A stretch of 64,000 nucleotides of DNA, taken from contig NZ_RBIL01000002.1 in the NCBI RefSeq assembly GCF_003633755.1, forward strand, positions 2,356,001 through 2,420,000, in the 5' to 3' direction. Positions 1 through 64,000 of the stretch are shown piece by piece. The first letter of the stretch is position 1, and each line of letters opens with the position of its first letter. Position numbers and translations under genes: made by a program. Under the pieces are notes generated by a model. It saw only the letters and a program-made list of their open reading frames with translations. It had not been told where the DNA came from and ran no database searches. Source of the DNA: Solirubrobacter pauli (GTDB lineage Bacteria; Actinomycetota; Thermoleophilia; Solirubrobacterales; Solirubrobacteraceae).

Positions 1-1190
1 CCGCCCTCGGACACGTGGAAGCGCTCCCGGTCCTTCTCCGGATCGACGCCGATCTGCACGCCCTCGCCGACGTAGACGCTCTTGTCGAGGATCGCCTTGC
101 GCACGACCGCGTTGCGCGCGATCTCGACGCCGTGCATGAGGATCGAGTCCTCCACCAGCGAGCAGGAGTGCAGGTGCGCGAGCGGCGAGAGGATCGAGCG
201 CCGCGCGGTGCCGCCGGACACGACCACGCCGGCGCAGACCATCGAGTCGACCGCCATGCCGCGGCGGTCGTCCTCGTCGAACACGAACTTCGCGGGCTGC
301 GTGATCCCGGGCCAGGTGTGGATCGGCCAGTCGTGGTTGTAGAGGTTGAAGATCGGGTGGACCGAGATGAGGTCCATGTGCGCGTCGTAGTAGGCGTCGA
401 GCGTGCCGACGTCGCGCCAGTAGCCGCGGTCGCGCTCGGTCGCGCCCGGCACCTCGTTGGTCGAGAAGTCGTACACCTGCGCGTCGCCCTGCGCGACGAG
501 CGCGGGGATGATGTTGCCGCCGATGTCGTGCTTGGACGTCTCGTCGTTGGCGTCCGCCGACACGGTGCTGATCAGCGCTTCGGTGGAGAAGATGTAGTTG
601 CCCATCGAGGCGAACACCTCGTTCGGCGAGTCCGGCAGCCCGACGGCGTCCTTGGGCTTCTCGCGGAAGCGGGCGATGTCACGTCCGTTCGGGGCCGTCT
701 CGATCACGCCGAACTGGTCGGCCTGCTCGATCGGCGCGCGCAGCGCCGCGACGGTCACGCCCTTGCCGCTGGCGATGTGCTGCTCGAGCATCTGCCGCGG
801 GTCCATGCGGTAGATGTGGTCGGCGCCGAACACGATGATGTGCTCGGGCTTCTCGTCGGCGATCAGGTTGTAGTTCTGGTAGATCGCGTCCGCGGAGCCG
901 ACGAACCAGCGCGGTCCGAGCCGCATCTGCGCGGGGACCGGCGTGACGTAGTTGCCCAGCAACGGCGACAGGCGCCACGTCGTCGTGATGTGCTGGTCGA
1001 GCGAGTGGCTCTTGTACTGCGTCAGCACGACGATCTGGTGGAAGTTCGCGTTGACGAGGTTCGAGAGCGCGAAGTCGATCAGGCGGTACTGGCCGCCGAA
1101 CGGCACCGCGGGCTTCGCGCGGTCGGCCGTGAGGGGCGCGAGCCGCTTGCCCTCGCCGCCCGCCAGGACCATGGTCAGAACTCTCGTCAT
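1..1190 (-). CDS. glgC: Glucose-1-phosphate adenylyltransferase (3' end off the window)
   Basis: ADP-glucose pyrophosphorylase makes ADP-glucose from glucose-1-phosphate and ATP, the committed step of bacterial glycogen synthesis in the cytoplasm. About 396 residues are visible. The N-terminus reads [15 protein letters not shown] followed by [10 protein letters not shown] and RLIDFALSN, the nucleotide-binding signature of GlgC. YFxA-type sugar-binding segments and the GADHIYRMD aspartate motif follow. The C-terminal beta-helix is cut by the window edge. The ATG overlaps the stop of the upstream phosphoglucomutase gene in an ATGA tetranucleotide, so the two are probably translationally coupled and deliver glucose-1-phosphate to GlgC. 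The family call is secure; allosteric type cannot be read from the sequence. Confidence 0.95.
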
Positions 1191-2749
1191 CCGAGGATCC
1201 TCCGTGCCTCTTCGATGATCTGCTGCAAGTGCTCCTCGCCCTTCAGGCTCTCCGCGTACAGCTTGTAGATGTCCTCCGTACCCGACGGGCGGGCGGCGAA
1301 CCATCCGCTGTCGGTGACCACCTTCACGCCGCCGATCGGGGCGTCGTTGCCCGGAGCCTTCGTGAGGACCGCGGTGATCTCGTCGCCCGCGAGCGTCGTG
1401 GCCGTGATGTCGGACGGCTCGAGCGTGAGGAGCTTCTCCTTGCGCTCGGCGTCGATCGGCGAGTCCACGCGCTTGTAGGCCGGCGCGCCGTGGCGTGCGG
1501 TCAGCTCCTCGTAGTACGCCCCCGGGTCCTTGCCGGTCCGGGCGGTGATCTCCGCGGCCAGCAGCGCGAGCAGGATGCCGTCCTTGTCGGTCGACCACGG
1601 CGTGCCGTCCTTGCGCAGGAACGAGGCACCCGCGCTCTCCTCGCCGCCGAAGCCGAGCGTGCCGTCGATCAGGCCGTCGACGAACCACTTGAACCCGACC
1701 GGCACCTCGACGAGCGTGCGGCCGAGGTCCTTGGCGACGAGGTCGATCATCGTGCTCGACACGAGCGTCTTGCCGATGCCGACCTCCTGCTCCCACTCGC
1801 GCGCGCCGCCGAACAGGTAGTGGATGGCGACCGCGAGGTAGTGGTTCGGGTTCATCAGCCCCGACGTCGGCGTGACGATGCCGTGGCGGTCGGAGTCCGG
1901 GTCGCACGCGACGGCGACGTCGAACCGGTCGCGGTACTCGATCAGCCCGCTCATCACGTACGGGCTCGAGCAGTCCATCCGGATCTTGCCGTCGTGGTCG
2001 AGCGGGACGAAGCGGAAGGTCGGGTCGACCTCGTCGCTGACCACCTCGAGGTTCAAGTCGTGACGGTCGGCGATCGCCTTGAAGTAGGCGACCGACGCGC
2101 CGCCCAGCGGGTGGGCGCCGATGTGCACGTTCGCCTCGCGGATCGCGTCCAGGTCGATCACGTTGACCAGGTCGTCGACGTAGGCGGTCACGTAGTCGTG
2201 CGGCGTCGTCCGCGCCTCGGCCGTCGCGATGCTGCCCGCGTCGTCGAGCAGCTCGTTGGCGATCGCTTCGATCTGCTTGGTGATCTCGGTGCCGGCCGGC
2301 CCGCCGCTCGGCGGGTTGTACTTGTAGCCGCCGTCCTCGGGCGGGTTGTGCGAGGGCGTGAGCACGATGCCGTCGCTGCCGGGGTGCGTGAGGATCGCGT
2401 GGCTGAGCGCCGGCGTCGGCGTGTAGCCGTCGTCCGCGTCGACGCGGACGTCGAGGCCGTGCGCGCTGAACACGCTGACCGCGGTGTGGAACGCGGGCTC
2501 GGACAGCGCGTGCGTGTCCCGCGCGACGAACAGCGGGCCCGTGATGCCCTCCGCCTTGCGGTGGCGCGCGATCGCTTCGCTGATGGCCAGGACGTGGGCT
2601 TCGGTGAACGTGCCCTTGAGCGAGGTGCCTCGATGGCCGGACGTCCCGAATGCGACGGGGCCGGACGGTGGACGGTGATACGCGGCCTCCAGCTCGGCGA
2701 GATCGACGAGCTGCGAGGGGTCTGGACGGGTTCCGGCGGTGGGGCTCAC
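1187..2749 (-). CDS. pgm: Phosphoglucomutase (alpha-D-glucose phosphate-specific)
   Basis: Interconverts glucose-6-phosphate and glucose-1-phosphate. The 520-residue protein is close to the usual 540-550 of this subfamily. It shows the GTSGHRG substrate loop (about residues 35-41), the active-site phosphoserine Ser133 in [11 protein letters not shown], the metal-binding loop [10 protein letters not shown], the sugar-binding GGEESAGAS loop and a C-terminal [10 protein letters not shown] phosphate-binding loop. The start is GTG. It is the first gene of a leftward two-gene glycogen operon and ends inside the glgC start codon (ATGA). It is transcribed divergently from the acyltransferase gene, leaving a 38-nt shared upstream gap. 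Confidence 0.95.
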
Positions 2750-2787
2750 GCGGCGAACGATTACACGTGTGCCGCTAGGGTGCGCGC

Positions 2788-4209
2788 ATGCGGCAACTCA
2801 CCTCCCTCGACGCGCAGTTTCTCGCGCTGGAGAACGCTCGTCAGACGGGGCATGTGGGAAGCCTCGCCATGCTCGATCCGACGACCGCGCCGGAGGGTTC
2901 GTTCGGCTGCCGCGAGGTCACCCGGCTGATGTCCGAGCGCGGCCCGCAGCTGCCGCCGCTGCGCTGGCGGCTCGCGAACGTGCCGCTCGGGCTCGACCAC
3001 CCGTACTGGGTCGAGGAGGCTGAGATCGACCTCGGCTACCACGTGCGCGAGATGGCGCTCGCGTCCCCCGGGAACGACGCCCAGCTCGCCGACCAGGTGG
3101 CGCGGATCATGGCCCGGCCGCTCGACCGCGCGCGGCCGCTGTGGGAGCTGTACGTGATCGAGGGGCACGAGTCCGGGCTCGTGGCCGTGCTCACCAAGAT
3201 CCACCACGCGGTGATCGACGGGCTGAGCGGTGCGGAGATCATGGCGCTGCTGCTCGATCTCACACCGGAGGGCCGCGACGTGGAGCCGCCGGAGGAGGAC
3301 CTCGCCGACCCGTCGCCGACCGGTCTGCAGATGCTGGCACTCGGGCTCGCCGGCTTGCCGCGCTACCCGGTGCGGATGCTCAAGGCCGTGCCGAAGGCGT
3401 TGCCGAACCTCGACCAGACGGCGTTCGGCGTCTTCCCCGGCATGGGCACGCTCTCACGGGTGGCGGCGAAGCTCGTCCGCGACGGCGTCGACCGGCCGGA
3501 GCTGGTCGCGCCCAAGACGAAGTTCAGCGGCCGCATCTCGCCGCACCGGCGGTTCACGTTCGGGCAGCTCGAGCTCGAGGACGTCAAGGCGGCCAAGAAC
3601 AAGCACGGCACGACCGTCAACGACGTGGTGGTCAGCGTCTGCGCGGGCGCCGTGCGGCGCTGGTTGCTCGAGCACGAGGACCTGCCGGACGTGCCCCTGG
3701 TGGCGCAGGTGCCGGTCTCGGTCCGCACCGGCGACCAGTTCGGCACCTACGGCAACCGGATCCTGCTGATGGCCGCGCCGTTGTACACGGACGTCGAGGA
3801 CCCGGTCGAGCGGCTGATGAAGACGCACGAGGCGCTGCTGGACATGAAGGAGCGCCGCGGCGCGCTGCCGGCGATGCTGCTCCAGGACGCCAACAACTTC
3901 ATCCCGCCGGCGGTCTTCGCGCGCGCCGCGCGGCTGACGTTCGCGTTCTCCACCTCGCGGCCCGGCCGCAGCGCGTGGAACCTCGTCATCTCCAACGTGC
4001 CCGGCCCGCAGTTCCCGCTCTACATGGCCGGGGCGAAGCTCGTCGCCAACTACCCCGTGTCGGTCATCCTCGACGGCATGGGGCTCAACATCACGGTGAT
4101 GAGCTACATGGGCCACATGGACTTCGGGATCATCGCCGACCGCGACCAGATGCCCGACGTGGACGTGCTGCTGCCGTACCTGCGCGAGGAGCTGGAGCGG
4201 CTGCTGTGA
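2788..4209 (+). CDS. Wax ester synthase / diacylglycerol O-acyltransferase (WS/DGAT)
   Basis: Acyl-CoA-dependent acyltransferase that makes triacylglycerol or wax esters, typical of lipid-storing actinobacteria. The 473-residue length fits the family. The catalytic HHxxxDG motif is intact as HHAVIDG (His139-His140, Asp144-Gly145). The PLWE segment before it and the C-terminal [19 protein letters not shown] block that marks the WS/DGAT C-terminal domain are both present. It overlaps by 4 nt (GTGA) with the tryptophan dioxygenase gene downstream, an odd functional pairing that may simply reflect compact gene packing. Substrate preference (alcohol versus diacylglycerol) is not readable. Confidence 0.92.
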
Positions 4210-5060
4210 GCGCCGACGACAACCTGCGTGCCGTCGAGGCGGGCGTCACACGCGATCTGCGCGACCGGCAGACGTACGCCGGCTACCTGCACCTGGACCG
4301 GCTGCTGTCCGCGCAGCAGCCGCTGTCCGAGCCCGAGCACCACGACGAGCTGCTGTTCATCGTCCAGCACCAGACGAGCGAGCTCTGGATGCGGCTGATC
4401 ATCCACGAGCTGGACGCGGTGCTGAGCGCGTTGTCGATCGACGACCTCGGCCCCGCCCAGAAGGGCCTCGCCCGCGTCAAGCAGATCCAGCGCCAGCTGT
4501 TCGAGCAGTGGGGCGTGCTGGCGACGCTGACGCCGTCCGAGTACGTGAAGTTCCGCGGCGTGCTCGGCGACGCGTCCGGCTTCCAGTCCCTGCAGTACCG
4601 GATCATCGAGTTCCAGCTCGGCAACAAGAACCGCCAGATGCTCGACGTCTTCGCGCACTCGCCGGCCGACCAGGAGCGCCTGCGCCGCGTGCTGGAGGCG
4701 CCCTCGCTGTACGACGAGTTCCTGCGCCACCTCGCCCGTCGCGACTACCCCGTGCCGGCCGACCTGCTCGACCGCGACTTCAGCGAGCCGCACCGCCGCC
4801 GCGAGGACCTGATCCCGGTCTTCAAGGCCATCTACGACGCCCCCAAGCGCGACTGGGAGGCCTACGAGCTGTGCGAGGAGCTCGTCGACGTCGAGGAGAG
4901 CTTCCAGCTGTGGCGCTTCCGCCACATGAAGACCGTCCAGCGGATCATCGGCTACAAGCGCGGCACGGGCGGCTCGTCCGGCGTCGGCTTCCTGCGCGCC
5001 GCGCTCGACCTGACGTTCTTCCCGGAGCTGCTCGACGTGCGCACCGAGATCGGCGCCTAG
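4206..5060 (+). CDS. kynA: Tryptophan 2,3-dioxygenase
   Basis: Haem enzyme opening the indole ring of L-tryptophan to N-formylkynurenine, the first step of the kynurenine route. The 284 residues match bacterial TDO length. Visible signatures are YLHLDRLL, the [14 protein letters not shown] helix that carries the distal substrate-contacting His, [16 protein letters not shown], and the proximal haem-ligand region [22 protein letters not shown] near the C-terminus. The GTG start at 4206 is chosen because it gives the canonical N-terminus and overlaps the preceding stop (GTGA). Its own stop overlaps the convergent delta-60 gene. No kynurenine formamidase or kynureninase is visible nearby, although an anthranilate-degrading operon lies 4.5 kb away. 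Confidence 0.96.
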
Positions 5061-6214
5061 CCCTTCAGCCGGGCGATCGCCGGGTACGGCTCGCCGAAGT
5101 CCTCGCGGATGGCCACGTCGTCGTTGTACGCCGTCCCGGCGACCAGGATCCGGTCACGCTGGTCGATCGCGACGTGGCTGACGGTCCAGCCGACGATCCG
5201 CTCGCCCGGGATCCAGCCCAGCCCGAAGAGCTTGCGTCCCCGATCCGCGAAGGTGCGGTCGACCTTCCCGCGGGCTTGCAGCCGCACGACGGCCGCCTTG
5301 AACCTGCCGTTGTCCTCATAGTGGGAACCGGCGAGCAACAACCGCCCGCGACGGTCACGGATGATGAGATCGGGGTCGACCCGGCCGTAGACGCTCGCGG
5401 CCGATGTCCGGCCACGCGTCCCGAAGCGCGTGTCGAGCCGGCCGCTGCTCCGCAGGCGCACGATGTATCCGACGCCATTGTTGGTCCCGGCCACGAGCAG
5501 CGTCTCGCCGGGTCCGGCTGCGAGCGTGTACCCGTGTTTGAACGTGGCGCTCACGAAGCCCGCGGCCGGCCGCCCGGCGGCGTCCAGCGCCGTGACCCGC
5601 TCGCCGTTGGTGGTGAACAGCCGGGAGTCAGGCGTCACCAAGACGCCGTTCGGAACGTCAGGGAGGACGACCCGACCGCCCGTGCCGTAGCTCGCGTCGA
5701 CGGCACCGCTCGCGAGGAAGCGCATCGCCCAGTGCTCGTAGCCGGTGCCGTCGCCGCGATCGCGGGAGCCGACCACGATCGCTCGGCCCGCCTTGTCGAC
5801 CCGGAGGTTGTGCGCGTACAGGCCCGCGGGCACCGTCACGGTCACCGACTGGCCGCCGCGCTTGCCCACCGTGAACTGCTGGTTCGACAGCCGCATCACC
5901 ACGTAGTCGCCCTGAAGCGCCGGCGCCCCGGTGGCCGGCCGCGGGATCGGGGTCTGCTCGGCGATCCGGCCGAGCGAGGTGAGCCGCACCCAGGACGGCG
6001 CGTAGGTGCCGTTGCGGCTCGCCGAGACGCTCAGGAGCGGCCGCAGGCCGTCAGGAAGCGTCAGCCCGGCGACGGACCCGCCCGTTCCGTACGGGTTCCA
6101 GGCAAAGCGTCCGGTCTTCGCGAACGTCTTGTCAAGGTCGCCCGGGCGGGCGTGGGCCGCCGGGGCGACAACGAGCATCAGGCCGGCCGTGGCCAGGAGA
6201 GCGATTCCCTTCAT
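5057..6214 (-). CDS. Secreted delta-60-repeat beta-propeller-like protein, paralogue 1
   Basis: 385 residues with a clear signal peptide ([22 protein letters not shown], cleavage after AHA) and then [15 protein letters not shown], the start motif of delta-60 repeats. Repeats of the form DxRGRxxxAG...GRVDxTFxxxGR recur about every 50-60 residues. The last is [16 protein letters not shown] with the ending [10 protein letters not shown]. Such proteins are predicted extracellular beta-propellers of unknown ligand. It is the third gene of a leftward tandem of three paralogues; the 49-nt gap to the previous one is short enough for co-transcription. Its last 4 nt overlap the convergent kynA stop. 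Function is not known. Confidence 0.85.
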
Positions 6215-6263
6215 GCTGATCGCAACGCTCGACGAGGCGACACGTTGCGGCGTTGCTGTCCAC

Positions 6264-7469
6264 TCAGCTCTTGAGACGGGCGATGCCCGGGTACGGCGTC
6301 CCGAGGTCCTCGCGGATCACGGCGTTGTCGTCGTAGACCGTGCCCGCGACCACGATCCGGCCGCGCCGGTCGATCGCCAGCTGCTTGACCTCGGACGCCA
6401 CGATCTCCTCGCCCTTGATCTCCCCGAGGCCGACGAACTTGCGGCCGCCGGTGGCGAACGAGCGGTCGACGGCGCCGCGGCCGCTCAGGCGGATCACCGT
6501 CGCCTGCCACGGCAGCTCGGTCTCGATCCGAGAGCCGCCGAGCACGATCCGGCCGCGTCGATCGCGGATGATCGACGCGACGTCGACCTGGGTGAGCGCC
6601 CGCGGGCTGCGCAGCACGCGTCGCCGGTCCCGCCGGCCGGTGAGCCAGCCGTCGCCGGAGAAGCGCCGATCGGCTCGCCCGTCGGCGTGCAGGCGGCCGA
6701 CCCACGCGTCGCGGAAGCGGTCCGGCCCGGCGACGAGCACCGTGTCGCCCGGCCCCTCCGCCAAGGCCGACACGGCCGGGAGGTTCACGTGCGGCACCCG
6801 GACCTTGCGCCGGTCCAGACGCCGTAGGACGCGTCCGCGCGCGTCGAGGCCGACGAGCCGCCGCCCGCCGCTGGCGTAGACCCGGCCGTCCCGGCACACG
6901 AGCGCGGCGTAGACCCGCGGCAGGTTCGCGCTGGTGAGCTTGACGACGCCGTTCTGCCCGTAGCGCTCGTCGCGGCGGCCGTCGGGCAGGAAGCGCTCGG
7001 CCAGCTTGGAGCTGATGATCGTGACGCGGCCGCGGCGGTCGACCCCGAACGCCTTCGGCGACTGCGCCGCGAGCGGTATCGCGCGCGAGTCGCCGATGCG
7101 CGTGAGCACCTGCGCCACGGCACCGGGGATGACGTCCGGCACGTCGGGCGTCAACGCGTACCCCTCGGCCAGGAGCGGCGGCTCGTAGGTCGCCTGCGGC
7201 GCGGCCGTCGTCGTCGCGAGCCGGCCGAGCCCGGTGAAGCGCAAGAGCGCCGGCTCGTAGTCCTGGCAACCGGCGAACACGCTCAGCAGCGGACGGACCC
7301 CGTCGACCAGCACCAGCGAGCGCGTCGACCCGCCGCAGCCCCAGGGCTCGACCGCGATCCGCCCGCCCTTGCCGAAGGTGCGGTCCAGGTCGCCCGGACG
7401 CGCGTGCGCCGGGCCGGCGGCGAGCAGCGCGAGGGCGAGCGTGATGCGTGCGACGCCGCGCGTGGTCAT
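6264..7469 (-). CDS. Secreted delta-60-repeat protein, paralogue 2
   Basis: 401 residues. The start at 7469 (MTTRGVARITLALALLAAGPAHA) gives a clean signal peptide and overlaps the stop of paralogue 3 in ATGA; a longer reading frame upstream is an artefact of high GC. After cleavage it begins RPGDLDRTFGKGGRIAVEPWGCGGS, parallel to its neighbours. It carries the same repeat pattern (DRRGRIVLGGS, GAVDRSFATGGRKF, DRRGRIVVAGTVYDDN) and ends PYPGIARLKS. Cysteines in the first repeat (WGCGG, AGCQ) are not shared with the others and might form a disulfide. The role is unknown; a cell-surface or secreted propeller is inferred. Confidence 0.85.
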   Translation of the reverse strand: MTTRGVARITLALALLAAGPAHARPGDLDRTFGKGGRIAVEPWGCGGSTRSLVLVDGVRPLLSVFAGCQDYEPALLRFTGLGRLATTTAAPQATYEPPLLAEGYALTPDVPDVIPGAVAQVLTRIGDSRAIPLAAQSPKAFGVDRRGRVTIISSKLAERFLPDGRRDERYGQNGVVKLTSANLPRVYAALVCRDGRVYASGGRRLVGLDARGRVLRRLDRRKVRVPHVNLPAVSALAEGPGDTVLVAGPDRFRDAWVGRLHADGRADRRFSGDGWLTGRRDRRRVLRSPRALTQVDVASIIRDRRGRIVLGGSRIETELPWQATVIRLSGRGAVDRSFATGGRKFVGLGEIKGEEIVASEVKQLAIDRRGRIVVAGTVYDDNAVIREDLGTPYPGIARLKS

Positions 7470-8608
7470 CCCTTGAGCCGGGCGATCGCCGGGTACGGGT
7501 CGCCGAGGTCCTCGCGCAGCGCGAACTGGTCGTTGTAGACGTTGCCGGCGAGCACGATCCGACCGCGGTCGTCGATCGCGACCTGCTCGATCCCCGAGGC
7601 GACGATCTTCACGCCCGGCACGCGCCCGAGCGTGAACCGCCGGTTCGCGAACGTGCGGTCCAGGCGCCCGTTCGCCGACAGCCGCAGGACGACCGAGCGC
7701 GCCGGCTCCTCCTCCTGGCCGAGCTGGGCACCCACGACCACGAGCCGACCGCGCCGGTCGCGCGCGACGTCCGCGATCTGCAGTTGCGCCTGCAGCTTGA
7801 GCCCGGAGACGTAGCCGCGTGTGCCGAAGCGCAGGTCCACCCGGCCGTCTCCTCGCAGCCGTCCGATCCAGGCGTCGCCGAGGTAGCGCCGCCCGGTCAC
7901 GAGCAGCGTGTTCCCGGGGCCCGCGTGCACCGTGTTGAGATCCGGCCACTTGAAGCCCGGCACGCGGACGCGCCGGGTCCCGAAGCGCCGGTCGCGCCGT
8001 CCGCGCGCGTCGAACGCGATGATCCTGCGGTTGTCCTGCATGTAGACACGACCGTCGCGGCGGATCAGCGCCGCCCAGAACCCCTTCGCCCGCGCGATGC
8101 CGTTCGTGCCGTACGTCCGGTCCGGCTCGCCGCTGGGCAGGAACCGCGCGACGCGGTCGGCGCCCGCGAGGATCGCCCGCCCCGCGCGGTCGACCGTGAA
8201 GCGCAGCGGTTCCTCGAAGCGGGGGGCGAACGTGAGCGTGACGGCGCTCGTGGACCCGATCCGCGCGAGCTGGAAATGCTTCGCGTCGAGCTGGGTGAGC
8301 GCGTACCCCGACGCGAACCGTGGCGCGTACGGCCGCGGCGGCAGCGCCGTCTTCTCCGCCAGCGCGCCGGCGGCGGTGAACCCGAGCAGTGTCGGCGCCC
8401 ACGTGCCGTCCCGGCTCGCGTGCACGCTCAGGAGCGGGCGGCGCCCGTCGAGCAGCGCCAGCGACTTGACGGTCCCGCCGCTCCCCCACGGGTCCAGCGC
8501 GAACCGCCCGCCCTGCGCGAACGTGCGGTCGAGCGCGCCCGGACGGGCATGCGCGGGCGCAGCGAGCAGCAGGAGGCTGGCGGCGGCCCCCACGGCGATG
8601 ACCTTCAT
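7466..8608 (-). CDS. Secreted delta-60-repeat protein, paralogue 3 (first in the tandem)
   Basis: 380 residues with signal peptide MKVIAVGAAASLLLLAAPAHA, then RPGALDRTFAQGGRFALDPWGSGGT. The repeat architecture and C-terminus ([27 protein letters not shown], the closing ARLKG conserved in all three) match the two downstream copies. It leads the tandem and is translationally coupled to paralogue 2. A strong hairpin (8624-8650) lies only 15 nt upstream of its start, so either it has a promoter inside that hairpin region or it is expressed by read-through from the cupredoxin gene. No function is assigned. Confidence 0.85.
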   Translation of the reverse strand: MKVIAVGAAASLLLLAAPAHARPGALDRTFAQGGRFALDPWGSGGTVKSLALLDGRRPLLSVHASRDGTWAPTLLGFTAAGALAEKTALPPRPYAPRFASGYALTQLDAKHFQLARIGSTSAVTLTFAPRFEEPLRFTVDRAGRAILAGADRVARFLPSGEPDRTYGTNGIARAKGFWAALIRRDGRVYMQDNRRIIAFDARGRRDRRFGTRRVRVPGFKWPDLNTVHAGPGNTLLVTGRRYLGDAWIGRLRGDGRVDLRFGTRGYVSGLKLQAQLQIADVARDRRGRLVVVGAQLGQEEEPARSVVLRLSANGRLDRTFANRRFTLGRVPGVKIVASGIEQVAIDDRGRIVLAGNVYNDQFALREDLGDPYPAIARLKG

Positions 8609-8623
8609 ACCGCTTGAAACGGG

Positions 8624-8650
8624 GGACCCGCGCAGTGGTTGCGCGGGTCC
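8624..8650 (-). terminator. Hairpin between cupredoxin and delta-60 genes
   Basis: Perfect 11-bp inverted repeat (8624-8634 and 8640-8650, arm GGACCCGCGCA) with a 5-nt loop, placed 12 nt after the cupredoxin stop and 15 nt before the next start. It has the position of an intrinsic terminator, but there is no long U-tract, so partial read-through or attenuation is possible. Confidence 0.6.
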
Positions 8651-8661
8651 TCAGCGTTTCC

Positions 8662-9546
8662 CTACTTGAGCGTGACCTTGCGCGTCGCCGTGACGGTGCC
8701 CGCCTTCAGCGTCGCGGTCGCCGCGACCGAGCCCTTGTGCTTCTTGAGCGCCTTCTTGACCGCCGCGGACGGCTTGACGGTGACCGAGAACGTACCCGCC
8801 GTGCACTTGCCGGTGCCCGTGCCGAGGGTCGTCCCCTTGAGCTTGAGCTTCTTCGCCACCGCCTTGGTGACGCTGAGCGTGACCTTGCCCGAGCTGATCG
8901 ACGCGCACGGGCCGGTGAGCTTCAGACCGCTCTTGGCGAACGTGGCGACCTTCGGCTTCGACGGCGCGTTCAGCGCCGCGGACGGCGCGGGCGTCGGCGC
9001 CGGCGTGGCCGCCGGCGTCGGCTGCGGCGACGCGGTCGCCTGCGGGACGACGGTCTCGACAGGCGTGGCCGTCGGCGTAGGCACGTCCGGCGCCTTCTCG
9101 ACGATCACGGTGCCGGTCATCCCGGGCGAGTTCTGAGTCGGCGGGTGTGCCTGGCAGAAGAACGTGTACGTACCGGGCTCGGAGAAGGTGCAGGACCCAT
9201 CCCAGCCCGGGGGCTGGGAGAAGTTCGGAAGCGGAGCCGTCCTGTCGGGGTCGATCGCGACCCCGGCCGTCTGCACGCAGTCCGTTGGCTGGGCGCCCTG
9301 GAACTGGACGTTGTGCACGGAGCTGCCCGCCGGGTACGCGAAGCGCACCTGCTCGCCGGCCTTGATCGTAACGCTGGAATCGGCGTCGCTGCCCTGCGAC
9401 GCGTCCTGGAACCAGTTCTTGGCGGGCGAGTCGTGCGCTTCGATGGTCGCGGTGGGCGCCGCGGGGCTCGAAGCGAACGCGGGCACCGCGATCACCGCCG
9501 TGAGCCCGCACGCGATCAGCGTCAGGCTCTTCCTTCTCAACTGCAA
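8662..9546 (-). CDS. Secreted plastocyanin/azurin-like blue copper protein
   Basis: 294 residues, exported (signal peptide ending VPAFASS). Residues about 30-150 form a cupredoxin domain. The type 1 copper ligands can be read in order: His in SSVHNVQF, then Cys, His and Met in YTFFCQAHPPTQNSPGM. A Pro/Thr/Ala-rich linker (about residues 155-195, repeated TPTATP/PAPTPAP) leads to a C-terminal Ig-like domain rich in Lys/Thr (KVTLSVTKAVAKKLKLKG...). A cell-wall-associated electron carrier or copper sink is inferred. The redox partner is unknown; no oxidase lies adjacent. Confidence 0.85.
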   Translation of the reverse strand: MQLRRKSLTLIACGLTAVIAVPAFASSPAAPTATIEAHDSPAKNWFQDASQGSDADSSVTIKAGEQVRFAYPAGSSVHNVQFQGAQPTDCVQTAGVAIDPDRTAPLPNFSQPPGWDGSCTFSEPGTYTFFCQAHPPTQNSPGMTGTVIVEKAPDVPTPTATPVETVVPQATASPQPTPAATPAPTPAPSAALNAPSKPKVATFAKSGLKLTGPCASISSGKVTLSVTKAVAKKLKLKGTTLGTGTGKCTAGTFSVTVKPSAAVKKALKKHKGSVAATATLKAGTVTATRKVTLK

Positions 9547-9584
9547 GACGTCTTCCCCTCCTCAGACCAGACCGGGCGACGACG

Positions 9585-9971
9585 TTACACGACGGCGGTC
9601 GCCTCGATCTCGATTTTGGCGCGGGACTCGACCAACGCGCTGACCTCGACTACCGACATGGCGGGGAAGTGGCGGCCCATGACGGCGCGGTAGGCCTCGC
9701 CGACCTGGCGGAGCGAGCTCAGGTATTCGTCACGGCTGGTGACGAACCAGGTCAGGCGCACCACGTGCTCGGGCCCGGCGTCCGCCTCGGCCAGCACCGC
9801 GACGACGTTGCGCAGCGCCTGCTCGAGTTGCGGTGCGAGCTCGTCGGAGACGAACGCGCCGGTCTCGTCCCAGCCGATCTGACCGGCGACGAACACGAGC
9901 CGACCGGACGCCTCGATGCCGTTCGCGTAGCCGCGGGGCGCGGGCCAGCCCGGTGGTTGCAGGCGCCTCAT
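9585..9971 (-). CDS. RidA/YjgF-family enamine/imine deaminase
   Basis: 128 residues, the normal RidA size. The pattern is typical: GYANGIEASGRLVFVAGQIGWDE, QLEQALRNVVAVLAEADAGPEHVVRLTWFV, YRAVMGRHFPAMSVVEVSALVESRAKIEIEATAVV. RidA proteins hydrolyse reactive enamines/imines, releasing ammonia. The start at 9971 overlaps the ligase stop (ATGA). As last gene of a six-gene 2-aminobenzoate-type operon it is well placed to remove the amino group from a ring-reduced 2-amino-enoyl-CoA intermediate. That specific role is inferred from context. The catalytic Arg of RidA is represented by ESRAKIEIE. Confidence 0.88.
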   Translation of the reverse strand: MRRLQPPGWPAPRGYANGIEASGRLVFVAGQIGWDETGAFVSDELAPQLEQALRNVVAVLAEADAGPEHVVRLTWFVTSRDEYLSSLRQVGEAYRAVMGRHFPAMSVVEVSALVESRAKIEIEATAVV

Positions 9972-11422
9972 CCGCGGTCCCGCAGGACGTTGCGCTGGAC
10001 CTTGCCGGTGGGCGTGCGCGGGAGCGCGTCCACGAGCTCGACGCGGCGCGGGTACTTGTAGGGCGCGATCCGGGCCTTGACGAAGTCCTGCAGCGCCTTC
10101 GCCTCCACGGGCTCGCTCGCGACGACCCACGCCTTGACGACGTGGCCGCGCTCGGGGTCCTCGACGCCGACGACCGCGCACTCGGAGACCGACGGGTGCT
10201 CGAGCAGCGCGGCCTCGACCTCGAAGCCGGAGATGTTGTACCCGGCGCTGATGATCATGTCGTCGGTGCGGGCCTGGAACCAGAAGTAGCCGTCGGCGTC
10301 CATCGAGAACGCGTCGCCGGTGAGGTTCCAGCCGTCGCGTACGTACGTGGCCTGGCGCTCGTCGTCCAGGTAGCGGCAACCGGTCGGGCCGCGCACCGCG
10401 AGCCGGCCGACCTCCCCCGCCGGCAGCGTCTGCATGTCCGGCCCGACGATCCTCGCCTCGTAGCCCGGCACCGGCCGACCGCACGAGCCGGCGCGCGCCT
10501 CCTCCGCGGGGGACGCGATGAAGATGTGCAGCAGCTCGGTCGAGCCGATCCCGTCGACGATGCGGATGCCGGTCTTCTCGAACCACGCGTCCGACACGCC
10601 CGCCGGGAGCGGCTCGCCCGCGGACACGCACGTGTGCAGCGAGTCCGGGAGCGCCTCGCGCAGCAGCGCGCGGTAGGCGGTCGGCGCGGTGAACAGGGTC
10701 GTCACCCGGTGGGCATGGAGCGTCTCGAGCAGCGCCGGCGGCGAGGTCGGCGCGGTCGCCGCGCCGAAGCGGAGCGGGAACAGCAGGGACGCGCCGAGCC
10801 CGAACGTGAACGCGATCGGCGGCGAGCCGGAGAACACGTCGGTCGGCTGCGGGCGCAGGATCTCCCGGGCGAACGTGTCGCAGCAGGCGAGCAGGTCGCG
10901 GTGGAAGTGCACGCAGCCCTTCGGCACGCCGGTGGTACCGCTCGTGAAGGCGATGATCGCGACGTCGTCGGCGCGCGTCTCGACCGCCTCGTACCAGCCC
11001 TGGGTCGGCAGGTCCTCGATCACGAGCACGTCGAGCACGTCGACCTCCGCCACGAGGTCACGCGCGACCAGCGCCTTGGTGACGTTCGCCTTGGCCACGA
11101 CCTTGTCGATCTCGCGCTTGCGCAGCAGCGGCATCGTGGCCACGACGATCCCGCCGGCCAGCAGGATCCCGAGCCAGCAGGCGATCGCCTCCGGCGTGTT
11201 GGGCGAGTGCAGCAGCACGCGCTCGCCCGGCTCGATGTTCAGGGCGCCGGCGACGGCGTCGGCGCGCTCGGCCAGCTCCGCGTAGGACCAGCCGCTCGCG
11301 ATCGCGGTCCCCTCGTTCTTGAGCAGCTCCTCGGCCGCGTTCAGCCGCTCGGGATAGTCGAGCAGCAGCAGGTCCGGCCACTGCTCGACCGGCGGCAACC
11401 CATCACGGGCGAACGGATCCAC
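9968..11422 (-). CDS. Aryl-CoA ligase, probably 2-aminobenzoate-CoA ligase
   Basis: AMP-forming acyl-CoA synthetase of 484 residues, short like benzoate/2-aminobenzoate-CoA ligases. Motifs: P-loop AFTSGTTGVPKG, GSTELLHIF (A5-like), TGDAFSMDADGYFWFQARTDDMI (A7-A8 hinge), and the catalytic lysine region PRTPTGKVQRN at the C-terminus. The GTG start overlaps the preceding TAG by one base and its end overlaps the RidA gene. Inferred reaction: anthranilate + CoA + ATP to 2-aminobenzoyl-CoA, because the operon also encodes the monooxygenase/OYE fusion specific to aminobenzoyl- or salicylyl-CoA metabolism. Benzoate or salicylate remain alternative substrates. Confidence 0.85.
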   Translation of the reverse strand: MDPFARDGLPPVEQWPDLLLLDYPERLNAAEELLKNEGTAIASGWSYAELAERADAVAGALNIEPGERVLLHSPNTPEAIACWLGILLAGGIVVATMPLLRKREIDKVVAKANVTKALVARDLVAEVDVLDVLVIEDLPTQGWYEAVETRADDVAIIAFTSGTTGVPKGCVHFHRDLLACCDTFAREILRPQPTDVFSGSPPIAFTFGLGASLLFPLRFGAATAPTSPPALLETLHAHRVTTLFTAPTAYRALLREALPDSLHTCVSAGEPLPAGVSDAWFEKTGIRIVDGIGSTELLHIFIASPAEEARAGSCGRPVPGYEARIVGPDMQTLPAGEVGRLAVRGPTGCRYLDDERQATYVRDGWNLTGDAFSMDADGYFWFQARTDDMIISAGYNISGFEVEAALLEHPSVSECAVVGVEDPERGHVVKAWVVASEPVEAKALQDFVKARIAPYKYPRRVELVDALPRTPTGKVQRNVLRDRG

Positions 11423-12483
11423 TATCGCAACACCTCCCGGGCGATCACCAGCTGTTGCACCTCCGAAGCGCCCTCGTAGATCCGCAGCGCGCGGATCTCG
11501 CGGTACAGGCGCTCCACCACCTGGCCCGACGTCACGCCGAGCCCGCCGAACAGCTGCACGGCGTCGTCGATCACGCGCTGCGCGGTCTCCGTCGCGTGCA
11601 GCTTGGCCATCGCCGCCTCACGGGTCACGCGCGCGGCGCCACCGTCCTTCGTCCACGCGGCGCGGTAGACGAGCAGCGCGCTCGCGTCGAGCCCGAGCGC
11701 CATCTCGGCCAGCTTGGCCTGCACCAGCGGCAGCTCGGCCATCGGGGCGCCGAACAGCGCACGGTCCTTCACCCGCGTGAGCGCCTCGTCGAACGCGCGC
11801 CGCGCCATGCCCAGCGCCGCCGCGCCGACCGTCGAGCGGAAGACGTCGAGCGTGCCGAGCGCCACGCGCAAGCCCTTGCCGGGCTCGCCGATCGGCGTCG
11901 CGGGCGCGTTGTCGAAGCGCAGCGTCGCGAGCGGGTGCGGCGCGATCACGTCGATGCGCTCGACCACCTCGACGTGCTCGGCGTCGACGACGTACGCGCT
12001 GATGCCCTCCGGCGCCCGCGCGAACACCGTGTAGAAGTCCGCGATCCCGCCGTTGGAGATCCAGGTCTTCACACCGCTCACGCGCCCGTCGCGCGCGGTC
12101 GTCCTCATCGCCGCGACGTCGGACCCGGCGTCCGGCTCCGACAGCGCGAAGGCCGCGATCCGCTCGCCCGCGGCCACCGCCGGCAGATAGCGCTCGCGCA
12201 GCGCCTTCGAGCCGAACAGGGTGATCGGCCCGCTGCCCAGGCCCTGCATGGCGAACGCGAAGTCGGCGAGCGCGTCGTGGTAGGCGAGCGTCTCGCGCGC
12301 GAGGCAGAGCGTGCGCACGTCGAGCGGGTCGGCGACCGCGTGCCCGAGCCACGGCCGCAGCTCCGCGACGAACGCCCGGCAGCGCGCGTCGACGTCGCCG
12401 GTCTCGGGCACGTGCGGGACCTGCTCGCGCGCCCAGCGCGCGAACGCCCGGTGACGGTCCTCGAAGAACGGCCAGTCGAGCAC
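11422..12483 (-). CDS. Acyl-CoA dehydrogenase (aromatic-CoA operon)
   Basis: 353 residues, slightly shorter than the usual 380. It carries the ACAD signatures [19 protein letters not shown] (FAD/substrate), [18 protein letters not shown], and the C-terminal [42 protein letters not shown], which includes the YEG catalytic-glutamate region. GTG start, one base after the upstream enoyl-CoA hydratase stop. In the 2-aminobenzoyl-CoA pathway it would oxidise a ring-derived acyl-CoA in the beta-oxidation-like lower part. The exact substrate is inferred only. The N-terminal alpha domain appears shortened. Confidence 0.9.
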
Positions 12484-12484
12484 G

Positions 12485-13267
12485 TCAGTTGCCCTCGAAC
12501 ACCGGCCGCTCCTTCGCCAGGAACGCGCGGTAGGCCCGCTCGAAGTCCGCCGTCTGCATGCAGATCGCCTGCGCCTGCGCCTCGGCCTCGATCGCCGCCG
12601 GCAACGACATGTCCCACTCCTGGTCGAGCATCGTCTTGGTCATCGCGTGCGCGAAGCTCGGACCGGCCGCGAGCGAGGCGGCGAGCTCCGCGGCCTCGCC
12701 CTCCACGTCGTCCGCCACGCGGTTGAAGAAGCCCCAGCGCTCCCCTTCGGCGGCGTCCATCGAGCGGCCCGTGTAGAGCAGCTCGGCCGCGCGCCCCTGG
12801 CCGACGATCCGCGGCAGCATCGCGCACGCGCCCATGTCGCACCCGGCCAGCCCGACGCGCGTGAACAGGAACGCGACCTTCGCGCGCGGCGAGCCGAGCC
12901 GCAGGTCGGCCGCGGTCGCGATCATCGCCCCGGCGCCCACGCAGACCCCGTCGACGGCCGCGATCACCGGCTTGCCGCAGCCCTTGATGGCCTTCACCAG
13001 GTCGCCCGTCATGCGCGTGAAGCGCAGCAGCTCCGGCATCGTCATCTCGGTCAGCGGCCCGATGATGTCGCGCACGTCGCCGCCGCTGCAGAAGTTGCCC
13101 GCCTCGCCGGCGATGACGACGACGTCGCACGAGTCGTCGTCGACCAGCCCGCGGAAGTGGTCGCGCAGCGCCGCGTAGGACGCGAACGTGAGCGGGTTCT
13201 TGCGCTCCGCCCCCACGAGCGTGACGAAGCCGACGCGCTCGCGGACGTCCCAGCCGAACTCAGCCAT
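12485..13267 (-). CDS. Enoyl-CoA hydratase/isomerase (crotonase) family
   Basis: 260 residues. Crotonase oxyanion-hole segments are visible: [41 protein letters not shown] and [22 protein letters not shown], with Glu/Asp acid-base candidates around GLAGCDMG. The start MAEFGW at 13267 is preferred to an in-frame ATG 9 nt upstream; both overlap the SDR gene end. Probably hydrates, or hydrolytically opens, a ring-derived enoyl-CoA in the 2-aminobenzoyl-CoA pathway. Which step is not readable from sequence. Confidence 0.9.
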
Positions 13268-13934
13268 GCACACCACCGCCGTCGATCAGCAGCGTCTGCC
13301 CGTTGATCGCGCCCGCCTCGTCGGCCGCGAAGAAGCGCACGGCGAACGCGACCTCCTCGGGCTCGATCAACCGGCCGAGCGGCGTCATCGCCACCAGCGC
13401 CGCCTCGCCGTCCTGCCCGGTGCGCGCCCCGATGTTCGCGATCGTCGCGTCCGTCATGTCCGACCGCACGTAGCCCGGGCAGACGCAGTTCGCGGTCACG
13501 CCGGTGCCCGCCAGCTCGGTCGCCAGCGACCGCGTGAAGCCGAGCACCGCGTGCTTGGACGCGGTGTACGCGCTCGTGTAGCGCGAGCCGGCCACGCTCG
13601 CCACGGAGGCCACGGTCACGATCCGCCCCCGGTTGCGCTCGCGCATCCCCGGCAGGACCGCGCGCGTGCACAGGAACGCGCCGGTCGCGTTCACCCCGAG
13701 CTGGCGCTCCCACTCCTCCAGCGACGTGCGGTGCACCGGCGCGCTGGACGACACGCCCGCGTTGTTGACGAGCACGTCGACCTCGAGCCCGCCGAGCACG
13801 GAAGCCACCGCCGCCTCGTCGGTCACGTCCATGTCCGCGCTCCCCAAGGCGATGACGTCGTCACCCGCGAACGCCGCCGAGATGGCCGCGCCGATCCCGC
13901 GCTTGCCACCCGTCACCACGACCGTGCGGCTCAC
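13260..13934 (-). CDS. Short-chain dehydrogenase/reductase in aromatic-CoA operon
   Basis: 224 residues, classical [19 protein letters not shown] (cofactor loop TGxxxGIG), NNAGVSSS, catalytic Ser-Tyr-Lys in [26 protein letters not shown], and a C-terminal [15 protein letters not shown]. The GTG start at 13934 overlaps the ACMR stop (GTGA); the longer in-frame extension upstream overlaps that gene and is not convincing. It is a good candidate for the 3-hydroxyacyl-CoA (or cyclohexanone-carbonyl-CoA) dehydrogenase step of this operon. That assignment is contextual. Confidence 0.88.
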
Positions 13935-16081
13935 GCGGTGACCGCCGAGTCGAAGCGCCGCAGCGGCATCCGCCGCACGTCCTTGCCCGTCTGCGGCTCG
14001 CGCGAGCCCGACCGGTACTGCGGGATCCACTCCATGTCCACTCCTTGGTCGGCGGCGGCGTGCAGGGTCCAGTGCGGGTCCCAGAGGTGCGGGCGCGCCA
14101 GCGCACACAGATCCGCGCGGCCCGCGAGGATGATCGTGTTGACGTCGTCATAGGACGAGATGGCGCCGACCGCGATCACAGGGATGCCCGCCTCGTGGCG
14201 GATGCGGTCGGCGTACGGCGTCTGGAACGAGCGCCCGTACGCCGGGCGCTGATCGGGCACGACCTGACCGGTCGAGACGTCGACGATGTCGCAGCCCGCC
14301 TCCCGCAGCCGGTGCGCGAAGGCCACCGCGTCGTCACCGTCGAAGCCGCCCTGCACCCAGTCCGTCGCGCTGATCCGCACGGACATGGGCCGGCTGTCCG
14401 GCCACACGTCCCGGCACGCCTCCAACACCTCGAGCGGGAACGTCGCGCGGTCGCGCCCGTACTCGTCCGTGCGCCGGTTCGTCCGGGGCGACAGGAACGA
14501 CGACAGCAGGTAGCCGTGCGCCATGTGGATCTCCAGCAGGTCGAAGCCCGCGAGCACCGCGCGGCGCGTCGCGGCGACGAACTGCGCGACCACGTCGTCC
14601 ATGTCCGCGCGGGTCATCTCGCGCGGCACCTGGTGGCGCTCGTCCCAGGGCAACGGCGACGGCGCGATCAACGGCCAGCCGCCGTCCTCCAGCGGTTCGT
14701 TGTCGCCCTCCCACATCAGCTTCGTCGCGCCCTTGCGGCCCGCGTGCCCGAGCTGCGCGCCGATCGCCGACCGCGAATGGGTGTGCACGAAGTCGACGAT
14801 CCGCCGCCACGCGTCCACGTGCTCGTCGCGGTACAGCCCGCCGCAGCCGGGGGTGATCCGCCCGTCCGCCGACGTGCAGATCATCTCGGTCATGACGAGC
14901 CCGGCGCCGCCGATCGCGCGCGCCCCGAGGTGCACGAGGTGGAAGTCGCCCGGCGTGCCGTCGACCGACGTGTACATGTCCATCGGCGACACCACGACCC
15001 GGTTCTCGAGCGTCAGCGACCGCAGCCGCAGCGGCGTGAACATCGGTGGCGACGACGCGACCGACGCCACGAGCTCCGGGTCGCGCAGCTTCAGCTCCCC
15101 GTAGGTGATCCGGCGCGAGCGCGTGAGCAGGTTGAAGGCGAACCGCTTCGGCTCCTGCCCCATGTAGCGGCCGATGCCCTCGAACCACTCGAGCGAGCCC
15201 TGCGCCGCCCGTTGCGTCGACTCCACGATCGGCCGCCGCTCGGCCTCGTAGGCGTCGAGGTCGCCCTCGCGCACCGCCCACGCCAGCGAGATCGCGTCCT
15301 CCATCGCCAGCTTCGTGCCGGACCCGATCGAGAAGTGCGCGGTGTGCGCCGCGTCCCCGAGCAGCACGACGTTCCCGCGCCGCCAGACGGGGTTGCGCAC
15401 GGTGACGAAGTTGATCCAGCGGGTGCGGTTCTCGATCAGCCGGTAGCCGAACAGGTCCTCGCACTGCGCGCGGTCGAGCTCCACACCCGCGCTCTCGACG
15501 ATGAACGTCGAGCGCGAGTCCGAGTACGGGTACGCGTGCACCTGCACGACGCCCTCCGGCGTCTCGGCGATGATGAACGTGAAGGCGTCGAAGACGTGGT
15601 CGGTGCCGAACCAGGCGTAGGTCGCGCGCCGGCGGTCCAGCTCCGGCTCGAAGCCGTACGCGCCGCGCAGCGTGCTGTTGACGCCGTCCGCGGCCACGAC
15701 CAGGTCGCCGTCGAGCCGCGAGACCTCGCTGCGGAACCGCAGATCCACGCCGAGTGCCGCCGCCCGTCGCTGCAGGACGCCGAGCAGCTCGCGCCGACCC
15801 ATCGCCGAGAACCCGTGCCCGCCGCTCGTCACCGTCTCGCCGCGGTAGCGCACGTCGATCGCGCTCCAGCGCACGAACGCGGACGCGATCTCCGCGTAGG
15901 ACTCCGGGTCCGCCGCCTCGAACGCAGCCAGCGTCTCGTCGCTGAAGACGACCCCGAAGCCGAACGTGTCGTCGGGCGCGTTGCGCTCGTGGACGACCAC
16001 CTCGGACGTCGGGTCCAGGCGCTTCAACAGGATCGACAGATACAGCCCGCCGGGGCCGCCGCCCGCGATCGCGATCCGCAT
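13931..16081 (-). CDS. Bifunctional FAD monooxygenase/Old Yellow Enzyme: 2-aminobenzoyl-CoA monooxygenase/reductase-like
   Basis: 716 residues with two fused flavin domains. Residues 1 to about 365 are a PHBH-type FAD monooxygenase: [54 protein letters not shown]. Residues from about 370 ([21 protein letters not shown]) are an FMN Old-Yellow-Enzyme barrel with [29 protein letters not shown] and a C-terminal [14 protein letters not shown]. This fusion is the hallmark of 2-aminobenzoyl-CoA monooxygenase/reductase (hydroxylation plus ring reduction, dearomatising the ring) and of the related salicylyl-CoA 5-hydroxylase. Start at 16081 matches the first residue of the Rossmann strand. It leads the operon, divergent from the TIM-barrel gene. 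Confidence 0.9.
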
Positions 16082-16122
16082 ACGCCGGGACCCTACTCCC
16101 GCCACATATCCTTCGGCCTCAC

Positions 16123-17121
16123 ATGGCTAGACCCGTCACTCTGATCAGCGGCCAGTGGGCCGATCTGCCGTTCGAGACGCTCGCCGAGAAGCTCGGCCAG
16201 TGGGGCTTCGACGGCATCGAGATCGCCTGCTGGGGCGACCACTTCGACGTCGACCAGGCGCTCTCCGACGACGCCTACGTCAAGAACCGCCGGGAGATCC
16301 TCGAGCGCAACGGCTTGAACGTGTGGGCGATCGCCAACCACCTGCTCGGGCAGGCGGTCTCGGATCCGATCGACGCGCGCCACCAGGCGATCGTGCCGCC
16401 GGACGTGTGGGGCGACGGCGACCCCACGGGCGTCCAGCAGCGCGCCGCCGAGAAGATGAAGGACACCGCGCGCGCCGCGGCCAAGCTCGGCGTCACGACC
16501 GTCACCGGCTTCACCGGCTCCCCGGTCTGGCACATGCTCTACTCGTTCCCGCCAAACGACTTCGCCGAGATCGAGCGCGGCTACGAGCGGTTCGCCGAGC
16601 AGTGGAGCCCGATCATCGACGTGTTCGACGCCGAGGGCGTGAAGTTCGCGCTCGAGGTCCACCCGACGGAGATCGCCTACGACTTCGTCACCACGCGCAA
16701 GACGCTCGACGCGCTCGACAACCGCCCCGGCTTCGGCATCAACCTGGACCCGAGCCACTTCGCGCACCAGTTCCTGGACACCGCGGAGTTCGCGATCGAG
16801 TTCGCGGACCGGATCTACCACGTGCACGTCAAGGACTCGATCAAGCGCCTCAACGGCCGTCGGTCGATCCTGGGCTCGCACATCAACTTCGGCGAGCTCG
16901 AGCGCGGTTGGGACTTCGTCTCCCCCGGGCACGGCGACGTCGACTTCGAGGACCTGTTCCGCGCCCTGAACCGGATCGGCTACCAGGGCCCGCTCTCGAT
17001 CGAGTGGGAAGACTCGGGCATGGACCGTGACTGGGGCGCGCCCGACGCGCTCGCCTTCGTGCGCCGCACCGACTTCTCCCCGTCCACCGTCGCGTTCGAC
17101 GCGGCCTTCGAGCGCAAGTAG
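16123..17121 (+). CDS. Sugar phosphate isomerase/epimerase (xylose-isomerase-like TIM barrel)
   Basis: 332 residues of the AP-endonuclease-2/xylose-isomerase-like family. Metal-binding positions are recognisable: [29 protein letters not shown] (Glu/His), [14 protein letters not shown] (Asp/His), [11 protein letters not shown] (His/Asp), [13 protein letters not shown] and [12 protein letters not shown] (Glu). Such enzymes isomerise or epimerise sugars, inosose or related polyols. Substrate cannot be deduced. It is divergent from the aromatic operon (41-nt gap) and followed by two hairpins. Confidence 0.85.
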
Positions 17122-17153
17122 GCGACAGCTCGCCCTGCGGGCTCGTGTCGCTT

Positions 17154-17182
17154 GGACCCGTCGCCCAGGGGGCGTCGGGTCC
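17154..17182 (+). terminator. GC-rich hairpin between convergent genes
   Basis: Arms 17154-17166 and 17170-17182 (GGACCCGTCGCCC) pair over 13 positions with one T-T mismatch and a 3-nt loop. A weaker hairpin with 6-bp outer arms (17122-17127, 17146-17151) lies just upstream. Together they separate the TIM-barrel gene from the convergent GntR gene. Confidence 0.6.
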
Positions 17183-17214
17183 CGCCGCGGGTCGGTCTCG
17201 GCGTCGGCGGCGCC

Positions 17215-17949
17215 TCAGGCGTCGCCGCGCTGGACCCGCATCAGGTACTCGATGTGCGCGCGCATCGCCTTCTCGGCGGCCGCGGGCTGGTTGCGGCGCA
17301 CGGCCCGCTGGATGTCACGGTGCTGGCGCAGGATCTCGTCGCCGTCGGTGCGGCTGCCGATCTCCTCGATCAGCTTCGGCTGCAGCACTTCGAGGATCCA
17401 GTCGGTGAACGCGCGCAGCAGCTCGTTGTCCGCCGCGCGGGCGAGCGTCTGGTGGAAGCGGGTGTCGGCGTCGTTGAAGGGCGGCGTGCCGGGCGTGTGC
17501 CCGGTGGCGTCGTCGATCGCCGCCTGCAGCTCCGCCGCCGTCTCCTCGGTCGCGTTGAGGGCCGCCAGCCCCGCGAGCGGCACCTCCAGGAACAGGCGCG
17601 CGTCGAGCAGCTCGCCGAGCGAGACGCTCTCGGTGGCCAGCATCATCGAGATCGACTCGCTGACGTTGCGGCTCATCCCCTCTCCCGGCGTGCGCGCGAC
17701 GAAGATGCCGCCGGCGCGCCCGCGGCCGACGCGGATCAGGTGCGAGGAGGCGAGCAGCCGCAGCCCTTCGCGCAGCGTCGGTCGGCTGACGCCGAACTCG
17801 GCCGCCAGCTCCTGCTCCGTGCCGATCCGGTCCCCCGGCCGCAACCCCTCGCGCTCCAGATAGCGCCGGAGCTCGAGCGCGATCTGGTGGCTGGCGTCGA
17901 CGCTGGCGGGGGCGAAGCGGGGTTCGGGAAGCTCGGACGCGGACGACAT
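17215..17949 (-). CDS. FadR-type GntR transcriptional regulator
   Basis: 244 residues. N-terminal winged helix about residues 20-88 (ALELRRYLEREGLRPGDRI, EFGVSRPTLREGLRLLAS, VGRGRAGGIFV) and an all-helical FCD effector domain from about 105 to 235. The FCD metal/ligand-binding acidic and histidine residues are present (DARLFLE, DTRFHQTLAR, QHRDIQRA, MRAHIEYL). FCD regulators usually sense organic acids. The nearest candidate targets are the TIM-barrel gene or the aromatic operon, but no operator was proven. It lies 16 nt downstream of the TetR gene and may be co-transcribed with it. Confidence 0.88.
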   Translation of the reverse strand: MSSASELPEPRFAPASVDASHQIALELRRYLEREGLRPGDRIGTEQELAAEFGVSRPTLREGLRLLASSHLIRVGRGRAGGIFVARTPGEGMSRNVSESISMMLATESVSLGELLDARLFLEVPLAGLAALNATEETAAELQAAIDDATGHTPGTPPFNDADTRFHQTLARAADNELLRAFTDWILEVLQPKLIEEIGSRTDGDEILRQHRDIQRAVRRNQPAAAEKAMRAHIEYLMRVQRGDA

Positions 17950-17965
17950 CTGGCGCGGCGGGATC

Positions 17966-18607
17966 CTAGGTCTCGAGGGCGGACAGACCCTCGCGGAGGA
18001 AGGCGAGGGCGGTTTCGAAGGCTTCGGTCGTCGCGACGTGCTCGCGCGCCGCGTGCGCGTTGACCGCCAGCAGCGTGCTGACGACCGCCTCGGCGACGAT
18101 CTGCGCCGGCAGCGAGTCGGGCTCCTCGCCGAGGTCCTGCGCGATCCCGCGCGCGACGTGGCGCTTCATCGGCCGCATGTAGCCGCGCTGCAGCCCCCAC
18201 AGGTCCTCGTCGCTGGCGATGGCGGCCTCGCGCAGGCGCGGGAAGTCATCGTCCTTGCTGGCTCCGTGGTGGACGAGCGCGGCTTCCGCGCCGAGCTGGA
18301 TCGACTCCTCGTCGTGCAGCCAGGCACGCAGGACGTCGAACGTCTGCTCACCCGGTGCGCGCACGGCCAACCGCTGCGCGAAGCGGTCGATGGCCGCCTG
18401 GTAGACGTCGAAGACGATCCCTTCCTTGCTGGGGAAATAGGTCGAGACGGTGCGCGGCGACACCTCCGCCGCCTCCGCGATCGCCGGGATCGTCGTGGCC
18501 GCGAAGCCGTCGCGCGCGAACAGGTCCAAAGCCACCCGGGTGATCGTGGCCCGGGTGCGTTCCTTCTTGCGCTCGCGCAGATTCGAAGTCGCCACGGCGC
18601 GAACCAT
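17966..18607 (-). CDS. TetR-family transcriptional regulator
   Basis: 213 residues. N-terminal TetR helix-turn-helix: KERTRATITRVALDLFARDGFAATTIPAIAEAAEVSPRTVSTYFPSKEGIVFDVY (about residues 13-65), followed by a poorly conserved helical ligand domain. The upstream region (18608-18762) is strikingly AT-richer and carries repeated GCAATT/AATTGC dyads that may be its autoregulatory operator. Ligand and targets are unknown. The divergent HD-GYP/MerR gene is the obvious second target. Confidence 0.85.
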   Translation of the reverse strand: MVRAVATSNLRERKKERTRATITRVALDLFARDGFAATTIPAIAEAAEVSPRTVSTYFPSKEGIVFDVYQAAIDRFAQRLAVRAPGEQTFDVLRAWLHDEESIQLGAEAALVHHGASKDDDFPRLREAAIASDEDLWGLQRGYMRPMKRHVARGIAQDLGEEPDSLPAQIVAEAVVSTLLAVNAHAAREHVATTEAFETALAFLREGLSALET

Positions 18608-18620
18608 ACCCCTACTGAGT

Positions 18621-18648
18621 GCAATTCAACGCAAAATTGCGAGCAATT
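18621..18648. promoter_or_regulatory. Candidate TetR operator (GCAATT/AATTGC dyads)
   Basis: Three half-sites: GCAATT at 18621-18626, AATTGC at 18635-18640 and GCAATT at 18643-18648. The last two form a perfect dyad AATTGC-GA-GCAATT; the first two form an inverted repeat with an 8-bp spacer. It sits 14 nt upstream of the tetR start in a locally AT-rich gap between divergent genes. Confidence 0.5.
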
Positions 18649-18762
18649 GCAACTTTGCGAGCGCATGCAGCGTTATCCTGACCCCGCTCCCGAACCAATG
18701 ACCAGACCGAGATGCTTGACCTTCATTCCAGCCACCACGGCCCATCTTTGGGGAGTAGCGTG

Positions 18763-19926
18763 ATGGGGGAAGGTCGTCGAGGCATGGTGGTGAGCACGCA
18801 CCTGCAGCGCCTGAGCGCGTACGCCGCGCTCCTTGGCGAAGCGCTGGGTGAAGACGCCGACATCCTGCGCGTCGCGAGCCGTCTGCACGACGTCGGCATG
18901 GCCGGCACGGCGGACACGGCGCTGACCAAGCCCGGCCCGCTGACGCGCGACGAGCGTCGCGAGATGCAGGAGCACGCCGAGCTCGGCCACGCGATGCTCA
19001 AGGGCTCGGGGATCGACGTGCTTGACGCGGCCGCCGAGATCGCCCTCACGCACCACGAGCGCTGGGACGGCACGGGCTACCCACGCCGGCTGGAAGGCGA
19101 GGACATCCCCTTGGCCGGGCGCATCCTCGCGGTCGCCGACGCGTTCGACGCGATGACCACGGACCGCGTGTATCGCCCCGCGGGCACGGTCGAGGAGGCG
19201 GTCGACGCGCTGCGCGCGGAGCGCAACCGCCAGTTCGACGCGCGCGTGGTGGACGCGTTCCTGGACCGGCTGGACCAGGTGCGCGCGATCCTCGCGGAGT
19301 TCCCCGCGCCGGCCGAGGCGCCGGACCCCGCGCGTGACGGCGACGGCGCGCCGATGACGCTGCAGGCGGCGGCGGCCACGCTCGCGATCTCCCCCTCGCG
19401 GCTGCGCCGCTGGGCCGACGAGGGCCGCATCTCCGCGGTGCGCACCGCCGGCGGTCACCGGCGCTTCCCGCTCGAAGCGGTCCGCCGCCTGGCGACCGAG
19501 CGCGGCGTGCGGCCGAACGTCCGCCCGGTCGAGCCGCCCGAGGAGCCGCTGCCCGTGCTCGCCCAGCAGCTGCGGGGCTACGGCGCGCAGATGGTGTCCG
19601 CGGCCTCCACCGCCGTGTACCGCGAAGGGCCGCAGGGCTGGTTCGCCTCCGAGCTCGCGCACGAGGACCTGCGGGAGTGGCTCGGCACGCTGCAGACGGC
19701 GGCCGAGCGCGGCGACTACGCGCCCGCGCTCCAGGCGTCGGACGCGCTGATGAAGCGTGCGCACTCGCACGCGGCCAGCCTGCTCGAGCGGCACGCGTTC
19801 CTGGAGCGCTTCGGCCAGGTGGCCGTGCGGGCGCTCGTGCGCGCAGGCGCCGCGCGCACGGAGATCGCCTACACGCGTCGGCTCTTCACGGCGCTCCAGC
19901 AGGGCCTGCTCGAGAAGCGCGGCTAG
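18763..19926 (+). CDS. HD-GYP domain protein fused to a MerR-type DNA-binding domain
   Basis: 387 residues. Residues about 10-175 form an HD-GYP phosphodiesterase-type domain: THLQRLSAYAALLGEALG, His42-Asp43 in SRLHDVGM, KPGPLTRDERREMQEH, HHERWDGTGYPRRLEGEDIPLAGR with the GYP at 105-107, and DAFDAMTTDRVYR. Residues about 199-245 are a MerR/excisionase helix-turn-helix ending in the classic TAGGHRRFPLEAV. The C-terminal 130 residues are an unassigned helical domain. Start at 18763 is preferred to an ATG at 18712 because GGGGAG lies 7-8 nt upstream. The combination suggests c-di-GMP (or other nucleotide) turnover coupled to transcription; catalytic activity is inferred from intact motifs. Confidence 0.85.
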   Translation: MGEGRRGMVVSTHLQRLSAYAALLGEALGEDADILRVASRLHDVGMAGTADTALTKPGPLTRDERREMQEHAELGHAMLKGSGIDVLDAAAEIALTHHERWDGTGYPRRLEGEDIPLAGRILAVADAFDAMTTDRVYRPAGTVEEAVDALRAERNRQFDARVVDAFLDRLDQVRAILAEFPAPAEAPDPARDGDGAPMTLQAAAATLAISPSRLRRWADEGRISAVRTAGGHRRFPLEAVRRLATERGVRPNVRPVEPPEEPLPVLAQQLRGYGAQMVSAASTAVYREGPQGWFASELAHEDLREWLGTLQTAAERGDYAPALQASDALMKRAHSHAASLLERHAFLERFGQVAVRALVRAGAARTEIAYTRRLFTALQQGLLEKRG

Positions 19927-19969
19927 CCGCCGCGTCACTCGTATGGCCGCGAGTGGGTAGAGGACCCTC

Positions 19970-20416
19970 GTGGCGAAGAACCAGCGATTCATGCCCGTCC
20001 CTCCCACCGCGGTCTGGTCGGTGCTCGCCGACCCGCCCGCGTACGGCTACTGGGTCGTCGGCTCCAAGTACATCCGCGACGCCGACGACGCCTTCCCGGC
20101 GGTCGGGACGAAGCTGCACCACACGATCGGCGTGGGCCCGCTGACGCTCAGCGACCACACGGAGGTGCTCGAGGCCGAGCCGCCGCGGCGGCTGAAGCTG
20201 CGCGCGAAGGGACGGCCGCTGGGAACAGCGTCGGTCGAGCTGCAGCTCGAGACGCGAGACGGCGGCACGCAGGTCACGATCATCGAGGACCCCGACCAGG
20301 TCTGGACGCCGCTCAAGTACAACCCGCTGCTGCAGCTCGCGACGCGCGTCCGCAACGCGGAGTCGCTCGCACGGCTCGAGGAGCTGGCGCTGCGCTGGCA
20401 GGAGAAGCGCGCGTGA
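19970..20416 (+). CDS. SRPBCC (START-like) family protein
   Basis: 148 residues: N-terminal FMPVPPTAVWSVLADPPAYGYWVVGSK, a glycine-rich sheet region and a long C-terminal helix (ESLARLEELALRWQEKRA). This is the polyketide-cyclase/dehydrase-type lipid- or ligand-binding fold. GTG start. It ends in a GTGA overlap with the downstream FAD-Rieske oxidoreductase, so the two are coupled and may act on the same hydrophobic substrate. No catalytic residue set is recognisable. Confidence 0.8.
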   Translation: MAKNQRFMPVPPTAVWSVLADPPAYGYWVVGSKYIRDADDAFPAVGTKLHHTIGVGPLTLSDHTEVLEAEPPRRLKLRAKGRPLGTASVELQLETRDGGTQVTIIEDPDQVWTPLKYNPLLQLATRVRNAESLARLEELALRWQEKRA

Positions 20417-21864
20417 AGGGCTCGATCTGGCTGGACGCGCAGGGACCGTCGTTCCCGCGCCTGGACGGCGACGTCACCGCGGACGTCGCGGTGGTCGGCG
20501 CCGGCATCGTCGGCGTGACCGCGGCGCGGCTGCTGCACGAGGCGGGCGCACGCGTGGTGCTGATCGACGCCAACCGCGTCGGGCACGGCGTCACCGGCCA
20601 CACCACCGCCAAGGTGTCCTCCCAGCACGGGCTGATCTACGCCCAGCTGCGTGACCAGCACGGGCCCGAGGCGGCCGCCGCCTACGGCAGCGCGAACGAG
20701 GCCGCGCTCGACTGGATCGCCGAGCGCGCCGTCGACGCCGACTTCCGCCGCCGTGCCTCGTACGCGTACGTCACCTCCGAGGCCGACCGCGACCAGGTGG
20801 TCGACGAGGCGCGCGCCGCGGCGAGTGCCGGGCTGCCCGCGACGCTGGTCGACGACGTGCCGCTGCCGTTCGCCACGGCGGGCGCCGTGCGCTTCGCCGA
20901 CCAGGCCGAGTTCCACCCGCTCAAGCACCTTCACGGGCTCGTGCGCGGGCTGCCGGAGGTGTACGAGCACACGCACGCGGTGCAGGTCGGCGAGTTCGTC
21001 CGCACACCCGGCGGGACGATCGCCGCCGAGCACACCATCGTCGCGACGCACTTCCCGTTCCCGGATCGCTCGCTCGCGTTCGCCCGCGCGCACCCGCAGC
21101 GCTCGTACGCGATCGTCTGCCGGATCGCCGGCGAGCCGCCGGACGGCATGTTCATCAGCGGCGACTCCCCGACGCGCTCGATCCGCGCGGTCGGCGACCT
21201 GCTGCTGGTCGGTGGCGAGGGCCACCGGACCGGCACGGGCGGGGATACCGAGGAGCGCTACGCGGCGCTGGAGACGTTCGCGCGCGAGCACTGGGACGTG
21301 CGCTCCGTCGAGCATCGCTGGTCCTCGCAGGACGTCGTGACCGTCGACCAACTGCCGCTGATCGGCCGGATGACGCCGTTCGAGGACCACGTGCTGATGG
21401 CGACGGGCTTCGCCAAGTGGGGCATGACCGGCGGCACGGTCGCCGCGCGCCTGCTCACGGACCTCGTGCTCGGACGCGAGAACCCGTACGCGGACCTGTT
21501 CGACCCCAACCGGCTCAACCTGCGCGTGAGCGGCCCGAAGCTCCTGCGCGACAACGCTGTCACCGGCGTGCGCTTCGTCGGCGACCGCGTCAAGCACCCG
21601 GGACGGCGTGACATCGAGTCGCTGGCGCCGGGCGAGGGCGACATCGTCCGCCTCAACGGCGAGAAGGTCGCCGGCTACCGCGACGAGGACGGCGGGCTGC
21701 ACGCGGTCTCCCCCATCTGCACCCACCTCGGCTGCCAGGTGAACTTCAACCGGGCCGAGCGCTCCTGGGACTGCCCGTGCCACGGGTCCCGCTACACGGT
21801 CGACGGCGACGTCCTCCACGGCCCAGCCGTCCACCGCCTGGAGATCAAGCCGACCTCAACCTGA
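20413..21864 (+). CDS. FAD-dependent oxidoreductase with C-terminal Rieske domain
   Basis: 483 residues. The first about 370 are a DAO-type FAD oxidoreductase (VAVVGAGIVGVTAARLLHEAGARVVLIDA, GHTTAKVSSQHGLIY, FAKWGMTGGTVAARLLTDLVLGRENPYADLF). The last about 100 residues are a Rieske [2Fe-2S] domain with both cluster motifs intact (CTHLGC and CPCHGS). This architecture is known in bacteria, but substrates are mostly undefined. It is coupled by GTGA to the START-like gene upstream and terminates at a perfect palindrome shared with the convergent gene. Confidence 0.9.
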   Translation: MKGSIWLDAQGPSFPRLDGDVTADVAVVGAGIVGVTAARLLHEAGARVVLIDANRVGHGVTGHTTAKVSSQHGLIYAQLRDQHGPEAAAAYGSANEAALDWIAERAVDADFRRRASYAYVTSEADRDQVVDEARAAASAGLPATLVDDVPLPFATAGAVRFADQAEFHPLKHLHGLVRGLPEVYEHTHAVQVGEFVRTPGGTIAAEHTIVATHFPFPDRSLAFARAHPQRSYAIVCRIAGEPPDGMFISGDSPTRSIRAVGDLLLVGGEGHRTGTGGDTEERYAALETFAREHWDVRSVEHRWSSQDVVTVDQLPLIGRMTPFEDHVLMATGFAKWGMTGGTVAARLLTDLVLGRENPYADLFDPNRLNLRVSGPKLLRDNAVTGVRFVGDRVKHPGRRDIESLAPGEGDIVRLNGEKVAGYRDEDGGLHAVSPICTHLGCQVNFNRAERSWDCPCHGSRYTVDGDVLHGPAVHRLEIKPTST

Positions 21865-21870
21865 GCTAAG

Positions 21871-21903
21871 GCAACCTAAAGGGGTCGGACCCCTTTAGGT
21901 TGC
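21871..21903. terminator. Perfect 33-bp palindrome between convergent gene ends (bidirectional terminator or repeat)
   Basis: Arms of 16 bp (GCAACCTAAAGGGGTC and its exact complement) flank a single G. The left arm starts 7 nt after the FAD-Rieske stop. The right arm includes the TAA stop and last two codons of the convergent START-like gene. A-rich and T-rich stretches inside the arms fit a bidirectional terminator. The low-GC arm sequence is unlike the surrounding DNA and could be a dispersed palindromic repeat. Confidence 0.65.
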
Positions 21904-22323
21904 GAAGTGGCGCTTGAGGTCGGCGAGCGAGCGGCGCATGACCGCGTCGGCGATCGCCGCGCGCACCGGCCCCGGGACGAACCGCCCGGGGTCGATCCGC
22001 AGGTCCAGCTCCGCGCGGGTGCGACCGTCGTCGAGCGCCACGAAGCGCCACTCCCCGGCGAAGTCGCGGAAGTCCCCGCCGAGGTACTCGGAGCCGATCC
22101 GCACCGGCTCCTCGTAGATCTGGCGCAGCCGGTACGTGACGCGCTTGACCCGTGCGTCGACCTCGAACTCGATGACCCGCCCGCGCCCGGCCTCGTCGCG
22201 CTCGAGCACGCGCGCGGCCTTCACCGCGCCCTGCCATGACGGCAACGCGTCGAAGTCGGTGAGCGCGTCGAAGCACGCCTGGGGCGGCGCGTCGATCACC
22301 TCGGTGCGGAGCTCCCCGTACAT
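21895..22323 (-). CDS. SRPBCC (START-like) family protein
   Basis: 142 residues beginning MYGELRTEVIDAPPQACFDALTDFDALPSWQGAVKAARVLERD, the canonical polyketide-cyclase/START opening. Conserved strands VEFEVDARVKRVTYRLR, and DFAGEWRFVALDDGRTRAELDLRID, follow, with a final helix VMRRSLADLKRHFAT. Start at 22323 is chosen because upstream codons in frame (a 229-residue reading) are low-complexity antisense to the neighbouring SDR. The 3' end lies inside the perfect palindrome. The ligand is unknown. It is divergent from the SDR gene. Confidence 0.85.
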   Translation of the reverse strand: MYGELRTEVIDAPPQACFDALTDFDALPSWQGAVKAARVLERDEAGRGRVIEFEVDARVKRVTYRLRQIYEEPVRIGSEYLGGDFRDFAGEWRFVALDDGRTRAELDLRIDPGRFVPGPVRAAIADAVMRRSLADLKRHFAT

Positions 22324-22387
22324 CTGCCGGGGCTCTACCCGCGTCCCGCCACGTCGCATTCCTCCAGCAGATGGGTAAGGCTTTCGC

Positions 22388-23143
22388 ATGACAGAACCGC
22401 ACCGGCCACTGGCGGTCGTGACCGGCGCCTCGAGCGGCATCGGGTTAGCCCTCGCCCGCCAGTTCTCCAACCACGGGTTCGACCTCGTCGTCGCGGCGCG
22501 CGGACCCGAGATCCACGCCGTCGCCGAGCGGCTCGACGCGGAAGGCGTCGAAGTCGACCTCGCCACACCTGACGGCGTCCGCACGCTGCATCAGCACCTC
22601 CGGCACCGGCCGGTCACGGTCCTCGCGCTCAACGCCGGGATCACCGCGCGCAGCGACGACCTGGAGCGCGAGCTCGAGCTGGTCGACCTCAACGTCCGCT
22701 CGCTCGTGCACCTCGCGCGGCTCGTCACGGATGAGATGCGGGCCCGCAAGCGCGGGCGCGTGTTGATCACCGCCTCGATCGTCGAGGCCTTCCCTGGCCC
22801 CCATCAGGCGGCCTACAACGCGAGCAAGGCGTTCGCGCGCTCGTTCGGCATCAGCCTCCGCCACGAGCTGCGCGAGCACGGCGTGAGCGTCACCGTGCTC
22901 GAGCCGGGCGCGACCGACACGCCGATCTTCGAGAAGGCCGACCAGGAGACCACGATCCTCGGCGGGGCGATGCCCAAGGACGATCCCGCCGACGTCGCCG
23001 AGCAGGCGTTCGAGGCGCTGATGGCCGGACGCGAGACGGTGGTGGCGGCCTCGATCACGTCCAAGGCCACGCACCTCGTCAGCCGGCTGCTGCCCGATGC
23101 GGTGACCGCACGGGTCACCGGCCTGCTCACCAAGCCGCGTTAG
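22388..23143 (+). CDS. Short-chain dehydrogenase/reductase
   Basis: 251 residues. SDR signature VVTGASSGIGLALARQFSNHGFDLVVAAR, NAGITARSDD, and catalytic ITASIVEAFPGPHQAAYNASKAFARSF (Ser/Tyr/Lys), followed by VLEPGATDTPIFEKA. It resembles the DltE/YqjQ-like oxidoreductases of unknown substrate. It is convergent with the hotdog thioesterase gene, with which it shares 4 nt at the 3' end. Confidence 0.88.
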   Translation: MTEPHRPLAVVTGASSGIGLALARQFSNHGFDLVVAARGPEIHAVAERLDAEGVEVDLATPDGVRTLHQHLRHRPVTVLALNAGITARSDDLERELELVDLNVRSLVHLARLVTDEMRARKRGRVLITASIVEAFPGPHQAAYNASKAFARSFGISLRHELREHGVSVTVLEPGATDTPIFEKADQETTILGGAMPKDDPADVAEQAFEALMAGRETVVAASITSKATHLVSRLLPDAVTARVTGLLTKPR

Positions 23144-23544
23144 CGTGGCCGGACCGCGATGGTGATGCGGCTCACCGCCACGAGCCGGTCCTCGCCGTCG
23201 GTGTGGTCGACGTCCCACACCCAGGTCGTGCGGCCGCGGTGACGAGCCTTCGCGCGCGCGGTGATCCACGCACCGCGCGCGGGCTTGAGGAAGCTCGTCT
23301 CGTTCGACGAGCCCATCGCCGCGTAGCCGTCCGGGTGGACGACCGCGACCGTCGCCTCGGTCGCGAGCATCTCGGCGAGCGCCGCGTACGCCCCGCCGTG
23401 CACCAGCCCGAAGCGCTGGCGCACGCGGTCCTCGACGGGGAAGCGCGCCACGGCTTCCCCGTCGCCGATCGACACCACCTGGAAGCCGAGGACGCCGTCG
23501 AGGCAGTCGTCCTCGGCCACGACCTCCCCTCCGACCGGCGGCAT
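23140..23544 (-). CDS. PaaI-type hotdog thioesterase
   Basis: 134 residues of the PaaI/YbgC-like hotdog fold: GVLGFQVVSIGDGEAVARFPVEDRVRQRFGLVHGGAYAALAEMLATEATV. The HGG motif and following helix carry the catalytic Glu/Asp region. NETSFLKPARGAWITARAKARHRGRTTWVWDVDHTD is typical of PaaI. PaaI hydrolyses off-pathway aryl-CoA esters and releases CoA. Here it is the last gene of an ALDH/ligase/thioesterase operon next to a phenylacetyl-CoA-epoxidase-like operon, so the same salvage role is likely. Confidence 0.88.
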   Translation of the reverse strand: MPPVGGEVVAEDDCLDGVLGFQVVSIGDGEAVARFPVEDRVRQRFGLVHGGAYAALAEMLATEATVAVVHPDGYAAMGSSNETSFLKPARGAWITARAKARHRGRTTWVWDVDHTDGEDRLVAVSRITIAVRPR

Positions 23545-23546
23545 GC

Positions 23547-25370
23547 CTACGGGCAGATGATCACCTCCGCACCGGGCTGCGCGTCGAACAGCCCGTCGAC
23601 GAACGCGCTGCGCCGCTCGAGCGCCGCGCGCTGGTTCACGTACCCCTTGTCGGTGATCTCGTTCGCGTCCAGCGAGGGCGGCTCCGCCAGCAGGACGACG
23701 CGCTCCACGCGGGTCGAGGACCCGGGGTGCTGCTCGTTGTACGCGCGGATCCGCTCACGCACGAACGCGTGGATCTTGGGCGAGCCGACCAGCGCGTCCA
23801 GCTCGCCGTCCGGCTCCTCCGCGATCTCGCGCGCCGCGCCGAGGTTCAGCCAGGCGAGCAGCCCGACGTAGTCGCGGTCGTGCCCGCAGACGACGGCGTC
23901 CATCAGCAGCGGGGAGGCGGCGGCGAGCGCCTTCACGCGCAGGTTGCCGACGGACACGAACGTGCCGGTCAGCAGCTTGAAGTCCTCCACCACGCGCCCG
24001 TCGAAGACGACGCCCTGGTTGGGATCGTCCGGATCCTCCAGCTTGCCGGCGTCGCCCGTGCGGTACCAGCCGTCCTCGTCGAACGCCTTCGCCGTCAAGT
24101 CCGGCTGGCCGAGGTAGCCGGGCGTGACGTTGGGCCCCTTCACACGCATCTCGAGCTTGCCCTCGACCGGGACGAGCTTGAGCTCGACGCCCGGCACGGG
24201 CACGCCGATCACCCCCGCGCGGTCGATCGGGAAGTGGGCGGCGGTGGCGAGCGGCGACGTCTCGGTCAGCCCCCACGACGAGGTCATCATCACCGGCTCG
24301 CCGCGCGCCTCGCGCGCGACGGCCTCGAGCCGCGTCCAGAGGTCCTGCGGCAGCGCGGCGGCGGCGTAGAAGATCAGGTCCAGCCGCTCGAAGAACTTCG
24401 CCCGCAGCGCCTCGTCGCGCTCGAGGAACGGCAGCAGCGCGCCGTAGCCAGCGGGGACGTTGAAGTAGATCGTCGGCGCGATCTCCGTCAGGTTCCGCAC
24501 GGTGATCGGCATCAGCGGCGGCGCCGGCCGGCCCGCGTCGATGTAGAGCGTGCCGCCGCGCTTGAGGATCAGGTTGAAGTTGTGGTTGCCGCCGAACGTG
24601 TGGTTCCACGGCAGCCAGTCCACGAGCACCGGCGGCGTGCCGGAGGTGAACGGCCAGATCTGCGCGAGCGACTGCTGGTTCGCGCACAGCATCCCGTGGG
24701 TGTTGATCACGCCCTTGGGCATCGCGGTCGAACCCGAGGTGAAGAGGATCTTCGCGACGCTGTCGGGCGTGACCGACGCGAGCGCGTCCTCGACGTCCAT
24801 CGACGGCGTCGTGTCCAGCAGCTCGGCGAACGGCGTCGCGCCCGCGCCGTGCGACGACAGCACCAGCTCGGCGCCGCCGAAGTCCACGGCCGACAGCACG
24901 CCGCCGAACGGCCCGGCGTCCGACGCGTAGACGAGCCCCGGCTTCACGAGCGCGGCGATGTGCTTGACCTTGCCGAAGTCGGCGCTCATCAGCGAGTACG
25001 CCGGCGAGACGGGCACGACGGGCACGCCGGCCAGGAAGCCACCTAACGTCAGCAGCGCGTGGTCGATCGCGTTGCCCGACAGGATCAGCACCGGGCGGTC
25101 CGGTCCAAGCCCGCGGTCGAGCAGCGCCTGGGCGACGCTGTTCGCCTTGCGCCCGGCTTCACCCCAGGTGAGTTCGATCCAGTTGCCGTCGGGACCGCGC
25201 TCGGCCAGGAAAACGCGGTCGGGCGTCTCGCGCGCCCAGTGGCGCAGCAGCAGGCCGAGACTCGCCTCGTAAGGCTCGAGCTCCATCTCGGACTTCAGGA
25301 TCAGGCTCCCGTCCGGCGCGTCGCGAGCGACGATCCGGGGCGGGGCCAATGCGGGTTGCACGACCGGCAT
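23547..25370 (-). CDS. Feruloyl-CoA-synthase-like aryl-CoA ligase
   Basis: 607 residues, the length of feruloyl-CoA synthases. Motifs: P-loop FTSGSTAMPKGVINTH (usual GL replaced by AM), DWLPWNHTFGGNHNFN, FYAAAALPQDLW, SSWGLTETSPLAT, GWYRTGDAGKLEDPDD, and VVEDFKLLTGTFVSVGNLR. Activates hydroxycinnamates or related aryl acids to CoA thioesters in this family. Start at 25370 has GAGGAGGAGAG a few nt upstream; an upstream in-frame extension is antisense to the ALDH gene. Middle gene of the ALDH-ligase-thioesterase operon. Confidence 0.88.
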   Translation of the reverse strand: MPVVQPALAPPRIVARDAPDGSLILKSEMELEPYEASLGLLLRHWARETPDRVFLAERGPDGNWIELTWGEAGRKANSVAQALLDRGLGPDRPVLILSGNAIDHALLTLGGFLAGVPVVPVSPAYSLMSADFGKVKHIAALVKPGLVYASDAGPFGGVLSAVDFGGAELVLSSHGAGATPFAELLDTTPSMDVEDALASVTPDSVAKILFTSGSTAMPKGVINTHGMLCANQQSLAQIWPFTSGTPPVLVDWLPWNHTFGGNHNFNLILKRGGTLYIDAGRPAPPLMPITVRNLTEIAPTIYFNVPAGYGALLPFLERDEALRAKFFERLDLIFYAAAALPQDLWTRLEAVAREARGEPVMMTSSWGLTETSPLATAAHFPIDRAGVIGVPVPGVELKLVPVEGKLEMRVKGPNVTPGYLGQPDLTAKAFDEDGWYRTGDAGKLEDPDDPNQGVVFDGRVVEDFKLLTGTFVSVGNLRVKALAAASPLLMDAVVCGHDRDYVGLLAWLNLGAAREIAEEPDGELDALVGSPKIHAFVRERIRAYNEQHPGSSTRVERVVLLAEPPSLDANEITDKGYVNQRAALERRSAFVDGLFDAQPGAEVIICP

Positions 25371-25419
25371 CTCTCTCCTCCTCCAATGAGCCTCTCTCAG
25401 GGCCCGAACATACAGCTCC

Positions 25420-26796
25420 CTACGACCGGCGAACCACCACCGACTTCTGGTCCGTGTAGTAGTCGAGGGCCTCCGACCCGTGCTCCTTGCCGTAGCCGGA
25501 CGCCTTGAGCCCGCCGAACGGCAGCTCGTCGTAGACCTTGGTGCGCGAGTTGACCCACGTGTAGCCGCAGTCGAGCTCCGTCGCCGCGCGCTCGGCGCGG
25601 CGCAGGTCGCTCGTCCACACGCTCGACCCCAACCCGAACGGCGACGCGTTCGCCAGCTCGATCGCCTCGTCCAGGTCCCGCACGCGCCAGATCGGGAGCG
25701 CGGGACCGAAGACCTCCTCGACGGCCATCGGCGAGTCCTTGCGCGGCTCGACCACCACGGTCGGCTCGTGGAACCAGCCGCGGTCGAGCCCGTCCGGACG
25801 ACCTCCGCCGGCCACGACCTCGCCACCGCTCTCGGCGATCTGGCGCTCGAGCTGATCGCGCTGCTTGGCGCTGTGCAGCGGCCCCATCTGGCTGTTGGGA
25901 TCGTCACCGAGGCCGACCCGCAGGCGCTTGGCCTTGGCCGCGACCGCCTCGATGATCTCGTCGGCGACGCTGTCGAACACGTACAGGCGCTTGATCGCCA
26001 GGCACGCCTGGCCGCAGTTGTAGAAGCGGCCCATGGCGGCCGCCGAGGCCGCGGACTTCAGGTCGGCGTCGTCGCAGATGATCATCGGGTCGCTGCCGCC
26101 GAGCTCGAGCGTGACGCGCTTGGAGCCGACGGCGGCCAGCGCCGCCACACGCTCGCCGACCGGGGTCGAGCCCGTGAAGGCCACCTTGCGCACGAGCGGG
26201 TGACGGACGAGCGCCTCCCCGGCGACCGCGCCGGTGCCCGGCAGCACGGTGAACACGCCCTCGGGCACGCCCGCCTCGGCGAAGATCTCACCCAACCGCA
26301 GCGTGGTGAGCGGCGTGCTGTCGGCGGGCTTGGCCACCACCGTGTTGCCGCACAGCAACGCCGGGCCGAGCTTGTTGCACAGCAGCGTGGTCGGGAAGTT
26401 CCAGGGCACGATCGCGGCGACCACGCCGAGCGGGCGCCGGAGCACGCGTCCGTCGACGTCGGTGTCGACGTTGTGGATCGACACGGCCCGCACCTGGCGC
26501 GACAGCCCGGCGTAGTGCTCGAGCGTGTCGGCCGCCTTGCGCAGCTCGATCTTGGCTTCGCGGATCGTCTTGCCCTGCTCGCGCACGAGGATCGGCGTCA
26601 GCTCGTCGACGTGCGCCTCGAAGGCCTCGGCCATCGCGTGCAGGACCTTGCCGCGGTCGGCGTAGCCGAGGCGTCCCCAGTCGCGCTGCGCGGCGTGCGC
26701 GGCGCCCACCGCGCGGTCGACGTCCTCGGGCGTCGCGGCCGGGACGGACGCGACCGGCTCCCCCGTTCCCGGGTTGACGATCTCAAGACTGGTCAT
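25420..26796 (-). CDS. NAD(P)-dependent aldehyde dehydrogenase
   Basis: 458 residues. ALDH motifs: VPWNFPTTLLCNKLGPALLCGNTVVAKPADSTP, cofactor loop FTGSTPVGERV, catalytic Glu in VTLELGGSDP, catalytic Cys in FYNCGQACLAIKR, and EEVFGPALPIWR. Closest in style to succinate-semialdehyde and aromatic (vanillin/benzaldehyde-type) dehydrogenases. It heads an operon with an aryl-CoA ligase, so oxidation of an aromatic aldehyde to the acid that is then CoA-activated is a reasonable inference. Divergent from the paa-like operon, with the start codons 66 nt apart around a TTGAC-N4-GTCAA dyad. Confidence 0.9.
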   Translation of the reverse strand: MTSLEIVNPGTGEPVASVPAATPEDVDRAVGAAHAAQRDWGRLGYADRGKVLHAMAEAFEAHVDELTPILVREQGKTIREAKIELRKAADTLEHYAGLSRQVRAVSIHNVDTDVDGRVLRRPLGVVAAIVPWNFPTTLLCNKLGPALLCGNTVVAKPADSTPLTTLRLGEIFAEAGVPEGVFTVLPGTGAVAGEALVRHPLVRKVAFTGSTPVGERVAALAAVGSKRVTLELGGSDPMIICDDADLKSAASAAAMGRFYNCGQACLAIKRLYVFDSVADEIIEAVAAKAKRLRVGLGDDPNSQMGPLHSAKQRDQLERQIAESGGEVVAGGGRPDGLDRGWFHEPTVVVEPRKDSPMAVEEVFGPALPIWRVRDLDEAIELANASPFGLGSSVWTSDLRRAERAATELDCGYTWVNSRTKVYDELPFGGLKASGYGKEHGSEALDYYTDQKSVVVRRS

Positions 26797-26824
26797 TGAC
26801 CCGCGTCAAATTAGACGATACGCT
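26796..26824 (+). promoter_or_regulatory. Candidate promoter and operator of the paa-like operon
   Basis: TTGACC (26796-26801) and TACGCT (26819-26824) are spaced 17 nt apart as -35/-10 elements. The -35 overlaps a perfect dyad TTGAC-CCGC-GTCAA (26796-26809) that also abuts the divergent aldehyde dehydrogenase start. Transcription would begin near 26831, leaving a leader of about 30 nt with GGAGGAG before the GTG at 26862. A shared regulator controlling both operons is inferred. Confidence 0.5.
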
Positions 26825-26861
26825 CTCGCTCGTCAACATGATGTCTCACGTTGGAGGAGCC

Positions 26862-27782
26862 GTGGAGGTCGTCGCGCCCCGAACCGAGGACGAGGTCCGA
26901 GCGCATCTGGCCGCCGGCAAGCTCGTCGAGGGCTTGCAGCACATGTCCCCCGAGTACCTGAAGGGGATCCGCCGCATCCTCACCGTCTCGGCCGACACCG
27001 AGCTCGTCTCCGCGCCCGCCTACCTGCGCGCCGCGTCGCACGCGCCGGCGCTCAACAACTTCGGCTCCGCGGTCTCGATCATCCAGGACGAGCTCGCGCA
27101 CGCCCACATCGGCTACCGCCTGCTCGGGGACCTCGGCGTCGACATGCCGGCGCTCATCTACGAGCGCGAGGCGCACGCCTTCAAGTACCCGTACGCGTTC
27201 GACGTGCCGCTGGACTCCTGGTACGAGCTCGTGCTGGCCAACGCGCTCTACGACCAGGCCGGCTTCGTGCTCTTGAGCGACGTGCACCAGTCGTCCACGT
27301 TCGGCCCGTGGAAGCGCGCGCTGGCCAAGGTCGACAAGGAGGAGACGTTCCACCTGCGCCATGGCCGCACGTGGGTGAAGAAGTTCGCCGCCGACCCCGA
27401 CCACAAGCGCAAGCTGCAGGCGTCGCTGGACTGGATGTTCATCCTCACCCTCGAGTGGTTCGGGCTGCCGGACGAGCGCAAGAAGCACGGCATCCAGCTC
27501 GAGTACGGCTTCAAGGGCAAGACCAACGACGAGCTGCGCCAGGACTGGATGGGCCACGTCGTCCCGTTCATGGACGAGGTCGGCCTCGACGTGCCCGCGC
27601 ACTTCGACGAAGAGGCGCAGCGCTACGTCATCGACTGCCCGTTCCCGCAGCAGTTCGACGGCGAGAAGAAGCAGTGGGGCGGCGTCGAGATCGGCTGGGA
27701 CGAGGTCATGACGCGCTGGAAGGGGCGCGGGCCGATGAACGAGACGTACGTCGCGAAGCTGCAGAAGGGCTACCGCGGATGA
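26862..27782 (+). CDS. paaA: Phenylacetyl-CoA epoxidase PaaA-like diiron oxygenase subunit
   Basis: 306 residues of the PaaA/PaaC ferritin-like family. Diiron ligand motifs are visible: IIQDELAHAHIG (Glu77-x-x-His80) and KVDKEETFHLRHG (Glu161-x-x-His164), with the characteristic TNDELRQDWMGHVVPFMDEVGL and QWGGVEIGWDEVMTRWKGRGPMN at the end. Sequence around these blocks diverges from the Escherichia coli enzyme as remembered, so the aryl-CoA substrate may differ. GTG at 26862 is chosen because GGAGGAG precedes it and a promoter fits upstream; in-frame ATGs at 26838/26841 lack an RBS. First gene of a five-gene operon with 4-nt overlaps. Confidence 0.85.
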   Translation: MEVVAPRTEDEVRAHLAAGKLVEGLQHMSPEYLKGIRRILTVSADTELVSAPAYLRAASHAPALNNFGSAVSIIQDELAHAHIGYRLLGDLGVDMPALIYEREAHAFKYPYAFDVPLDSWYELVLANALYDQAGFVLLSDVHQSSTFGPWKRALAKVDKEETFHLRHGRTWVKKFAADPDHKRKLQASLDWMFILTLEWFGLPDERKKHGIQLEYGFKGKTNDELRQDWMGHVVPFMDEVGLDVPAHFDEEAQRYVIDCPFPQQFDGEKKQWGGVEIGWDEVMTRWKGRGPMNETYVAKLQKGYRG

Positions 27783-28090
27783 GCGTCGAAGCCCGGCTGT
27801 GGGAGGCCCTGACCGAGGTCGAGGACCCGGAGATCCCGATCTCCGTCGTGCACATGGGGCTGATCGTCGCGATCGCCTACGACGCCGGCGTGGTCGACCT
27901 CAAGCTCACGTTCACCGCGATGGGCTGCCCGGCGATGGAGTTCATCCAGGACGACATCCGCGAGCGGCTGCTGGCCGAGCCCGACGTCGACGAGGTGCGG
28001 ATCGAGATCGTCTGGGACCCGGTGTGGACGCGCAAGCTGATCCGCGAGGAGGCGCGCGGGCGCATGCGCGAGCTGGGGATCGTGGCGTGA
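27779..28090 (+). CDS. paaD: PaaD N-terminal (MIP18/DUF59) iron-sulfur assembly protein, lacking the zinc ribbon
   Basis: 103 residues: LWEALTEVEDPEIPISVVHMGLIVAIAYDAGVVDLKLTFTAMGCPAMEFI, the MIP18/DUF59 domain with the conserved Cys in the MGCPAM loop. Canonical PaaD (about 160 residues) continues into a four-cysteine zinc ribbon. Here the protein stops after the DUF59 domain, and that ribbon is encoded by a separate small gene at 28925. PaaD-type proteins mature the Fe-S cluster of the reductase or the diiron centre. ATGA overlap with paaA and GTGA overlap with paaB. Confidence 0.85.
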   Translation: MSVEARLWEALTEVEDPEIPISVVHMGLIVAIAYDAGVVDLKLTFTAMGCPAMEFIQDDIRERLLAEPDVDEVRIEIVWDPVWTRKLIREEARGRMRELGIVA

Positions 28091-28266
28091 TCTGGGAAGT
28101 CTTCGCCCGCAAGGCCTACGAGGACCCGCTGCACCACGTGGGCACGGTCACCGAGTCCGACGAGGACCTCGCGCTCGTGTCCGCCCGCTCGATCTACGAC
28201 GAGCAGCCGTGGATCCACATGATCATCGTGCCGCGCGACTCGATCCGGGAGGCGATCAAGCCATGA
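28087..28266 (+). CDS. paaB: PaaB-like small subunit of the oxygenase
   Basis: 59 residues: MIWEVFARKAYEDPLHHVGTVTESDEDLALVSARSIYDEQPWIHMIIVPRDSIREAI. This matches the PaaB pattern (EVFxR...LxHVGSVxAxDxxxAL..AR..Y..R.E), shortened to about two thirds of the usual 95 residues and lacking the C-terminal tail. PaaB bridges the PaaAC heterodimers. GTG start in a GTGA overlap; the gene is too short for many automated calls but its position between paaD and paaC and the motif make it convincing. Confidence 0.85.
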   Translation: MIWEVFARKAYEDPLHHVGTVTESDEDLALVSARSIYDEQPWIHMIIVPRDSIREAIKP

Positions 28267-28928
28267 AGACCCTCCTCGCCTCCCTGGCCGACAATAAGGC
28301 CGCGCTGGGCCGCCGCTACGCGGAGTGGGCGGTGAGCGCCCCGACGCTCGAGAGCGCCGTCGCCGCCGCCGCGATGGCGCAGGACGAGCTCGGCCACTCC
28401 CGTTCCACCTACCCCGTGCTGAAGGGGCTCGGCGTGGACGCCAACGAGGACGGCTTCGGCGGCGACAAGCGGCTCGCGCTGCTCGACGACGAGCTGCCCG
28501 ACTGGAACGCGTTCATCGCCGCGAACCTGCTGGTCGACGGCGTGCTCACGACGTTCGTCGCCTCCTGCGTGGACTCGACGCTCACGCCGATGGCGCAGCG
28601 CGCGAAGAAGATCCTCCAGGAGGAGGGCTCGCACCGCGCGCACGGCGAGGCATGGGCGCGCCGCCTGTGCCGCGGCGAGCAGCGCGACGCGTTCGTGGCC
28701 CGGCTGCTGGAGACGTGGGAGCACGCGGGCCGCTGGGTCGGCCCGGACGACGACGCCGAGCTGCGCGCCGCGGTCGAGGCCGGCGAGGTCTCCCGCGACG
28801 CGGCCGCGCAGCGCGAGCTCATGCGCGCCTGGCTGACCGAGCTGCTGGCCGCCGAGGGCGTGGACGTGACCCTGCCCGAGCTGACGTTCGACGGCTGGGA
28901 CGCCGAGCGCCGCCGGTGGCCGGCGTGA
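28263..28928 (+). CDS. paaC: PaaC-like ferritin-fold subunit retaining two EXXH motifs
   Basis: 221 residues, paralogous to PaaA. PaaC is normally the structural, metal-poor partner. Here two full diiron-type motifs remain: AQDELGHS (Glu42-x-x-His45) and LQEEGSHRAHG (Glu121-x-x-His124), with Glu21 in RRYAEW as a possible further ligand. That may mean PaaC binds iron, unlike the well-studied enterobacterial subunit. ATGA overlap with paaB and GTGA with the zinc-ribbon gene. The C-terminus is shorter than in canonical PaaC. Confidence 0.82.
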   Translation: MKTLLASLADNKAALGRRYAEWAVSAPTLESAVAAAAMAQDELGHSRSTYPVLKGLGVDANEDGFGGDKRLALLDDELPDWNAFIAANLLVDGVLTTFVASCVDSTLTPMAQRAKKILQEEGSHRAHGEAWARRLCRGEQRDAFVARLLETWEHAGRWVGPDDDAELRAAVEAGEVSRDAAAQRELMRAWLTELLAAEGVDVTLPELTFDGWDAERRRWPA

Positions 28929-29146
28929 CCTGCCCGTTCTGCGACTCGGCGCAGGTCGAGCGCGTCGCGCAGTGGGGCGGCCAGATCATCACCGCGCAGT
29001 GGCGCTGCACGGCGTGCAACTCGTACTTCGAAGCCGTCCGCGACGACTACAACGACACTCCGGCGAGCACGCCGAGCGCGAGCGAGCCCAGCACCGGCGC
29101 CGCCGCCAGCGGGCGCCAGAACGCGAACCGCCCCGAGGCGGCGTAG
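28925..29146 (+). CDS. Detached PaaD zinc-ribbon domain as a separate small protein
   Basis: 73 residues. The first about 40 read CPFCDSAQVERVAQWGGQ followed by TAQWRCTACNSYFEAVR: two CxxC pairs and the hydrophobic spacing of the C-terminal zinc ribbon of PaaD. GTG start within a GTGA overlap with paaC shows it belongs to the operon. The last about 30 residues (rich in Ser/Ala/Pro/Asn) are unlike any PaaD and lie entirely antisense to the convergent membrane-protein gene, so the tail may be recent read-on after loss of the original stop. Presumably acts with the DUF59 protein in metal-centre assembly. Confidence 0.75.
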   Translation: MTCPFCDSAQVERVAQWGGQIITAQWRCTACNSYFEAVRDDYNDTPASTPSASEPSTGAAASGRQNANRPEAA

Positions 29147-29355
29147 ACCGACAGCACGAGGGCGCCCGCCAGCAGGCCGCCCTCCACCAGCCCGAGGACG
29201 ATGCCGGCCGACAGCGTCTCGCCGCGCTCGGTCGCGTGCCCGGGCTCGGCCGCGCTGGCGGCCACGAACAGCGCGATGATCGCGCCGAACAGCCAGCCGA
29301 GCCACAACAGCACGGCGGCGACCCCCGCGGCGATCCGACCGGCGACGTTGTCCAC
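29047..29355 (-). CDS. Small predicted membrane protein
   Basis: 102 residues with three to four hydrophobic segments (GVAAVLLWLGWLFGAIIALFVA; GIVLGLVEGGLLAGALVLSVYAA; LAAAPVLGSLALGVLAGVSL). No recognised domain. GTG start at 29355. Its 3' third overlaps the convergent zinc-ribbon gene by 100 nt. The regular hydrophobic periodicity and third-position GC favour it being real, but the overlap makes one of the two ends suspect. Confidence 0.6.
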   Translation of the reverse strand: MDNVAGRIAAGVAAVLLWLGWLFGAIIALFVAASAAEPGHATERGETLSAGIVLGLVEGGLLAGALVLSVYAASGRFAFWRPLAAAPVLGSLALGVLAGVSL

Positions 29356-29365
29356 ACGCGGGGTT

Positions 29366-30427
29366 CTACACGGCGGCGAGCCCGCGCGGCGCGGCGCCCG
29401 CGTACAGCGCGGTCGGCCGGATCAGGCGGCCCTCGCGCTTCTGCTCGAGCACGTGCGCCGACCAGCCCGCCGTGCGCGCGCAGACGAACAGCGGCGTGAA
29501 CAGCTCCGGCGGGACGGCGGCGCAGTCGAGCACGACCGCCGACCAGAACTCGACGTTGGTGGCGAGCACGCGGTCGGGCTTGCGCTCGGCGAGGGCCGTC
29601 AGCGCCGCCGCTTCCAGCGCCTCCGCGGCTTCGAACCGTGGCGCGCGCAGCTCGCGCGCGGTGCGGCGCAGCACGCGGGCGCGCGGGTCCTCGGCGCGGT
29701 AGATGCGGTGGCCGAAGCCCATCAGGCGCTCGCCGGCGTCGAGCGCGGCGTTCACCCAGCCGGCGGCGTCTCCGCTGCGCTCGACGGCGTCGAGCATCTT
29801 CAGCACGCGGCTGGGCGCGCCGCCGTGGAGCGGGCCGGAGAGCGCGCCGATGCCGGCCGAGAGGGCCGCGGCGGCGTCCGCGCCGGTGGAGGCCACGACC
29901 CGCGCAGTGAACGTCGAGGCGTTCATCCCGTGCTCGGCGGCCGAGACCCAGTAGGCGTCGATGGCGCGCGCGTGCGTCGGATCGGCCTCGCCCCGCCAGC
30001 GCACCAGGAAGCGCTCGGCCAGCGTGCCGTCGGCGGGCATCGGGACGATCGGCAGGTCCGCCCCGCGCGCCGACTGGGCGACGAAGTCGAGCGTCAGGGC
30101 GGAGATCGCCGCGAGGTCCTCGCGCGCCCGCTCGTCGGTGCTGTCGATCAGCGGCTCCAGCCCCGCCCCGAGCGCGGCGACGGCCGCTTGCGCGTCGGCC
30201 CGCGTGTCCCCGCTGCGCAGCGGGAGCTCACGCGGCGGGCGCGGCAGGAGGCCGGGCGCCGGCGTGCCGTCCACGAGCAGGCCCCAGACGTCCTCGAAGG
30301 GCACGCGTCCCGCGAGCTCCTCGAGGTCGACGCCGCGGTAGCGCAGCGCGCCGCCCTCGCGGTCCGGCTCGGCGATCTGCGTGGCGAAGGCGACGACGCC
30401 CTCCAGTCCCGACTGCACTGCGCTCAT
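29366..30427 (-). CDS. Citrate synthase family protein (citrate/2-methylcitrate type)
   Basis: 353 residues, the short form seen in actinobacterial secondary citrate synthases. N-terminal VVAFATQIAEPDREGGALRYRGVDLEELA. Catalytic histidines in AAEHGMNASTF and GPLHGGAPSRVLKML, then GFGHRIYRAEDPRARVL, and NVEFWSAVVL with a late Arg pair. Condenses acetyl-CoA (or propionyl-CoA) with oxaloacetate. ATGA overlap with the upstream CGNR gene. The catalytic Asp usually found in the NVE(F/L)YSG region is not obvious, so a specialised substrate is possible. Confidence 0.85.
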   Translation of the reverse strand: MSAVQSGLEGVVAFATQIAEPDREGGALRYRGVDLEELAGRVPFEDVWGLLVDGTPAPGLLPRPPRELPLRSGDTRADAQAAVAALGAGLEPLIDSTDERAREDLAAISALTLDFVAQSARGADLPIVPMPADGTLAERFLVRWRGEADPTHARAIDAYWVSAAEHGMNASTFTARVVASTGADAAAALSAGIGALSGPLHGGAPSRVLKMLDAVERSGDAAGWVNAALDAGERLMGFGHRIYRAEDPRARVLRRTARELRAPRFEAAEALEAAALTALAERKPDRVLATNVEFWSAVVLDCAAVPPELFTPLFVCARTAGWSAHVLEQKREGRLIRPTALYAGAAPRGLAAV

Positions 30428-31029
30428 GTCCTGGTCTCCTGTTGCCGCCGCCGGTGCCGGCGGGCCTTCTCGACGTTGCCGCAACCGCGAATCGAGCACC
30501 AGCGGCGGTTGCCGGTGGGCGAGCGGTCGAAGAAGCGGGCGCTGCAGGTGTCGGACGCGCACACCCGGATCCGGTCGGCGGCGCCGAACATCTCGACGGC
30601 GTCGCGCGCGACGAGCCCGAGGGCGTGCGCGACCGGGTCGGCCGGGGGCGCGGGGACGAGCGCGAGCGTGCCGTCGACCCGCACGACGGCCTCCGCACGT
30701 GCCGCGTGCGGCAGCGCTGCCGCCAACGCCTCCAGCGTGTGCTCCGGGACCGGTTCGCCGGCCAGCGCGGCGACCACGCCGTCGTTGATCGCCTCCCGCA
30801 GCTCGCGCGCACGCTCGAGCGCCGGGCCCGTCACGGGTGGGACGGTGTCCAGCAGCTGCGCCTGGACCAGCCACTCGCCCAGGTCCGCGCCGGTGACGAG
30901 CGTCTCGACGCACCGGTTCCAGCGCTCACGGAACGTGTTCGTGAAGTCCAGCGCGGGCCGCCCGCCGAGCCAGTACCACCACGGCGCGCCGCGCTCGAGC
31001 GGGAGCGAGAGATCCGCGGGGAGGTCCAT
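30424..31029 (-). CDS. CGNR zinc-finger (ABATE domain) transcriptional regulator
   Basis: 201 residues. N-terminal ABATE-like domain GGRPALDFTNTFRERW and a C-terminal zinc finger IRVCASDTCSARFFDRSPTGNRRWCSIRGCGNVEKARRHRRR, four cysteines with the CGN box. These are probable DNA-binding regulators of stress or metabolic genes. The start is ATG 31029 (a second ATG at 31035 is possible). It lies 18 nt from the divergent SDR start, leaving almost no leader, and overlaps the citrate synthase start at its 3' end. Confidence 0.82.
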   Translation of the reverse strand: MDLPADLSLPLERGAPWWYWLGGRPALDFTNTFRERWNRCVETLVTGADLGEWLVQAQLLDTVPPVTGPALERARELREAINDGVVAALAGEPVPEHTLEALAAALPHAARAEAVVRVDGTLALVPAPPADPVAHALGLVARDAVEMFGAADRIRVCASDTCSARFFDRSPTGNRRWCSIRGCGNVEKARRHRRRQQETRT

Positions 31030-31047
31030 AACCATATGATTGCGTCT

Positions 31048-31785
31048 ATGGGGGTTACGCGCAACCAGCACATCACCGTCGTCACCGGCGGCGCACGCGG
31101 GATCGGCGCCGCCGTGTGCACGCGCCTCGCCGCGGACGGACACGACGTCGTCATCGGCTTCCGCGCTGCCGAGGACCGAGCGGAGGCCGTCGCGGAGGCC
31201 GTCCGCGCCGCCGGCGCGCGTGCCGTCACCGTGCGGATGGACACGGCCGACCCCGACGACGTCGACCGCCTGTTCGACGCCGCGGCCGAGCTCGGGCCGG
31301 TCACCGGGCTCGTCAACAACGCCGGGATCGTCGGGCCCGTCGGGCGTCTGGTGGACCTGCCGGTCGACGAGCTCCCACGCGTGTACGCCGTCAACGTGGT
31401 CGGCGTGCTGCTGTGCGCACGCCGTGCCGCCCGGGACATGCTCGGGCGTGGCGGCGTGATCGTGAACATCTCCTCCGGCGCCGCCACGCTCGGCTCGCCC
31501 AACGAGTACGTGCACTACGCGGGCTCGAAGGCCGCCGTGGACGCGATCACCGTCGGGCTGGCGAAGGAGCTCGGCCCGGACGGCATCCGCGTCAACTGCG
31601 TCGCCCCCGGGACGATCTGGACCGAGATCCACGCCGACCCGGAGCGCCCCGCGAAGGTGGCGGAGCGCGTGCCGCTCGGCCGTGCCGGCGAGCCCGAGGA
31701 GATCGCGGGTGCGGTCGCGTGGCTGCTCAGCGACGACGCGAGCTACACGACCGGCGCGATCCTGCGGGTGGCCGGCGGGATGTAG
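31048..31785 (+). CDS. Short-chain dehydrogenase/reductase (FabG-like)
   Basis: 245 residues: TVVTGGARGIGAAVCTRLAADGHDVVIGFRA, LVNNAGIVGPVG, catalytic NISSGAATLGSPNEYVHYAGSKAAVDAITVGLAKELGPDGIRVNCVAPG, and closing AGAVAWLLSDDASYTTGAILRVAGGM. It matches the glucose/3-oxoacyl-ACP reductase-like SDR group; substrate unknown. ATG 31048 is chosen because a TATGAT -10-like hexamer ends 7 nt before it, compatible with a leaderless transcript; ATG 31036 is the alternative. Divergent from the CGNR regulator, which may control it. Confidence 0.88.
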   Translation: MGVTRNQHITVVTGGARGIGAAVCTRLAADGHDVVIGFRAAEDRAEAVAEAVRAAGARAVTVRMDTADPDDVDRLFDAAAELGPVTGLVNNAGIVGPVGRLVDLPVDELPRVYAVNVVGVLLCARRAARDMLGRGGVIVNISSGAATLGSPNEYVHYAGSKAAVDAITVGLAKELGPDGIRVNCVAPGTIWTEIHADPERPAKVAERVPLGRAGEPEEIAGAVAWLLSDDASYTTGAILRVAGGM

Positions 31786-31788
31786 CGG

Positions 31789-32643
31789 TCAGCCGGGGAC
31801 GTGGATGTGACCCTCGGCGACGAGCACGGCGGTGCCGGACAACGTCACCGCGGCCCCCTCGATGCGGAGGCGAAGCCGGCTCGGCCGGCCCATCGCATGG
31901 CCCTGCTCGACGACGACCTCCGGACCGGCCACCGACCCGGATTCCACCAGCGACCACGCGAGCGGCCCGGCCGCGGTGCCGGTGGCCGGGTCCTCCCACA
32001 GCCCGACGGTCGGGTTGAAGAAGCGCGCGTAGGGGTCCGGGCCGTCCAGCGCGTAGAGGTAGCACCCCTCCGCGCCCGCTTCGGCCAGCACCTGCTTGAG
32101 CGCGGGCGCGTGCGGCGCGGCGCGGTCGACCGCCTCCCGGCCGGACGCCGGCACGAGCAGGTGTGGCGTACCGGTCGAGACGACTCGGCCGGCCGTGAGA
32201 TCCTCCGGGTCGAGCGCGAGCGGCGCGGCGAGGGTGGCCGCCGCGACAGTCCCCGCCGACCGGACGGGCTCGCCCTGCCGCATGGAGACGGAGAACCGCT
32301 CACCGGCACGCTCGATGGTCAGCGGCAGCTCGTCGTCGCCGATCCGCTGGACGTGATCGCCCGGCCCGACTTGGCCGTCGTGCGCCAGCCACCACCAGGC
32401 GCCGAGCGCGTTGTGCCCGGCACCGCCCACCTCGGCGCGGCCGGTCGTGAACGACCGCAGGCGACGCGTCGCGCCCCCGTCGCCGGGAAGCACGAACGTC
32501 GTCTCGGACTGGTTGAACTCGCGCGCGATGTCCGCGAGCACGTCGTCGCTCAGGCCCTCGCCGCCGTCGACGACGGCGAGCGGGTTGCCGGTGAGCGCGA
32601 CGTCGGCGAACACGTCGACGAGCGCGAAGCGGAGAGCGGGCAT
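31789..32643 (-). CDS. PhzF-family isomerase-like protein
   Basis: 284 residues, PhzF/diaminopimelate-epimerase fold. N-terminal FALVDVFADVALTGNPLAVV, catalytic Glu47 in NQSETTFVLP, RRLRSFTTGRAEVGGAGHNALGAWWWLA, and the second-half signature FFNPTVGLWEDPATGTAAGPLAW. PhzF-type enzymes catalyse hydrogen-shift isomerisations; most homologues, like this one, have no known substrate. The start at 32643 (MPALRF) is preferred to in-frame ATGs 9 and 18 nt upstream. It lies 25 nt downstream of the epimerase gene and is probably in the same operon. Confidence 0.85.
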   Translation of the reverse strand: MPALRFALVDVFADVALTGNPLAVVDGGEGLSDDVLADIAREFNQSETTFVLPGDGGATRRLRSFTTGRAEVGGAGHNALGAWWWLAHDGQVGPGDHVQRIGDDELPLTIERAGERFSVSMRQGEPVRSAGTVAAATLAAPLALDPEDLTAGRVVSTGTPHLLVPASGREAVDRAAPHAPALKQVLAEAGAEGCYLYALDGPDPYARFFNPTVGLWEDPATGTAAGPLAWSLVESGSVAGPEVVVEQGHAMGRPSRLRLRIEGAAVTLSGTAVLVAEGHIHVPG

Positions 32644-32668
32644 GAGCGCCATTCTCCGCATTCGCGGC

Positions 32669-33544
32669 TCAGCGCGTGTAGACGCCGCTGTCGAGGTCCT
32701 CCAGCAGGGTCGGGCCGGTCGGCTCCCAGCCGAAGCGCTCGCGGGTGACGGCGCTGGACACGCGCATGTCGGCGGCGAAGAAGTGGCCGAGCCAGCTCAG
32801 CCGCTCCGGCGCGACCGGCTCCGTCGGCAGCCCGAGCGCGCGCCCGACGGCCTCGGCGATCCGTTTCGTCGGCACGCCCTCCTCGGCGACCGCGTGGACG
32901 ACGGTCGCCGGCGGCGCCTGCTCGAGCGCCAGGCGCACGACCCGCGCCGCGTCGTGCTGGTGCACGGCCGACCAGTGGTTGGCGCCGTCGCCGACGTAGC
33001 CGGAGACGCCGTTCTCGCGCGCGAAGCCGACGAGCGCCGCGACGAAGCCGGGGTCGCCGGTGCCATGGACGGTCGGCGGGAAGCGGAGCACGACCGAGCG
33101 GACCCCGCGGTCGGCGAGGGCGAGCGTCGTGGCCGCGTTGGCGATCCGCGGATGGCCACCCGGGTCCGCCTCGTCCTGCTCGGTCGCGGCCCGCCCGGTC
33201 GCCAGGCCGAGCACGCCGGACGCCATCAGCAACGGCTTGTCCGTGCCCTCGAGCACCCGGCCGAACGTGTCGATGGCGGCGGCGTCGAGCTGGGCCGCCT
33301 CGGCCATCTGCGAGAAGTCGTGGTGGTAGCCGAGGTGGATCACGCCGTCCGTGGACGTCGCGCCCGCGGCCAGGCTGTCGAGGTCGTTCAGATCCCCGCG
33401 GTGCACTTCGGCACCCAGCGCGGCGACCTTCTCGGCCGATGCGTCCGACCGGGCGAGGCCGAGCACCTGATGTCCGTTCGCAAGCAGCTCCCGGGTGACG
33501 GCCGAGCCGATCCAGCCCGATGCCCCGGTGATGAAGACGCGCAT
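32669..33544 (-). CDS. NAD(P)-dependent epimerase/dehydratase (extended SDR)
   Basis: 291 residues: MRVFITGASGWIGSAVTRELLANGHQVLGLARS (Rossmann), VHRGDLNDLDSL, VVLRFPPTVHG and the C-terminal TRERFGWEPTGPTLLEDL. Fits the atypical SDR group of NAD-dependent epimerases. The start at 33544 has GGAGG well placed upstream. It is divergent from a TetR gene, and the gap contains three dyads, so this gene (with PhzF) is probably the repressor's target. Typical of actinobacterial stress-inducible SDR/TetR pairs. Confidence 0.87.
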   Translation of the reverse strand: MRVFITGASGWIGSAVTRELLANGHQVLGLARSDASAEKVAALGAEVHRGDLNDLDSLAAGATSTDGVIHLGYHHDFSQMAEAAQLDAAAIDTFGRVLEGTDKPLLMASGVLGLATGRAATEQDEADPGGHPRIANAATTLALADRGVRSVVLRFPPTVHGTGDPGFVAALVGFARENGVSGYVGDGANHWSAVHQHDAARVVRLALEQAPPATVVHAVAEEGVPTKRIAEAVGRALGLPTEPVAPERLSWLGHFFAADMRVSSAVTRERFGWEPTGPTLLEDLDSGVYTR

Positions 33545-33564
33545 GTCGAGACCTCCAGAAGTCA

Positions 33565-33621
33565 TGTGATGTCACAGCGCGACATCAACGTAGCACGTGA
33601 TGTCACACCGTGTCATTACAC
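33565..33621. promoter_or_regulatory. Multi-site TetR operator between epimerase and tetR genes
   Basis: TGTGA-TG-TCACA at 33565-33576 and GTGA-TG-TCAC at 33597-33606 share the core GTGATGTCAC exactly 31 bp apart (about three helical turns). A third dyad GTGT-CATT-ACAC lies at 33610-33621, ending 8 nt before the tetR GTG. The spacing suggests co-operative binding on one DNA face and joint control of both divergent genes. Confidence 0.65.
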
Positions 33622-33629
33622 TGGTCCTC

Positions 33630-34196
33630 GTGGCGCGATGGGAGCCGAATGCGAGCGGTCGCCTCCGCGAGGCGGCGCTGGACCTGTACACCGAGCGCGG
33701 GTACGAGCAGACGACCGTCGGCGACATCGCCGAGCGAGCCGGGCTGACCGCCCGCACGTTCTTCCGCTACTTCGCCGACAAGCGCGAGGTGCTGTTCGCG
33801 CGCGGCGACGAGCTGCAGCACGCCGTGCGCGCCGCCGCGGTCGAGGCGCCCGAAGGCATGCCGACGATGCGGGTCGTGGCGGCCGTGCTCGACGTGATCG
33901 CCGAGCTCGTCGGCCGCGACCGCGACCACTCCCGCCGCCGCCAAGCCGTGATCGACGCCACGCCGGAGCTGCAGGAGCGTGAGCTGATCAAGCTCGCCCG
34001 CCTCTCCGCCGTCCTGCGGGAAGGCCTGCGCGAGCGCGGCGTGCCCGACCCCGAGGCCGGCCTCGCGGCGGAGACCGGCATCGCGATCTTCCGCGTGGCC
34101 TTCGAGCGCTGGATCACCGCCCCGGACGAGCGCGAGCTCATCGACGTGATGCGTGAGGCGACCGCGCGCCTCGAGACGCTCGTCGCGCCGCGCTAA
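33630..34196 (+). CDS. TetR-family transcriptional regulator
   Basis: 188 residues from GTG 33630. HTH: SGRLREAALDLYTERGYEQTTVGDIAERAGLTARTFFRYFADKREVLFA, textbook TetR, with a C-terminal domain of the MftR-like type (ELIKLARLSAVLREGLRERGVPDPEAGLAAETGIAIFRVAFERWI). An upstream ATG at 33597 would place the operator inside the coding region and is less likely. It presumably represses itself and the divergent epimerase operon through GTGATGTCAC sites. The 3' end overlaps the convergent response regulator by 4 nt. Confidence 0.88.
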   Translation: MARWEPNASGRLREAALDLYTERGYEQTTVGDIAERAGLTARTFFRYFADKREVLFARGDELQHAVRAAAVEAPEGMPTMRVVAAVLDVIAELVGRDRDHSRRRQAVIDATPELQERELIKLARLSAVLREGLRERGVPDPEAGLAAETGIAIFRVAFERWITAPDERELIDVMREATARLETLVAPR

Positions 34197-34555
34197 GCGG
34201 CCTGCAGCAGCTCGTCGACGACCCCGACGAGCTCGTTGCCGAAGAACGGCTTCGGCCGGAAGGCGTCGCGTCCGGGCCGCAGCCGCTCGAGCTGCTCGGG
34301 CTCGGGCTTCGTCCCGCTGAACATCAGGACCGGCACGTCGCTCAGGTCCCGCAGCCGCTCGAGCGTCTCCCACCCGTCCAGCTCCGGCATGCGCACGTCG
34401 AGCACCACCAGGTCCGGGCGCGTCTCGTAGAACGTGCGCAGCCCCAGACGGCCGTTGTCAGCCGTGACGACCTCGTGGCCCGCGCGCTCGAGCAGCATCC
34501 GCACGACCGTGGAGAGGTCGGGCTTGTCGTCGATCACGAGAATCCGGTGCGCCAT
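34193..34555 (-). CDS. Single-domain response regulator (CheY-like)
   Basis: 120 residues consisting only of a receiver domain: RILVIDDKPDLS (acidic pocket Asp9/Asp10), phospho-acceptor Asp53 in VVLDVRMPELDGWE, switch Ser80 in VLMFSGT, and Lys102 in FRPKPF. No output domain and no histidine kinase nearby, so it is an orphan that must act by protein contact or phosphotransfer. An inverted repeat CGTGCA-AC-TGCACG (34585-34598) lies in the divergent gap between it and the protease gene. Confidence 0.88.
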   Translation of the reverse strand: MAHRILVIDDKPDLSTVVRMLLERAGHEVVTADNGRLGLRTFYETRPDLVVLDVRMPELDGWETLERLRDLSDVPVLMFSGTKPEPEQLERLRPGRDAFRPKPFFGNELVGVVDELLQAA

Positions 34556-34661
34556 GGACACCCATATTGGGACCGGGCGGTCCGCGTGCAACTGCACGTT
34601 CGTCCAGACCGGTAGCCCGGCTGACGTAACGTTCCGCCCGCTGCCGGACACAGACGGACCG

Positions 34662-35672
34662 ATGATCGGCTCCACCCTCCTCGCCACCGCCGCCGTGTTC
34701 CACGGCACCCCGTTCCCGCCGGAGCAGGCGCCATGGCTCGTGTCCCTCACGACCCGCGGGCCGTACTGCGGAGGCGCGTTGATCGCGCCGGACCGCGTCG
34801 TCACAGCGGCCCACTGCGTCCAGGGCGCGGACCCCGGGCGGGTCAGCGTCCGGCTGAGCGGCCGCCGGCGGGCCTGGCGCGGCGCGATCTTCCCGACCTC
34901 GTACCGGGAGATCCCCTCGCCGGTGCACCCGGAGGACCCGAGCGCCTCCGGCACCGTCGACGACATCGCCGTGCTGCTGCTCGAGGAGCCCGTGACCGAC
35001 GTCGCGCCGGTGCCGGTCGCCGCCCCGGCGCCCGCGGTCGGCGAGCCGTCGGTGACGCTCGGCAGGGGCCGCACGGGCCCCGCCCCCTCCGCCGGCTCGG
35101 CGGTCGCCCTGGCGGCGAACCAGGTGGTGAGCGACGGCTGCGCGTCCGCCTACGGCTCCAGCCTGTTCCACCCCGCCCGGCACCTGTGCACGCTCGACCC
35201 GACGGCGAACGCCGCGCAGGCTTGCGCGGGAGACAGCGGCGGGCCGGTCATGGTGCAGCGCAACGGCGGTTGGGCGCTCGCGGGCGTGGTCACGTGGGGC
35301 GGCGAGACGCAGGGCCGCGACTGCGGCGAAGGGCTCCCGGACGTGTCCGAGCGGATCGCCGCGCACGCCGGCCTGCTGACGCGGGCGGGGACGGTGGCGC
35401 CGTGGGCCGAGCGACGCGTGCGCGTTCGTCGCTCCGGTGCGGTGCGCCGGTGCGTGGTCGGCACGTGGCACCCGGCCGCCGCGACCTTCAAGGTGCGGTG
35501 GTGGCGCGAGGGCGCCCCGAAGCTCGACGGCCAGCAGCTCACCCCCGGCAAGCGCATCTACCTCGAGGGCGGCGGGAAGACGCGGACGGTGAAGTCGGGC
35601 AAGGTCGGCTGCTCGGTGACGGCACGGACCGCCGGCGGCTGGGCCACCGAGGACTCCTACAACCGGCGGTGA
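34662..35672 (+). CDS. Secreted trypsin-like serine protease (family S1)
   Basis: 336 residues. Catalytic triad is intact: His51 in VVTAAHCVQG, Asp101 in VDDIAVLLLE, Ser192 in ACAGDSGGPVMV, with a later VTWGGETQGRDCGEGLPDVSERI. Cysteine pairs typical of chymotrypsin folds are present. After about residue 250 there is a C-terminal Ig-like or cell-wall-associated domain (VRVRRSGAVRRCVVGTW, ending YNRR). The N-terminus MIGSTLLATAAVFHG is only weakly signal-like and a true start further upstream was not found. Export is inferred from fold and disulfides. Confidence 0.85.
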   Translation: MIGSTLLATAAVFHGTPFPPEQAPWLVSLTTRGPYCGGALIAPDRVVTAAHCVQGADPGRVSVRLSGRRRAWRGAIFPTSYREIPSPVHPEDPSASGTVDDIAVLLLEEPVTDVAPVPVAAPAPAVGEPSVTLGRGRTGPAPSAGSAVALAANQVVSDGCASAYGSSLFHPARHLCTLDPTANAAQACAGDSGGPVMVQRNGGWALAGVVTWGGETQGRDCGEGLPDVSERIAAHAGLLTRAGTVAPWAERRVRVRRSGAVRRCVVGTWHPAAATFKVRWWREGAPKLDGQQLTPGKRIYLEGGGKTRTVKSGKVGCSVTARTAGGWATEDSYNRR

Positions 35673-35673
35673 G

Positions 35674-35943
35674 TCAGGACTGGTAGTCGCGCAGACCGCG
35701 CGAGGGCGGGCCGAGCTGCCGGTCCAGGCGCAGGCTTCCGACCAGCACGGCCAGCAGCATCAACGCGTAGCCCGCCCAGCCTCCGACCGCGCGGCTCACG
35801 ACGAACATGAGGACGACCGCGGTGATCCAGACCAGCGGACGCCACGGGATGGCCGGCAGCGCGAACCGGCGCCGCGGCGGCTCGGGATGATCGCCGGGCA
35901 GCCCCCACCCTGACCCGGGGTCCTTGACCAGGCCAACGAACAT
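35674..35943 (-). CDS. Small membrane protein of unknown function
   Basis: 89 residues from ATG 35943 (a GTG 9 nt upstream is an alternative). MFVGLVKDPGSGWGLPGD is followed by a Pro/Arg-rich stretch and two hydrophobic segments (WITAVVLMFVVSRAVGGWAGYALMLLAVLVG). No recognised domain. Its stop lies one base beyond the protease gene stop, so the two are convergent and almost touching. Confidence 0.6.
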   Translation of the reverse strand: MFVGLVKDPGSGWGLPGDHPEPPRRRFALPAIPWRPLVWITAVVLMFVVSRAVGGWAGYALMLLAVLVGSLRLDRQLGPPSRGLRDYQS

Positions 35944-36103
35944 GCATCTCACGGTACCGCGTTCCCGTGGCGAGACGAGCAGCGCGTAACAGAACGCACA
36001 CGCTGGTCAAGTTGCGTAGTGTCAAACGCTTGCGTCTGCGCAATCGTGAGCAGAACGCCTAAATTTGTTGCACGCTTCGTCTACCCAGGTACCGTTGCGA
36101 CGG

Positions 36104-37699
36104 ATGACGGACTTGCTGCATCAGGACACCGGCGTGCACGTCGATCTGGACGGTGGCTCGCTCACGATCGCCGACGCCGTGCGGCTCGCTCGTCACGGCG
36201 GAACCGCGACGCTCTCCCCCGCGGCGGCCCGCCGCGTCGAGGCCGCGCGTGCGCTCAAGCAGGACCTGATCGCGCGTGAGATCCCGATCTACGGCGTCAC
36301 CACCGGCTTCGGGGACAGCGCGCACCGTCAGATCGCGCCCGAGAAGGCCGCGGCGCTGCAGCAGAACATGCTCCGCTTCCTCGGCGCCGGCACGGGCCAG
36401 ACCGCGAACCCCGAGGTGACGCGGCTGACGATGCTGTTCCGCGCGAACTGCCTGGCCAAGGGCAATTCCGGCGTGCGGTTGGAGGTCATCGAGCAGCTGC
36501 TCACGCTGCTCAACCACGACATCCTGCCGCTCATCCCCGAGCGCGGCTCGTGCGGCGCGTCCGGCGATCTCGTCCCGCTGTCGTACGTCGGCCGCGCGCT
36601 CGTCGGTGAGACCGAGGTGCTCTACGACGGCGACGTCCGCGAGGCGATCGACGTGCTCACCGACCTGGGCATCAAGCCGCTCGAGCTGGAGGCCAAGGAA
36701 GGGCTCGCGCTCACCAACGGCACGTCGTTCATGTCCGGGTTCTCCGTGCTGGCGGCGCACGACGCGCGTGAGCTCGCGTTCGTCGTCGAGCTGTGCACGG
36801 CGATGGCGTCGCAGGCGCTGGCCGGCAACCACGGCCACTTCAACGCCTTCCTGTTCGAGGCCAAGCCGCACCCGGGGATCATCGAGAGCGCGGCCAACGT
36901 CCGGATGCTGCTCGACGGCTCCGAGCTTACGCACGACGCGGAGGAGATCGTCCCGCTCGACGGCGCCGGCTTCCGCGAGCTCACACGCTCGGTGCAGGAC
37001 AAGTACTCGGTCCGCTGCGCGCCGCACATCGTCGGCGCGCTGCGCGACACGCTCGAGTGGGTGGACCGCTGGATCGAGGTCGAGATCAACTCGTCCGACG
37101 ACAACCCGCTGTTCGACGTCCCGGGCGGCCGCGCCCAGAGCGGCGGCAACTTCTACGGCAGCCACATGGCCCAGGGCATGGACGCGCTGAAGATCGCGCT
37201 GGCCAACCTGTGCGACCTGATGGACCGCCAGCTCGAGCTGGTGGTGGACGAGAAGTTCAACGCGGGCCTGACGCCCAACCTGATCCCGTACTTCGCCCAC
37301 GACGACTTCGAAGCCGGTCTCCATCACGGCTTCAAGGGGATGCAGCTCTCGTGCTCGGCGCTCACCGCCGAGGCCTTGAAGCTGTGCAACCCGGCGAGCA
37401 TCCATTCGCGCTCGACCGAGGCCCATAACCAGGACAAGGTCTCCATGGGGACGATCAGCGCGCGTGACGCGCGCTCGATCGTGGAGATCGCCCAGCACAT
37501 CGCCGCGATCCACCTGATCGCGCTCTCGCAGGCACTCGACCTGCGCGGAGTCGACCAGGCCAGCCCCAAGGTCCGTGAGGCCCACGCGCTCATCCGCGCG
37601 CGTGTCGCCCCGCTGGACCGCGACCGACGGATGGACCGTGACATCGCCTCCGTCGTCGAGCTGATCCGGTCGGGCGAGCTGAGTCACGTCCTGGCGTAG
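36104..37699 (+). CDS. MIO-dependent aromatic amino acid ammonia-lyase, probably phenylalanine ammonia-lyase/aminomutase type
   Basis: 531 residues, HAL/PAL superfamily. The autocatalytic MIO triad Ala152-Ser153-Gly154 sits in RGSCGASGDLVPLSYVGRAL. The catalytic loop has Tyr63 in IYGVTTGFGDSAHR. The substrate-selectivity pair is Phe92-Leu93 in LQQNMLRFLGAGTG: FL is characteristic of phenylalanine ammonia-lyases, HL of tyrosine and SH of histidine lyases. The closest style is bacterial EncP/AdmH-like PAL/phenylalanine 2,3-aminomutase. The product would be cinnamate or beta-phenylalanine. No hut genes are adjacent. ATG at 36104 is chosen over 36065 because the preceding segment is non-conserved. 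A 10-bp hairpin follows the stop. Confidence 0.87.
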   Translation: MTDLLHQDTGVHVDLDGGSLTIADAVRLARHGGTATLSPAAARRVEAARALKQDLIAREIPIYGVTTGFGDSAHRQIAPEKAAALQQNMLRFLGAGTGQTANPEVTRLTMLFRANCLAKGNSGVRLEVIEQLLTLLNHDILPLIPERGSCGASGDLVPLSYVGRALVGETEVLYDGDVREAIDVLTDLGIKPLELEAKEGLALTNGTSFMSGFSVLAAHDARELAFVVELCTAMASQALAGNHGHFNAFLFEAKPHPGIIESAANVRMLLDGSELTHDAEEIVPLDGAGFRELTRSVQDKYSVRCAPHIVGALRDTLEWVDRWIEVEINSSDDNPLFDVPGGRAQSGGNFYGSHMAQGMDALKIALANLCDLMDRQLELVVDEKFNAGLTPNLIPYFAHDDFEAGLHHGFKGMQLSCSALTAEALKLCNPASIHSRSTEAHNQDKVSMGTISARDARSIVEIAQHIAAIHLIALSQALDLRGVDQASPKVREAHALIRARVAPLDRDRRMDRDIASVVELIRSGELSHVLA

Positions 37700-37713
37700 G
37701 AGGGGTTGCGCGG

Positions 37714-37739
37714 GGCGACCCTCGTCTGGGAGGGTCGCC
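37714..37739 (+). terminator. Hairpin after the ammonia-lyase gene
   Basis: Perfect 10-bp inverted repeat (arm GGCGACCCTC, 37714-37723 and 37730-37739) with a 6-nt loop, starting 15 nt after the lyase stop. It ends two bases before the GTG of the next gene, so it would also sequester that gene's ribosome-binding region. It could be a terminator or a translational switch. Confidence 0.55.
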
Positions 37740-37741
37740 TC

Positions 37742-39376
37742 GTGCGCATTGCCGTCGTCGTCGCGCTCGTCGTCTTCTTCGGAGTCGTCGGCCGCGCGGG
37801 CGCGGCGCCGTTCGTCATCGGGGCGGGCAGCCAGCCCTCGGTCGCGGTCGATGGCGCCGGCACGGCCCACATCGCGTGGAACGGGCCGGAGGTCAACCAG
37901 CACGCGCCGCGCTACTGCCGGCTGCCGCGCGGGGCGACCGCGTGTGACGTCGCGTTGACGCTGCCACCCACGGCGGGGACCGACACGACGACGCGGCCGT
38001 ACGTGTCATTGAGCGGGGGCCGCGTGTCGGTGCTGGTGCATCGCTTCGGGCCGGTGACCGAGCTCACGCAGTACGTGTCGACGGACGGTGGGCTCAGCTT
38101 CACGTCGCGGACGGCGGGCGGCAACGTGCCGATCTACGAGGCTGCGGACGGCCCCGGCGACAGCGTCTCGATCGTGACGAACGCCGACGGACGCGGTGGG
38201 CTGTTCCTCAACGCGCCGTTGACGGGCACCCCGCCGGCGGGGTTCGCGGTGTTGGACACGACGCGGCCCTACTACGGATCGGTCGGGATGGACGGGGCGG
38301 TGCCGGTCGTGACGTCCAGCACCGCCGCGGGCGACGCCGTCTGGCGGCGGTACTCCGGGACCGGCGACCTCAACGCCGCGTCGAGCTGGACGCCGCCGGC
38401 GGCGATCGGGGCGGTGGACTACCCGCGGCTGGCGAGCGGCGCGCCCGGCCTGTTCCTGCTCGCCGGTGACGCGGCGGGGACGATGTCGGTGCGGCGCTGG
38501 ACCGGCGCGGGCTTCGGCGCACCGGCGGCGATCGGGCCGGGTGACGCCAGCGAGTCGCACCTCTCCGTGGACGCGGGCGGGCGACTGCACGCCGTCTACC
38601 CGCGGCTCGACGCGCAGGGCTACCACCTCCAGCACTCGGTCTCCGACGACGGCGTCAGCTGGCAGTCCGGCAGCGTGCTCGTGCAGACCGACGACGAGGA
38701 GGGCGGCCTGCGGGTCGCCGCAGCGGCGGACCACGTCGGCGTCGCGGTGTGGTCGAGCCGTGTGGCCGGCGCACCGGAGATCCGCGTCCAGGCCATCGGG
38801 CCGGGCGCTCCGGCCGCGCCTCCCCCACCACCGCCTCCTCCGCCACCGCCGCCGGAGCCGCAGCCGGTCGCCGGCCGGACGGTCGTGGTGGTGCCGAGCG
38901 GGACCGTGCGGGTGCGGCTCGCGGGCCGGTCGACGTTCACCGCACTCACGGCGCTCGACGACGTGCCGATGGGCGCGACGCTGGACACCAAGCGCGGCGC
39001 GGTGGTCCTGCGGGCCCGCAACGCACGCACCGGGGCGATCGAGACCGTGCGGCTCTCCGACGGCTGGTTCAAGGTCAGCCAGAGCGGGCGCGTCGTGGAC
39101 TTCACGCTCAACGAGCCGCTCGCGCGGTGCGCGCGGCGTGGCCGCGCGGCGGCGAAGAAGCCCAGGTCGCGGAAGCTCTGGGGCGACGGGAAGGGTGCGT
39201 TCCGCACCTCCGGCAAGTACAGCGCGGCGACGGTCCGCGGGACGCGCTGGCTCGTGCAGGACACGTGCGCGGGCACGACCACGCGGGTCACGCAGGGCTC
39301 GGTGACGGTCACGCACGGCAGGAAGCGCGTGGTCGTCCGGGCTGGACGGAAATACGTGGCTCGCGCTCGACGTTGA
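37742..39376 (+). CDS. Secreted propeller-like protein with polyproline linker
   Basis: 544 residues. Signal peptide MRIAVVVALVVFFGVVGRAGA (GTG start 37742). Residues about 25-360 show sialidase/propeller-like strands (QPSVAVDGAGTAHIAWNG, ESHLSVDAGGRLHAVYPRLDAQ, VSDDGVSWQSGSV). A run of twelve prolines (PPPPPPPPPPPP) links to a C-terminal beta domain (GRTVVVVPSGTVRVRLAGRSTFTAL...) ending in basic TVTHGRKRVVVRAGRKYVARARR. The tail may bind cell wall or DNA. Function unknown. First of four secreted proteins in a row. Confidence 0.75.
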   Translation: MRIAVVVALVVFFGVVGRAGAAPFVIGAGSQPSVAVDGAGTAHIAWNGPEVNQHAPRYCRLPRGATACDVALTLPPTAGTDTTTRPYVSLSGGRVSVLVHRFGPVTELTQYVSTDGGLSFTSRTAGGNVPIYEAADGPGDSVSIVTNADGRGGLFLNAPLTGTPPAGFAVLDTTRPYYGSVGMDGAVPVVTSSTAAGDAVWRRYSGTGDLNAASSWTPPAAIGAVDYPRLASGAPGLFLLAGDAAGTMSVRRWTGAGFGAPAAIGPGDASESHLSVDAGGRLHAVYPRLDAQGYHLQHSVSDDGVSWQSGSVLVQTDDEEGGLRVAAAADHVGVAVWSSRVAGAPEIRVQAIGPGAPAAPPPPPPPPPPPPEPQPVAGRTVVVVPSGTVRVRLAGRSTFTALTALDDVPMGATLDTKRGAVVLRARNARTGAIETVRLSDGWFKVSQSGRVVDFTLNEPLARCARRGRAAAKKPRSRKLWGDGKGAFRTSGKYSAATVRGTRWLVQDTCAGTTTRVTQGSVTVTHGRKRVVVRAGRKYVARARR

Positions 39377-39392
39377 AGCTACCTTGCGCGGT

Positions 39393-40919
39393 GTGCTGAC
39401 GACCGCGCTGCTCTCCCTCGCCCTCACGCCCTGGGTCCCGGCCGATCCGCCGCGGTTGGAGCCGATCTCCAGCGCCGTGATCGACGAGCACGGGCCGTTC
39501 GAGACCCACCTGGCCGCCAACGGCGGCTGGAAGGTCGCGGCCTGGCGTGACTACGACTTCGTGCTGCACGCGGAGGTGACGCGTCCGGACGGCACGGTGC
39601 TCGCGCGCGCGCTGGACCGCGACGAGACGGCGCAGCAGCCGGCGGTCGGCATCGACGCGCGCGGGAACGCCTTCGTGGCGTGGGCGAACGGCGATCACGT
39701 GCGCACGGCGCGTGGGCCGCGGCTGGCCCGCGGCCCGGCGTTCTCGGACGGGGACACGGTGGACGTCGCGGTCAGCCCGGGCGGTCGTACGCTGCTGAGC
39801 TGGAGCGGCCGGCACGGCGTCTTCGCGCAGCTCGACGGCGGCGCGCCGCAGCAGGTCGGCGACGGTGGCGCCTCGGAGCTGCAGAGCGCGATCAACGACG
39901 CGGGGGCAGCCGTCCTCGCGAGCCATTCCTTCACGCCCGACGGCGTCTGGCTGCTCGACCGCGCGCCGGACGGCCCGTGGACGGCGGAGCGCGACGTCTC
40001 CGGCGACCACCAGATCCCGTTCCCGGCGGACGACAACGACCCGACGGCACGCTGGCTGTCCACGGCGATCAGCGCCGACGGACGCGCCGTGCTGGCGTGG
40101 GGCTCCCCGCGCGGGAAGACCGCGCAGGTGTACGGCGTGGCCGGCCGCGCGGGGGACCACTGGGACGCGGTGCAGCGGCTCTCCTCACCGGTCCTCGACG
40201 GGTACGGCGCCGACGCCGGGCTCGACGCCGCCGGCGATCCGGTCGTCACGTGGCAGGAGGAAGCACGGCCGCGCGGCGCGAAGCCGGTCGCGGGCGCGGT
40301 GCCGGACACGACGCCGCTCACCGTCGCCGCCCGTCTGGTCGAGCGGCTCGCGCCGGTCCGCACCGGCAACGTCCACGTGTCCGCCCGCGTGCGCTGCTCG
40401 AAGGCCTGCAGCGCGCGGCTGCAGTGGGCCGGCCTCTGGAACGGGCCCTGGTACGGGGAGCCAGTCGAGCTGCCGCCGGGCGTGACCAAGGCCGTGCGGC
40501 TGACCGCGGGCGACGAGCGCTTCCTCTCCCCGCGCCACTCCGGCCGGCTCCGCGTCACGCTGGTGGTCACGGACCGGGCCGGCAACGTCTTCCGGCAGCC
40601 GCGCACCTACCGCCTGAAGGTCGTCCGGCCGCCGCTGCGGTCGTTCCGCGTCGGTCCCTCGCACTCGTTCGAGATGTTCACGCGCGCAGGCGACCGGGCC
40701 GTCGGTCGCCTGGTGAACGCGCTGCTCGACGGACTGGCGGACAACACGATCAAGTCCGAGCGGGCGTTGCGCGCCCGCTGGCTGGCCGGAGCCGCGGCGC
40801 TCGAGCGGGCCGGGTACGAGGAGATCCACGACACCGAGGTCGGCGACGCCATCTACGTCGTCGTGCGCCGGCCGTTCGCGCTCGCCGGCTACAGCGCCGA
40901 GGCGGTGCTCTCCGGGTGA
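39393..40919 (+). CDS. Secreted propeller-like protein
   Basis: 508 residues. GTG start at 39393 gives a hydrophobic leader (MLTTALLSLALTPWVPA). Repeated strands of the type ISADGRAVLAWGSPRG, VGIDARGNAFVAWANG and AGLDAAGDPVVTWQEE point to a six-bladed-like propeller. A C-terminal Ig-like region (RVRCSKACSARLQWAG...VVTDRAGNVFRQPRTYRLKV) precedes a helical tail SFEMFTRAGDRAVGRLVNALLDGL that is clearly paralogous to that of the next gene. No enzyme motif. Cysteines in SKACSA could form a disulfide. Confidence 0.75.
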   Translation: MLTTALLSLALTPWVPADPPRLEPISSAVIDEHGPFETHLAANGGWKVAAWRDYDFVLHAEVTRPDGTVLARALDRDETAQQPAVGIDARGNAFVAWANGDHVRTARGPRLARGPAFSDGDTVDVAVSPGGRTLLSWSGRHGVFAQLDGGAPQQVGDGGASELQSAINDAGAAVLASHSFTPDGVWLLDRAPDGPWTAERDVSGDHQIPFPADDNDPTARWLSTAISADGRAVLAWGSPRGKTAQVYGVAGRAGDHWDAVQRLSSPVLDGYGADAGLDAAGDPVVTWQEEARPRGAKPVAGAVPDTTPLTVAARLVERLAPVRTGNVHVSARVRCSKACSARLQWAGLWNGPWYGEPVELPPGVTKAVRLTAGDERFLSPRHSGRLRVTLVVTDRAGNVFRQPRTYRLKVVRPPLRSFRVGPSHSFEMFTRAGDRAVGRLVNALLDGLADNTIKSERALRARWLAGAAALERAGYEEIHDTEVGDAIYVVVRRPFALAGYSAEAVLSG

Positions 40920-41017
40920 CCGCCCGCGCGCACGCTACGGCGGTCGCGGTCGTCCGGTTCGGCACCCGCCACGCGCATCGGTGTGTGCGGGTTCGCCGGG
41001 CGGGTACTGCCCAGGCC

Positions 41018-42829
41018 GTGCGCCTCGTGATCGCCGCCGTCGCCTCCTGGCTCCTGCTCGCGGGACCCGCGCGGGCCGACGTCTTCGTGCCCGCCGACCC
41101 GCGGTTCCCGTTCGGTGGCGACTGCGTCGGCGCCGCGGGTGACGTCTTCGCGGTCGGCCGCAGCCTCGTCGACGGGTGGACCGTCCAGGGCACGGCAGGC
41201 AGCGACACGGTCCAGAGCCTCCTCGGCGACGACGCCGGCCGGCCGGTCACCTGTCCGGCCGTGGCCGCCGCGCCGGACGGCACCGCCGCGGTCACCTCCT
41301 TCACGACGGGCGTCGCACGGCTCGCGATCCGCCGCCCGGGCGCGACGTTCGGCGCCCCCACGCCGCTCGGCCGGGTGACGTGGCCGCCCGCCGTGGCCGC
41401 CGCGCCGGGCGGCTGGATCGCGGTCGCGTGGACGCGCCAGGCGACCGGTTCGCTCGACAGCACCTTGACCGTGCTCGTGATCCCGCCGTCCGGGCGCCCG
41501 GTGAAGACCGTGCTCGCCCGGGGCCAGGCGATCGGTCGGCCGCGCGTGGCGATCGCTCCCGACGGCACGGCCGCGGTGGCGTGGAGCACGTCGCGGCCGC
41601 GGTCGACCCGGTTCGTCGCCGACCTCCGCGGCGGCGCGTGGAGCGCGCCCGCCGAGCTGCCGGGCGGCTCGGGCTCGGGCACCGGCGCCGGCGTCGCCCT
41701 GGCGATGGCGCCGGGCGGACGTCGTCTGCTCGCCTGGGCGGCCGGCGATGGCATCCGCGTCCAGGTCGACGGCGAGCCGGCCGCGACCGTGGCGCCGGTG
41801 GGTGACGGCAGCGAGCTGGCGGCAGCACTGGCCGACGACGGTGCGGCGGTCGTCGCCTTCACGGACGGCGCGGACGTCGTCCGCGCGGTCGACCGCGGGC
41901 CCGGCGGCGCGTGGTCGGCGCCCCACCAGCTGTCCGTTCCGGGGCACGGGACGTCGGTGGACGGTGGGCTCGAAGCGATCCTCGCGCCGGGCGGGCGCGC
42001 CGTGGTCGCGTGGCCGGTGGCGCGGCGGCTGGCGGCCGTCAGCGGGCCGGCCGGCGGCACATGGGACGTCGCGGCCCTCGTGTCCCCGGTCACGCGTGAC
42101 GTCGCCGCGTTCGACCTCACCCACGACGCCGCGGGCGAGCCGTGGTTGCTGTGGATCGAGCCGGACCACGCCGGTGGCGGCGGTCCGGTGCGCGGCGCGC
42201 GCCTGGCCGCGAGCGCGCCCGCCGACACGACCCCGCCCACGTTCACCGTCAGCGTGCCACGCAAGCTGCCCGCGACGCGGAACGCGCTCACGCTCGACAT
42301 CCCGATCACCATCCGCTGCGACGAGCCCTGCGACGTGCGCGCCGGCTTCACCCGCGACGCCTATTCCGCGTACGCGCTGCGGGCGAACCAGCGGACGACC
42401 TTCCACCTGGACGGCCGGTCGGAGCGAGAGACGCTGCTGTCGCGGCCCGGGCAGCGCGCGCTGCGCTTCACGGTCACCGTGAGTGACCGCGCCGGCAACG
42501 TGGCCGCGCGCCGGCGTGTGAGCGTGCCGATCTCCATCCGCCCGGCGTCGTTGCGATCCTTCAAGGTACCCGCGAGCTACGACTTCGGGCTGCTGAGCCG
42601 CGCCGGCAACCGGGACGCCGTCCGCTTCGTCAACGGCTACATCGAAGCGCTGGCCGCCCGTCGGCTGCGCACCACCGGCCAGCTGAGGGCCGCGCTCGAC
42701 CGTGGCTTCGCCCGCCTCGAGCGCGACCACGAGGAAGCGGCCGGCGGACCCGTCCACAGCGCGATCTACGACGTGCTCGCCGTGCCGATCCGGCGCGCCG
42801 GCTTCGACCCCGACCGAATCTTCGGCTGA
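41018..42829 (+). CDS. Secreted propeller-like protein, paralogue of the preceding gene
   Basis: 603 residues. Start at GTG 41018 gives a good signal peptide (MRLVIAAVASWLLLAGPARA); an alternative GTG at 40916 would overlap the previous stop but adds an arginine-rich, unconvincing N-terminus. Blade-like repeats (VAIAPDGTAAVAWSTSRP, VALAMAPGGRRLLAWAAGDG, EAILAPGGRAVVAWPVAR), an Ig-like segment with CDEPCD, and the helical tail YDFGLLSRAGNRDAVRFVNGYIEAL. Same domain order as the gene at 39393, indicating tandem duplication. Function unknown. Confidence 0.75.
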   Translation: MRLVIAAVASWLLLAGPARADVFVPADPRFPFGGDCVGAAGDVFAVGRSLVDGWTVQGTAGSDTVQSLLGDDAGRPVTCPAVAAAPDGTAAVTSFTTGVARLAIRRPGATFGAPTPLGRVTWPPAVAAAPGGWIAVAWTRQATGSLDSTLTVLVIPPSGRPVKTVLARGQAIGRPRVAIAPDGTAAVAWSTSRPRSTRFVADLRGGAWSAPAELPGGSGSGTGAGVALAMAPGGRRLLAWAAGDGIRVQVDGEPAATVAPVGDGSELAAALADDGAAVVAFTDGADVVRAVDRGPGGAWSAPHQLSVPGHGTSVDGGLEAILAPGGRAVVAWPVARRLAAVSGPAGGTWDVAALVSPVTRDVAAFDLTHDAAGEPWLLWIEPDHAGGGGPVRGARLAASAPADTTPPTFTVSVPRKLPATRNALTLDIPITIRCDEPCDVRAGFTRDAYSAYALRANQRTTFHLDGRSERETLLSRPGQRALRFTVTVSDRAGNVAARRRVSVPISIRPASLRSFKVPASYDFGLLSRAGNRDAVRFVNGYIEALAARRLRTTGQLRAALDRGFARLERDHEEAAGGPVHSAIYDVLAVPIRRAGFDPDRIFG

Positions 42830-42830
42830 C

Positions 42831-43961
42831 ATGCTCGCCGCGCTGCTCGCCACGACCCTCGCGCTGCCGATCAGCGCCACGTGCGCCGACACCGACGGGG
42901 ACACCATCGCCATCACCCGCGACACGCCGGCCGGCTGGGTCATCGAGACGAGCACCGCGGGCGGCCGGTGGGAACGCGTGCTCGGCCCGACCACACGGAC
43001 CGGCGCCGGCTGCGCGAAGATCGCCGCCGCGAGCGACGGGACCCTCGTCCTGGCCCGCGGTGATCAGGACCGCTCGCAGGTGCGCGTCCGGCGCCCCGGC
43101 GGGACGTTCGGCCTGCCCACGAACGTCCGCCACCGCGAGGGCGCGCTGCACCTCGCCGCCGCGCCGGGCGGGCAGGTCGCGATGCTCTGGAACGACTGGC
43201 GGGGCACCTCGGGCGACGTCTTCGCACGGGTCGGCGGCACGACGACGCGCCTCGCCCGGGTGCGCTCGTTCGGGCCGCTCGGCCTCACGCTCGCGCCCGA
43301 CGGAACCGCCACCGCCGTGTGGAACGAGTCCGAGCCGGCGAGCAAGCAGGTCGCCGAGTTCCGCGCCGGCCATTGGGGTCGCCCGGTTGAGCTCTACTCC
43401 GGCCGCCACAACGGCTGGTCCGACAGCGGCGTCGCCCTGGCCCAGGCCCCGAACGGCCGCCGCCGACTCCTCGCCTGGATGGGCGCCCGCCGCCTGCGCG
43501 TGAGCGTGGCCGGCGAACCCACCCGCACGGTCGCGGAGCCTCGCGTTCGCCACTTGTCGGTCGAGATCACCGCGAGCCGCCGCTCTGTCGTCGAACCCTG
43601 GTCCGTCGAGGCGATCAGGAGCGCGCTGGCCGACGACGGCTCCGCCGCGGTCGTGTACGAGACCCCCGATGGCCTCTTCGCCGTCACGCGCGGCCCGGAC
43701 CGCGCCTGGTCGCCCCCGCACGTGCTGGTCCGGGGAGCGTTGGAGCACCGGGACACCGCCCGCGTCGCCGTCGCCGCGGGCGGCCGGACGCGGGTGACCT
43801 GGCTCCCCGGTGACGGGAGCATCGTCGCCGCCGCCCGCGACGCCGACGGGCGCTGGGACACACCGGCCGTGCTCTCGCCGCCGCGCGAGGACGCAGCCAC
43901 GCCGCACCTGGCCGCCGGCCACGTCGTGTGGACCGCCGACGGCACGTTGCACATCCGGTAG
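42831..43961 (+). CDS. Secreted propeller-like protein lacking the C-terminal domains
   Basis: 376 residues beginning one base after the previous stop. Leader MLAALLATTLALPISATC, then propeller strands GGQVAMLWNDWRG, LTLAPDGTATAVWNESEP, VALAQAPNGRRRLLAWMG, IRSALADDGSAAVVYETPDG and VAVAAGGRTRVTWLPGD. It ends abruptly after the blades (VWTADGTLHIR), without the Ig-like and helical tail of its two neighbours, so it may be a truncated duplicate or a minimal form. Confidence 0.72.
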   Translation: MLAALLATTLALPISATCADTDGDTIAITRDTPAGWVIETSTAGGRWERVLGPTTRTGAGCAKIAAASDGTLVLARGDQDRSQVRVRRPGGTFGLPTNVRHREGALHLAAAPGGQVAMLWNDWRGTSGDVFARVGGTTTRLARVRSFGPLGLTLAPDGTATAVWNESEPASKQVAEFRAGHWGRPVELYSGRHNGWSDSGVALAQAPNGRRRLLAWMGARRLRVSVAGEPTRTVAEPRVRHLSVEITASRRSVVEPWSVEAIRSALADDGSAAVVYETPDGLFAVTRGPDRAWSPPHVLVRGALEHRDTARVAVAAGGRTRVTWLPGDGSIVAAARDADGRWDTPAVLSPPREDAATPHLAAGHVVWTADGTLHIR

Positions 43962-44094
43962 CTCCCGCGCCGGCGCCGCTGCCGGCGCCGATGTCGGGGC
44001 CCCGCCTCGTCGCCCACCGACGGCGCCGCGCTCGCCGGCCGCCGCGTGCGCCCGCCGTAGGCGCTTCACCCACCCGTCCGCGCGGCGACGTGCG
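43962..44094. other. Convergent intergenic region with GC-only hairpin repeats
   Basis: 133 nt between the last propeller gene and the VOC gene. It contains CGGCGCCG twice, separated by CTGC, able to fold into a compact GC hairpin just downstream of the propeller stop. No open reading frame or RNA gene is convincing here. Confidence 0.4.
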
Positions 44095-44937
44095 CTACGT
44101 GGGCGGCTTGAACTGGCCGGCCGTGAAGGTCGCTCCGTCGGGGTCGCGCAGCACGGCGATCCGTTGCCAGGGGATGTCGAACGGCTCGACGAGCACTTCC
44201 CCGCCGAGCTCGCGGGCCCGCGTGGCGGCCTCGTCCGCGTCGGCGACGCTGAAGGTGACGTGCCAGCGCGGGCCGCCCTTGTCCAAGGGCTCGAACCACG
44301 CGACCGTGTCGGTGAAGCGGGGCGGCGCGCCGCCCTGCGCGTGGCGGGCGCGGACGCCGGGGTCGATGGTCTCCAGGTAGTCGCCGTACTGCGGCACGAC
44401 CACAGTGATCGACGTCTCTCCGCCCACCTCGAGCGCGTCGAACTCCCACGGGAACACCGCGCCGTAGAACCGCTGCGCGGCCTCCACGTCGGCGGTGACG
44501 AGGTTCGACCAGTTCCACGTGCCGGGCGCGTTGACCACCTCGGCGCCGATGTGCGTGTCCGCCTGCCAGACCGCGAACGTCGCACCCTCGGGGTCGGCGC
44601 ACATCGCCATCCGGCCGGCGTCGAGCACGTCGTGCGGCTCGACGAGCACCCGACCGCCCGCCGCGCGCACGCGCTCGGCCGCCTCGTCGGCGCGGTCGAC
44701 GGCGATGTACGTCGTCCACCCCACACCCTCGACTCCGTTGTCCCAGGAGCCGATCGCGGCGACCAGCCCGCCGTCCACCTTCGCCTCGAAGTACGTCTCC
44801 GCGGACCCGGGCGGCATCTGGTCGGCCAGCTCCCAGCCGAGCACACCGCTGTAGAACGCGACCGCCGCCTCCGTCTCTGGACGAGCGCTGTCGATCCAGC
44901 AGGGCACTCCGGCGGGGTATCGGGTTCGCTTGGGCAT
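44095..44937 (-). CDS. Two-domain VOC (glyoxalase/bleomycin-resistance fold) protein
   Basis: 280 residues with two tandem VOC modules (about 8-120 and 130-250). Each has the CWIDSARPETEAAVAFYSGVLGWEL / NWSNLVTADVEAAQRFYGAVFPWEF pattern and a closing DPEGATFAVWQ / DPDGATFTAGQF strand. The family includes CFP-30B-like hydroxylase-type proteins of actinobacteria; activity is generally unknown. Start MPKRTRYPAG at 44937. Lies 38 nt downstream of dinB on the same strand. Confidence 0.87.
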   Translation of the reverse strand: MPKRTRYPAGVPCWIDSARPETEAAVAFYSGVLGWELADQMPPGSAETYFEAKVDGGLVAAIGSWDNGVEGVGWTTYIAVDRADEAAERVRAAGGRVLVEPHDVLDAGRMAMCADPEGATFAVWQADTHIGAEVVNAPGTWNWSNLVTADVEAAQRFYGAVFPWEFDALEVGGETSITVVVPQYGDYLETIDPGVRARHAQGGAPPRFTDTVAWFEPLDKGGPRWHVTFSVADADEAATRARELGGEVLVEPFDIPWQRIAVLRDPDGATFTAGQFKPPT

Positions 44938-44975
44938 GTGGGCACCGTATGGGTCGTCGCGGTCATGTCCTGGCC

Positions 44976-46166
44976 TCAATCGGGGAGCAGCGGCATCGCG
45001 ATCCCGGGGTCCCGGCCGACAAGCACCCCGCGCGTGATCGACGCGCCGCCGAAGCGGTCACGCACGTCGTCCACGGCCGCGTCCAGACGTGAGGCCTTGG
45101 TCTCGTCCAGCGGCAGCGCGAGCTGCACGGCGTCGGCGTCCTCGAGGTTGGTCAACGACAGGCCGAGCAGGGTCACGCCCTCGCGCTCGATCGTCGGCAT
45201 CGCGCCCGCGAGCAGCTCGCGCGCGGCGGCGAGGATGGGCCGCGTGTCGGCGGTCGGCGCACCGAGCGTCTGCGAGCGCGTCGCGCGCGAGAAGTCGTCG
45301 AAGCGCAGCCGCAGGATGATCGTCCGGCACACCCGCTGCGCGGCGCGCAGCCGGCGCCCGATCCGGTCCACGAGCGCGACCAGCGTCGCGTCCAGCGCCT
45401 CCGGCGTCTTCGGGCCGCGCCGTCCGAGCGCGCGCTGGCCGCCGATCGAGCGGCGCCGCACCCCCGTCCGCACCCGCCGGGCGTCCCGCCCGTTCGCGAG
45501 CGCGTGCAGCTGGCGCCCCGCGGCCTTGCCGACGAGCGAGACGAGCAGCTCCTCCGGCAAGGCGGCCACCTGCGCGACCGTCGTGATCCCGCGCGCGTGC
45601 AGCTTGCCCGCGGTGACCTTGCCCACGCCCCACAGCGCCTCCACCGGCAACGGGTGCAGGAACGCCAGCTCGCCGTCCACCGGCACCACGAGCAGCCCGT
45701 CCGGCTTGGCCTGCGCCGAAGCGACCTTCGCCAGGAACTTCGTGCGCGCGACGCCGACCGTGATCGGCAGCCCGACCTTGTCGCGCACCCGCACGCGGAG
45801 ACGCGCGGCGATCTCGGCCGGCGTGCCCGCGATCTTCTCCATCCCGCTCACGTCGAGGAACGCCTCGTCGATCGAGAGGCCTTCGACGAGCGGGGACGTG
45901 TCGTCGAAGATCTTGAAGACCGCCTTGCTGGCCTTCGTGTAGGCGTCGAACCGGCCCGGCACGAACAGCAGGTCCGGACACAGCTCCTTCGCCTGGCGCC
46001 CGCCCATCCCGCCGGCGACGCCGAAGGCCTTCGCCTCGTAGGACGCCGCCAGCACGACGCCACCGCCGACCGCGATCGGCCGGCCCCGGAGCCGCGGATC
46101 GTCGCGTTGCTCGACCGACGCGAAGAACGAGTCGAGGTCAGCGTGGAGGATGGTTCCGTCCGCCAT
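44976..46166 (-). CDS. dinB: DNA polymerase IV (Y-family translesion polymerase)
   Basis: 396 residues. Catalytic carboxylates in ILHADLDSFFASVEQ and LSIDEAFLDVSG. Other marks are RGRPIAVGGGVVLAASYEAKAFGV, the helix-hairpin-helix region LWGVGKVTAGKLHARGITTVAQVA, and a little-finger domain after RRRSIGGQRALG. Ends in QLALPLDE and IAMPLLPD, not a clear beta-clamp motif except QLALPL, which fits QLxLPL. Replicates past damaged bases. Start at 46166 is preferred to 46178 because an SOS box at 46172-46185 would otherwise lie inside the gene; LexA control is therefore likely. Confidence 0.93.
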   Translation of the reverse strand: MADGTILHADLDSFFASVEQRDDPRLRGRPIAVGGGVVLAASYEAKAFGVAGGMGGRQAKELCPDLLFVPGRFDAYTKASKAVFKIFDDTSPLVEGLSIDEAFLDVSGMEKIAGTPAEIAARLRVRVRDKVGLPITVGVARTKFLAKVASAQAKPDGLLVVPVDGELAFLHPLPVEALWGVGKVTAGKLHARGITTVAQVAALPEELLVSLVGKAAGRQLHALANGRDARRVRTGVRRRSIGGQRALGRRGPKTPEALDATLVALVDRIGRRLRAAQRVCRTIILRLRFDDFSRATRSQTLGAPTADTRPILAAARELLAGAMPTIEREGVTLLGLSLTNLEDADAVQLALPLDETKASRLDAAVDDVRDRFGGASITRGVLVGRDPGIAMPLLPD

Positions 46167-46171
46167 GGGCA

Positions 46172-46185
46172 CGAACATACGTTCG
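46172..46185. promoter_or_regulatory. LexA (SOS) box of dinB
   Basis: CGAACATACGTTCG, a perfect dyad matching the Gram-positive/actinobacterial LexA consensus CGAAC-N4-GTTCG. It ends 6 nt upstream of the chosen dinB ATG, implying that LexA blocks transcription initiation and that dinB is damage-inducible and possibly transcribed with a very short leader. Confidence 0.85.
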
Positions 46186-46210
46186 CATCATGGGCGGACG
46201 GAACTGCACC

Positions 46211-47494
46211 TCAGGCAAAGGCGACGCGAGCCACCGGGCGCGTGCGGTACGCCTCGAACGCCACCACGAGCGCGAGCCCGGCGATGATCGAGCCGAAGAT
46301 CTCGAACGTCGCCTGCAGCCCCAGCGACGTCACGACGGAGCCGGCGACGATCGCCGGGACCGAGATGGCCAGGTAGGCGACGATGTAGAAGGACGACATC
46401 ACCGCCGCCCGGTGCTCGTGCGGGATGGCGACCGACAGCGCCCGGAGCGCGCCGAGGAACGCGACGCCGAACCCGCCGCCGCCGATGATCGCGCCCGCCC
46501 AGAACAGCCCCGCCGACTCCGCGGCCGCGGACAGGACGATCAGCACCATGCCGGCCGCGAGCGCGAGCGAGCCGAAAGCCGCGCCGGCCCACGGCGCGGT
46601 CCGCCCGAACAGCAGCTGCGCCGCGGCGCCCGACCCGGCGAGGGCGAAGATGCTCAGCCCCACCACGAGGTGGTTGGGCGTGTGGAACAGCGTCGCCGCG
46701 AGCTGCGGCCCGAGGGACAGAAACAACCCGCCGATCGACCACGAGGAGACCACGCCGAGCGCGGCGAGCAGGAAGGGCCGCCGCACGACGGGCGGGATGC
46801 TCGGCCGCTGCGGGGTGAGCCGCGGCCGACGACGGTCCGCGATCGGCTCGGGCATCAGCACCGCACCCACGAAGGCGACCGCGAACAGCATCAGCAGCGC
46901 CACGTACGGGAGCACCCGCGGCGCGGGCGCGTACTCGACGAGCGCCGACGACACCAGCACGCCGAGCCCCATGCCGCCGGCGCTCACGACACCGTTGGTG
47001 AGCCCGACGCCCGCCGGATCACGCCGGGGGTGCAGGTCGAGCAAGGCGGCGCTGGCCGCGCCGAGCGCCAGCCCGGTCGCAAGCCCCTGGAGACCACGCG
47101 CCACGAACAGCCACACGACCGAGTCAGCGACCATGAACAGCAGGGCGGTCAGCAGCAACGCGCCGAGCGCGACGATCAGGACGGGGCGCCTCCCCCACTC
47201 GTCGCTGACACGACCGGCGAGCAGCAGGGCGAGCAGGACGCCGAACGCGTACGTCGCGTACACGAGCGTGAGCACCACCGACGAGAACCCCCAGAGCGCG
47301 CGGTACTCGGCGTACAGCGGCGAGGGCGTGCTCGAGGCGAACAACGCGAGCCCGATCACGGCGGCGACCAGAGCGTACGCGAGCCGCGGCGAGAGCGTGC
47401 GCCGCGCCGGCCGCGCGCCGCCGCTCGGCTCCACGGCGGCGCTGAGCACGGCGCGATCAGGAGACGGTGGCGAAGACTGACTCGAGGTGGACAT
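46211..47494 (-). CDS. MFS transporter
   Basis: 427 residues with about 12 transmembrane segments. N-terminal AYALVAAVIGLALFASSTPSPLYAEYRALWGFSS, the A-motif-like loop LAGRVSDEWGRRPVLIV and the central break around PEPIADRRRPRLTPQRP. Drug or metabolite efflux is likely but the substrate is unknown. Start at 47494 (MSTSSQSS), after a cytosolic Ser/Pro-rich N-terminus. Divergent from an ArsR-type regulator 58 nt away, which probably controls it. Confidence 0.88.
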   Translation of the reverse strand: MSTSSQSSPPSPDRAVLSAAVEPSGGARPARRTLSPRLAYALVAAVIGLALFASSTPSPLYAEYRALWGFSSVVLTLVYATYAFGVLLALLLAGRVSDEWGRRPVLIVALGALLLTALLFMVADSVVWLFVARGLQGLATGLALGAASAALLDLHPRRDPAGVGLTNGVVSAGGMGLGVLVSSALVEYAPAPRVLPYVALLMLFAVAFVGAVLMPEPIADRRRPRLTPQRPSIPPVVRRPFLLAALGVVSSWSIGGLFLSLGPQLAATLFHTPNHLVVGLSIFALAGSGAAAQLLFGRTAPWAGAAFGSLALAAGMVLIVLSAAAESAGLFWAGAIIGGGGFGVAFLGALRALSVAIPHEHRAAVMSSFYIVAYLAISVPAIVAGSVVTSLGLQATFEIFGSIIAGLALVVAFEAYRTRPVARVAFA

Positions 47495-47552
47495 GGGACA
47501 CCTGCCCTCTTTCGGTATTTCCAAAGTCATCGAACTATCGAAGTTGTACCAT

Positions 47553-47879
47553 ATGGGCATGCCCGCCACGCCGACCCGCGACCGGATCGCTCATCCGGAC
47601 ACGTCCGCGCTCGACCTGGCCGCGATCATGCGCGCGGCGGGCGACCCGGTGCGGCTGGAGATCGTCCGGATGCTCGGCGACGGTGGCGAGCACCTGTGCG
47701 GCGAGCTCAGCCAGGCGCTGGCGATCCCGACGTCCACCGGCAGCTACCACCTGAAGCTGCTGCGGGAGGCGGGCATCACGCGCACACGTGCGGTGGGCAC
47801 GCAGCGGCTCATCAGCCTGCGCACGGACGACCTGGAGTCCCGCTTCCCGGGACTGGTGGGCGTTCTCACCTCCAGCTGA
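47553..47879 (+). CDS. ArsR-family winged-helix regulator
   Basis: 108 residues: LDLAAIMRAAGDPVRLEIVRMLGDGGEHLCGELSQALAIPTSTGSYHLKLLREAGITRTRAVGTQRLISLRTDDLESRFPGL. Classic ArsR fold with the recognition helix in STGSYHLKLLREAG. No metal-binding CxC is present in the alpha-3 helix (only LCGEL), so a non-metal ligand is possible. ATG at 47553 or 47559. The divergent gap carries ATCGAA direct repeats (around 47529-47541) that could be its operator and control the MFS gene. Confidence 0.87.
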   Translation: MGMPATPTRDRIAHPDTSALDLAAIMRAAGDPVRLEIVRMLGDGGEHLCGELSQALAIPTSTGSYHLKLLREAGITRTRAVGTQRLISLRTDDLESRFPGLVGVLTSS

Positions 47880-47921
47880 GACACTTCCCGTCGAGCGCAT
47901 CCGACGGGGAGGAGAGCCCAC

Positions 47922-49091
47922 ATGAGCACCATCACCGGGACACGGGTCGACGAGGTGCTGCGCACCGCCGTCGAATCCGGGACCGTGCCGAACGTCGTCG
48001 CCACCGCCGCCGATGCGGACGGCCCGATCTACGAGGGAGCGTTCGGCCCGAAAGCCGTCGGCAAGCCCGCCCCGGTGACGGTCGACACGCTCTACCGGAT
48101 CGCGTCGATGACCAAGATGGTCACGACGGTCGCGGCGCTGCAGCTCGTCGAGCGCGGGGACTTGGACCTGGACGAAGCGGTCCCGAAGTACCGCCCGGAG
48201 TTCGCGGACCTGCAGATCCTGGACGGGTGGGACGGCGACGAGCCGCGCCTACGGGACCCGAAGACGTTCGCCACGGTCCGCCAGCTCGTCGCGCACACGT
48301 CCGGGCTCGGCTACTGGTTCTGGAACGCGGACCTGGTGCGATGGGAGGCGAAGACCGGCACGGGCAACACGCTGGCCGGCACCAAGGACGCGTTCACGGC
48401 GCCGCTGGTCGCCGAGCCGGGCGCACAGGTCGAGTACGGCACGAACACGGACTGGCTCGGGCTGGTCGTGGAGGCCGTGTCGGGCCAGCCGCTGGACGCC
48501 TACTTCGACGAGCACATCCTCGGCCCGCTGGGCATGGCGCAGGCCACCTTCCACCCCACCGAGCAGCAGCGCGAGAACCTCGTCGCCGTCCACCTGCACG
48601 ACGAGCAGACCGGTGCCTGGAACGCCAGCTCGGTGGACTGGAACACCGCGCCCGACTGGTGGGCCGGCGGCCACGGGCTCTACTGCCCGCCGAGCGAGTA
48701 CCTGCGGTTCCAGCGCATGCTGCTCAACAACGGCACGCTCGACGGCGCGAAGATCCTCGAGGCCACCACCGTCGAGGACGCCTTCGCCAACCAGATCGGC
48801 GACCTCGACTGGCCCGCCGCGATCGCCACCGCGGAGCCGGTGACCACTGCCGACTTCAACGCCGGCCCGGGCTACAAGTTCGGCCTCGGCCTGCTGCGCA
48901 ACACCGAGGACATCCCGGGCATGCGCCGCGCCGGCAGCGGCGCCTGGGCGGGCATCTTCAACACCCACTTCTGGGTGGACCGCACGGCGGGCATCACCGG
49001 CGCCGTGTACACCCAGACCCTCCCGTTCGTCGAGCCCGAGGTCTTCCAGGTCTACGTCGACTTCGAGCGCGCGCTGTACGAGGCGCTCTAG
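47922..49091 (+). CDS. Serine hydrolase of the beta-lactamase/esterase (class C-like) family
   Basis: 389 residues. Nucleophile Ser62 in RIASMTKMVTT (SxxK, Lys65), Tyr172 in EYGTNTDW as the YxN motif, and the third-box region GSGAWAGIFNTHFWVD near the C-terminus. QLVAHTSGLGYWF is typical of EstB/PBP-like esterases. No signal peptide, so probably cytosolic, acting on esters rather than peptidoglycan. GGAGG lies 9 nt upstream of the ATG. Followed by a set of three hairpins. Confidence 0.88.
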   Translation: MSTITGTRVDEVLRTAVESGTVPNVVATAADADGPIYEGAFGPKAVGKPAPVTVDTLYRIASMTKMVTTVAALQLVERGDLDLDEAVPKYRPEFADLQILDGWDGDEPRLRDPKTFATVRQLVAHTSGLGYWFWNADLVRWEAKTGTGNTLAGTKDAFTAPLVAEPGAQVEYGTNTDWLGLVVEAVSGQPLDAYFDEHILGPLGMAQATFHPTEQQRENLVAVHLHDEQTGAWNASSVDWNTAPDWWAGGHGLYCPPSEYLRFQRMLLNNGTLDGAKILEATTVEDAFANQIGDLDWPAAIATAEPVTTADFNAGPGYKFGLGLLRNTEDIPGMRRAGSGAWAGIFNTHFWVDRTAGITGAVYTQTLPFVEPEVFQVYVDFERALYEAL

Positions 49092-49104
49092 CCATTAACG
49101 ACGA

Positions 49105-49132
49105 ACGGCGCCGCTGGGGAAAGCGGCGCCGT
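49105..49132 (+). terminator. Hairpin 1 of three after the serine hydrolase gene
   Basis: Perfect 11-bp stem (arm ACGGCGCCGCT, 49105-49115 and 49122-49132) with loop GGGGAA, 14 nt after the hydrolase stop. Intrinsic-terminator-like without a U-tract. Confidence 0.65.
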
Positions 49133-49143
49133 CGTGGACGTAC

Positions 49144-49167
49144 GGTGCCGCCTGGACGTGCGGCACC
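49144..49167. terminator. Hairpin 2 of three between convergent genes
   Basis: 8-bp inverted repeat (arm GGTGCCGC, 49144-49151 and 49160-49167) with an 8-nt loop, lying between two stronger hairpins in the same 140-nt gap. Confidence 0.45.
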
Positions 49168-49175
49168 CCGAGGAT

Positions 49176-49208
49176 CGGTCGGCGCCCACGAGCCGTGGGC
49201 GCCGACCG
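49176..49208 (-). terminator. Hairpin 3 of three, before the DHA2 efflux gene end
   Basis: Perfect 15-bp stem (arm CGGTCGGCGCCCACG, 49176-49190 and 49194-49208) closed by AGC, 23 nt beyond the stop of the convergent efflux gene. By position it is the terminator of that leftward gene. Confidence 0.65.
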
Positions 49209-49231
49209 TTCGTGTCGGTCTTGAAAGGCTC

Positions 49232-50755
49232 CTACGCGTGCATGAGGACGGGCGCGGCGGTGCCGTCCTCTTCCTCGCCGTCGACGGGCTTCGGCTTCCT
49301 GCGCGGGAGCAGGAAGGCCGCGAGCAGGGCCGGGATGATCAGGGCGGTCGCCCACCAGAAGGTGTGCGTGAACGCGCCGGTCATGAGGTCGCGGACCTCG
49401 AGCGGGAGGTTGGCGCCGGTGCCACCGAGGCCGGTCTCCGCGCTGCCACCCTCGCCACCACCGGGGAGGCGGTCCTTGAGCGCCACGGTGAGGATCACGG
49501 ACATGACCGCGGTGCCGATCGAGGCGCCGACCTGCTGGATGATGTTCAGCGACGTCGAGGCCTTGGCGACCTGGATCTTGCGCAGCGTCTGCAGCGCGCC
49601 GGTCATGAGCGGCATCATCGTGAAGCCCATGCCGATGCCCTGGAAGAACAGGATCGCGCTGAGGGTCCAGTAGGACGTGTCGCCCGTCAGCTGGGTCAGC
49701 CCGAGGAACGTGATGCCGATGACGATCAGGCCCGGGATGACGAGCTTGCCGATGCCGGTCTTGTCCGCGAGCTGGCCCGCGATCGGCATCGCGATCATCG
49801 CGCCGATGCCCTGCGGGGCGAGCAGCAGGCCGGAGTCGAACGCCGACTCACCGCGCACCGCCTGCAGGTACAGCGGCAGCAGCAGCATCGCGCCGAAGAC
49901 CGAGATGATCATCAGCATCAGCGTGCCGGAGGCGACCGCGTAGGTGCGGTTCTTGAAGAGGCGCAGGTCGATCAGCGCATGCGGGGTGCGCAGCGCGTGC
50001 AGCACGAAGCCGATCAGCAGCGCGAAGCCGATGAGCATCGGGCCGAGCACCATCGCGTGGCCGAACCCACCTTCGGAGGCGGACTCGGCGAGGCCGTAGA
50101 TGGCCAACGCGAGACCGGGCGACAGCAGCGCCAGGCCGAGGACGTCGAAGCGCTCGCCGGCCTGCGGCTCGTCCTTCGGGAGGATGCGCAGGGACAGGAA
50201 GAACGCGACCGCGCCGATCGGCAGGTTGATGAAGAAGATCCAGCGCCAGGAGAAGTCGTCGACGAGCCAACCACCGAGGATCGGGCCGAGGATCGGGCCC
50301 AGCATCATCGGCACGCCGATGATCGCCATCACGCGGCCGACGCGGCCTGGGCCCGCCGCACGCGTGAGGATGGTCATGCCGGCCGGCATCAGCATGCCGC
50401 CACCGAGACCCTGCAGGACGCGGAAGAAGATCAGCGACTCGGCCGACCAGGCGGCGCCGCACAACGCGCTGCCGGCGACGAACAGCGTGATCGCGAGGAT
50501 GTAGAGGCGCTTGGTGCCGAACCGGTCAGCGGCCCAGCCGGTGATCGGGATCACCGAAGCCAGGGCGAGCGTATAACCGGTGACGATCCACTGGATCGTC
50601 GCGAGATCGGTCTCGAAGTCACGCGACAGCGTGTTGATCGCGACGTTGACGACGGTCGTGTCGAGGATCGACATGATCGCGCCGAGCACCACGACGCTCG
50701 CGATCGCGAGCAGCTTGCGGTCGAGCCCTTCTTCGGGCTTGGCTTCAGACGACAT
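49232..50755 (-). CDS. DHA2-family (EmrB/QacA-type) multidrug MFS transporter
   Basis: 507 residues and about 14 transmembrane segments. N-terminal AIMSILDTTVVNVAINTLSRDF (motif D1), TGWAADRFGTKRLYI (motif A), LQGLGGGMLMPAGMTIL (motif B), and GVPMMLGPILGPILGGWLVDDFSWRWIFFINLPIG (motif C and the DHA2 signature). Proton-driven export of hydrophobic compounds is the family role. The stop of the upstream tetR overlaps its start by 11 nt, so they form one operon, consistent with a local repressor. Confidence 0.92.
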   Translation of the reverse strand: MSSEAKPEEGLDRKLLAIASVVVLGAIMSILDTTVVNVAINTLSRDFETDLATIQWIVTGYTLALASVIPITGWAADRFGTKRLYILAITLFVAGSALCGAAWSAESLIFFRVLQGLGGGMLMPAGMTILTRAAGPGRVGRVMAIIGVPMMLGPILGPILGGWLVDDFSWRWIFFINLPIGAVAFFLSLRILPKDEPQAGERFDVLGLALLSPGLALAIYGLAESASEGGFGHAMVLGPMLIGFALLIGFVLHALRTPHALIDLRLFKNRTYAVASGTLMLMIISVFGAMLLLPLYLQAVRGESAFDSGLLLAPQGIGAMIAMPIAGQLADKTGIGKLVIPGLIVIGITFLGLTQLTGDTSYWTLSAILFFQGIGMGFTMMPLMTGALQTLRKIQVAKASTSLNIIQQVGASIGTAVMSVILTVALKDRLPGGGEGGSAETGLGGTGANLPLEVRDLMTGAFTHTFWWATALIIPALLAAFLLPRRKPKPVDGEEEDGTAAPVLMHA

Positions 50756-51356
50756 GGGGAGCTTGTTCCTTCGTGCTGTAGAGAATGGGGAGCAGGACCC
50801 GGTCGACGAGCTCCTCGACGAACGCGTCGTCGATCGCCTCGCCGCGGATCAGGGACCGGGTGAAGATGATGGAACCCGGGATGTCGACGAACAGTGGGGT
50901 TACCTCGCCATCGATCTCGCCGCGCTCGGCGGCCCGCGCGAGCAAGGATTCGAATCTCTTCTGCTCGTCGCAGATGACCTCTTCGCGGAAGATGGCCTCG
51001 AGCTCCGGGCTGGACTGCAGCTGCATGATCAGCCCGGCGGCGATGTGCGGGTCGAACCCCTGCGTGGCACGCCCGATGTAGGCGACGAGGTCACCGCGCA
51101 ACGTGCCCGTGTCGGGCACCGCGTCGCCGTCCTCGTGCTTGGAGCGGATCGCGTCGACGATGATCTCCGCCTTGCCACCCGGCCAGCGGCGGTAGATCGT
51201 CGGCTTGCTCACGCCCGCGCGGGACGCGAGCGCGTCGACCGTCATGCGGTCGTACCCCACCTCGGCGACGAGCGCCATCGCCGCCATGAGGATGGCCTCA
51301 CGGCGCCGCGGGTCCCGCGGGCGGCCGCGGTGGGGAGCGTCAACATCCACACTCAT
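50745..51356 (-). CDS. TetR-family repressor of the efflux operon
   Basis: 203 residues. HTH in REAILMAAMALVAEVGYDRMTVDALASRAGVSKPTIYRRWPGGKAEIIVDAI, with the TetR_C_11-like C-terminal half (GFDPHIAAGLIMQLQSSPELEAIFREEVI). It precedes the DHA2 pump gene in one operon, and a TTTACGA/TCGTAAA dyad lies 2 nt upstream of its start, so autoregulated drug-responsive repression is likely. Confidence 0.9.
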   Translation of the reverse strand: MSVDVDAPHRGRPRDPRRREAILMAAMALVAEVGYDRMTVDALASRAGVSKPTIYRRWPGGKAEIIVDAIRSKHEDGDAVPDTGTLRGDLVAYIGRATQGFDPHIAAGLIMQLQSSPELEAIFREEVICDEQKRFESLLARAAERGEIDGEVTPLFVDIPGSIIFTRSLIRGEAIDDAFVEELVDRVLLPILYSTKEQAPHVV

Positions 51357-51357
51357 G

Positions 51358-51378
51358 TTTACGACACAGTATCGTAAA
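51358..51378. promoter_or_regulatory. Candidate operator for the efflux TetR
   Basis: Perfect 7-bp inverted repeat TTTACGA (51358-51364) and TCGTAAA (51372-51378) with a 7-nt centre. It lies 2 nt upstream of the tetR ATG and 25 nt upstream of the divergent F420-enzyme GTG, so one repressor could control both directions. Confidence 0.65.
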
Positions 51379-51403
51379 TCTTGAGAGGGGTAGTGTCCCC
51401 GCT

Positions 51404-52399
51404 GTGACTTCCCTCACGCTCGGCTACAAGGCGTCCAACGAGCAGTTCGCTCCGCAGGAGCTGCTCGCGCTGACCCAGCACGCGGAGGCGCGCGGCTTCG
51501 AGGTCGCGGGCGTCTCCGACCACCTCCAGCCGTGGCGCCACAACGGCGGCCACGCGCCCGCCGTCCTGCCCTGGCTCGGCGCCGCCGCGGCGACCACCAG
51601 CTCGATCACGCTCGGCACGTCGGTGCTCACGCCGACGATGCGCTACCACCCGGCGATCGTCGCGCAGGCCTTCGCCACGCTCGCCTGCCTCGCGCCCAAC
51701 CGGATCTTCCTCGGCGTCGGCACCGGCGAGGCGATGAACGAGACGCCGATCACCGGCGGCGAGTTCCCCGGCCGCAAGGAGCGCCGGCTGAAGATGGCCG
51801 AGGCGATCAAGGTCATTAAGCAGCTCTGGGCCGAGGAGCGCGTCGACTTCGAGGGCGAGTACTACAAGCTGCGCCGCGCCACGATCTACGACCGGCCCGA
51901 GATCCCGGTGCCGATCTACGTCGCCGCGTCGGGCCCGGTCGCCGCGAAGCTCGCGGGCCGTGTCGGCGACGGCTTCATCTGCACGTCCGGCAAGGACCCG
52001 CAGCTGTACGTCGACCTGCTCGACAACGTCAAGGAAGGCGCGGAGAAGGCGGGCCGCGACTACGAGTCGATCAAGCGCATGATCGAGATCAAGGTCTCAT
52101 ACGACCGCGACGCCAAGGTCGCCGAGGAGGCCACGCACTGGTGGGCCGCGCTCGCGCTCACGCCCGAGGAGAAGGAAGGCGTCGAGGACCCGGTCGAGAT
52201 GGAGCGTCTGGCCGACAACGCGCTCGACCGCGCCCACACGCGGTTCATCGTGTCCGACGACCCGCAGGAGGTCGCCGACAAGATCCAGCCGTATATCGAC
52301 CTCGGCTTCACCGAGCTGGTCTTCCACTTCCCCGGCAACGACCAGCGCCGGTACATCGACGAGTTCGCGCAGGACGTCTTCCCCCTCCTCAAGAAATGA
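51404..52399 (+). CDS. fgd: F420-dependent glucose-6-phosphate dehydrogenase homologue
   Basis: 331 residues, luciferase-like TIM barrel of the Fgd subgroup. The F420-site residues of mycobacterial Fgd1 are at the same positions: Asp39-His40 and Trp44 in VSDHLQPWRHNGGHAP, and Glu109 in GVGTGEAMNE. Phosphate-site counterparts are also present: Thr194 and Lys197 in CTSGK, Lys257 in PEEKEG, Arg280 in HTRFIV. This supports oxidation of glucose-6-phosphate (or a close sugar phosphate) to the lactone with F420 reduction. It is coupled by ATGA to an SMP-30-type lactonase gene. Confidence 0.88.
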   Translation: MTSLTLGYKASNEQFAPQELLALTQHAEARGFEVAGVSDHLQPWRHNGGHAPAVLPWLGAAAATTSSITLGTSVLTPTMRYHPAIVAQAFATLACLAPNRIFLGVGTGEAMNETPITGGEFPGRKERRLKMAEAIKVIKQLWAEERVDFEGEYYKLRRATIYDRPEIPVPIYVAASGPVAAKLAGRVGDGFICTSGKDPQLYVDLLDNVKEGAEKAGRDYESIKRMIEIKVSYDRDAKVAEEATHWWAALALTPEEKEGVEDPVEMERLADNALDRAHTRFIVSDDPQEVADKIQPYIDLGFTELVFHFPGNDQRRYIDEFAQDVFPLLKK

Positions 52400-53280
52400 C
52401 CTTCGAGCAACTCGACGAGCGCTTCAAGCCGCTCCACAAGCCGACCGCCAAGCTGGACCACCTGTACGAGGGCTGCCGCTGGGCCGAGGGTCCCGCCTAC
52501 TTCCCCGCGCACCGTGCGCTCGTGTGGTCGGACATCCCGAACAACCGCATCCTGCGCTTCGACGAGGCCACGAACGAGGTCGGCGTCTTCCGCCATCCGT
52601 CGGGATACACCAACGGCCACACCGTGGACCCGCAGGGGCGACTGGTCTCGGCCGAGCACGGCGCGCGCCGTGTGACGCGCACCGAGCACGACGGCACGAT
52701 CACCGTGCTCGCCGACTCCTACGACGGCAAGCGCTTGAACTCACCCAACGACGTCGTCGTCCGCTCCGACGGGTCGATCTACTTCAGCGACCCGAGCTAC
52801 GGCATCGAGGGCTACTACGAGGGCTTCGCCGCCGAGCCCGAGCAGGCCGGCCAGTACCTCTTCCGGCTGGACCCGATCACCGGCACGCTGAGCATCGCGG
52901 CCGACGACATGCAGCGCCCGAACGGGCTCGCGTTCTCGACCGACGAGCGCGTGCTCTACGTGTCGGACACCGGCAACAAGACCATGCGCGCGTACGACGT
53001 CGCCGACGACGGCACGCTCACCAACAGCCGCGAGTTCGCCAAGTGCACCGTCGGCGGCTTCGACGGCTTCCGGCTCGACGAGCGGGGTCACATCTGGTCG
53101 AGCGCCGGCGACGGCGTCCACGTCCTGCACCCCGACGGCACGCTGATCGGCAAGGTCAAGGTGCCCGAGGGCGTCGCCAACGTCGCGTGGGGCGGCTACA
53201 AGCGCAACCGGCTGTACATCTGCGCGACGACGTCGCTCTACGCGATCTTGCTTCCCGTGCGCGGAGCGAAGACGATGTAG
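52396..53280 (+). CDS. SMP-30/gluconolactonase-family lactonase
   Basis: 294 residues, six-bladed propeller of the SMP-30/regucalcin family. Metal-site residues: Glu in GCRWAEGPAYFP, Asn in LNSPNDVVVRSDG, Asp in VLYVSDTGNK. Also YSDPSYGI-like IYFSDPSYGIEGYYEG. It hydrolyses sugar lactones in this family. Its ATG overlaps the stop of the F420-dependent dehydrogenase gene, so hydrolysis of the lactone made by that enzyme is the natural hypothesis, although SMP-30 proteins are usually tested on unphosphorylated lactones. Confidence 0.88.
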   Translation: MTFEQLDERFKPLHKPTAKLDHLYEGCRWAEGPAYFPAHRALVWSDIPNNRILRFDEATNEVGVFRHPSGYTNGHTVDPQGRLVSAEHGARRVTRTEHDGTITVLADSYDGKRLNSPNDVVVRSDGSIYFSDPSYGIEGYYEGFAAEPEQAGQYLFRLDPITGTLSIAADDMQRPNGLAFSTDERVLYVSDTGNKTMRAYDVADDGTLTNSREFAKCTVGGFDGFRLDERGHIWSSAGDGVHVLHPDGTLIGKVKVPEGVANVAWGGYKRNRLYICATTSLYAILLPVRGAKTM

Positions 53281-53284
53281 CTCG

Positions 53285-54421
53285 ATGGTCGACCTCCACG
53301 TCCATTACCCGATGCATCTGCTGGGTGGCGTGGAGGCTCCGCGTGACGTCGCCCGCAAGATGCTGCGGGTCACCGAGCGCGACGAGGGGAAGATCCGCGC
53401 GGCGGTGCTGAACATCGCCGCGCGGCTGTTCAACTTCCGCCATTGGGACGGCACGTGGCGGGTCTCCGTCCCGCTGCTGCAGCAGGGCGGCGTGACCGTC
53501 GCCTGCAGCGTCCTCTACCGGCCGTTCAGCGAGATGGACCTGGACGAGCCGTACGGCGCACCGCCGGAGAGCGCCTACTACGACCGCCTGATCGAGCTGC
53601 TCGACGCGACCGAGCGCGACGTCATCGCCCGCGGGCACGTCGTCGTGAAGACCGCCGACGACCTCGAGCGAGCGCAGCGCACCGGCAAGATCGCCTTCGT
53701 CCACTGCATCGAGGGCGGCTTCCACCTCGGGGCCACGCCGGAGGAGGTCACGCGTCACGTCCACGAGCTGGCCGCCCGCGGCGTCCTCTACATCACGCTC
53801 GCGCACCTGTTCTGGCGCCGCGTCGCCACCAACGCGCCCGCGCTCCCGTTCCTGCCCGACGCGCTCTACAACCTACTCTTCCCGCAGTCGGGCGTGCCGC
53901 CGCTCACGGACCTGGGCGTCGCGGCCGTCAAGGCGTGCGACGCGAGCGGGATCGTCGTCGACCTCAGCCACATGCGCGAGGACGCGATCGACGCCACGTT
54001 CGCGCTCCTCGGCGACGGCGCGCAGGTGATGGCGAGCCACGCCGGCTACCGCTTCGGCTCACAGCACTACAACCTGGACGAGTCCACGCTCGCCCGGATC
54101 AAGGCCCGCGACGGCGTCGTCGGCCTCATCCTCGCCCAGCACCAGCTCAACGACGGCGTGCGCCGCACCAACACGAAGCGCCTGACCGACACGATGGACG
54201 TCATCGACCGGCACATCGCCGCGATCGGCCCGGACCACGTCGCGATCGGCTCCGACCTCGACGGGTTCATCAAGCCGACCATGGGCGGCGTGGAGTCGGC
54301 GGCGGACCTCGCGCCGCTCGCGGCCATGCTGCGCGCCCGCCACCCCGAGGCGGCGGACCGCATCCTGGAAGGCAACGCGCTGCGCGTGATCAGGCGGCGC
54401 TTCGCCAGCGCAGCAGGCTGA
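53285..54421 (+). CDS. Membrane dipeptidase family (peptidase M19) metallohydrolase
   Basis: 378 residues, amidohydrolase-like barrel. Zinc ligands expected for M19: His-x-His/Asp in MVDLHVHYP, Glu in FVHCIEGGFHLG, His in VMASHAGYR (with the second His region VVDLSHMRED), and Asp in VAIGSDLDGFI. It is cytosolic (no signal peptide). Likely hydrolyses dipeptides or a lactam/amide; substrate unknown. It follows the lactonase gene by 4 nt and is probably in the same operon. Its 3' end overlaps the convergent DUF6510 gene by 32 nt. Confidence 0.85.
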   Translation: MVDLHVHYPMHLLGGVEAPRDVARKMLRVTERDEGKIRAAVLNIAARLFNFRHWDGTWRVSVPLLQQGGVTVACSVLYRPFSEMDLDEPYGAPPESAYYDRLIELLDATERDVIARGHVVVKTADDLERAQRTGKIAFVHCIEGGFHLGATPEEVTRHVHELAARGVLYITLAHLFWRRVATNAPALPFLPDALYNLLFPQSGVPPLTDLGVAAVKACDASGIVVDLSHMREDAIDATFALLGDGAQVMASHAGYRFGSQHYNLDESTLARIKARDGVVGLILAQHQLNDGVRRTNTKRLTDTMDVIDRHIAAIGPDHVAIGSDLDGFIKPTMGGVESAADLAPLAAMLRARHPEAADRILEGNALRVIRRRFASAAG

Positions 54422-54647
54422 CGCCGCGCATGTCGAGCCGCGTCTCCCCCGGCGTGCGCATCAGCCGCAGCAGCACGCTGTCGCATTCAGGGCAGCGCAG
54501 CACCTCCCCCATGCCCTCGTAGACCATCACGGTGGCGACCGGGCCGCTCACCCCACAGCCCGCGCACGTGGCGACGGCGCCGGAGAGGTCGCCGGTGAAG
54601 ACGGCCGACAGGTCGCCGGCCACTGCGTTCCCGTCCAGATGGGTCAT
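54390..54647 (-). CDS. DUF6510 family protein (four-cysteine metal site)
   Basis: 85 residues: MTHLDGNAVAGDLSAVFTGDL, then CAGCG and CPECD as two CxxC pairs, RLMRTPGETRLDMRGVSLL at the end. This matches the actinobacterial DUF6510 pattern and probably binds zinc or an Fe-S cluster. Such genes commonly sit beside molybdopterin sulfite-oxidase-like and ferredoxin-reductase-like genes, as here. Its ATG overlaps the reductase stop. Function unknown. Confidence 0.8.
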   Translation of the reverse strand: MTHLDGNAVAGDLSAVFTGDLSGAVATCAGCGVSGPVATVMVYEGMGEVLRCPECDSVLLRLMRTPGETRLDMRGVSLLRWRSAA

Positions 54648-55327
54648 CCGAACCGCTCCGTTCTGATGTTCGCCGCGTCGTGCCCGAGCGCGACGAGGTC
54701 GTTGGCGACGGATTCCACGAAGGCGGTCGGCCCGCACACGTACACGCGCGGTCCGGGCGCACCCGCCCACTCGCGCAGCATGGCGTAGTCGACGCGGCGC
54801 GTGTAGCCCGTCCACTCGCGTGGTGCCCAGCGCGTGTAGGTGAAGGTGACCTCGCTCGCGTGCTTGGACAGCTCCTCGTGGTAGAGGACGTCGTCGGGCT
54901 CGCGCGCGGACACGAGCAGCCGCGCGGGCGCACCGGCGCGCAGCATCGACATCAGCGGCACCAGCCCGGAGCCACCGCCGATCATCAGCACCTCGCCGGC
55001 CATCTCCGGCTCCCACACGAACCAGCCGCCGAACGGGCCGCGGACCTCGAAGACGTCGTCCTCACGCGCGACGCTGACCATCCAGGGCGACACCTCGCCC
55101 ATGTCGACCTCGACGACGGTGATCTGCGGCGGCCCGTCCGCGGGCGCGCTCGCGATCGAGTACCGGCGCTGCGCCTGGTAGCCGTCCTCCGCCGTGAGCC
55201 GCACGTCCACGTGCTGGCCGGCGCGGTGGCCGTGCCAGTCGGGGACGTCGAGCGTCATCGTGGCCGCGCGCGGCGTCTCCGGCCGGATGCGCGCCACGGT
55301 TGCTTGTCGCCAGTCGGTCGCCGCCAT
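54644..55327 (-). CDS. Ferredoxin-NADP reductase-like FAD oxidoreductase
   Basis: 227 residues, compact FNR module without a fused ferredoxin. FAD site RRYSIASAPADG, GPFGGWFVW; NAD(P) site MIGGGSGLVPLMSMLRAG and YVCGPTAFVESVAN. It passes electrons between NAD(P)H and a redox partner. Coupled by ATGA to DUF6510 and lying 1.2 kb from the molybdopterin oxidoreductase gene on the same strand, it is probably part of that redox unit, interrupted by a CAP-domain gene. Confidence 0.87.
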   Translation of the reverse strand: MAATDWRQATVARIRPETPRAATMTLDVPDWHGHRAGQHVDVRLTAEDGYQAQRRYSIASAPADGPPQITVVEVDMGEVSPWMVSVAREDDVFEVRGPFGGWFVWEPEMAGEVLMIGGGSGLVPLMSMLRAGAPARLLVSAREPDDVLYHEELSKHASEVTFTYTRWAPREWTGYTRRVDYAMLREWAGAPGPRVYVCGPTAFVESVANDLVALGHDAANIRTERFG

Positions 55328-55339
55328 GTGCGGCGGACG

Positions 55340-56488
55340 CTATCGGACGGTGAACGCGTGTTGGTGCGTGTCGTCGCCGACGGCCACGACGAGCGTGTAG
55401 CGACCGGCCGCGAGACGGCGCGTGGACACGCGGAAGCCCGGCATCCGGGAGGTGCGGCGGGCGACGCGCCGGTTCCCGCGCAGCACCTCGACGGAGACCG
55501 ACGCGGCGCCGCACATCTGGACGTACGCGTGCATGGTGGTCCCACGGGCGAGCCGGCTCGGCGCGGTGACCGCGGACGGGCACGTGACCGGCGGCCCGGC
55601 GGTGGTGAACTGCCAGTGGTACGGCTCGGTGCGGGCCTTGATGCTCGCGTACTCGGTCGCGGGCGGCTTCTCGCCGCCGGAGCACAGCACCGGGTCGTAC
55701 GGCGCGGCCTCGGCGGGCAGCCAGACCGGCTTGATGTCCCGCTCGGACGTGTAGCACCAGGACGCGAACCGCGCCGGGCACGCGGGATAGACGGGCGGCG
55801 CCCCCTCGCGCGAGCAGCGCGTGGCGGAGTGGCGCAGGTCCACCTCGGCGGTGTAGGTCGTGCCCGGCGCGAGGGCGCCCTGCGGGACGAGCGTGTCGCT
55901 CAGCGGGACGCTCCCGGTCGGGCTGCTCAGCCGCGGCGCGCGCAGCGTTATGTCGTCCTGACCAGGCGTGTAGACGCTCAGCGCTTCGCCATTTGCAAGA
56001 TTTACGTCAATCGCACCCTTCCCCGGGAGCGTGAACACCTTGCCGATCAGGTCCGGACGCGGGTCGGTGCGGACCTGCAGGCACATCCAGCCGCCCTGCT
56101 CGCCGTAGCCCGTCCGCGACAGCGCGGGGTCCATGATCTGCCGCGTGTGCTCGGCGGACCCGACCCACGGATGCGGGTCCATCCATCCCAGCGGCCCGGC
56201 CAGGACCGAGCTGCGCGCGGCGGCAGCGCCCGCGGCCGTGTAGCCGGGCTTGCCGGGCGTCTCGTCGTGCGGGACGGTCTCGTCCCAGCCCCCGTTGAGC
56301 GCCATGTAGCGCGCGTGCGCCTGGCAGCCGGCGTTGAGCTCGGCGTCTTCGGTGAGCGGCGGGAGGCTGTTCGCGACGCGCAGCGCGTTGATGCGCGCAA
56401 TGGCGTCGGAGGGCGGGATGGCGTGTGCCGGTGCGGCGCTGAGCAGCATCGCGAAGACACACGCCAGCAGCAGCGGCAGGCGCGTCAT
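55340..56488 (-). CDS. Secreted CAP (SCP/PR-1) domain protein
   Basis: 382 residues with signal peptide MTRLPLLLACVFAMLLSAAPAHA. The CAP domain runs about 25-150: AIARINALRVANSLPPLTEDAELNAGCQAHARYMAL, with HDETPG and SVLAGP/HTRQIMDPAL as cavity segments, though the two His/Glu cavity residues are only partly recognisable. The remaining about 220 residues are Cys-containing Ig-like repeats (CSREGAPPVYPACPARF, VTCPSAVTAPSRL, QMCGAASVSVEVLRGNRRVARR). Surface or secreted role unknown. It splits the molybdopterin/FNR/DUF6510 set. Confidence 0.8.
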   Translation of the reverse strand: MTRLPLLLACVFAMLLSAAPAHAIPPSDAIARINALRVANSLPPLTEDAELNAGCQAHARYMALNGGWDETVPHDETPGKPGYTAAGAAAARSSVLAGPLGWMDPHPWVGSAEHTRQIMDPALSRTGYGEQGGWMCLQVRTDPRPDLIGKVFTLPGKGAIDVNLANGEALSVYTPGQDDITLRAPRLSSPTGSVPLSDTLVPQGALAPGTTYTAEVDLRHSATRCSREGAPPVYPACPARFASWCYTSERDIKPVWLPAEAAPYDPVLCSGGEKPPATEYASIKARTEPYHWQFTTAGPPVTCPSAVTAPSRLARGTTMHAYVQMCGAASVSVEVLRGNRRVARRTSRMPGFRVSTRRLAAGRYTLVVAVGDDTHQHAFTVR

Positions 56489-56542
56489 CGCGGGGCGACC
56501 CTATGAGGACCACCCCAATTCTCCAACTAAACGTTCGTCGAG

Positions 56543-57139
56543 TCAGTCGCCCTGATAACGCTGCTCCAACCACGGGTCCCCGCGGTCGTGATAGCCGAGC
56601 TGCTCCCAGAATCCGGGGTCGTCGTCCTCGGTGAAGATCAGCCGTCGCACCCATTTGGCGCTCTTCCAGAAGTACAGGTGCGGGACGAGCAGCCGAGCGG
56701 GGCCGCCGTGCTCGGGCTCGAGCTCGTCGCCGTCGTAGCTGTAGACGACCCAGGCCTTTCCGCCGGTGACGTCCTCGACCGGGAGGTTGGTGGTGTAGCC
56801 ACCGTCGCAGAGCGCGGTCAGGTAGCCGCCCTCGAGCTCGACGCCGTCCAGCAGCGTGTCGACCGAGACGCCCGTCCACTGGGTGTCGAGCTTCGTCCAG
56901 GTCGTCACGCAGTGGATGTCGACCGTGAAGTCCTCGCTCGGCAGGGCCTGGAGCTCCTCCCAGCTCCACGTGCGCTCTTCGCTGATCGCGCCCGTGATCG
57001 AGAGGTCCCACTGGTCGAGCGGGGTGTGCGGTGTGGGGCCGGCCGAGAGGACCGGGAACCCGGCCTCGAGGTACTGGCCGGGCGGGAGCCGTTCGAAGTC
57101 GCCGGTCCGGCGTCGGCGGAAGCCACGCGTGACGTTCAT
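56543..57139 (-). CDS. Sulfite-oxidase-like molybdopterin oxidoreductase
   Basis: 198 residues, one SUOX-type molybdopterin domain. Cys in DFTVDIHCVTTWTKLD is the molybdenum ligand. Flanking GVSVDTLLDGVELEGGYLTALCDGGYTTNLPVEDV and EHGGPARLLVPHLYFWKSAKWVRRLIFTEDD are typical of YedY/SUOX-like catalytic subunits. No twin-arginine signal, so probably cytosolic. Start at 57139 (MNVTRGFRRRRT); longer in-frame starts lie inside the upstream gene. Its start overlaps the glycosyltransferase stop (ATGA). Electron partner is probably the FNR-like protein. Confidence 0.88.
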   Translation of the reverse strand: MNVTRGFRRRRTGDFERLPPGQYLEAGFPVLSAGPTPHTPLDQWDLSITGAISEERTWSWEELQALPSEDFTVDIHCVTTWTKLDTQWTGVSVDTLLDGVELEGGYLTALCDGGYTTNLPVEDVTGGKAWVVYSYDGDELEPEHGGPARLLVPHLYFWKSAKWVRRLIFTEDDDPGFWEQLGYHDRGDPWLEQRYQGD

Positions 57140-58308
57140 CGTGCCGTTGACGCTACAGGGTCCGCGTGCTGCGGCCGGCGATGCCGGTGGGCAAACACCC
57201 ACGTGCGCAACGCGACGTACCGCGTGATCGTCGCCGTCAGCGACGCCGCGACGAGCACCGCGAGCTCGATCCCACGGGCGGGCGTCGCGTCCAGCCCGTG
57301 CAGGACGGCCAGCGCGCCGGTCGTCAGCAGCACGGTGAGGACGAACACGACGGCGCCGCGCACGTGGTGGCGGACGAGACCCTTACGTCCCCGGAGGCGG
57401 AAGGTGAAGCGCCGGTTGGCGGCCGTGTTGGCGCCGGCCGTGATCGCCAGCGCCGTGATGTTCGCGGCGAGCGCGCCGATCACCGGGTGCAGCAGCAGGT
57501 ACAGGAGCGCGTACGCGAGCGTGCTCGCGAGGCCGACGGCCATGAACCGCGCGACCGTGCCCGCGACCAGCAGCCGCGCGACCCCCTTCAGGTCGGTGAT
57601 CGCCGTCTGCACGATGTGCACGCGCGAGTCCGGGTCGTCCACCCAGTCCACCGGCACCTCGTGGATCCGCAGCCCGCGCCGCTGGGCGAGCACGAGCAGC
57701 TCGGTGTCGAAGAACCAGCCGTTGTCCTGGACGTCGCCCATCAGCGTCTCCAGCACGTCGCGACGGACCGCCTTGAACCCGCACTGCGCGTCGCTGAACT
57801 TCGCGCGCAGGAGCGTCCGCAGGATGCGGTTGTACGAGCGGCTGATCAGCTCGCGCTTCGGTCCCCGCACCACCCGCGACCCGTGCGCGAGCCGGCTGCC
57901 GATCGCCAGGTCGCTGTGCCCGCTGAGCAGGGGCGCGACCAGCGGCATCAGGCCGCGGAGGTCCGTGGACAGGTCCACGTCCATGTACGCGACGACCCGC
58001 GCCGAGCTGCCCGACCAAGCCGCCCGCAGCGCCCGGCCGCGGCCCTTCTGCTCGAGCCGGAGGTGATGCACGCTCGGCAACGTCGCCGCGAGCCGGCGGG
58101 CGATCTCCGGCGTGGCGTCGACGCTCGCGTTGTCCGCGATCGTGATCCGCCACCGGAACGGGAGCCCGTCCGTGAGGAACCGGTGCAGCCGGCGGATGCT
58201 GCGCTCGAGCCCGGCAGCCTCGTTGTACACGGGCACCACGATCTCGACGTCTACGAGCGTGGCGGCGCTGGTCCGGCCAGCGGTGGGGACGGCGGCGAGA
58301 TCAAGCAT
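57136..58308 (-). CDS. Family 2 glycosyltransferase fused to a GtrA-like membrane domain
   Basis: 390 residues. Residues about 20-245 are a polyprenyl-phosphate-sugar GT2: IVVPVYNEAAGLERSI, DNASVDATPEIA, KGRGRALRAAWSG, the metal-binding YMDVDLSTDLR, SRSYNRILRTLLRAKFSDAQCGFKAVRRDV. From about 250 a GtrA-type domain of four transmembrane helices follows (FMAVGLASTLAYALLYLLLHPVIG...). Such fusions make and flip a lipid-linked sugar for cell-envelope glycosylation. ATGA overlap with the molybdopterin gene is probably packing only. Confidence 0.9.
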   Translation of the reverse strand: MLDLAAVPTAGRTSAATLVDVEIVVPVYNEAAGLERSIRRLHRFLTDGLPFRWRITIADNASVDATPEIARRLAATLPSVHHLRLEQKGRGRALRAAWSGSSARVVAYMDVDLSTDLRGLMPLVAPLLSGHSDLAIGSRLAHGSRVVRGPKRELISRSYNRILRTLLRAKFSDAQCGFKAVRRDVLETLMGDVQDNGWFFDTELLVLAQRRGLRIHEVPVDWVDDPDSRVHIVQTAITDLKGVARLLVAGTVARFMAVGLASTLAYALLYLLLHPVIGALAANITALAITAGANTAANRRFTFRLRGRKGLVRHHVRGAVVFVLTVLLTTGALAVLHGLDATPARGIELAVLVAASLTATITRYVALRTWVFAHRHRRPQHADPVASTAR

Positions 58309-58391
58309 GCACGCAGCATCGGCTCGGCCCCCGAGAGCGCTCTGGGACGACGCTGAGAGAACCCTGGGACCGCGCGATCTACGATGCGCGC

Positions 58392-58748
58392 GTGTCCACC
58401 GCCTCGGTGATCCTGCTCGGCTGCCTCGGCGTCATCGTCTTCGACGCGCTCGCGGCGCTGCTGTCGCGCACGACGTCACTGCGATACGTCTGGTTCGCGC
58501 CCGGCTCCTTCGTGATCTACGCCGTCACGGGGTACTTCGCCGCGGACGCCTCCGGCTCGGTCGTGGTCGGCGCCGCTGCGGGCGCCGTCGCCGCGACGGT
58601 CGACGCCACCCTCGGCTCGATCATCGGCAAGGGCCTGCAGGGCGAGTTCGAGCCGGTCGCTCCGCGTCTGGAGGCCGCCGGCGCGGCGTTCGCGATCACC
58701 GTCGGCGCGCTCGCCGGCGTGGCCGCGGGCTACCTCGCGGCGGGATAG
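58392..58748 (+). CDS. Small membrane protein of unknown function
   Basis: 118 residues with four hydrophobic segments (ILLGCLGVIVFDALAALLS; FVIYAVTGYFAA; VVVGAAAGAVAATVDATLGSIIG; AAFAITVGALAGVAAGYLAAG). GTG start. No known domain recognised. Last gene with typical host codon use before the AT-richer right end. Divergent from the glycosyltransferase gene. Confidence 0.7.
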   Translation: MSTASVILLGCLGVIVFDALAALLSRTTSLRYVWFAPGSFVIYAVTGYFAADASGSVVVGAAAGAVAATVDATLGSIIGKGLQGEFEPVAPRLEAAGAAFAITVGALAGVAAGYLAAG

Positions 58749-59107
58749 CCGTCGGCAGGACGTTCGCCGTTGGTAGTCGCCCCACGTCGGTGACGCGCGC
58801 CACTGTGCCTCCTCGGCTTCCCAGAGATGAAGTCAGCCCTCCCGCTTGATCGCCGCGGCGTTCCCGTGGAACCGCGCCCTCGGGCGGTCCTCCCTGACAT
58901 CTCTGGCCCTTCGGTGCTCTCGGGCGCGAACCGCTTGGCATAGACCCAAGCTGGCCGGCGCGATTCCAAGCTCACCGCGACGACCGGGGGCGTGCCGATC
59001 CCTGCGCGGGCGATGTTCGCGATCGCTTCTCGCCCAAGCACCAGTCGGGCGGCGTCGTTCGAGAATGGCGTCTATCCACAATCTCGCTACTTTCGATCTT
59101 CGTCGAA
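58749..59107. pseudogene. Degenerate-looking boundary region, possible gene remnant
   Basis: 359 nt with no convincing intact gene. On the minus strand a 103-residue frame (59041 to 58730) reads plausible protein such as LGREAIANIARAGIGTPPVVA and RRPAWVYAKRFAPEST, then degenerates. A second minus frame gives FHGNAAAIKREG before a stop, as if frameshifts had split one gene. Third-position GC is intermediate. It marks the change from host-like DNA to the right-hand island and may be the scar of an integration event. Confidence 0.35.
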
Positions 59108-59782
59108 CTAGGCCTCGCGTCGCTGCTGGTTCTGATCGCGTTCCGCGCCGAGAAGCTTCTGCACAGCTGCGTCGATCCGGTCGAGCCAATCGCTTTGCCG
59201 TGCGTCGATCCACTGCCAGCGCTCCAATCGCATCGGAACGGGAGAATCGTCTAGCCGTACTGGGATAACGAACGAGGTGCCCTCTGGGCGCTCGTCTGCT
59301 GCCTCGAGCACCAACCTGATCTCGCGTTGAACGAAGCCGACCTTGCTCGTCGATCGCGACGACATAGCAACGAGCACGATGTCAGCACGCCAAACAGCAC
59401 GCCGTATCTCCAACTCCCAGTCGTCGCCCGGCAACAAGCGCGTGGAATCCAGCCAAACGTCATAACCGCGGGCATCGAGCAATGGCTCCCAAGCCTCAAC
59501 GGTTGGTTTGTCCTCCGACGCGTGGCAGAGGAACACTCGCACTGCTTTGTCGAATCGAGCGACCGCAGCTAGCTCCCCTGTTTGGAGGTCGAGCGCGTCC
59601 TCAAGCTTGCGCATCCGCTCCTGTGAAGGCAATCCCTCGCCGCCTAGCCACCGCACGATGGAGTAGCGCGTTACCCCGATCAGATGCGCGAGCTGCGCTT
59701 GCGTCAGGCCGGCCTCCCGGGTCGCGGCGCGAAGTGCGTACGCGAATGCCTTTCCTCGTGGCGGTTCCGAATCGACGCGCAT
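59108..59782 (-). CDS. HTH (XRE)-TIR domain protein, candidate defence effector or sensor
   Basis: 224 residues. Residues about 10-65 are an XRE helix-turn-helix (AFAYALRAATREAGLTQAQLAHLIGVTRYSIVRWLGGEG). Residues about 81-215 are a bacterial TIR_2 domain: VRVFLCHASEDKPTVEAWEPLL, GYDVWLDSTRLLPGDDWELEI, IVLVAMSSRSTSKVGFVQREIRLVLEA, where Glu154 is the expected NADase catalytic residue. Start ATG 59782 is preferred because TTGTGC-N17-TATGCT lies so that transcription would start at or next to the ATG. An ATG at 59884 overlapping the previous stop (ATGA) is the alternative. It lies at the end of a CD-NTase/E2 gene set. Whether it is a second effector or a DNA-binding sensor is unknown. Confidence 0.8.
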   Translation of the reverse strand: MRVDSEPPRGKAFAYALRAATREAGLTQAQLAHLIGVTRYSIVRWLGGEGLPSQERMRKLEDALDLQTGELAAVARFDKAVRVFLCHASEDKPTVEAWEPLLDARGYDVWLDSTRLLPGDDWELEIRRAVWRADIVLVAMSSRSTSKVGFVQREIRLVLEAADERPEGTSFVIPVRLDDSPVPMRLERWQWIDARQSDWLDRIDAAVQKLLGAERDQNQQRREA

Positions 59783-59788
59783 CGAGTC

Positions 59789-59817
59789 AGCATATTGTTG
59801 GTGATGCGGAAGCACAA
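59789..59817 (-). promoter_or_regulatory. Leaderless promoter of the HTH-TIR gene
   Basis: Reading the minus strand, TTGTGC (59817-59812) and TATGCT (59794-59789) are 17 nt apart, and the -10 ends 6 nt before the ATG at 59782. This predicts a leaderless mRNA. A 7-bp hairpin (59843-59849 and 59862-59868) upstream could terminate the preceding operon. Confidence 0.55.
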
Positions 59818-59880
59818 AGTAGTCTTCTCGACCTAAGGATCCGCCTCGGCGGCTGTCTCGTCCGAGGCAGCCCCGTCGCG

Positions 59881-60393
59881 TCATGACCGACGGCTGATGC
59901 CCCAGCAGCGTCGCGAGGACATCGCGGCCACGCCCTCGAAAGATCGCTGCGCTTCGCGGACCGGCTCTAGAGCCTGGTAGACGTCGGCCATGCCGATGTC
60001 CTCGTCGCGTTCAATCGGCGGGGTGCTCCAGGCGAGAGACGCCTGCTTGCCTGCACAGCCGCGTAGTGTCGTGACCAGGCTCGCGTACTGGTCACGGACG
60101 CGCGCGCTCTTGTCGGCACGCATGAGCGCTTCGCAGCTGGCGAGCTCGGCCTGGATCGCGGAGAACGCTTCGGTCAGCCGAACTCGTTCCGCTGATCGAT
60201 GTTCCGACTCGTGGCGCCGGCGCCTGACCGCGAACGGCATCTCCAGGTAGGCGACAACGGCCTCGACGGCCCGGGCGTGGATCGCTTGGCGGGCAGTCCG
60301 CGCGGCCCGCCGACCGGTGACGGCGAGCGTAATAGTCACGCCAAGAAGGCCGGCAAGCGGACCGTAGTCACGGACGACGTCGGCGACGCTCAC
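59881..60393 (-). CDS. Small membrane-anchored protein in the CBASS-like operon (candidate effector)
   Basis: 170 residues. One N-terminal transmembrane segment (YGPLAGLLGVTITLAVTG, about residues 10-27), then a basic stretch (RRAARTARQAIHARA) and a long cytosolic helical region rich in Arg/Glu. No recognised domain. The GTG start overlaps the E2-like gene stop (GTGA). Many CBASS effectors are short proteins with transmembrane helices that disrupt the membrane when cyclic nucleotide binds. Position in the operon makes this the best effector candidate, though only one TM helix is evident. Confidence 0.6.
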   Translation of the reverse strand: MSVADVVRDYGPLAGLLGVTITLAVTGRRAARTARQAIHARAVEAVVAYLEMPFAVRRRRHESEHRSAERVRLTEAFSAIQAELASCEALMRADKSARVRDQYASLVTTLRGCAGKQASLAWSTPPIERDEDIGMADVYQALEPVREAQRSFEGVAAMSSRRCWGISRRS

Positions 60394-60800
60394 GGACCAT
60401 CACCTCCGCACGTGGCGCAACCGCGAGGTCGGGGATGCTCACCTGGGGCCTGCTCGCCGGGCCACGGCAGCCCGGCCCGGCAGCAAGCCTCCTGGTGCAG
60501 GTGAATCTCGATGTAGTGGATCAGCGCCTCGAGTCCGTCTCCGAGCACCCAGCGACGATCCGCGGCGTGCCGCCGCCACCACATGCACAGCGAACCGTCT
60601 TCGTAGCGGTGACGCAGGCACTCAGGAACCTCGGCTGAGACGTCCGCCACCCAAGGGCGAGAGCGCGTGCCGAGCTCGATGCGGACGGGAACGTGCTGTG
60701 CGCCAGGGATATCAACGCAAAGCCGGTGCGTGATCAGACCGCCTCGGACCGTCGTGTTGACCGCGACGTCCCCCGATGCCAGCTGGACGTGGGTGATCAT
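60390..60800 (-). CDS. E2-like (ubiquitin-conjugating-fold) protein of a type II-short CBASS-like system
   Basis: 136 residues. The candidate catalytic Cys72 lies in RHRYEDGSLCMWWRRHAADRRW, followed by LEALIHYIEIHLHQEACCRAGLPWPGEQAPGEH, a pattern seen in stand-alone prokaryotic E2-like proteins next to CD-NTases. A C-terminal CATC pair may bind metal. In type II CBASS the E2 protein primes the CD-NTase by acting on its C-terminus. No E1 or JAB gene is visible, which matches the short type II form. ATGA overlap with the CD-NTase gene and GTGA overlap with the downstream gene. Confidence 0.78.
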   Translation of the reverse strand: MITHVQLASGDVAVNTTVRGGLITHRLCVDIPGAQHVPVRIELGTRSRPWVADVSAEVPECLRHRYEDGSLCMWWRRHAADRRWVLGDGLEALIHYIEIHLHQEACCRAGLPWPGEQAPGEHPRPRGCATCGGDGP

Positions 60801-61936
60801 CGCGAAACGCCGTCCGACGCCGTGCGCTTCAGCGGGGTGTGGGCGCCGACGGCGGCCGCGACGCCTGCGACGTCTCGCTGCTGGAGTGACTGGTTAAGCG
60901 GGTGGCCCAGCAATGCACGCTGGTCACGGAGCCGGATCTCGTCGAGCTCGGACTCGAACAGTCCGCCGAGCGCCGCCTTCGCGCCTGCCGAAGACCGAGA
61001 GCCGACAGCCGACCACGCGAGTTCGGCGAACTCCTCTAGGCGTTGCGCGGCGATGTCCTGTGTGATCCCATCGGGAAGCTTGATCGGTCCCGCGACGCCG
61101 GCGGGATCGTCGGTGAGCGACGCTCGGATCCTGATCGCCGCGCCGGTGAAGAAGGTCGCCAACGCGGTCGCGAGCGGCAGTCGCTCGTCGACGAGGTCGA
61201 GGCCGAGCGCAGACAGGTTCCACGAGCACATGATCGGCCCGATGGCGCTTCGGGCTCCGTCCTGCTTGACGGCGCGCTTGGCGAGGCGGACCACGTGCGT
61301 GCGGTGGACCGCGAGCTTGCGCGGGTCTCGCTCGGTCATCAGCCAGGTGTGTCGCTCGGGATTGGCCGGGTCCCACCACTTCCGGCGGCGGTTCGGGATC
61401 CAGAGACCGCGGTGTTCCTGGTCGCGTCGGAGGGCGACGATTAGGTCGACGTACGGGTCGACGGGCTCGTCGTCCTCGAACTCGACGGGCTCGTTGAACT
61501 CGAACTTGATCGCGCGGTTGCCGGTGAGGTCGAGACTCAGCTCCGGGTAGCCGGCAGCTCGGACCCGGGGCTCGATGAACGCCGCGAACGAGCGGTAGAA
61601 GGCCTCGGGACCGAGGCCGGCGCCCGGGGCCTCGGGGCCGTACGCGCGGAACTCGTGCGGTCGGCGGTCGATGACGACCCCGCCGTCCGCGTCGCCCAGA
61701 GGCGAGTTGTGCGTGCCGTGGGCGATGGACCCGGAGCGGTAGCTGCGGTTGGCGGCATCGTGTTCCCGGGCGATGCGGAGAACCAGGTTGCGCCGGCGTT
61801 TCGCCTCGCCAAGAACGTCAGGCGGGACGGCGATCTGGCGGAGGATCTGCTCGACGACAAGGTCGGCCGGGGATTCGACGATCGGCGGAAACCGATACTG
61901 CGGGCCGACGGGGGGAGCGAGGTCGCGCTTCGTCAT
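60797..61936 (-). CDS. CBASS-type cyclic oligonucleotide synthase (CD-NTase)
   Basis: 379 residues with a polymerase-beta-like nucleotidyltransferase core: Gly69-Ser70 in RSYRSGSIAHGTHNSP, metal-binding Asp82 and Asp84 in LGDADGGVVID, and a third acidic residue Asp164 in DPYVDLIVALRR. This GS...DxD...D set is that of CD-NTases, which make cyclic di- or trinucleotides on phage infection. C-terminal helical half GLDLVDERLPLATALATFFTGAA. AAGGAAG is well placed before the ATG. It leads a leftward operon (CD-NTase, E2, membrane protein) with 4-nt overlaps. Product nucleotide is unknown. Confidence 0.83.
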   Translation of the reverse strand: MTKRDLAPPVGPQYRFPPIVESPADLVVEQILRQIAVPPDVLGEAKRRRNLVLRIAREHDAANRSYRSGSIAHGTHNSPLGDADGGVVIDRRPHEFRAYGPEAPGAGLGPEAFYRSFAAFIEPRVRAAGYPELSLDLTGNRAIKFEFNEPVEFEDDEPVDPYVDLIVALRRDQEHRGLWIPNRRRKWWDPANPERHTWLMTERDPRKLAVHRTHVVRLAKRAVKQDGARSAIGPIMCSWNLSALGLDLVDERLPLATALATFFTGAAIRIRASLTDDPAGVAGPIKLPDGITQDIAAQRLEEFAELAWSAVGSRSSAGAKAALGGLFESELDEIRLRDQRALLGHPLNQSLQQRDVAGVAAAVGAHTPLKRTASDGVSR

Positions 61937-62046
61937 CGTGTCTTCCTTGCTCGCGGTTGAGCCTTAGAGGAGGTCAGGGAACGTTCATTAACACGATAAT
62001 CCCTCGACCGGCAGAATGCGCGTTATCGCGCCGGGTCGCACACACC

Positions 62047-62069
62047 CTCGAACCTTTCGTGGGTTCGAG
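62047..62069. other. Hairpin with tRNA T-loop-like sequence
   Basis: CTCGAACC (62047-62054) and GGTTCGAG (62062-62069) form a perfect 8-bp stem with a 7-nt loop. The right arm extended (GGTTCGAGTCC) resembles a tRNA T-arm, but the expected 5-bp T-stem and acceptor do not pair, so no tRNA is called. It lies between the divergent CD-NTase and DUF4304 genes. Confidence 0.4.
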
Positions 62070-62142
62070 TCCTGATCGGCCTGAAGTAGCGCTTCTCGAC
62101 GAACTCGCACCTCGGCACAGAGCGCGCTGACAGGATCTCGGC

Positions 62143-62811
62143 GTGTCCTCGATCGATGCGTTGGACGGGCTCGCACGCGAACATCTGCACCCGTTGCTTC
62201 GTGAGCGCGGGTTCAGACGTCAGGGGACCACCTGGTGGTACGGAAGCGCCCAAGAGGGGTGGGTTCTGATCGTGCTTTCGCGCTGGAAGTACAACGAACC
62301 GGCGCGGGCACAGTTCTCGGTCGACACTGTCGTGTGGCCGGTCGGGACCTGGGAGACCGAGATGGCGTTCACGGCGACCAGCGCGCAGCGGCCACGCCCT
62401 GATGCGCGGTTGAACGCCCCCTTGTTCGCGGGTCCGCGCGAGTTGATGTCGGCGCGCTATGGCGACTGCGACTGGCCGTGGTCGATACAGACACAGCCCG
62501 TGACGGGACTCGTCGACGACATTCACTGGTTCTGCGTTGAGCACGCGATCCCGTCGGCGCTCGAGCACCTGAGCGTCGATATCGCGTTGCGCGCGCTGAC
62601 CGATCCCGGCTCGAGATGGACCAAGCTTGCGCCGATGTGGTCGCTGATCTACGCGTGCGGCATGCTCGCTCGCGCGGCCCCCGACCATGACCGCTTCTCA
62701 GACACGGTGATCGCACTTCGCGACGCCTGGCTTGCCGACCCCCGGCCCGATTTCCTGCAACCCACGCTTCAGCGGTGGTGCCAACTCGCTGAAGTCCCTT
62801 TCGAACCGTGA
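62143..62811 (+). CDS. DUF4304-domain protein
   Basis: 222 residues. N-terminal LHPLLRERGFRRQGTTWWYGSAQEGWVLIVLSRWKYNEPARAQFSVDTVVWP matches the DUF4304 start (GFRxxGxTWxR ... VxxQxSxxN). These are cytosolic proteins of unknown role, often in variable islands. The C-terminal half is helical with no recognised motif. GTG start. Codon use is noticeably less G/C-biased at third positions than the host part of the window. Confidence 0.7.
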   Translation: MSSIDALDGLAREHLHPLLRERGFRRQGTTWWYGSAQEGWVLIVLSRWKYNEPARAQFSVDTVVWPVGTWETEMAFTATSAQRPRPDARLNAPLFAGPRELMSARYGDCDWPWSIQTQPVTGLVDDIHWFCVEHAIPSALEHLSVDIALRALTDPGSRWTKLAPMWSLIYACGMLARAAPDHDRFSDTVIALRDAWLADPRPDFLQPTLQRWCQLAEVPFEP

Positions 62812-62931
62812 CCCGAACGAGCGTCTTGACGAACTCGTCCTGTTCCGGTCGTCGACGTTGCTTGGCTCCGCCACGGTTGGAGCGTTCCCGGACATCAACC
62901 GCCCATCGTCGGGCCGCCGGGATGGTCTCGT

Positions 62932-63246
62932 CTACTTCGGAACTTCGTACAAGTCCCCACCGTGAGCCCTGACACCATCCGCGAGCAACGAGAGCAACTG
63001 TGCGGTGCGGGTGTCCGGCGCGCCGGCCCGGCTGTCGAGGGCGATGCGCCACGGAAGGTCGGCCAGATCCGGATGATCGGCGGCCATCTGACCGTCCAGC
63101 ACGAACGCGAGATAGGTGTTGACCTTGGCCTGCAAGGTCAACAGCTGGTCGTCGGTTCCTGTCCATCGGTCCTGCTGGACGATGTGCAGGACCGCGTGCC
63201 CATTCGGACTCACGGAGAGAAAATCGATGTAGTCGGTGTCGAGCAC
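62932..63246 (-). CDS. DUF6572-like small protein
   Basis: 104 residues: MLDTDYIDFLSVSPNGHAVLHIVQQDRWTGTDDQLLTLQAKVNTYLAFVLDGQMA, resembling DUF6572 (xxDxxxLxxxGxxxVLxIxDDLxWxxxDEHLxLLQxKLNxYLxFIExGQ). The product is acidic and cytosolic with unknown function. GTG start at 63246. Such genes occur beside toxin-immunity and mobile-element cargo. Isolated between two short intergenic stretches that show no other gene. Confidence 0.68.
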   Translation of the reverse strand: MLDTDYIDFLSVSPNGHAVLHIVQQDRWTGTDDQLLTLQAKVNTYLAFVLDGQMAADHPDLADLPWRIALDSRAGAPDTRTAQLLSLLADGVRAHGGDLYEVPK

Positions 63247-63393
63247 CAGGCTGAATCATCGCTTCTCGTTCTGCACCCTGCGCCGATGCCGGACGGGCGT
63301 GATCCCACAGGCTGCCGAGAGCAGCGCTTTCGACGGTTGCGTCGGTTCTGACGCGGTGGTACGCCTCGCGGCGTCGAGCCGTGAGGAGGCGCC

Positions 63394-64000
63394 ATGTCTG
63401 TGTCAACGTCGTCGAAATTGCCGAGCGGCGGTCGATCGCCGGCCGCAGCGCGAGGCTACCGAGCCGGTCGCTCGTCGCGCACCAGGGGACGGCGATACCC
63501 GCCCGATCCACCGCGGGTCGAGGAGATCATCGCGGTGATGCGTTGCTGCGGCGACGGGCTCTACGGGTTACGTGCCCGCGGTTTGATCGCTGTGCTCTGG
63601 CGCTCTGGTCTTCGGGTGCAGGAGGCGCTCGATCTGACCGAGCTCGACTTGGACCGGCGCCGTGGCTCGCTGTTGGTGCGGCGAGGCAAGGGCGGCCGAC
63701 GTCGTGAAGTTGGGATGGACGATTGGGGCTTTGCGCAGCTCGAGCCGTGGCTGCGAGCGCGCGAGCAGATGCCGGTCGGACCGTTGTTCTGCGTGGTCAA
63801 CGGCCGCTCCTGTGGTCGCCCCTGGCGTGCCTCGGCTGCGCGAGTAACGCTACACCGGCAAGCCGCCCGGGCTGGCGTGTGGCGACGATTCGTACCGCAT
63901 CAGCTTCGTCACGCTCACGCGCTTGAGCTGCTTCGCGAGGGTGTGCCGCTGAACGTCATCCAGCGCCAACTCGGTCACCGCAACCGCGGCGTGACGTCTA
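63394..64000 (+). CDS. Tyrosine recombinase/phage integrase (3' end off the window)
   Basis: At least 202 residues before the right edge. The catalytic domain shows Arg in LWRSGLRVQEALDL, a Lys in VRRGKGGRRREVGM, HxLRH as PHQLRHAHALEL, and a His in QRQLGHRN; the nucleophile Tyr lies beyond the window. The N-terminal core-binding region is unusually short (about 50 residues, basic and Ser/Arg-rich), as in small integrases of genomic islands. GAGGAGG is well placed before the ATG. It supports the view that the right end of the window is an integrated element. Confidence 0.85.
   Translation, partial: MSVSTSSKLPSGGRSPAAARGYRAGRSSRTRGRRYPPDPPRVEEIIAVMRCCGDGLYGLRARGLIAVLWRSGLRVQEALDLTELDLDRRRGSLLVRRGKGGRRREVGMDDWGFAQLEPWLRAREQMPVGPLFCVVNGRSCGRPWRASAARVTLHRQAARAGVWRRFVPHQLRHAHALELLREGVPLNVIQRQLGHRNRGVTS

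What the first reader, a model, noticed from the sequence alone, without database searches (positions are those of the whole stretch)
26862..29146. Split PaaD: DUF59 domain and zinc ribbon encoded by separate genes around PaaB and PaaC
Gene order is A-D(N)-B-C-D(zinc ribbon), all in 4-nt overlaps, and no PaaE reductase is visible. Canonical PaaD is one protein with both domains. The split, the shortened PaaB and divergent PaaA suggest a distinct aryl-CoA oxygenase branch, perhaps with another electron donor and another substrate.
Basis: partly seen in the sequence, partly recalled or inferred. Interest (0 to 1): 0.72.

Follow-up and report, generated by a model that had tools for sequence, protein, structure and literature searches.

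The report
Ring-attacking oxygenase with split helper protein
A soil bacterium carries an old, widespread relative of the enzyme that breaks open the ring of phenylacetate, apparently without its usual electron-supplying partner and with its helper protein PaaD made as two separate proteins, which offers a way to find out what PaaD does.

Summary
The window genome (Solirubrobacter by nearest relatives) has PaaA, PaaD-DUF59, PaaB, PaaC and a zinc ribbon, each overlapping the next by 4 nt. The split is no error: among 80 fetched relatives D lies between A and B in 77 of 77 with PaaB in view, 69 show a separate ribbon, and D and ribbon never share a frame; haloarchaea and Thermus have it too. The genome has one PaaA, one such ribbon and no PaaE over cut-off; none of 20 other branch genomes has one either. 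Rooted on PaaC, the PaaA tree puts this branch opposite all other types; the simplest reading is split PaaD first, fusion later, PaaE last. New signatures: PaaA keeps six iron ligands but lacks the E. coli 'lysine bridge' (80 of 80), and PaaC has a lysine in its ligand columns (73 of 73). PaaC keeps its ligands in other PaaE-less types (34 of 34) and lacks them beside PaaE (33 of 33; one clade, so one event). Likely an aryl-CoA epoxidase; substrate and electron donor unknown.

The parts
26838..27782 (+). PaaA-like catalytic di-iron subunit, 314 aa (or from GTG 26862); six iron ligands and Phe108 kept, lysine bridge replaced by Tyr/Ile
   Evidence: AF2 model pLDDT 92.4, best solved match PaaA 4ii4/3pvr TM 0.82
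27779..28090 (+). PaaD N-terminal part (DUF59 / FeS_assembly_P), 103 aa, separate gene
   Evidence: D tree puts it with PaaD N-domains, apart from the own genome's two other main DUF59 groups
28087..28266 (+). short PaaB-like bridging subunit, 59 aa
   Evidence: PF06243 positions 4-58 of 89; branch range about 57-77 aa, median 65
28263..28928 (+). PaaC-like subunit, 221 aa, keeps ExxH-D-ExxH with Lys in place of the first Glu (signature KEHDEH)
   Evidence: AF2 model pLDDT 95.8, best solved match PaaC 3pvr_C
28925..29146 (+). PaaD C-terminal part: four-Cys zinc ribbon as a separate gene, 73 aa with a variable tail
   Evidence: PF23451; four Cys invariant in 33 of 33 chosen rows
25420..26796 (-). 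divergent aldehyde dehydrogenase, conserved beside the operon in Solirubrobacter
23547..25349 (-). acyl-CoA synthetase (NCBIfam PRK12582), candidate aryl-CoA ligase
   Evidence: 804 bits, over cut-off 777
23140..23544 (-). PaaI-like hotdog thioesterase
   Evidence: 4HBT 52.8 bits

Best explanation
The five genes encode a CoA-dependent aryl epoxidase of the PaaA/PaaC superfamily, from a deep branch that never acquired the PaaE reductase. PaaA holds the catalytic di-iron site and attacks the ring of an aryl-CoA. PaaC is its paired subunit, and the short PaaB bridges them. The DUF59 protein (D) and the four-Cys ribbon (Z) together do the job of PaaD: they act as a two-piece maturation factor that loads or repairs the iron of the oxygenase. 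Because D and Z persist where no PaaE exists, their client should be the PaaA (and perhaps PaaC) metal site, not an iron-sulfur cluster of PaaE. Electrons come from a separate carrier, probably a small ferredoxin, encoded beside the operon in haloarchaea and elsewhere in the genome in other members. The product is opened by PaaG-like enoyl-CoA hydratases and an aldehyde dehydrogenase, encoded about 1.96 Mb away in this genome. Shown: genes, order, conservation, no PaaE over cut-off, ligand patterns, trees. Inferred: epoxidation, the maturation role, the client, the donor, the route of the product.
For: Families and fold. Iron ligands E42, E72, H75, D126, E155, H158 (named in PMC4498308, passages) are present in 80 of 80 branch PaaA. 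D and Z are in all 20 branch loci whose genomes were searched for PaaE, with 0 of 20 over cut-off and 5 of 20 without any match at E 0.001. Positive controls: 448.8 bits (G196) and 373-482 in 8 of 8 canonical genomes. Z has four Cys in 33 of 33 chosen rows. D groups with the PaaD N-domains, 99/94, apart from two other DUF59 groups that I labelled SufT and Mrp. A 2Fe-2S ferredoxin gene lies divergent to the operon in 4 of 4 haloarchaeal branch loci fetched. The own pathway island at C2:414-434 kb holds a PaaX-like regulator, a benzoate-CoA-ligase-family ligase, an aldehyde dehydrogenase, two enoyl-CoA hydratases and a PaaY-like protein. PaaD being needed in vivo but not in vitro is reported in PMC4498308 (passages).
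Against: No biochemistry on any member appeared in my paper searches. None of the curated PaaA/B/C/D/E cut-offs is met, so another reaction is possible. The ligase beside the operon differs between members. Outside haloarchaea no PaaE-like or 2Fe-2S-ferredoxin-like gene was found next to the operon; other kinds of carrier were not searched for. Several branch genomes do hold distant class IA reductases (best 156.8 bits) that could serve. A role of D and Z in Fe-S delivery to an unlinked ferredoxin cannot be excluded. The ribbon could instead carry electrons: one weak rubredoxin match, E 0.0019, over half its length.
Confidence: 0.62

Rival explanations
1. It is an ordinary phenylacetyl-CoA epoxidase in which PaaD was recently split and PaaE lost in this lineage; nothing else differs.
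For: Pfam superfamily hits; Phe108 and iron ligands kept; PaaX-like, PaaY-like and PaaG-like genes in the genome.
Against: PaaA clade 100/100, opposite all other types when rooted on PaaC; same split in Chloroflexota, Actinomycetota, Thermus and haloarchaea; lysine bridge absent in 80 of 80.
Confidence: 0.1
2. The ribbon protein is the electron carrier (rubredoxin-like), replacing PaaE, and D loads its iron.
For: No PaaE over cut-off; four invariant Cys; weak rubredoxin match; a haloarchaeal homologue is named PaaE by NCBIfam.
Against: The same ribbon is fused to DUF59 in canonical PaaD, which coexists with PaaE and is not needed in vitro (PMC4498308); the Gly after each Cys pair, which I recall as typical of rubredoxins, is not conserved.
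Confidence: 0.12
3. It acts on an aryl-CoA other than phenylacetyl-CoA, such as benzoyl-CoA or a hydroxycinnamoyl-CoA.
For: Genes best matching a benzoate-CoA-ligase-family ligase near 18 of 52 loci with more than 5 kb on each side of PaaA; PRK12582-type ligase beside the window operon (its feruloyl-CoA label is recalled).
Against: PaaK-type ligases beside other members (2 of 52; L130); a PaaX-like gene (below its curated cut-off) and a PaaY-like gene (labelled by BLAST) in the genome; Phe108 kept.
Confidence: 0.35
4. A decayed or unused locus.
For: The pathway genes are not next to it in Solirubrobacter.
Against: Third-position bias of changes against L042; 90-95% PaaA identity and the same five genes in Solirubrobacter loci L041, L042, L043, L045 and L053.
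Confidence: 0.04

Closest known systems
Canonical phenylacetyl-CoA 1,2-epoxidase PaaABC(D)E (E. coli; solved structures 3PVR, 4IIT, 4II4)
   Same: PaaA and PaaC folds (TM 0.82 and 0.83), six PaaA iron ligands, Phe108, B subunit, DUF59 plus ribbon domains
   Different: PaaD split into two genes in order A-D-B-C-Z; no PaaE over cut-off; Tyr/Ile in place of Glu49/Lys68; PaaC keeps ExxH-D-ExxH with a Lys in most members; PaaB about 57-77 aa instead of 95
Haloarchaeal PaaABCDE of Haloferax/Natrinema (NCBIfam NF041867-NF041869, where 'PaaE' is the 56-aa ribbon)
   Same: DUF59 and ribbon are separate genes; no PaaE reductase seen in the six loci fetched
   Different: Order A-B-C-D-Z; lysine bridge kept; full PaaC ligand set; different PaaA clade
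Thermus thermophilus pTF24b 'paaA_2' locus and the Haloarcula/Halalkalicoccus/Haloterrigena/Halostella plasmid loci
   Same: Same branch and order A-D-B(-B)-C-Z
   Different: In the three annotated haloarchaeal loci the D gene is listed as a metal-sulfur cluster assembly factor and the ribbon, where listed, as a hypothetical protein; haloarchaea add a divergent ferredoxin gene and, in those three, an acetyltransferase gene
Benzoyl-CoA epoxidase BoxB
   Same: Distant di-iron fold relative
   Different: Monomeric with a BoxA reductase (PMC4498308, passages); much weaker match (TM about 0.6, rmsd 8-10)

Membership tests
Canonical PaaABCDE (NCBIfam TIGR02156-TIGR02160) | PaaA equivalog cut-off 280 bits | tested here: not met
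   103.6 bits
Canonical PaaABCDE (NCBIfam TIGR02156-TIGR02160) | PaaB and PaaC equivalog cut-offs 85.45 and 133.35 bits | tested here: not met
   26.4 and 66.4 bits
Canonical PaaABCDE (NCBIfam TIGR02156-TIGR02160) | PaaD as one protein with DUF59 and ribbon, cut-off 108.15 bits | tested here: not met
   two genes (71.4 and 27.9 bits) separated by paaB and paaC
Canonical PaaABCDE (NCBIfam TIGR02156-TIGR02160) | PaaE reductase in the genome | tested here: not met
   best 107.4 against cut-off 420.8; control 448.8
Canonical PaaABCDE (NCBIfam TIGR02156-TIGR02160) | PaaA iron ligands E42, E72, H75, D126, E155, H158 | tested here: met
Canonical PaaABCDE (NCBIfam TIGR02156-TIGR02160) | PaaA lysine bridge Glu49-Lys68 | tested here: not met
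   Tyr and Ile
Canonical PaaABCDE (NCBIfam TIGR02156-TIGR02160) | NADPH- and O2-dependent epoxidation of phenylacetyl-CoA | not testable with these tools
   needs enzyme assay
Haloarchaeal PaaABCDE (NF041867-NF041869) | PaaB, PaaD and ribbon cut-offs 150, 180 and 100 bits | tested here: not met
   21.3, 98.7 and 19.4 bits
Haloarchaeal PaaABCDE (NF041867-NF041869) | Gene order A-B-C-D-ribbon | tested here: not met
   A-D-B-C-ribbon
PaaA/PaaC superfamily (Pfam PF05138) | gathering score 28.5 bits | tested here: met
   174.7 (PaaA) and 97.4 (PaaC)
A-D-B-C-Z branch defined here | clade in PaaA tree, order A-D-B-C-Z, Tyr/Ile for the lysine bridge, Lys in the PaaC ligand columns | tested here: met
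BoxB benzoyl-CoA epoxidase (TIGR03225) | cut-off 499.1 bits | tested here: not met
   PaaA: not listed at E up to 0.1; PaaC: 12.6 bits

The most novel reading that the evidence does not exclude
PaaE-less oxygenases of this superfamily are two-centre machines. PaaC is not just structural but carries its own site: a full six-ligand di-iron set in the fused-PaaD and haloarchaeal types (34 of 34 readable), and a lysine-modified, perhaps metal-free, acid/histidine set in the window's branch (Lys at the Glu42 or Glu72 column in 73 of 73). This site takes part in electron or proton transfer from small ferredoxins to PaaA. The arrival of PaaE made it dispensable, which is why canonical PaaC has lost its ligands (33 of 33). 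The buried lysine sits in PaaC in this branch and in PaaA (Lys68) in the others.
Probability: 0.2. Interest if true: 0.82.

Novelty: new variant of a known kind. Interest (0 to 1): 0.63.

Why it matters
PaaD has been a protein of unknown role: needed in vivo, dispensable in vitro (PMC4498308, passages). A large natural family that keeps both halves of PaaD while lacking PaaE argues that PaaD serves the oxygenase itself, and having the halves as separate genes lets each be removed alone. The branch also suggests that the textbook PaaABCDE enzyme is the derived form, and it turns PaaC from a structural subunit into a testable metal-site protein in PaaE-less systems. Genome surveys that treat PaaA and PaaC as phenylacetate markers, or call such loci partial, may misread them.

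Tried and rejected
Sequencing error: rejected, the split recurs in relatives. Canonical operon elsewhere in the genome: rejected for the genome as held. PaaE substitute beside the operon: E. coli PaaE, its two halves and the haloarchaeal ferredoxin were sought at E up to 1 in the loci fetched by then; outside haloarchaea and the canonical L037 only the window's own 54647-55339 frame and two chance-level hits (L115, L056; about 12.5 bits) came up. The own-genome 107-bit reductase is a MOSC fusion. An HcaD-like FAD reductase lies in the own pathway island, but no homologue at E 1e-8 lies in the fetched branch loci. The two Rubrobacter genomes matched the PaaE model only over its ferredoxin part; in one, G264, this is an 89-aa Fer2 protein; the other was not scanned.

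A single fusion of PaaD is not shown. L130b (Thermogemmatispora, fused) sits outside the other fused rows in the PaaA tree on a long branch; holding all fused rows together is not rejected (p-AU 0.32). In one search I labelled L220 and L221 as a third DUF59 group although they appear to be this branch's own D genes from other Solirubrobacter genomes (they sit beside the window's D, 93% identical for L220), so that call's p-AU 0.0255 means nothing and I do not use it; the labels SufT and Mrp there are mine, from score and frame length.

Results against the two-centre reading: two Nitriliruptorales PaaC (L099, L108) and eight Rubrobacter-type PaaC have lost other ligands without a PaaE in their loci. 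The canonical type is one clade, so the link between PaaE and PaaC ligand loss is one evolutionary event. PaaE can also be lost within the canonical type: PMC2653477 (passages) reports Bordetella pertussis without paaE. L167 shows a canonical PaaC without PaaE, but its contig ends there; L015 duplicates L037; neither is in the counts. Outside the 80-locus set two divergent branch members, L124 and L130a, have also lost Phe108 (Leu, Met).

Not pursued: a structure of D with Z as a complex (the tool takes single chains), substrate docking, Bacillota and Deinococcota chromosomes (no locus at hand), other kinds of electron carrier near the loci. Ten paper searches: neither their listings nor the passages I read describe a split PaaD or this branch; subscription papers are mostly not held. 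Papers seen as passages only: PMC9493321, PMC13186573, PMC10694973, PMC4498308, PMC2653477; no paper was read whole.
Full report
WHAT IS THERE. The window lies in a 7.1 Mb genome held as 4 contigs, 96.5% complete, whose nearest relatives at this locus are Solirubrobacter species (the same-genus genome G232 and the S. deserti locus L053 both lie on a contig of 207,492 bases). Five genes follow each other with 4-nt overlaps: PaaA-like 26838-27782, DUF59 27779-28090, PaaB-like 28087-28266, PaaC-like 28263-28928 and a four-Cys ribbon 28925-29146. All five pass their Pfam cut-offs. None passes the curated NCBIfam cut-offs for canonical PaaA, B, C or D. On the other strand lie an aldehyde dehydrogenase, a PRK12582-type acyl-CoA synthetase and a hotdog thioesterase.

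THE SPLIT IS REAL AND OLD. A PaaA scan of named genomes gave 140 relatives, of which the best 80 were fetched (54-95% identity; L042 and L053 appear to be one strain under two names, so the 80 are not all independent). They come from Solirubrobacterales, Rubrobacter, Ktedonobacteria and other Chloroflexota, Nitriliruptorales, and bins labelled Proteobacteria, KSB1, Armatimonadota, Acidobacteria, Dormibacteraeota and others. In one search the order is A-D-B-C-Z in 49, A-D-B-B-C-Z in 18 and Z-A-D-B-C in 2. Eleven lack Z: in ten the contig ends before the end of PaaC or within 81 nt after its hit, and one (L086) has 495 nt. D and Z are never in one open frame. The same order stands in Thermus thermophilus plasmid pTF24b and in haloarchaeal plasmids. 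In the window's class, searched 249 genomes: 48 match, 5 of them at 61-100% identity (this branch), the other 43 at 22-30% in their best match.

OTHER TYPES. Gene maps give three more arrangements. In the haloarchaeal type (Haloferax, Natrinema, Natribaculum) the order is A-B-C-D-Z with D and Z separate; NCBIfam calls that ribbon PaaE. In a type common in the window's class the order is A-B-C-(DZ), fused wherever the short locus reaches the ribbon, without PaaE. In the canonical type it is A-B-C-(DZ)-E.

NO PaaE. With the PaaE model (cut-off 420.8 bits) the own genome reaches 107.4, and 0 of 20 other branch genomes pass (best 156.8; 5 of 20 have no match at E 0.001). Two further branch genomes reach at most 97.7 and two more at most 118.3. 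Fused PaaE-less genomes reach at most 88.1 (G085 and G009; 13 genomes plus G266). Canonical genomes: 448.8 and 8 of 8 with 373-482 bits, 6 over the cut-off. The panel's E. coli control does not pass; since it is also absent from the ribbon search's hits, I suppose that control strain lacks the operon.

TREES. PaaA and PaaC are paralogues, so PaaC can root PaaA. In the joint tree of 110 chosen rows the 34 branch PaaA rows form one clade (SH-aLRT 95), opposite the haloarchaeal, fused and canonical PaaA rows (100). The PaaC half is less clear: the branch rows are one side of a branch with support 64 only, several on very long branches. In the PaaA-only tree the branch has 100/100 and the canonical type 100/100. 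Split PaaD therefore lies on both sides of the deepest PaaA fork, so the simplest reading is split first, fusion later, PaaE last. A single fusion is compatible with the data (p-AU 0.32) but not shown. The DUF59 proteins of all four types group apart from the two other main DUF59 groups of these genomes (99/94, few columns), so the branch D gene is the counterpart of the PaaD N-domain; a long-branched DUF59 paralogue of Solirubrobacter (L217, L219) falls inside that group. This differs from a 2026 survey, which names Gammaproteobacteria as the likely ancestral origin of the pathway and files all 32 haloarchaeal cases as partial PaaA-PaaC configurations (PMC13186573, passages).

ACTIVE SITES. 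E. coli PaaA ligands Glu42, Glu72, His75, Asp126, Glu155, His158, the lysine bridge of Lys68 with Glu49, Glu72 and Asp126, and Phe108, which orients the substrate, are named in PMC4498308 (passages). In 80 of 80 branch PaaA all six ligands and Phe108 are kept, but Glu49 and Lys68 are Tyr and Ile; the four haloarchaeal branch members have Tyr and Val. PaaC at the same columns: loci with PaaE have neither Glu72 nor Glu155 in 33 of 33 (30, 3). Fused PaaE-less loci keep all six in 28 of 28 (the genomes of 16 of these 28 were searched for PaaE, the rest only within the locus). The haloarchaeal split type keeps them in 6 of 6 (Asp for Glu42 in two; PaaE looked for in the loci only). In the branch, of 73 readable PaaC of 80 loci, 58 read KEHDEH, 3 KEHGEH, 2 KDHDEH, 2 KHQD(A/S)H and 8 (E/V)K(H/Q)(G/S)ET, so a lysine stands at the Glu42 or Glu72 column in 73 of 73. 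I fetched the seven loci after seeing the pattern, and all seven fit it. The canonical rows are one clade, so this is one event and not an independent correlation; ligand loss without PaaE also occurs (L099, L108 and the Rubrobacter group).

MODELS. AlphaFold models of window PaaA (pLDDT 92.4) and PaaC (95.8) match solved PaaA and PaaC best. The top PaaA match, 4ii4, is the E. coli E49Q K68Q lysine-bridge mutant; the branch carries changes at these two positions naturally.

SURROUNDINGS. Among 52 branch loci with more than 5 kb on each side of PaaA (47 of the 80 named-genome loci, four plasmid loci and the window), genes best matching these queries lie within 9 kb: an enoyl-CoA hydratase (36), aldehyde dehydrogenase (30), benzoate-CoA-ligase-family ligase (18), PaaG-like hydratase (15), PaaY (11), PaaK (2); PaaE 0. 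In the own genome the matching set lies at C2:414-434 kb, about 1.96 Mb away, with a PaaX-like regulator (161 bits, cut-off 264.55) and an HcaD-like FAD reductase (249 bits, cut-off 450). In four of four haloarchaeal branch loci fetched a [2Fe-2S] ferredoxin gene is divergent to the operon.

READING. Most likely this is a PaaE-less aryl-CoA epoxidase whose maturation factor PaaD is still in its original two pieces. The strongest mechanistic inference is that PaaD serves the oxygenase metal site: D and Z persist in 20 of 20 genomes without a PaaE over cut-off. What remains unknown is the substrate, the electron donor and whether PaaC binds metal.

Noticed in passing
window 9585-16081 (minus strand): Operon-like run with a salicylyl-CoA 5-hydroxylase/oxidoreductase-like protein (1038 bits, just under cut-off 1078), a benzoate-CoA-ligase-like protein, an acyl-CoA dehydrogenase, an enoyl-CoA hydratase-like, a short-chain-dehydrogenase-like and a RidA-type protein: perhaps a second aryl-CoA route in the same window.
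   Followed up: partly
L130 (Thermogemmatispora tikiterensis C2:256000-275900): Holds a divergent A-D-B-C-Z set with a PaaK-like ligase and, a few kb away, an A-B-C-fused-PaaD set; with L059 the genome has three PaaA-type oxygenases and no match to the PaaE model.
   Followed up: partly
22 of 80 branch loci, e.g. L085 11290-11658: Two PaaB-like genes in tandem (second copy about 62-74 aa), possibly a heterodimeric bridge.
   Followed up: partly
L124 (Agrobacterium tumefaciens pAtLMG292b 137-140 kb): A still more divergent A-D-B-C-Z set (33% PaaA identity, Gln/Ala for the lysine bridge) beside an AMP-binding protein and a coniferyl aldehyde dehydrogenase.
   Followed up: partly
L153 17191-17850 (own genome C2, about 431.2 kb): Ribonucleotide-reductase-small-chain-like protein (36.1 bits, cut-off 33.6) inside the aryl-CoA pathway island.
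   Followed up: no
window 36104-37699: Aromatic amino acid lyase family gene (564 bits), HutH or phenylalanine ammonia-lyase type not resolved.
   Followed up: no
window 54390-55297 (minus strand): NAD-binding oxidoreductase (50 bits PF00175) overlapping a DUF6510 gene; the only PaaE-like hit inside the window, with no ferredoxin domain found.
   Followed up: partly
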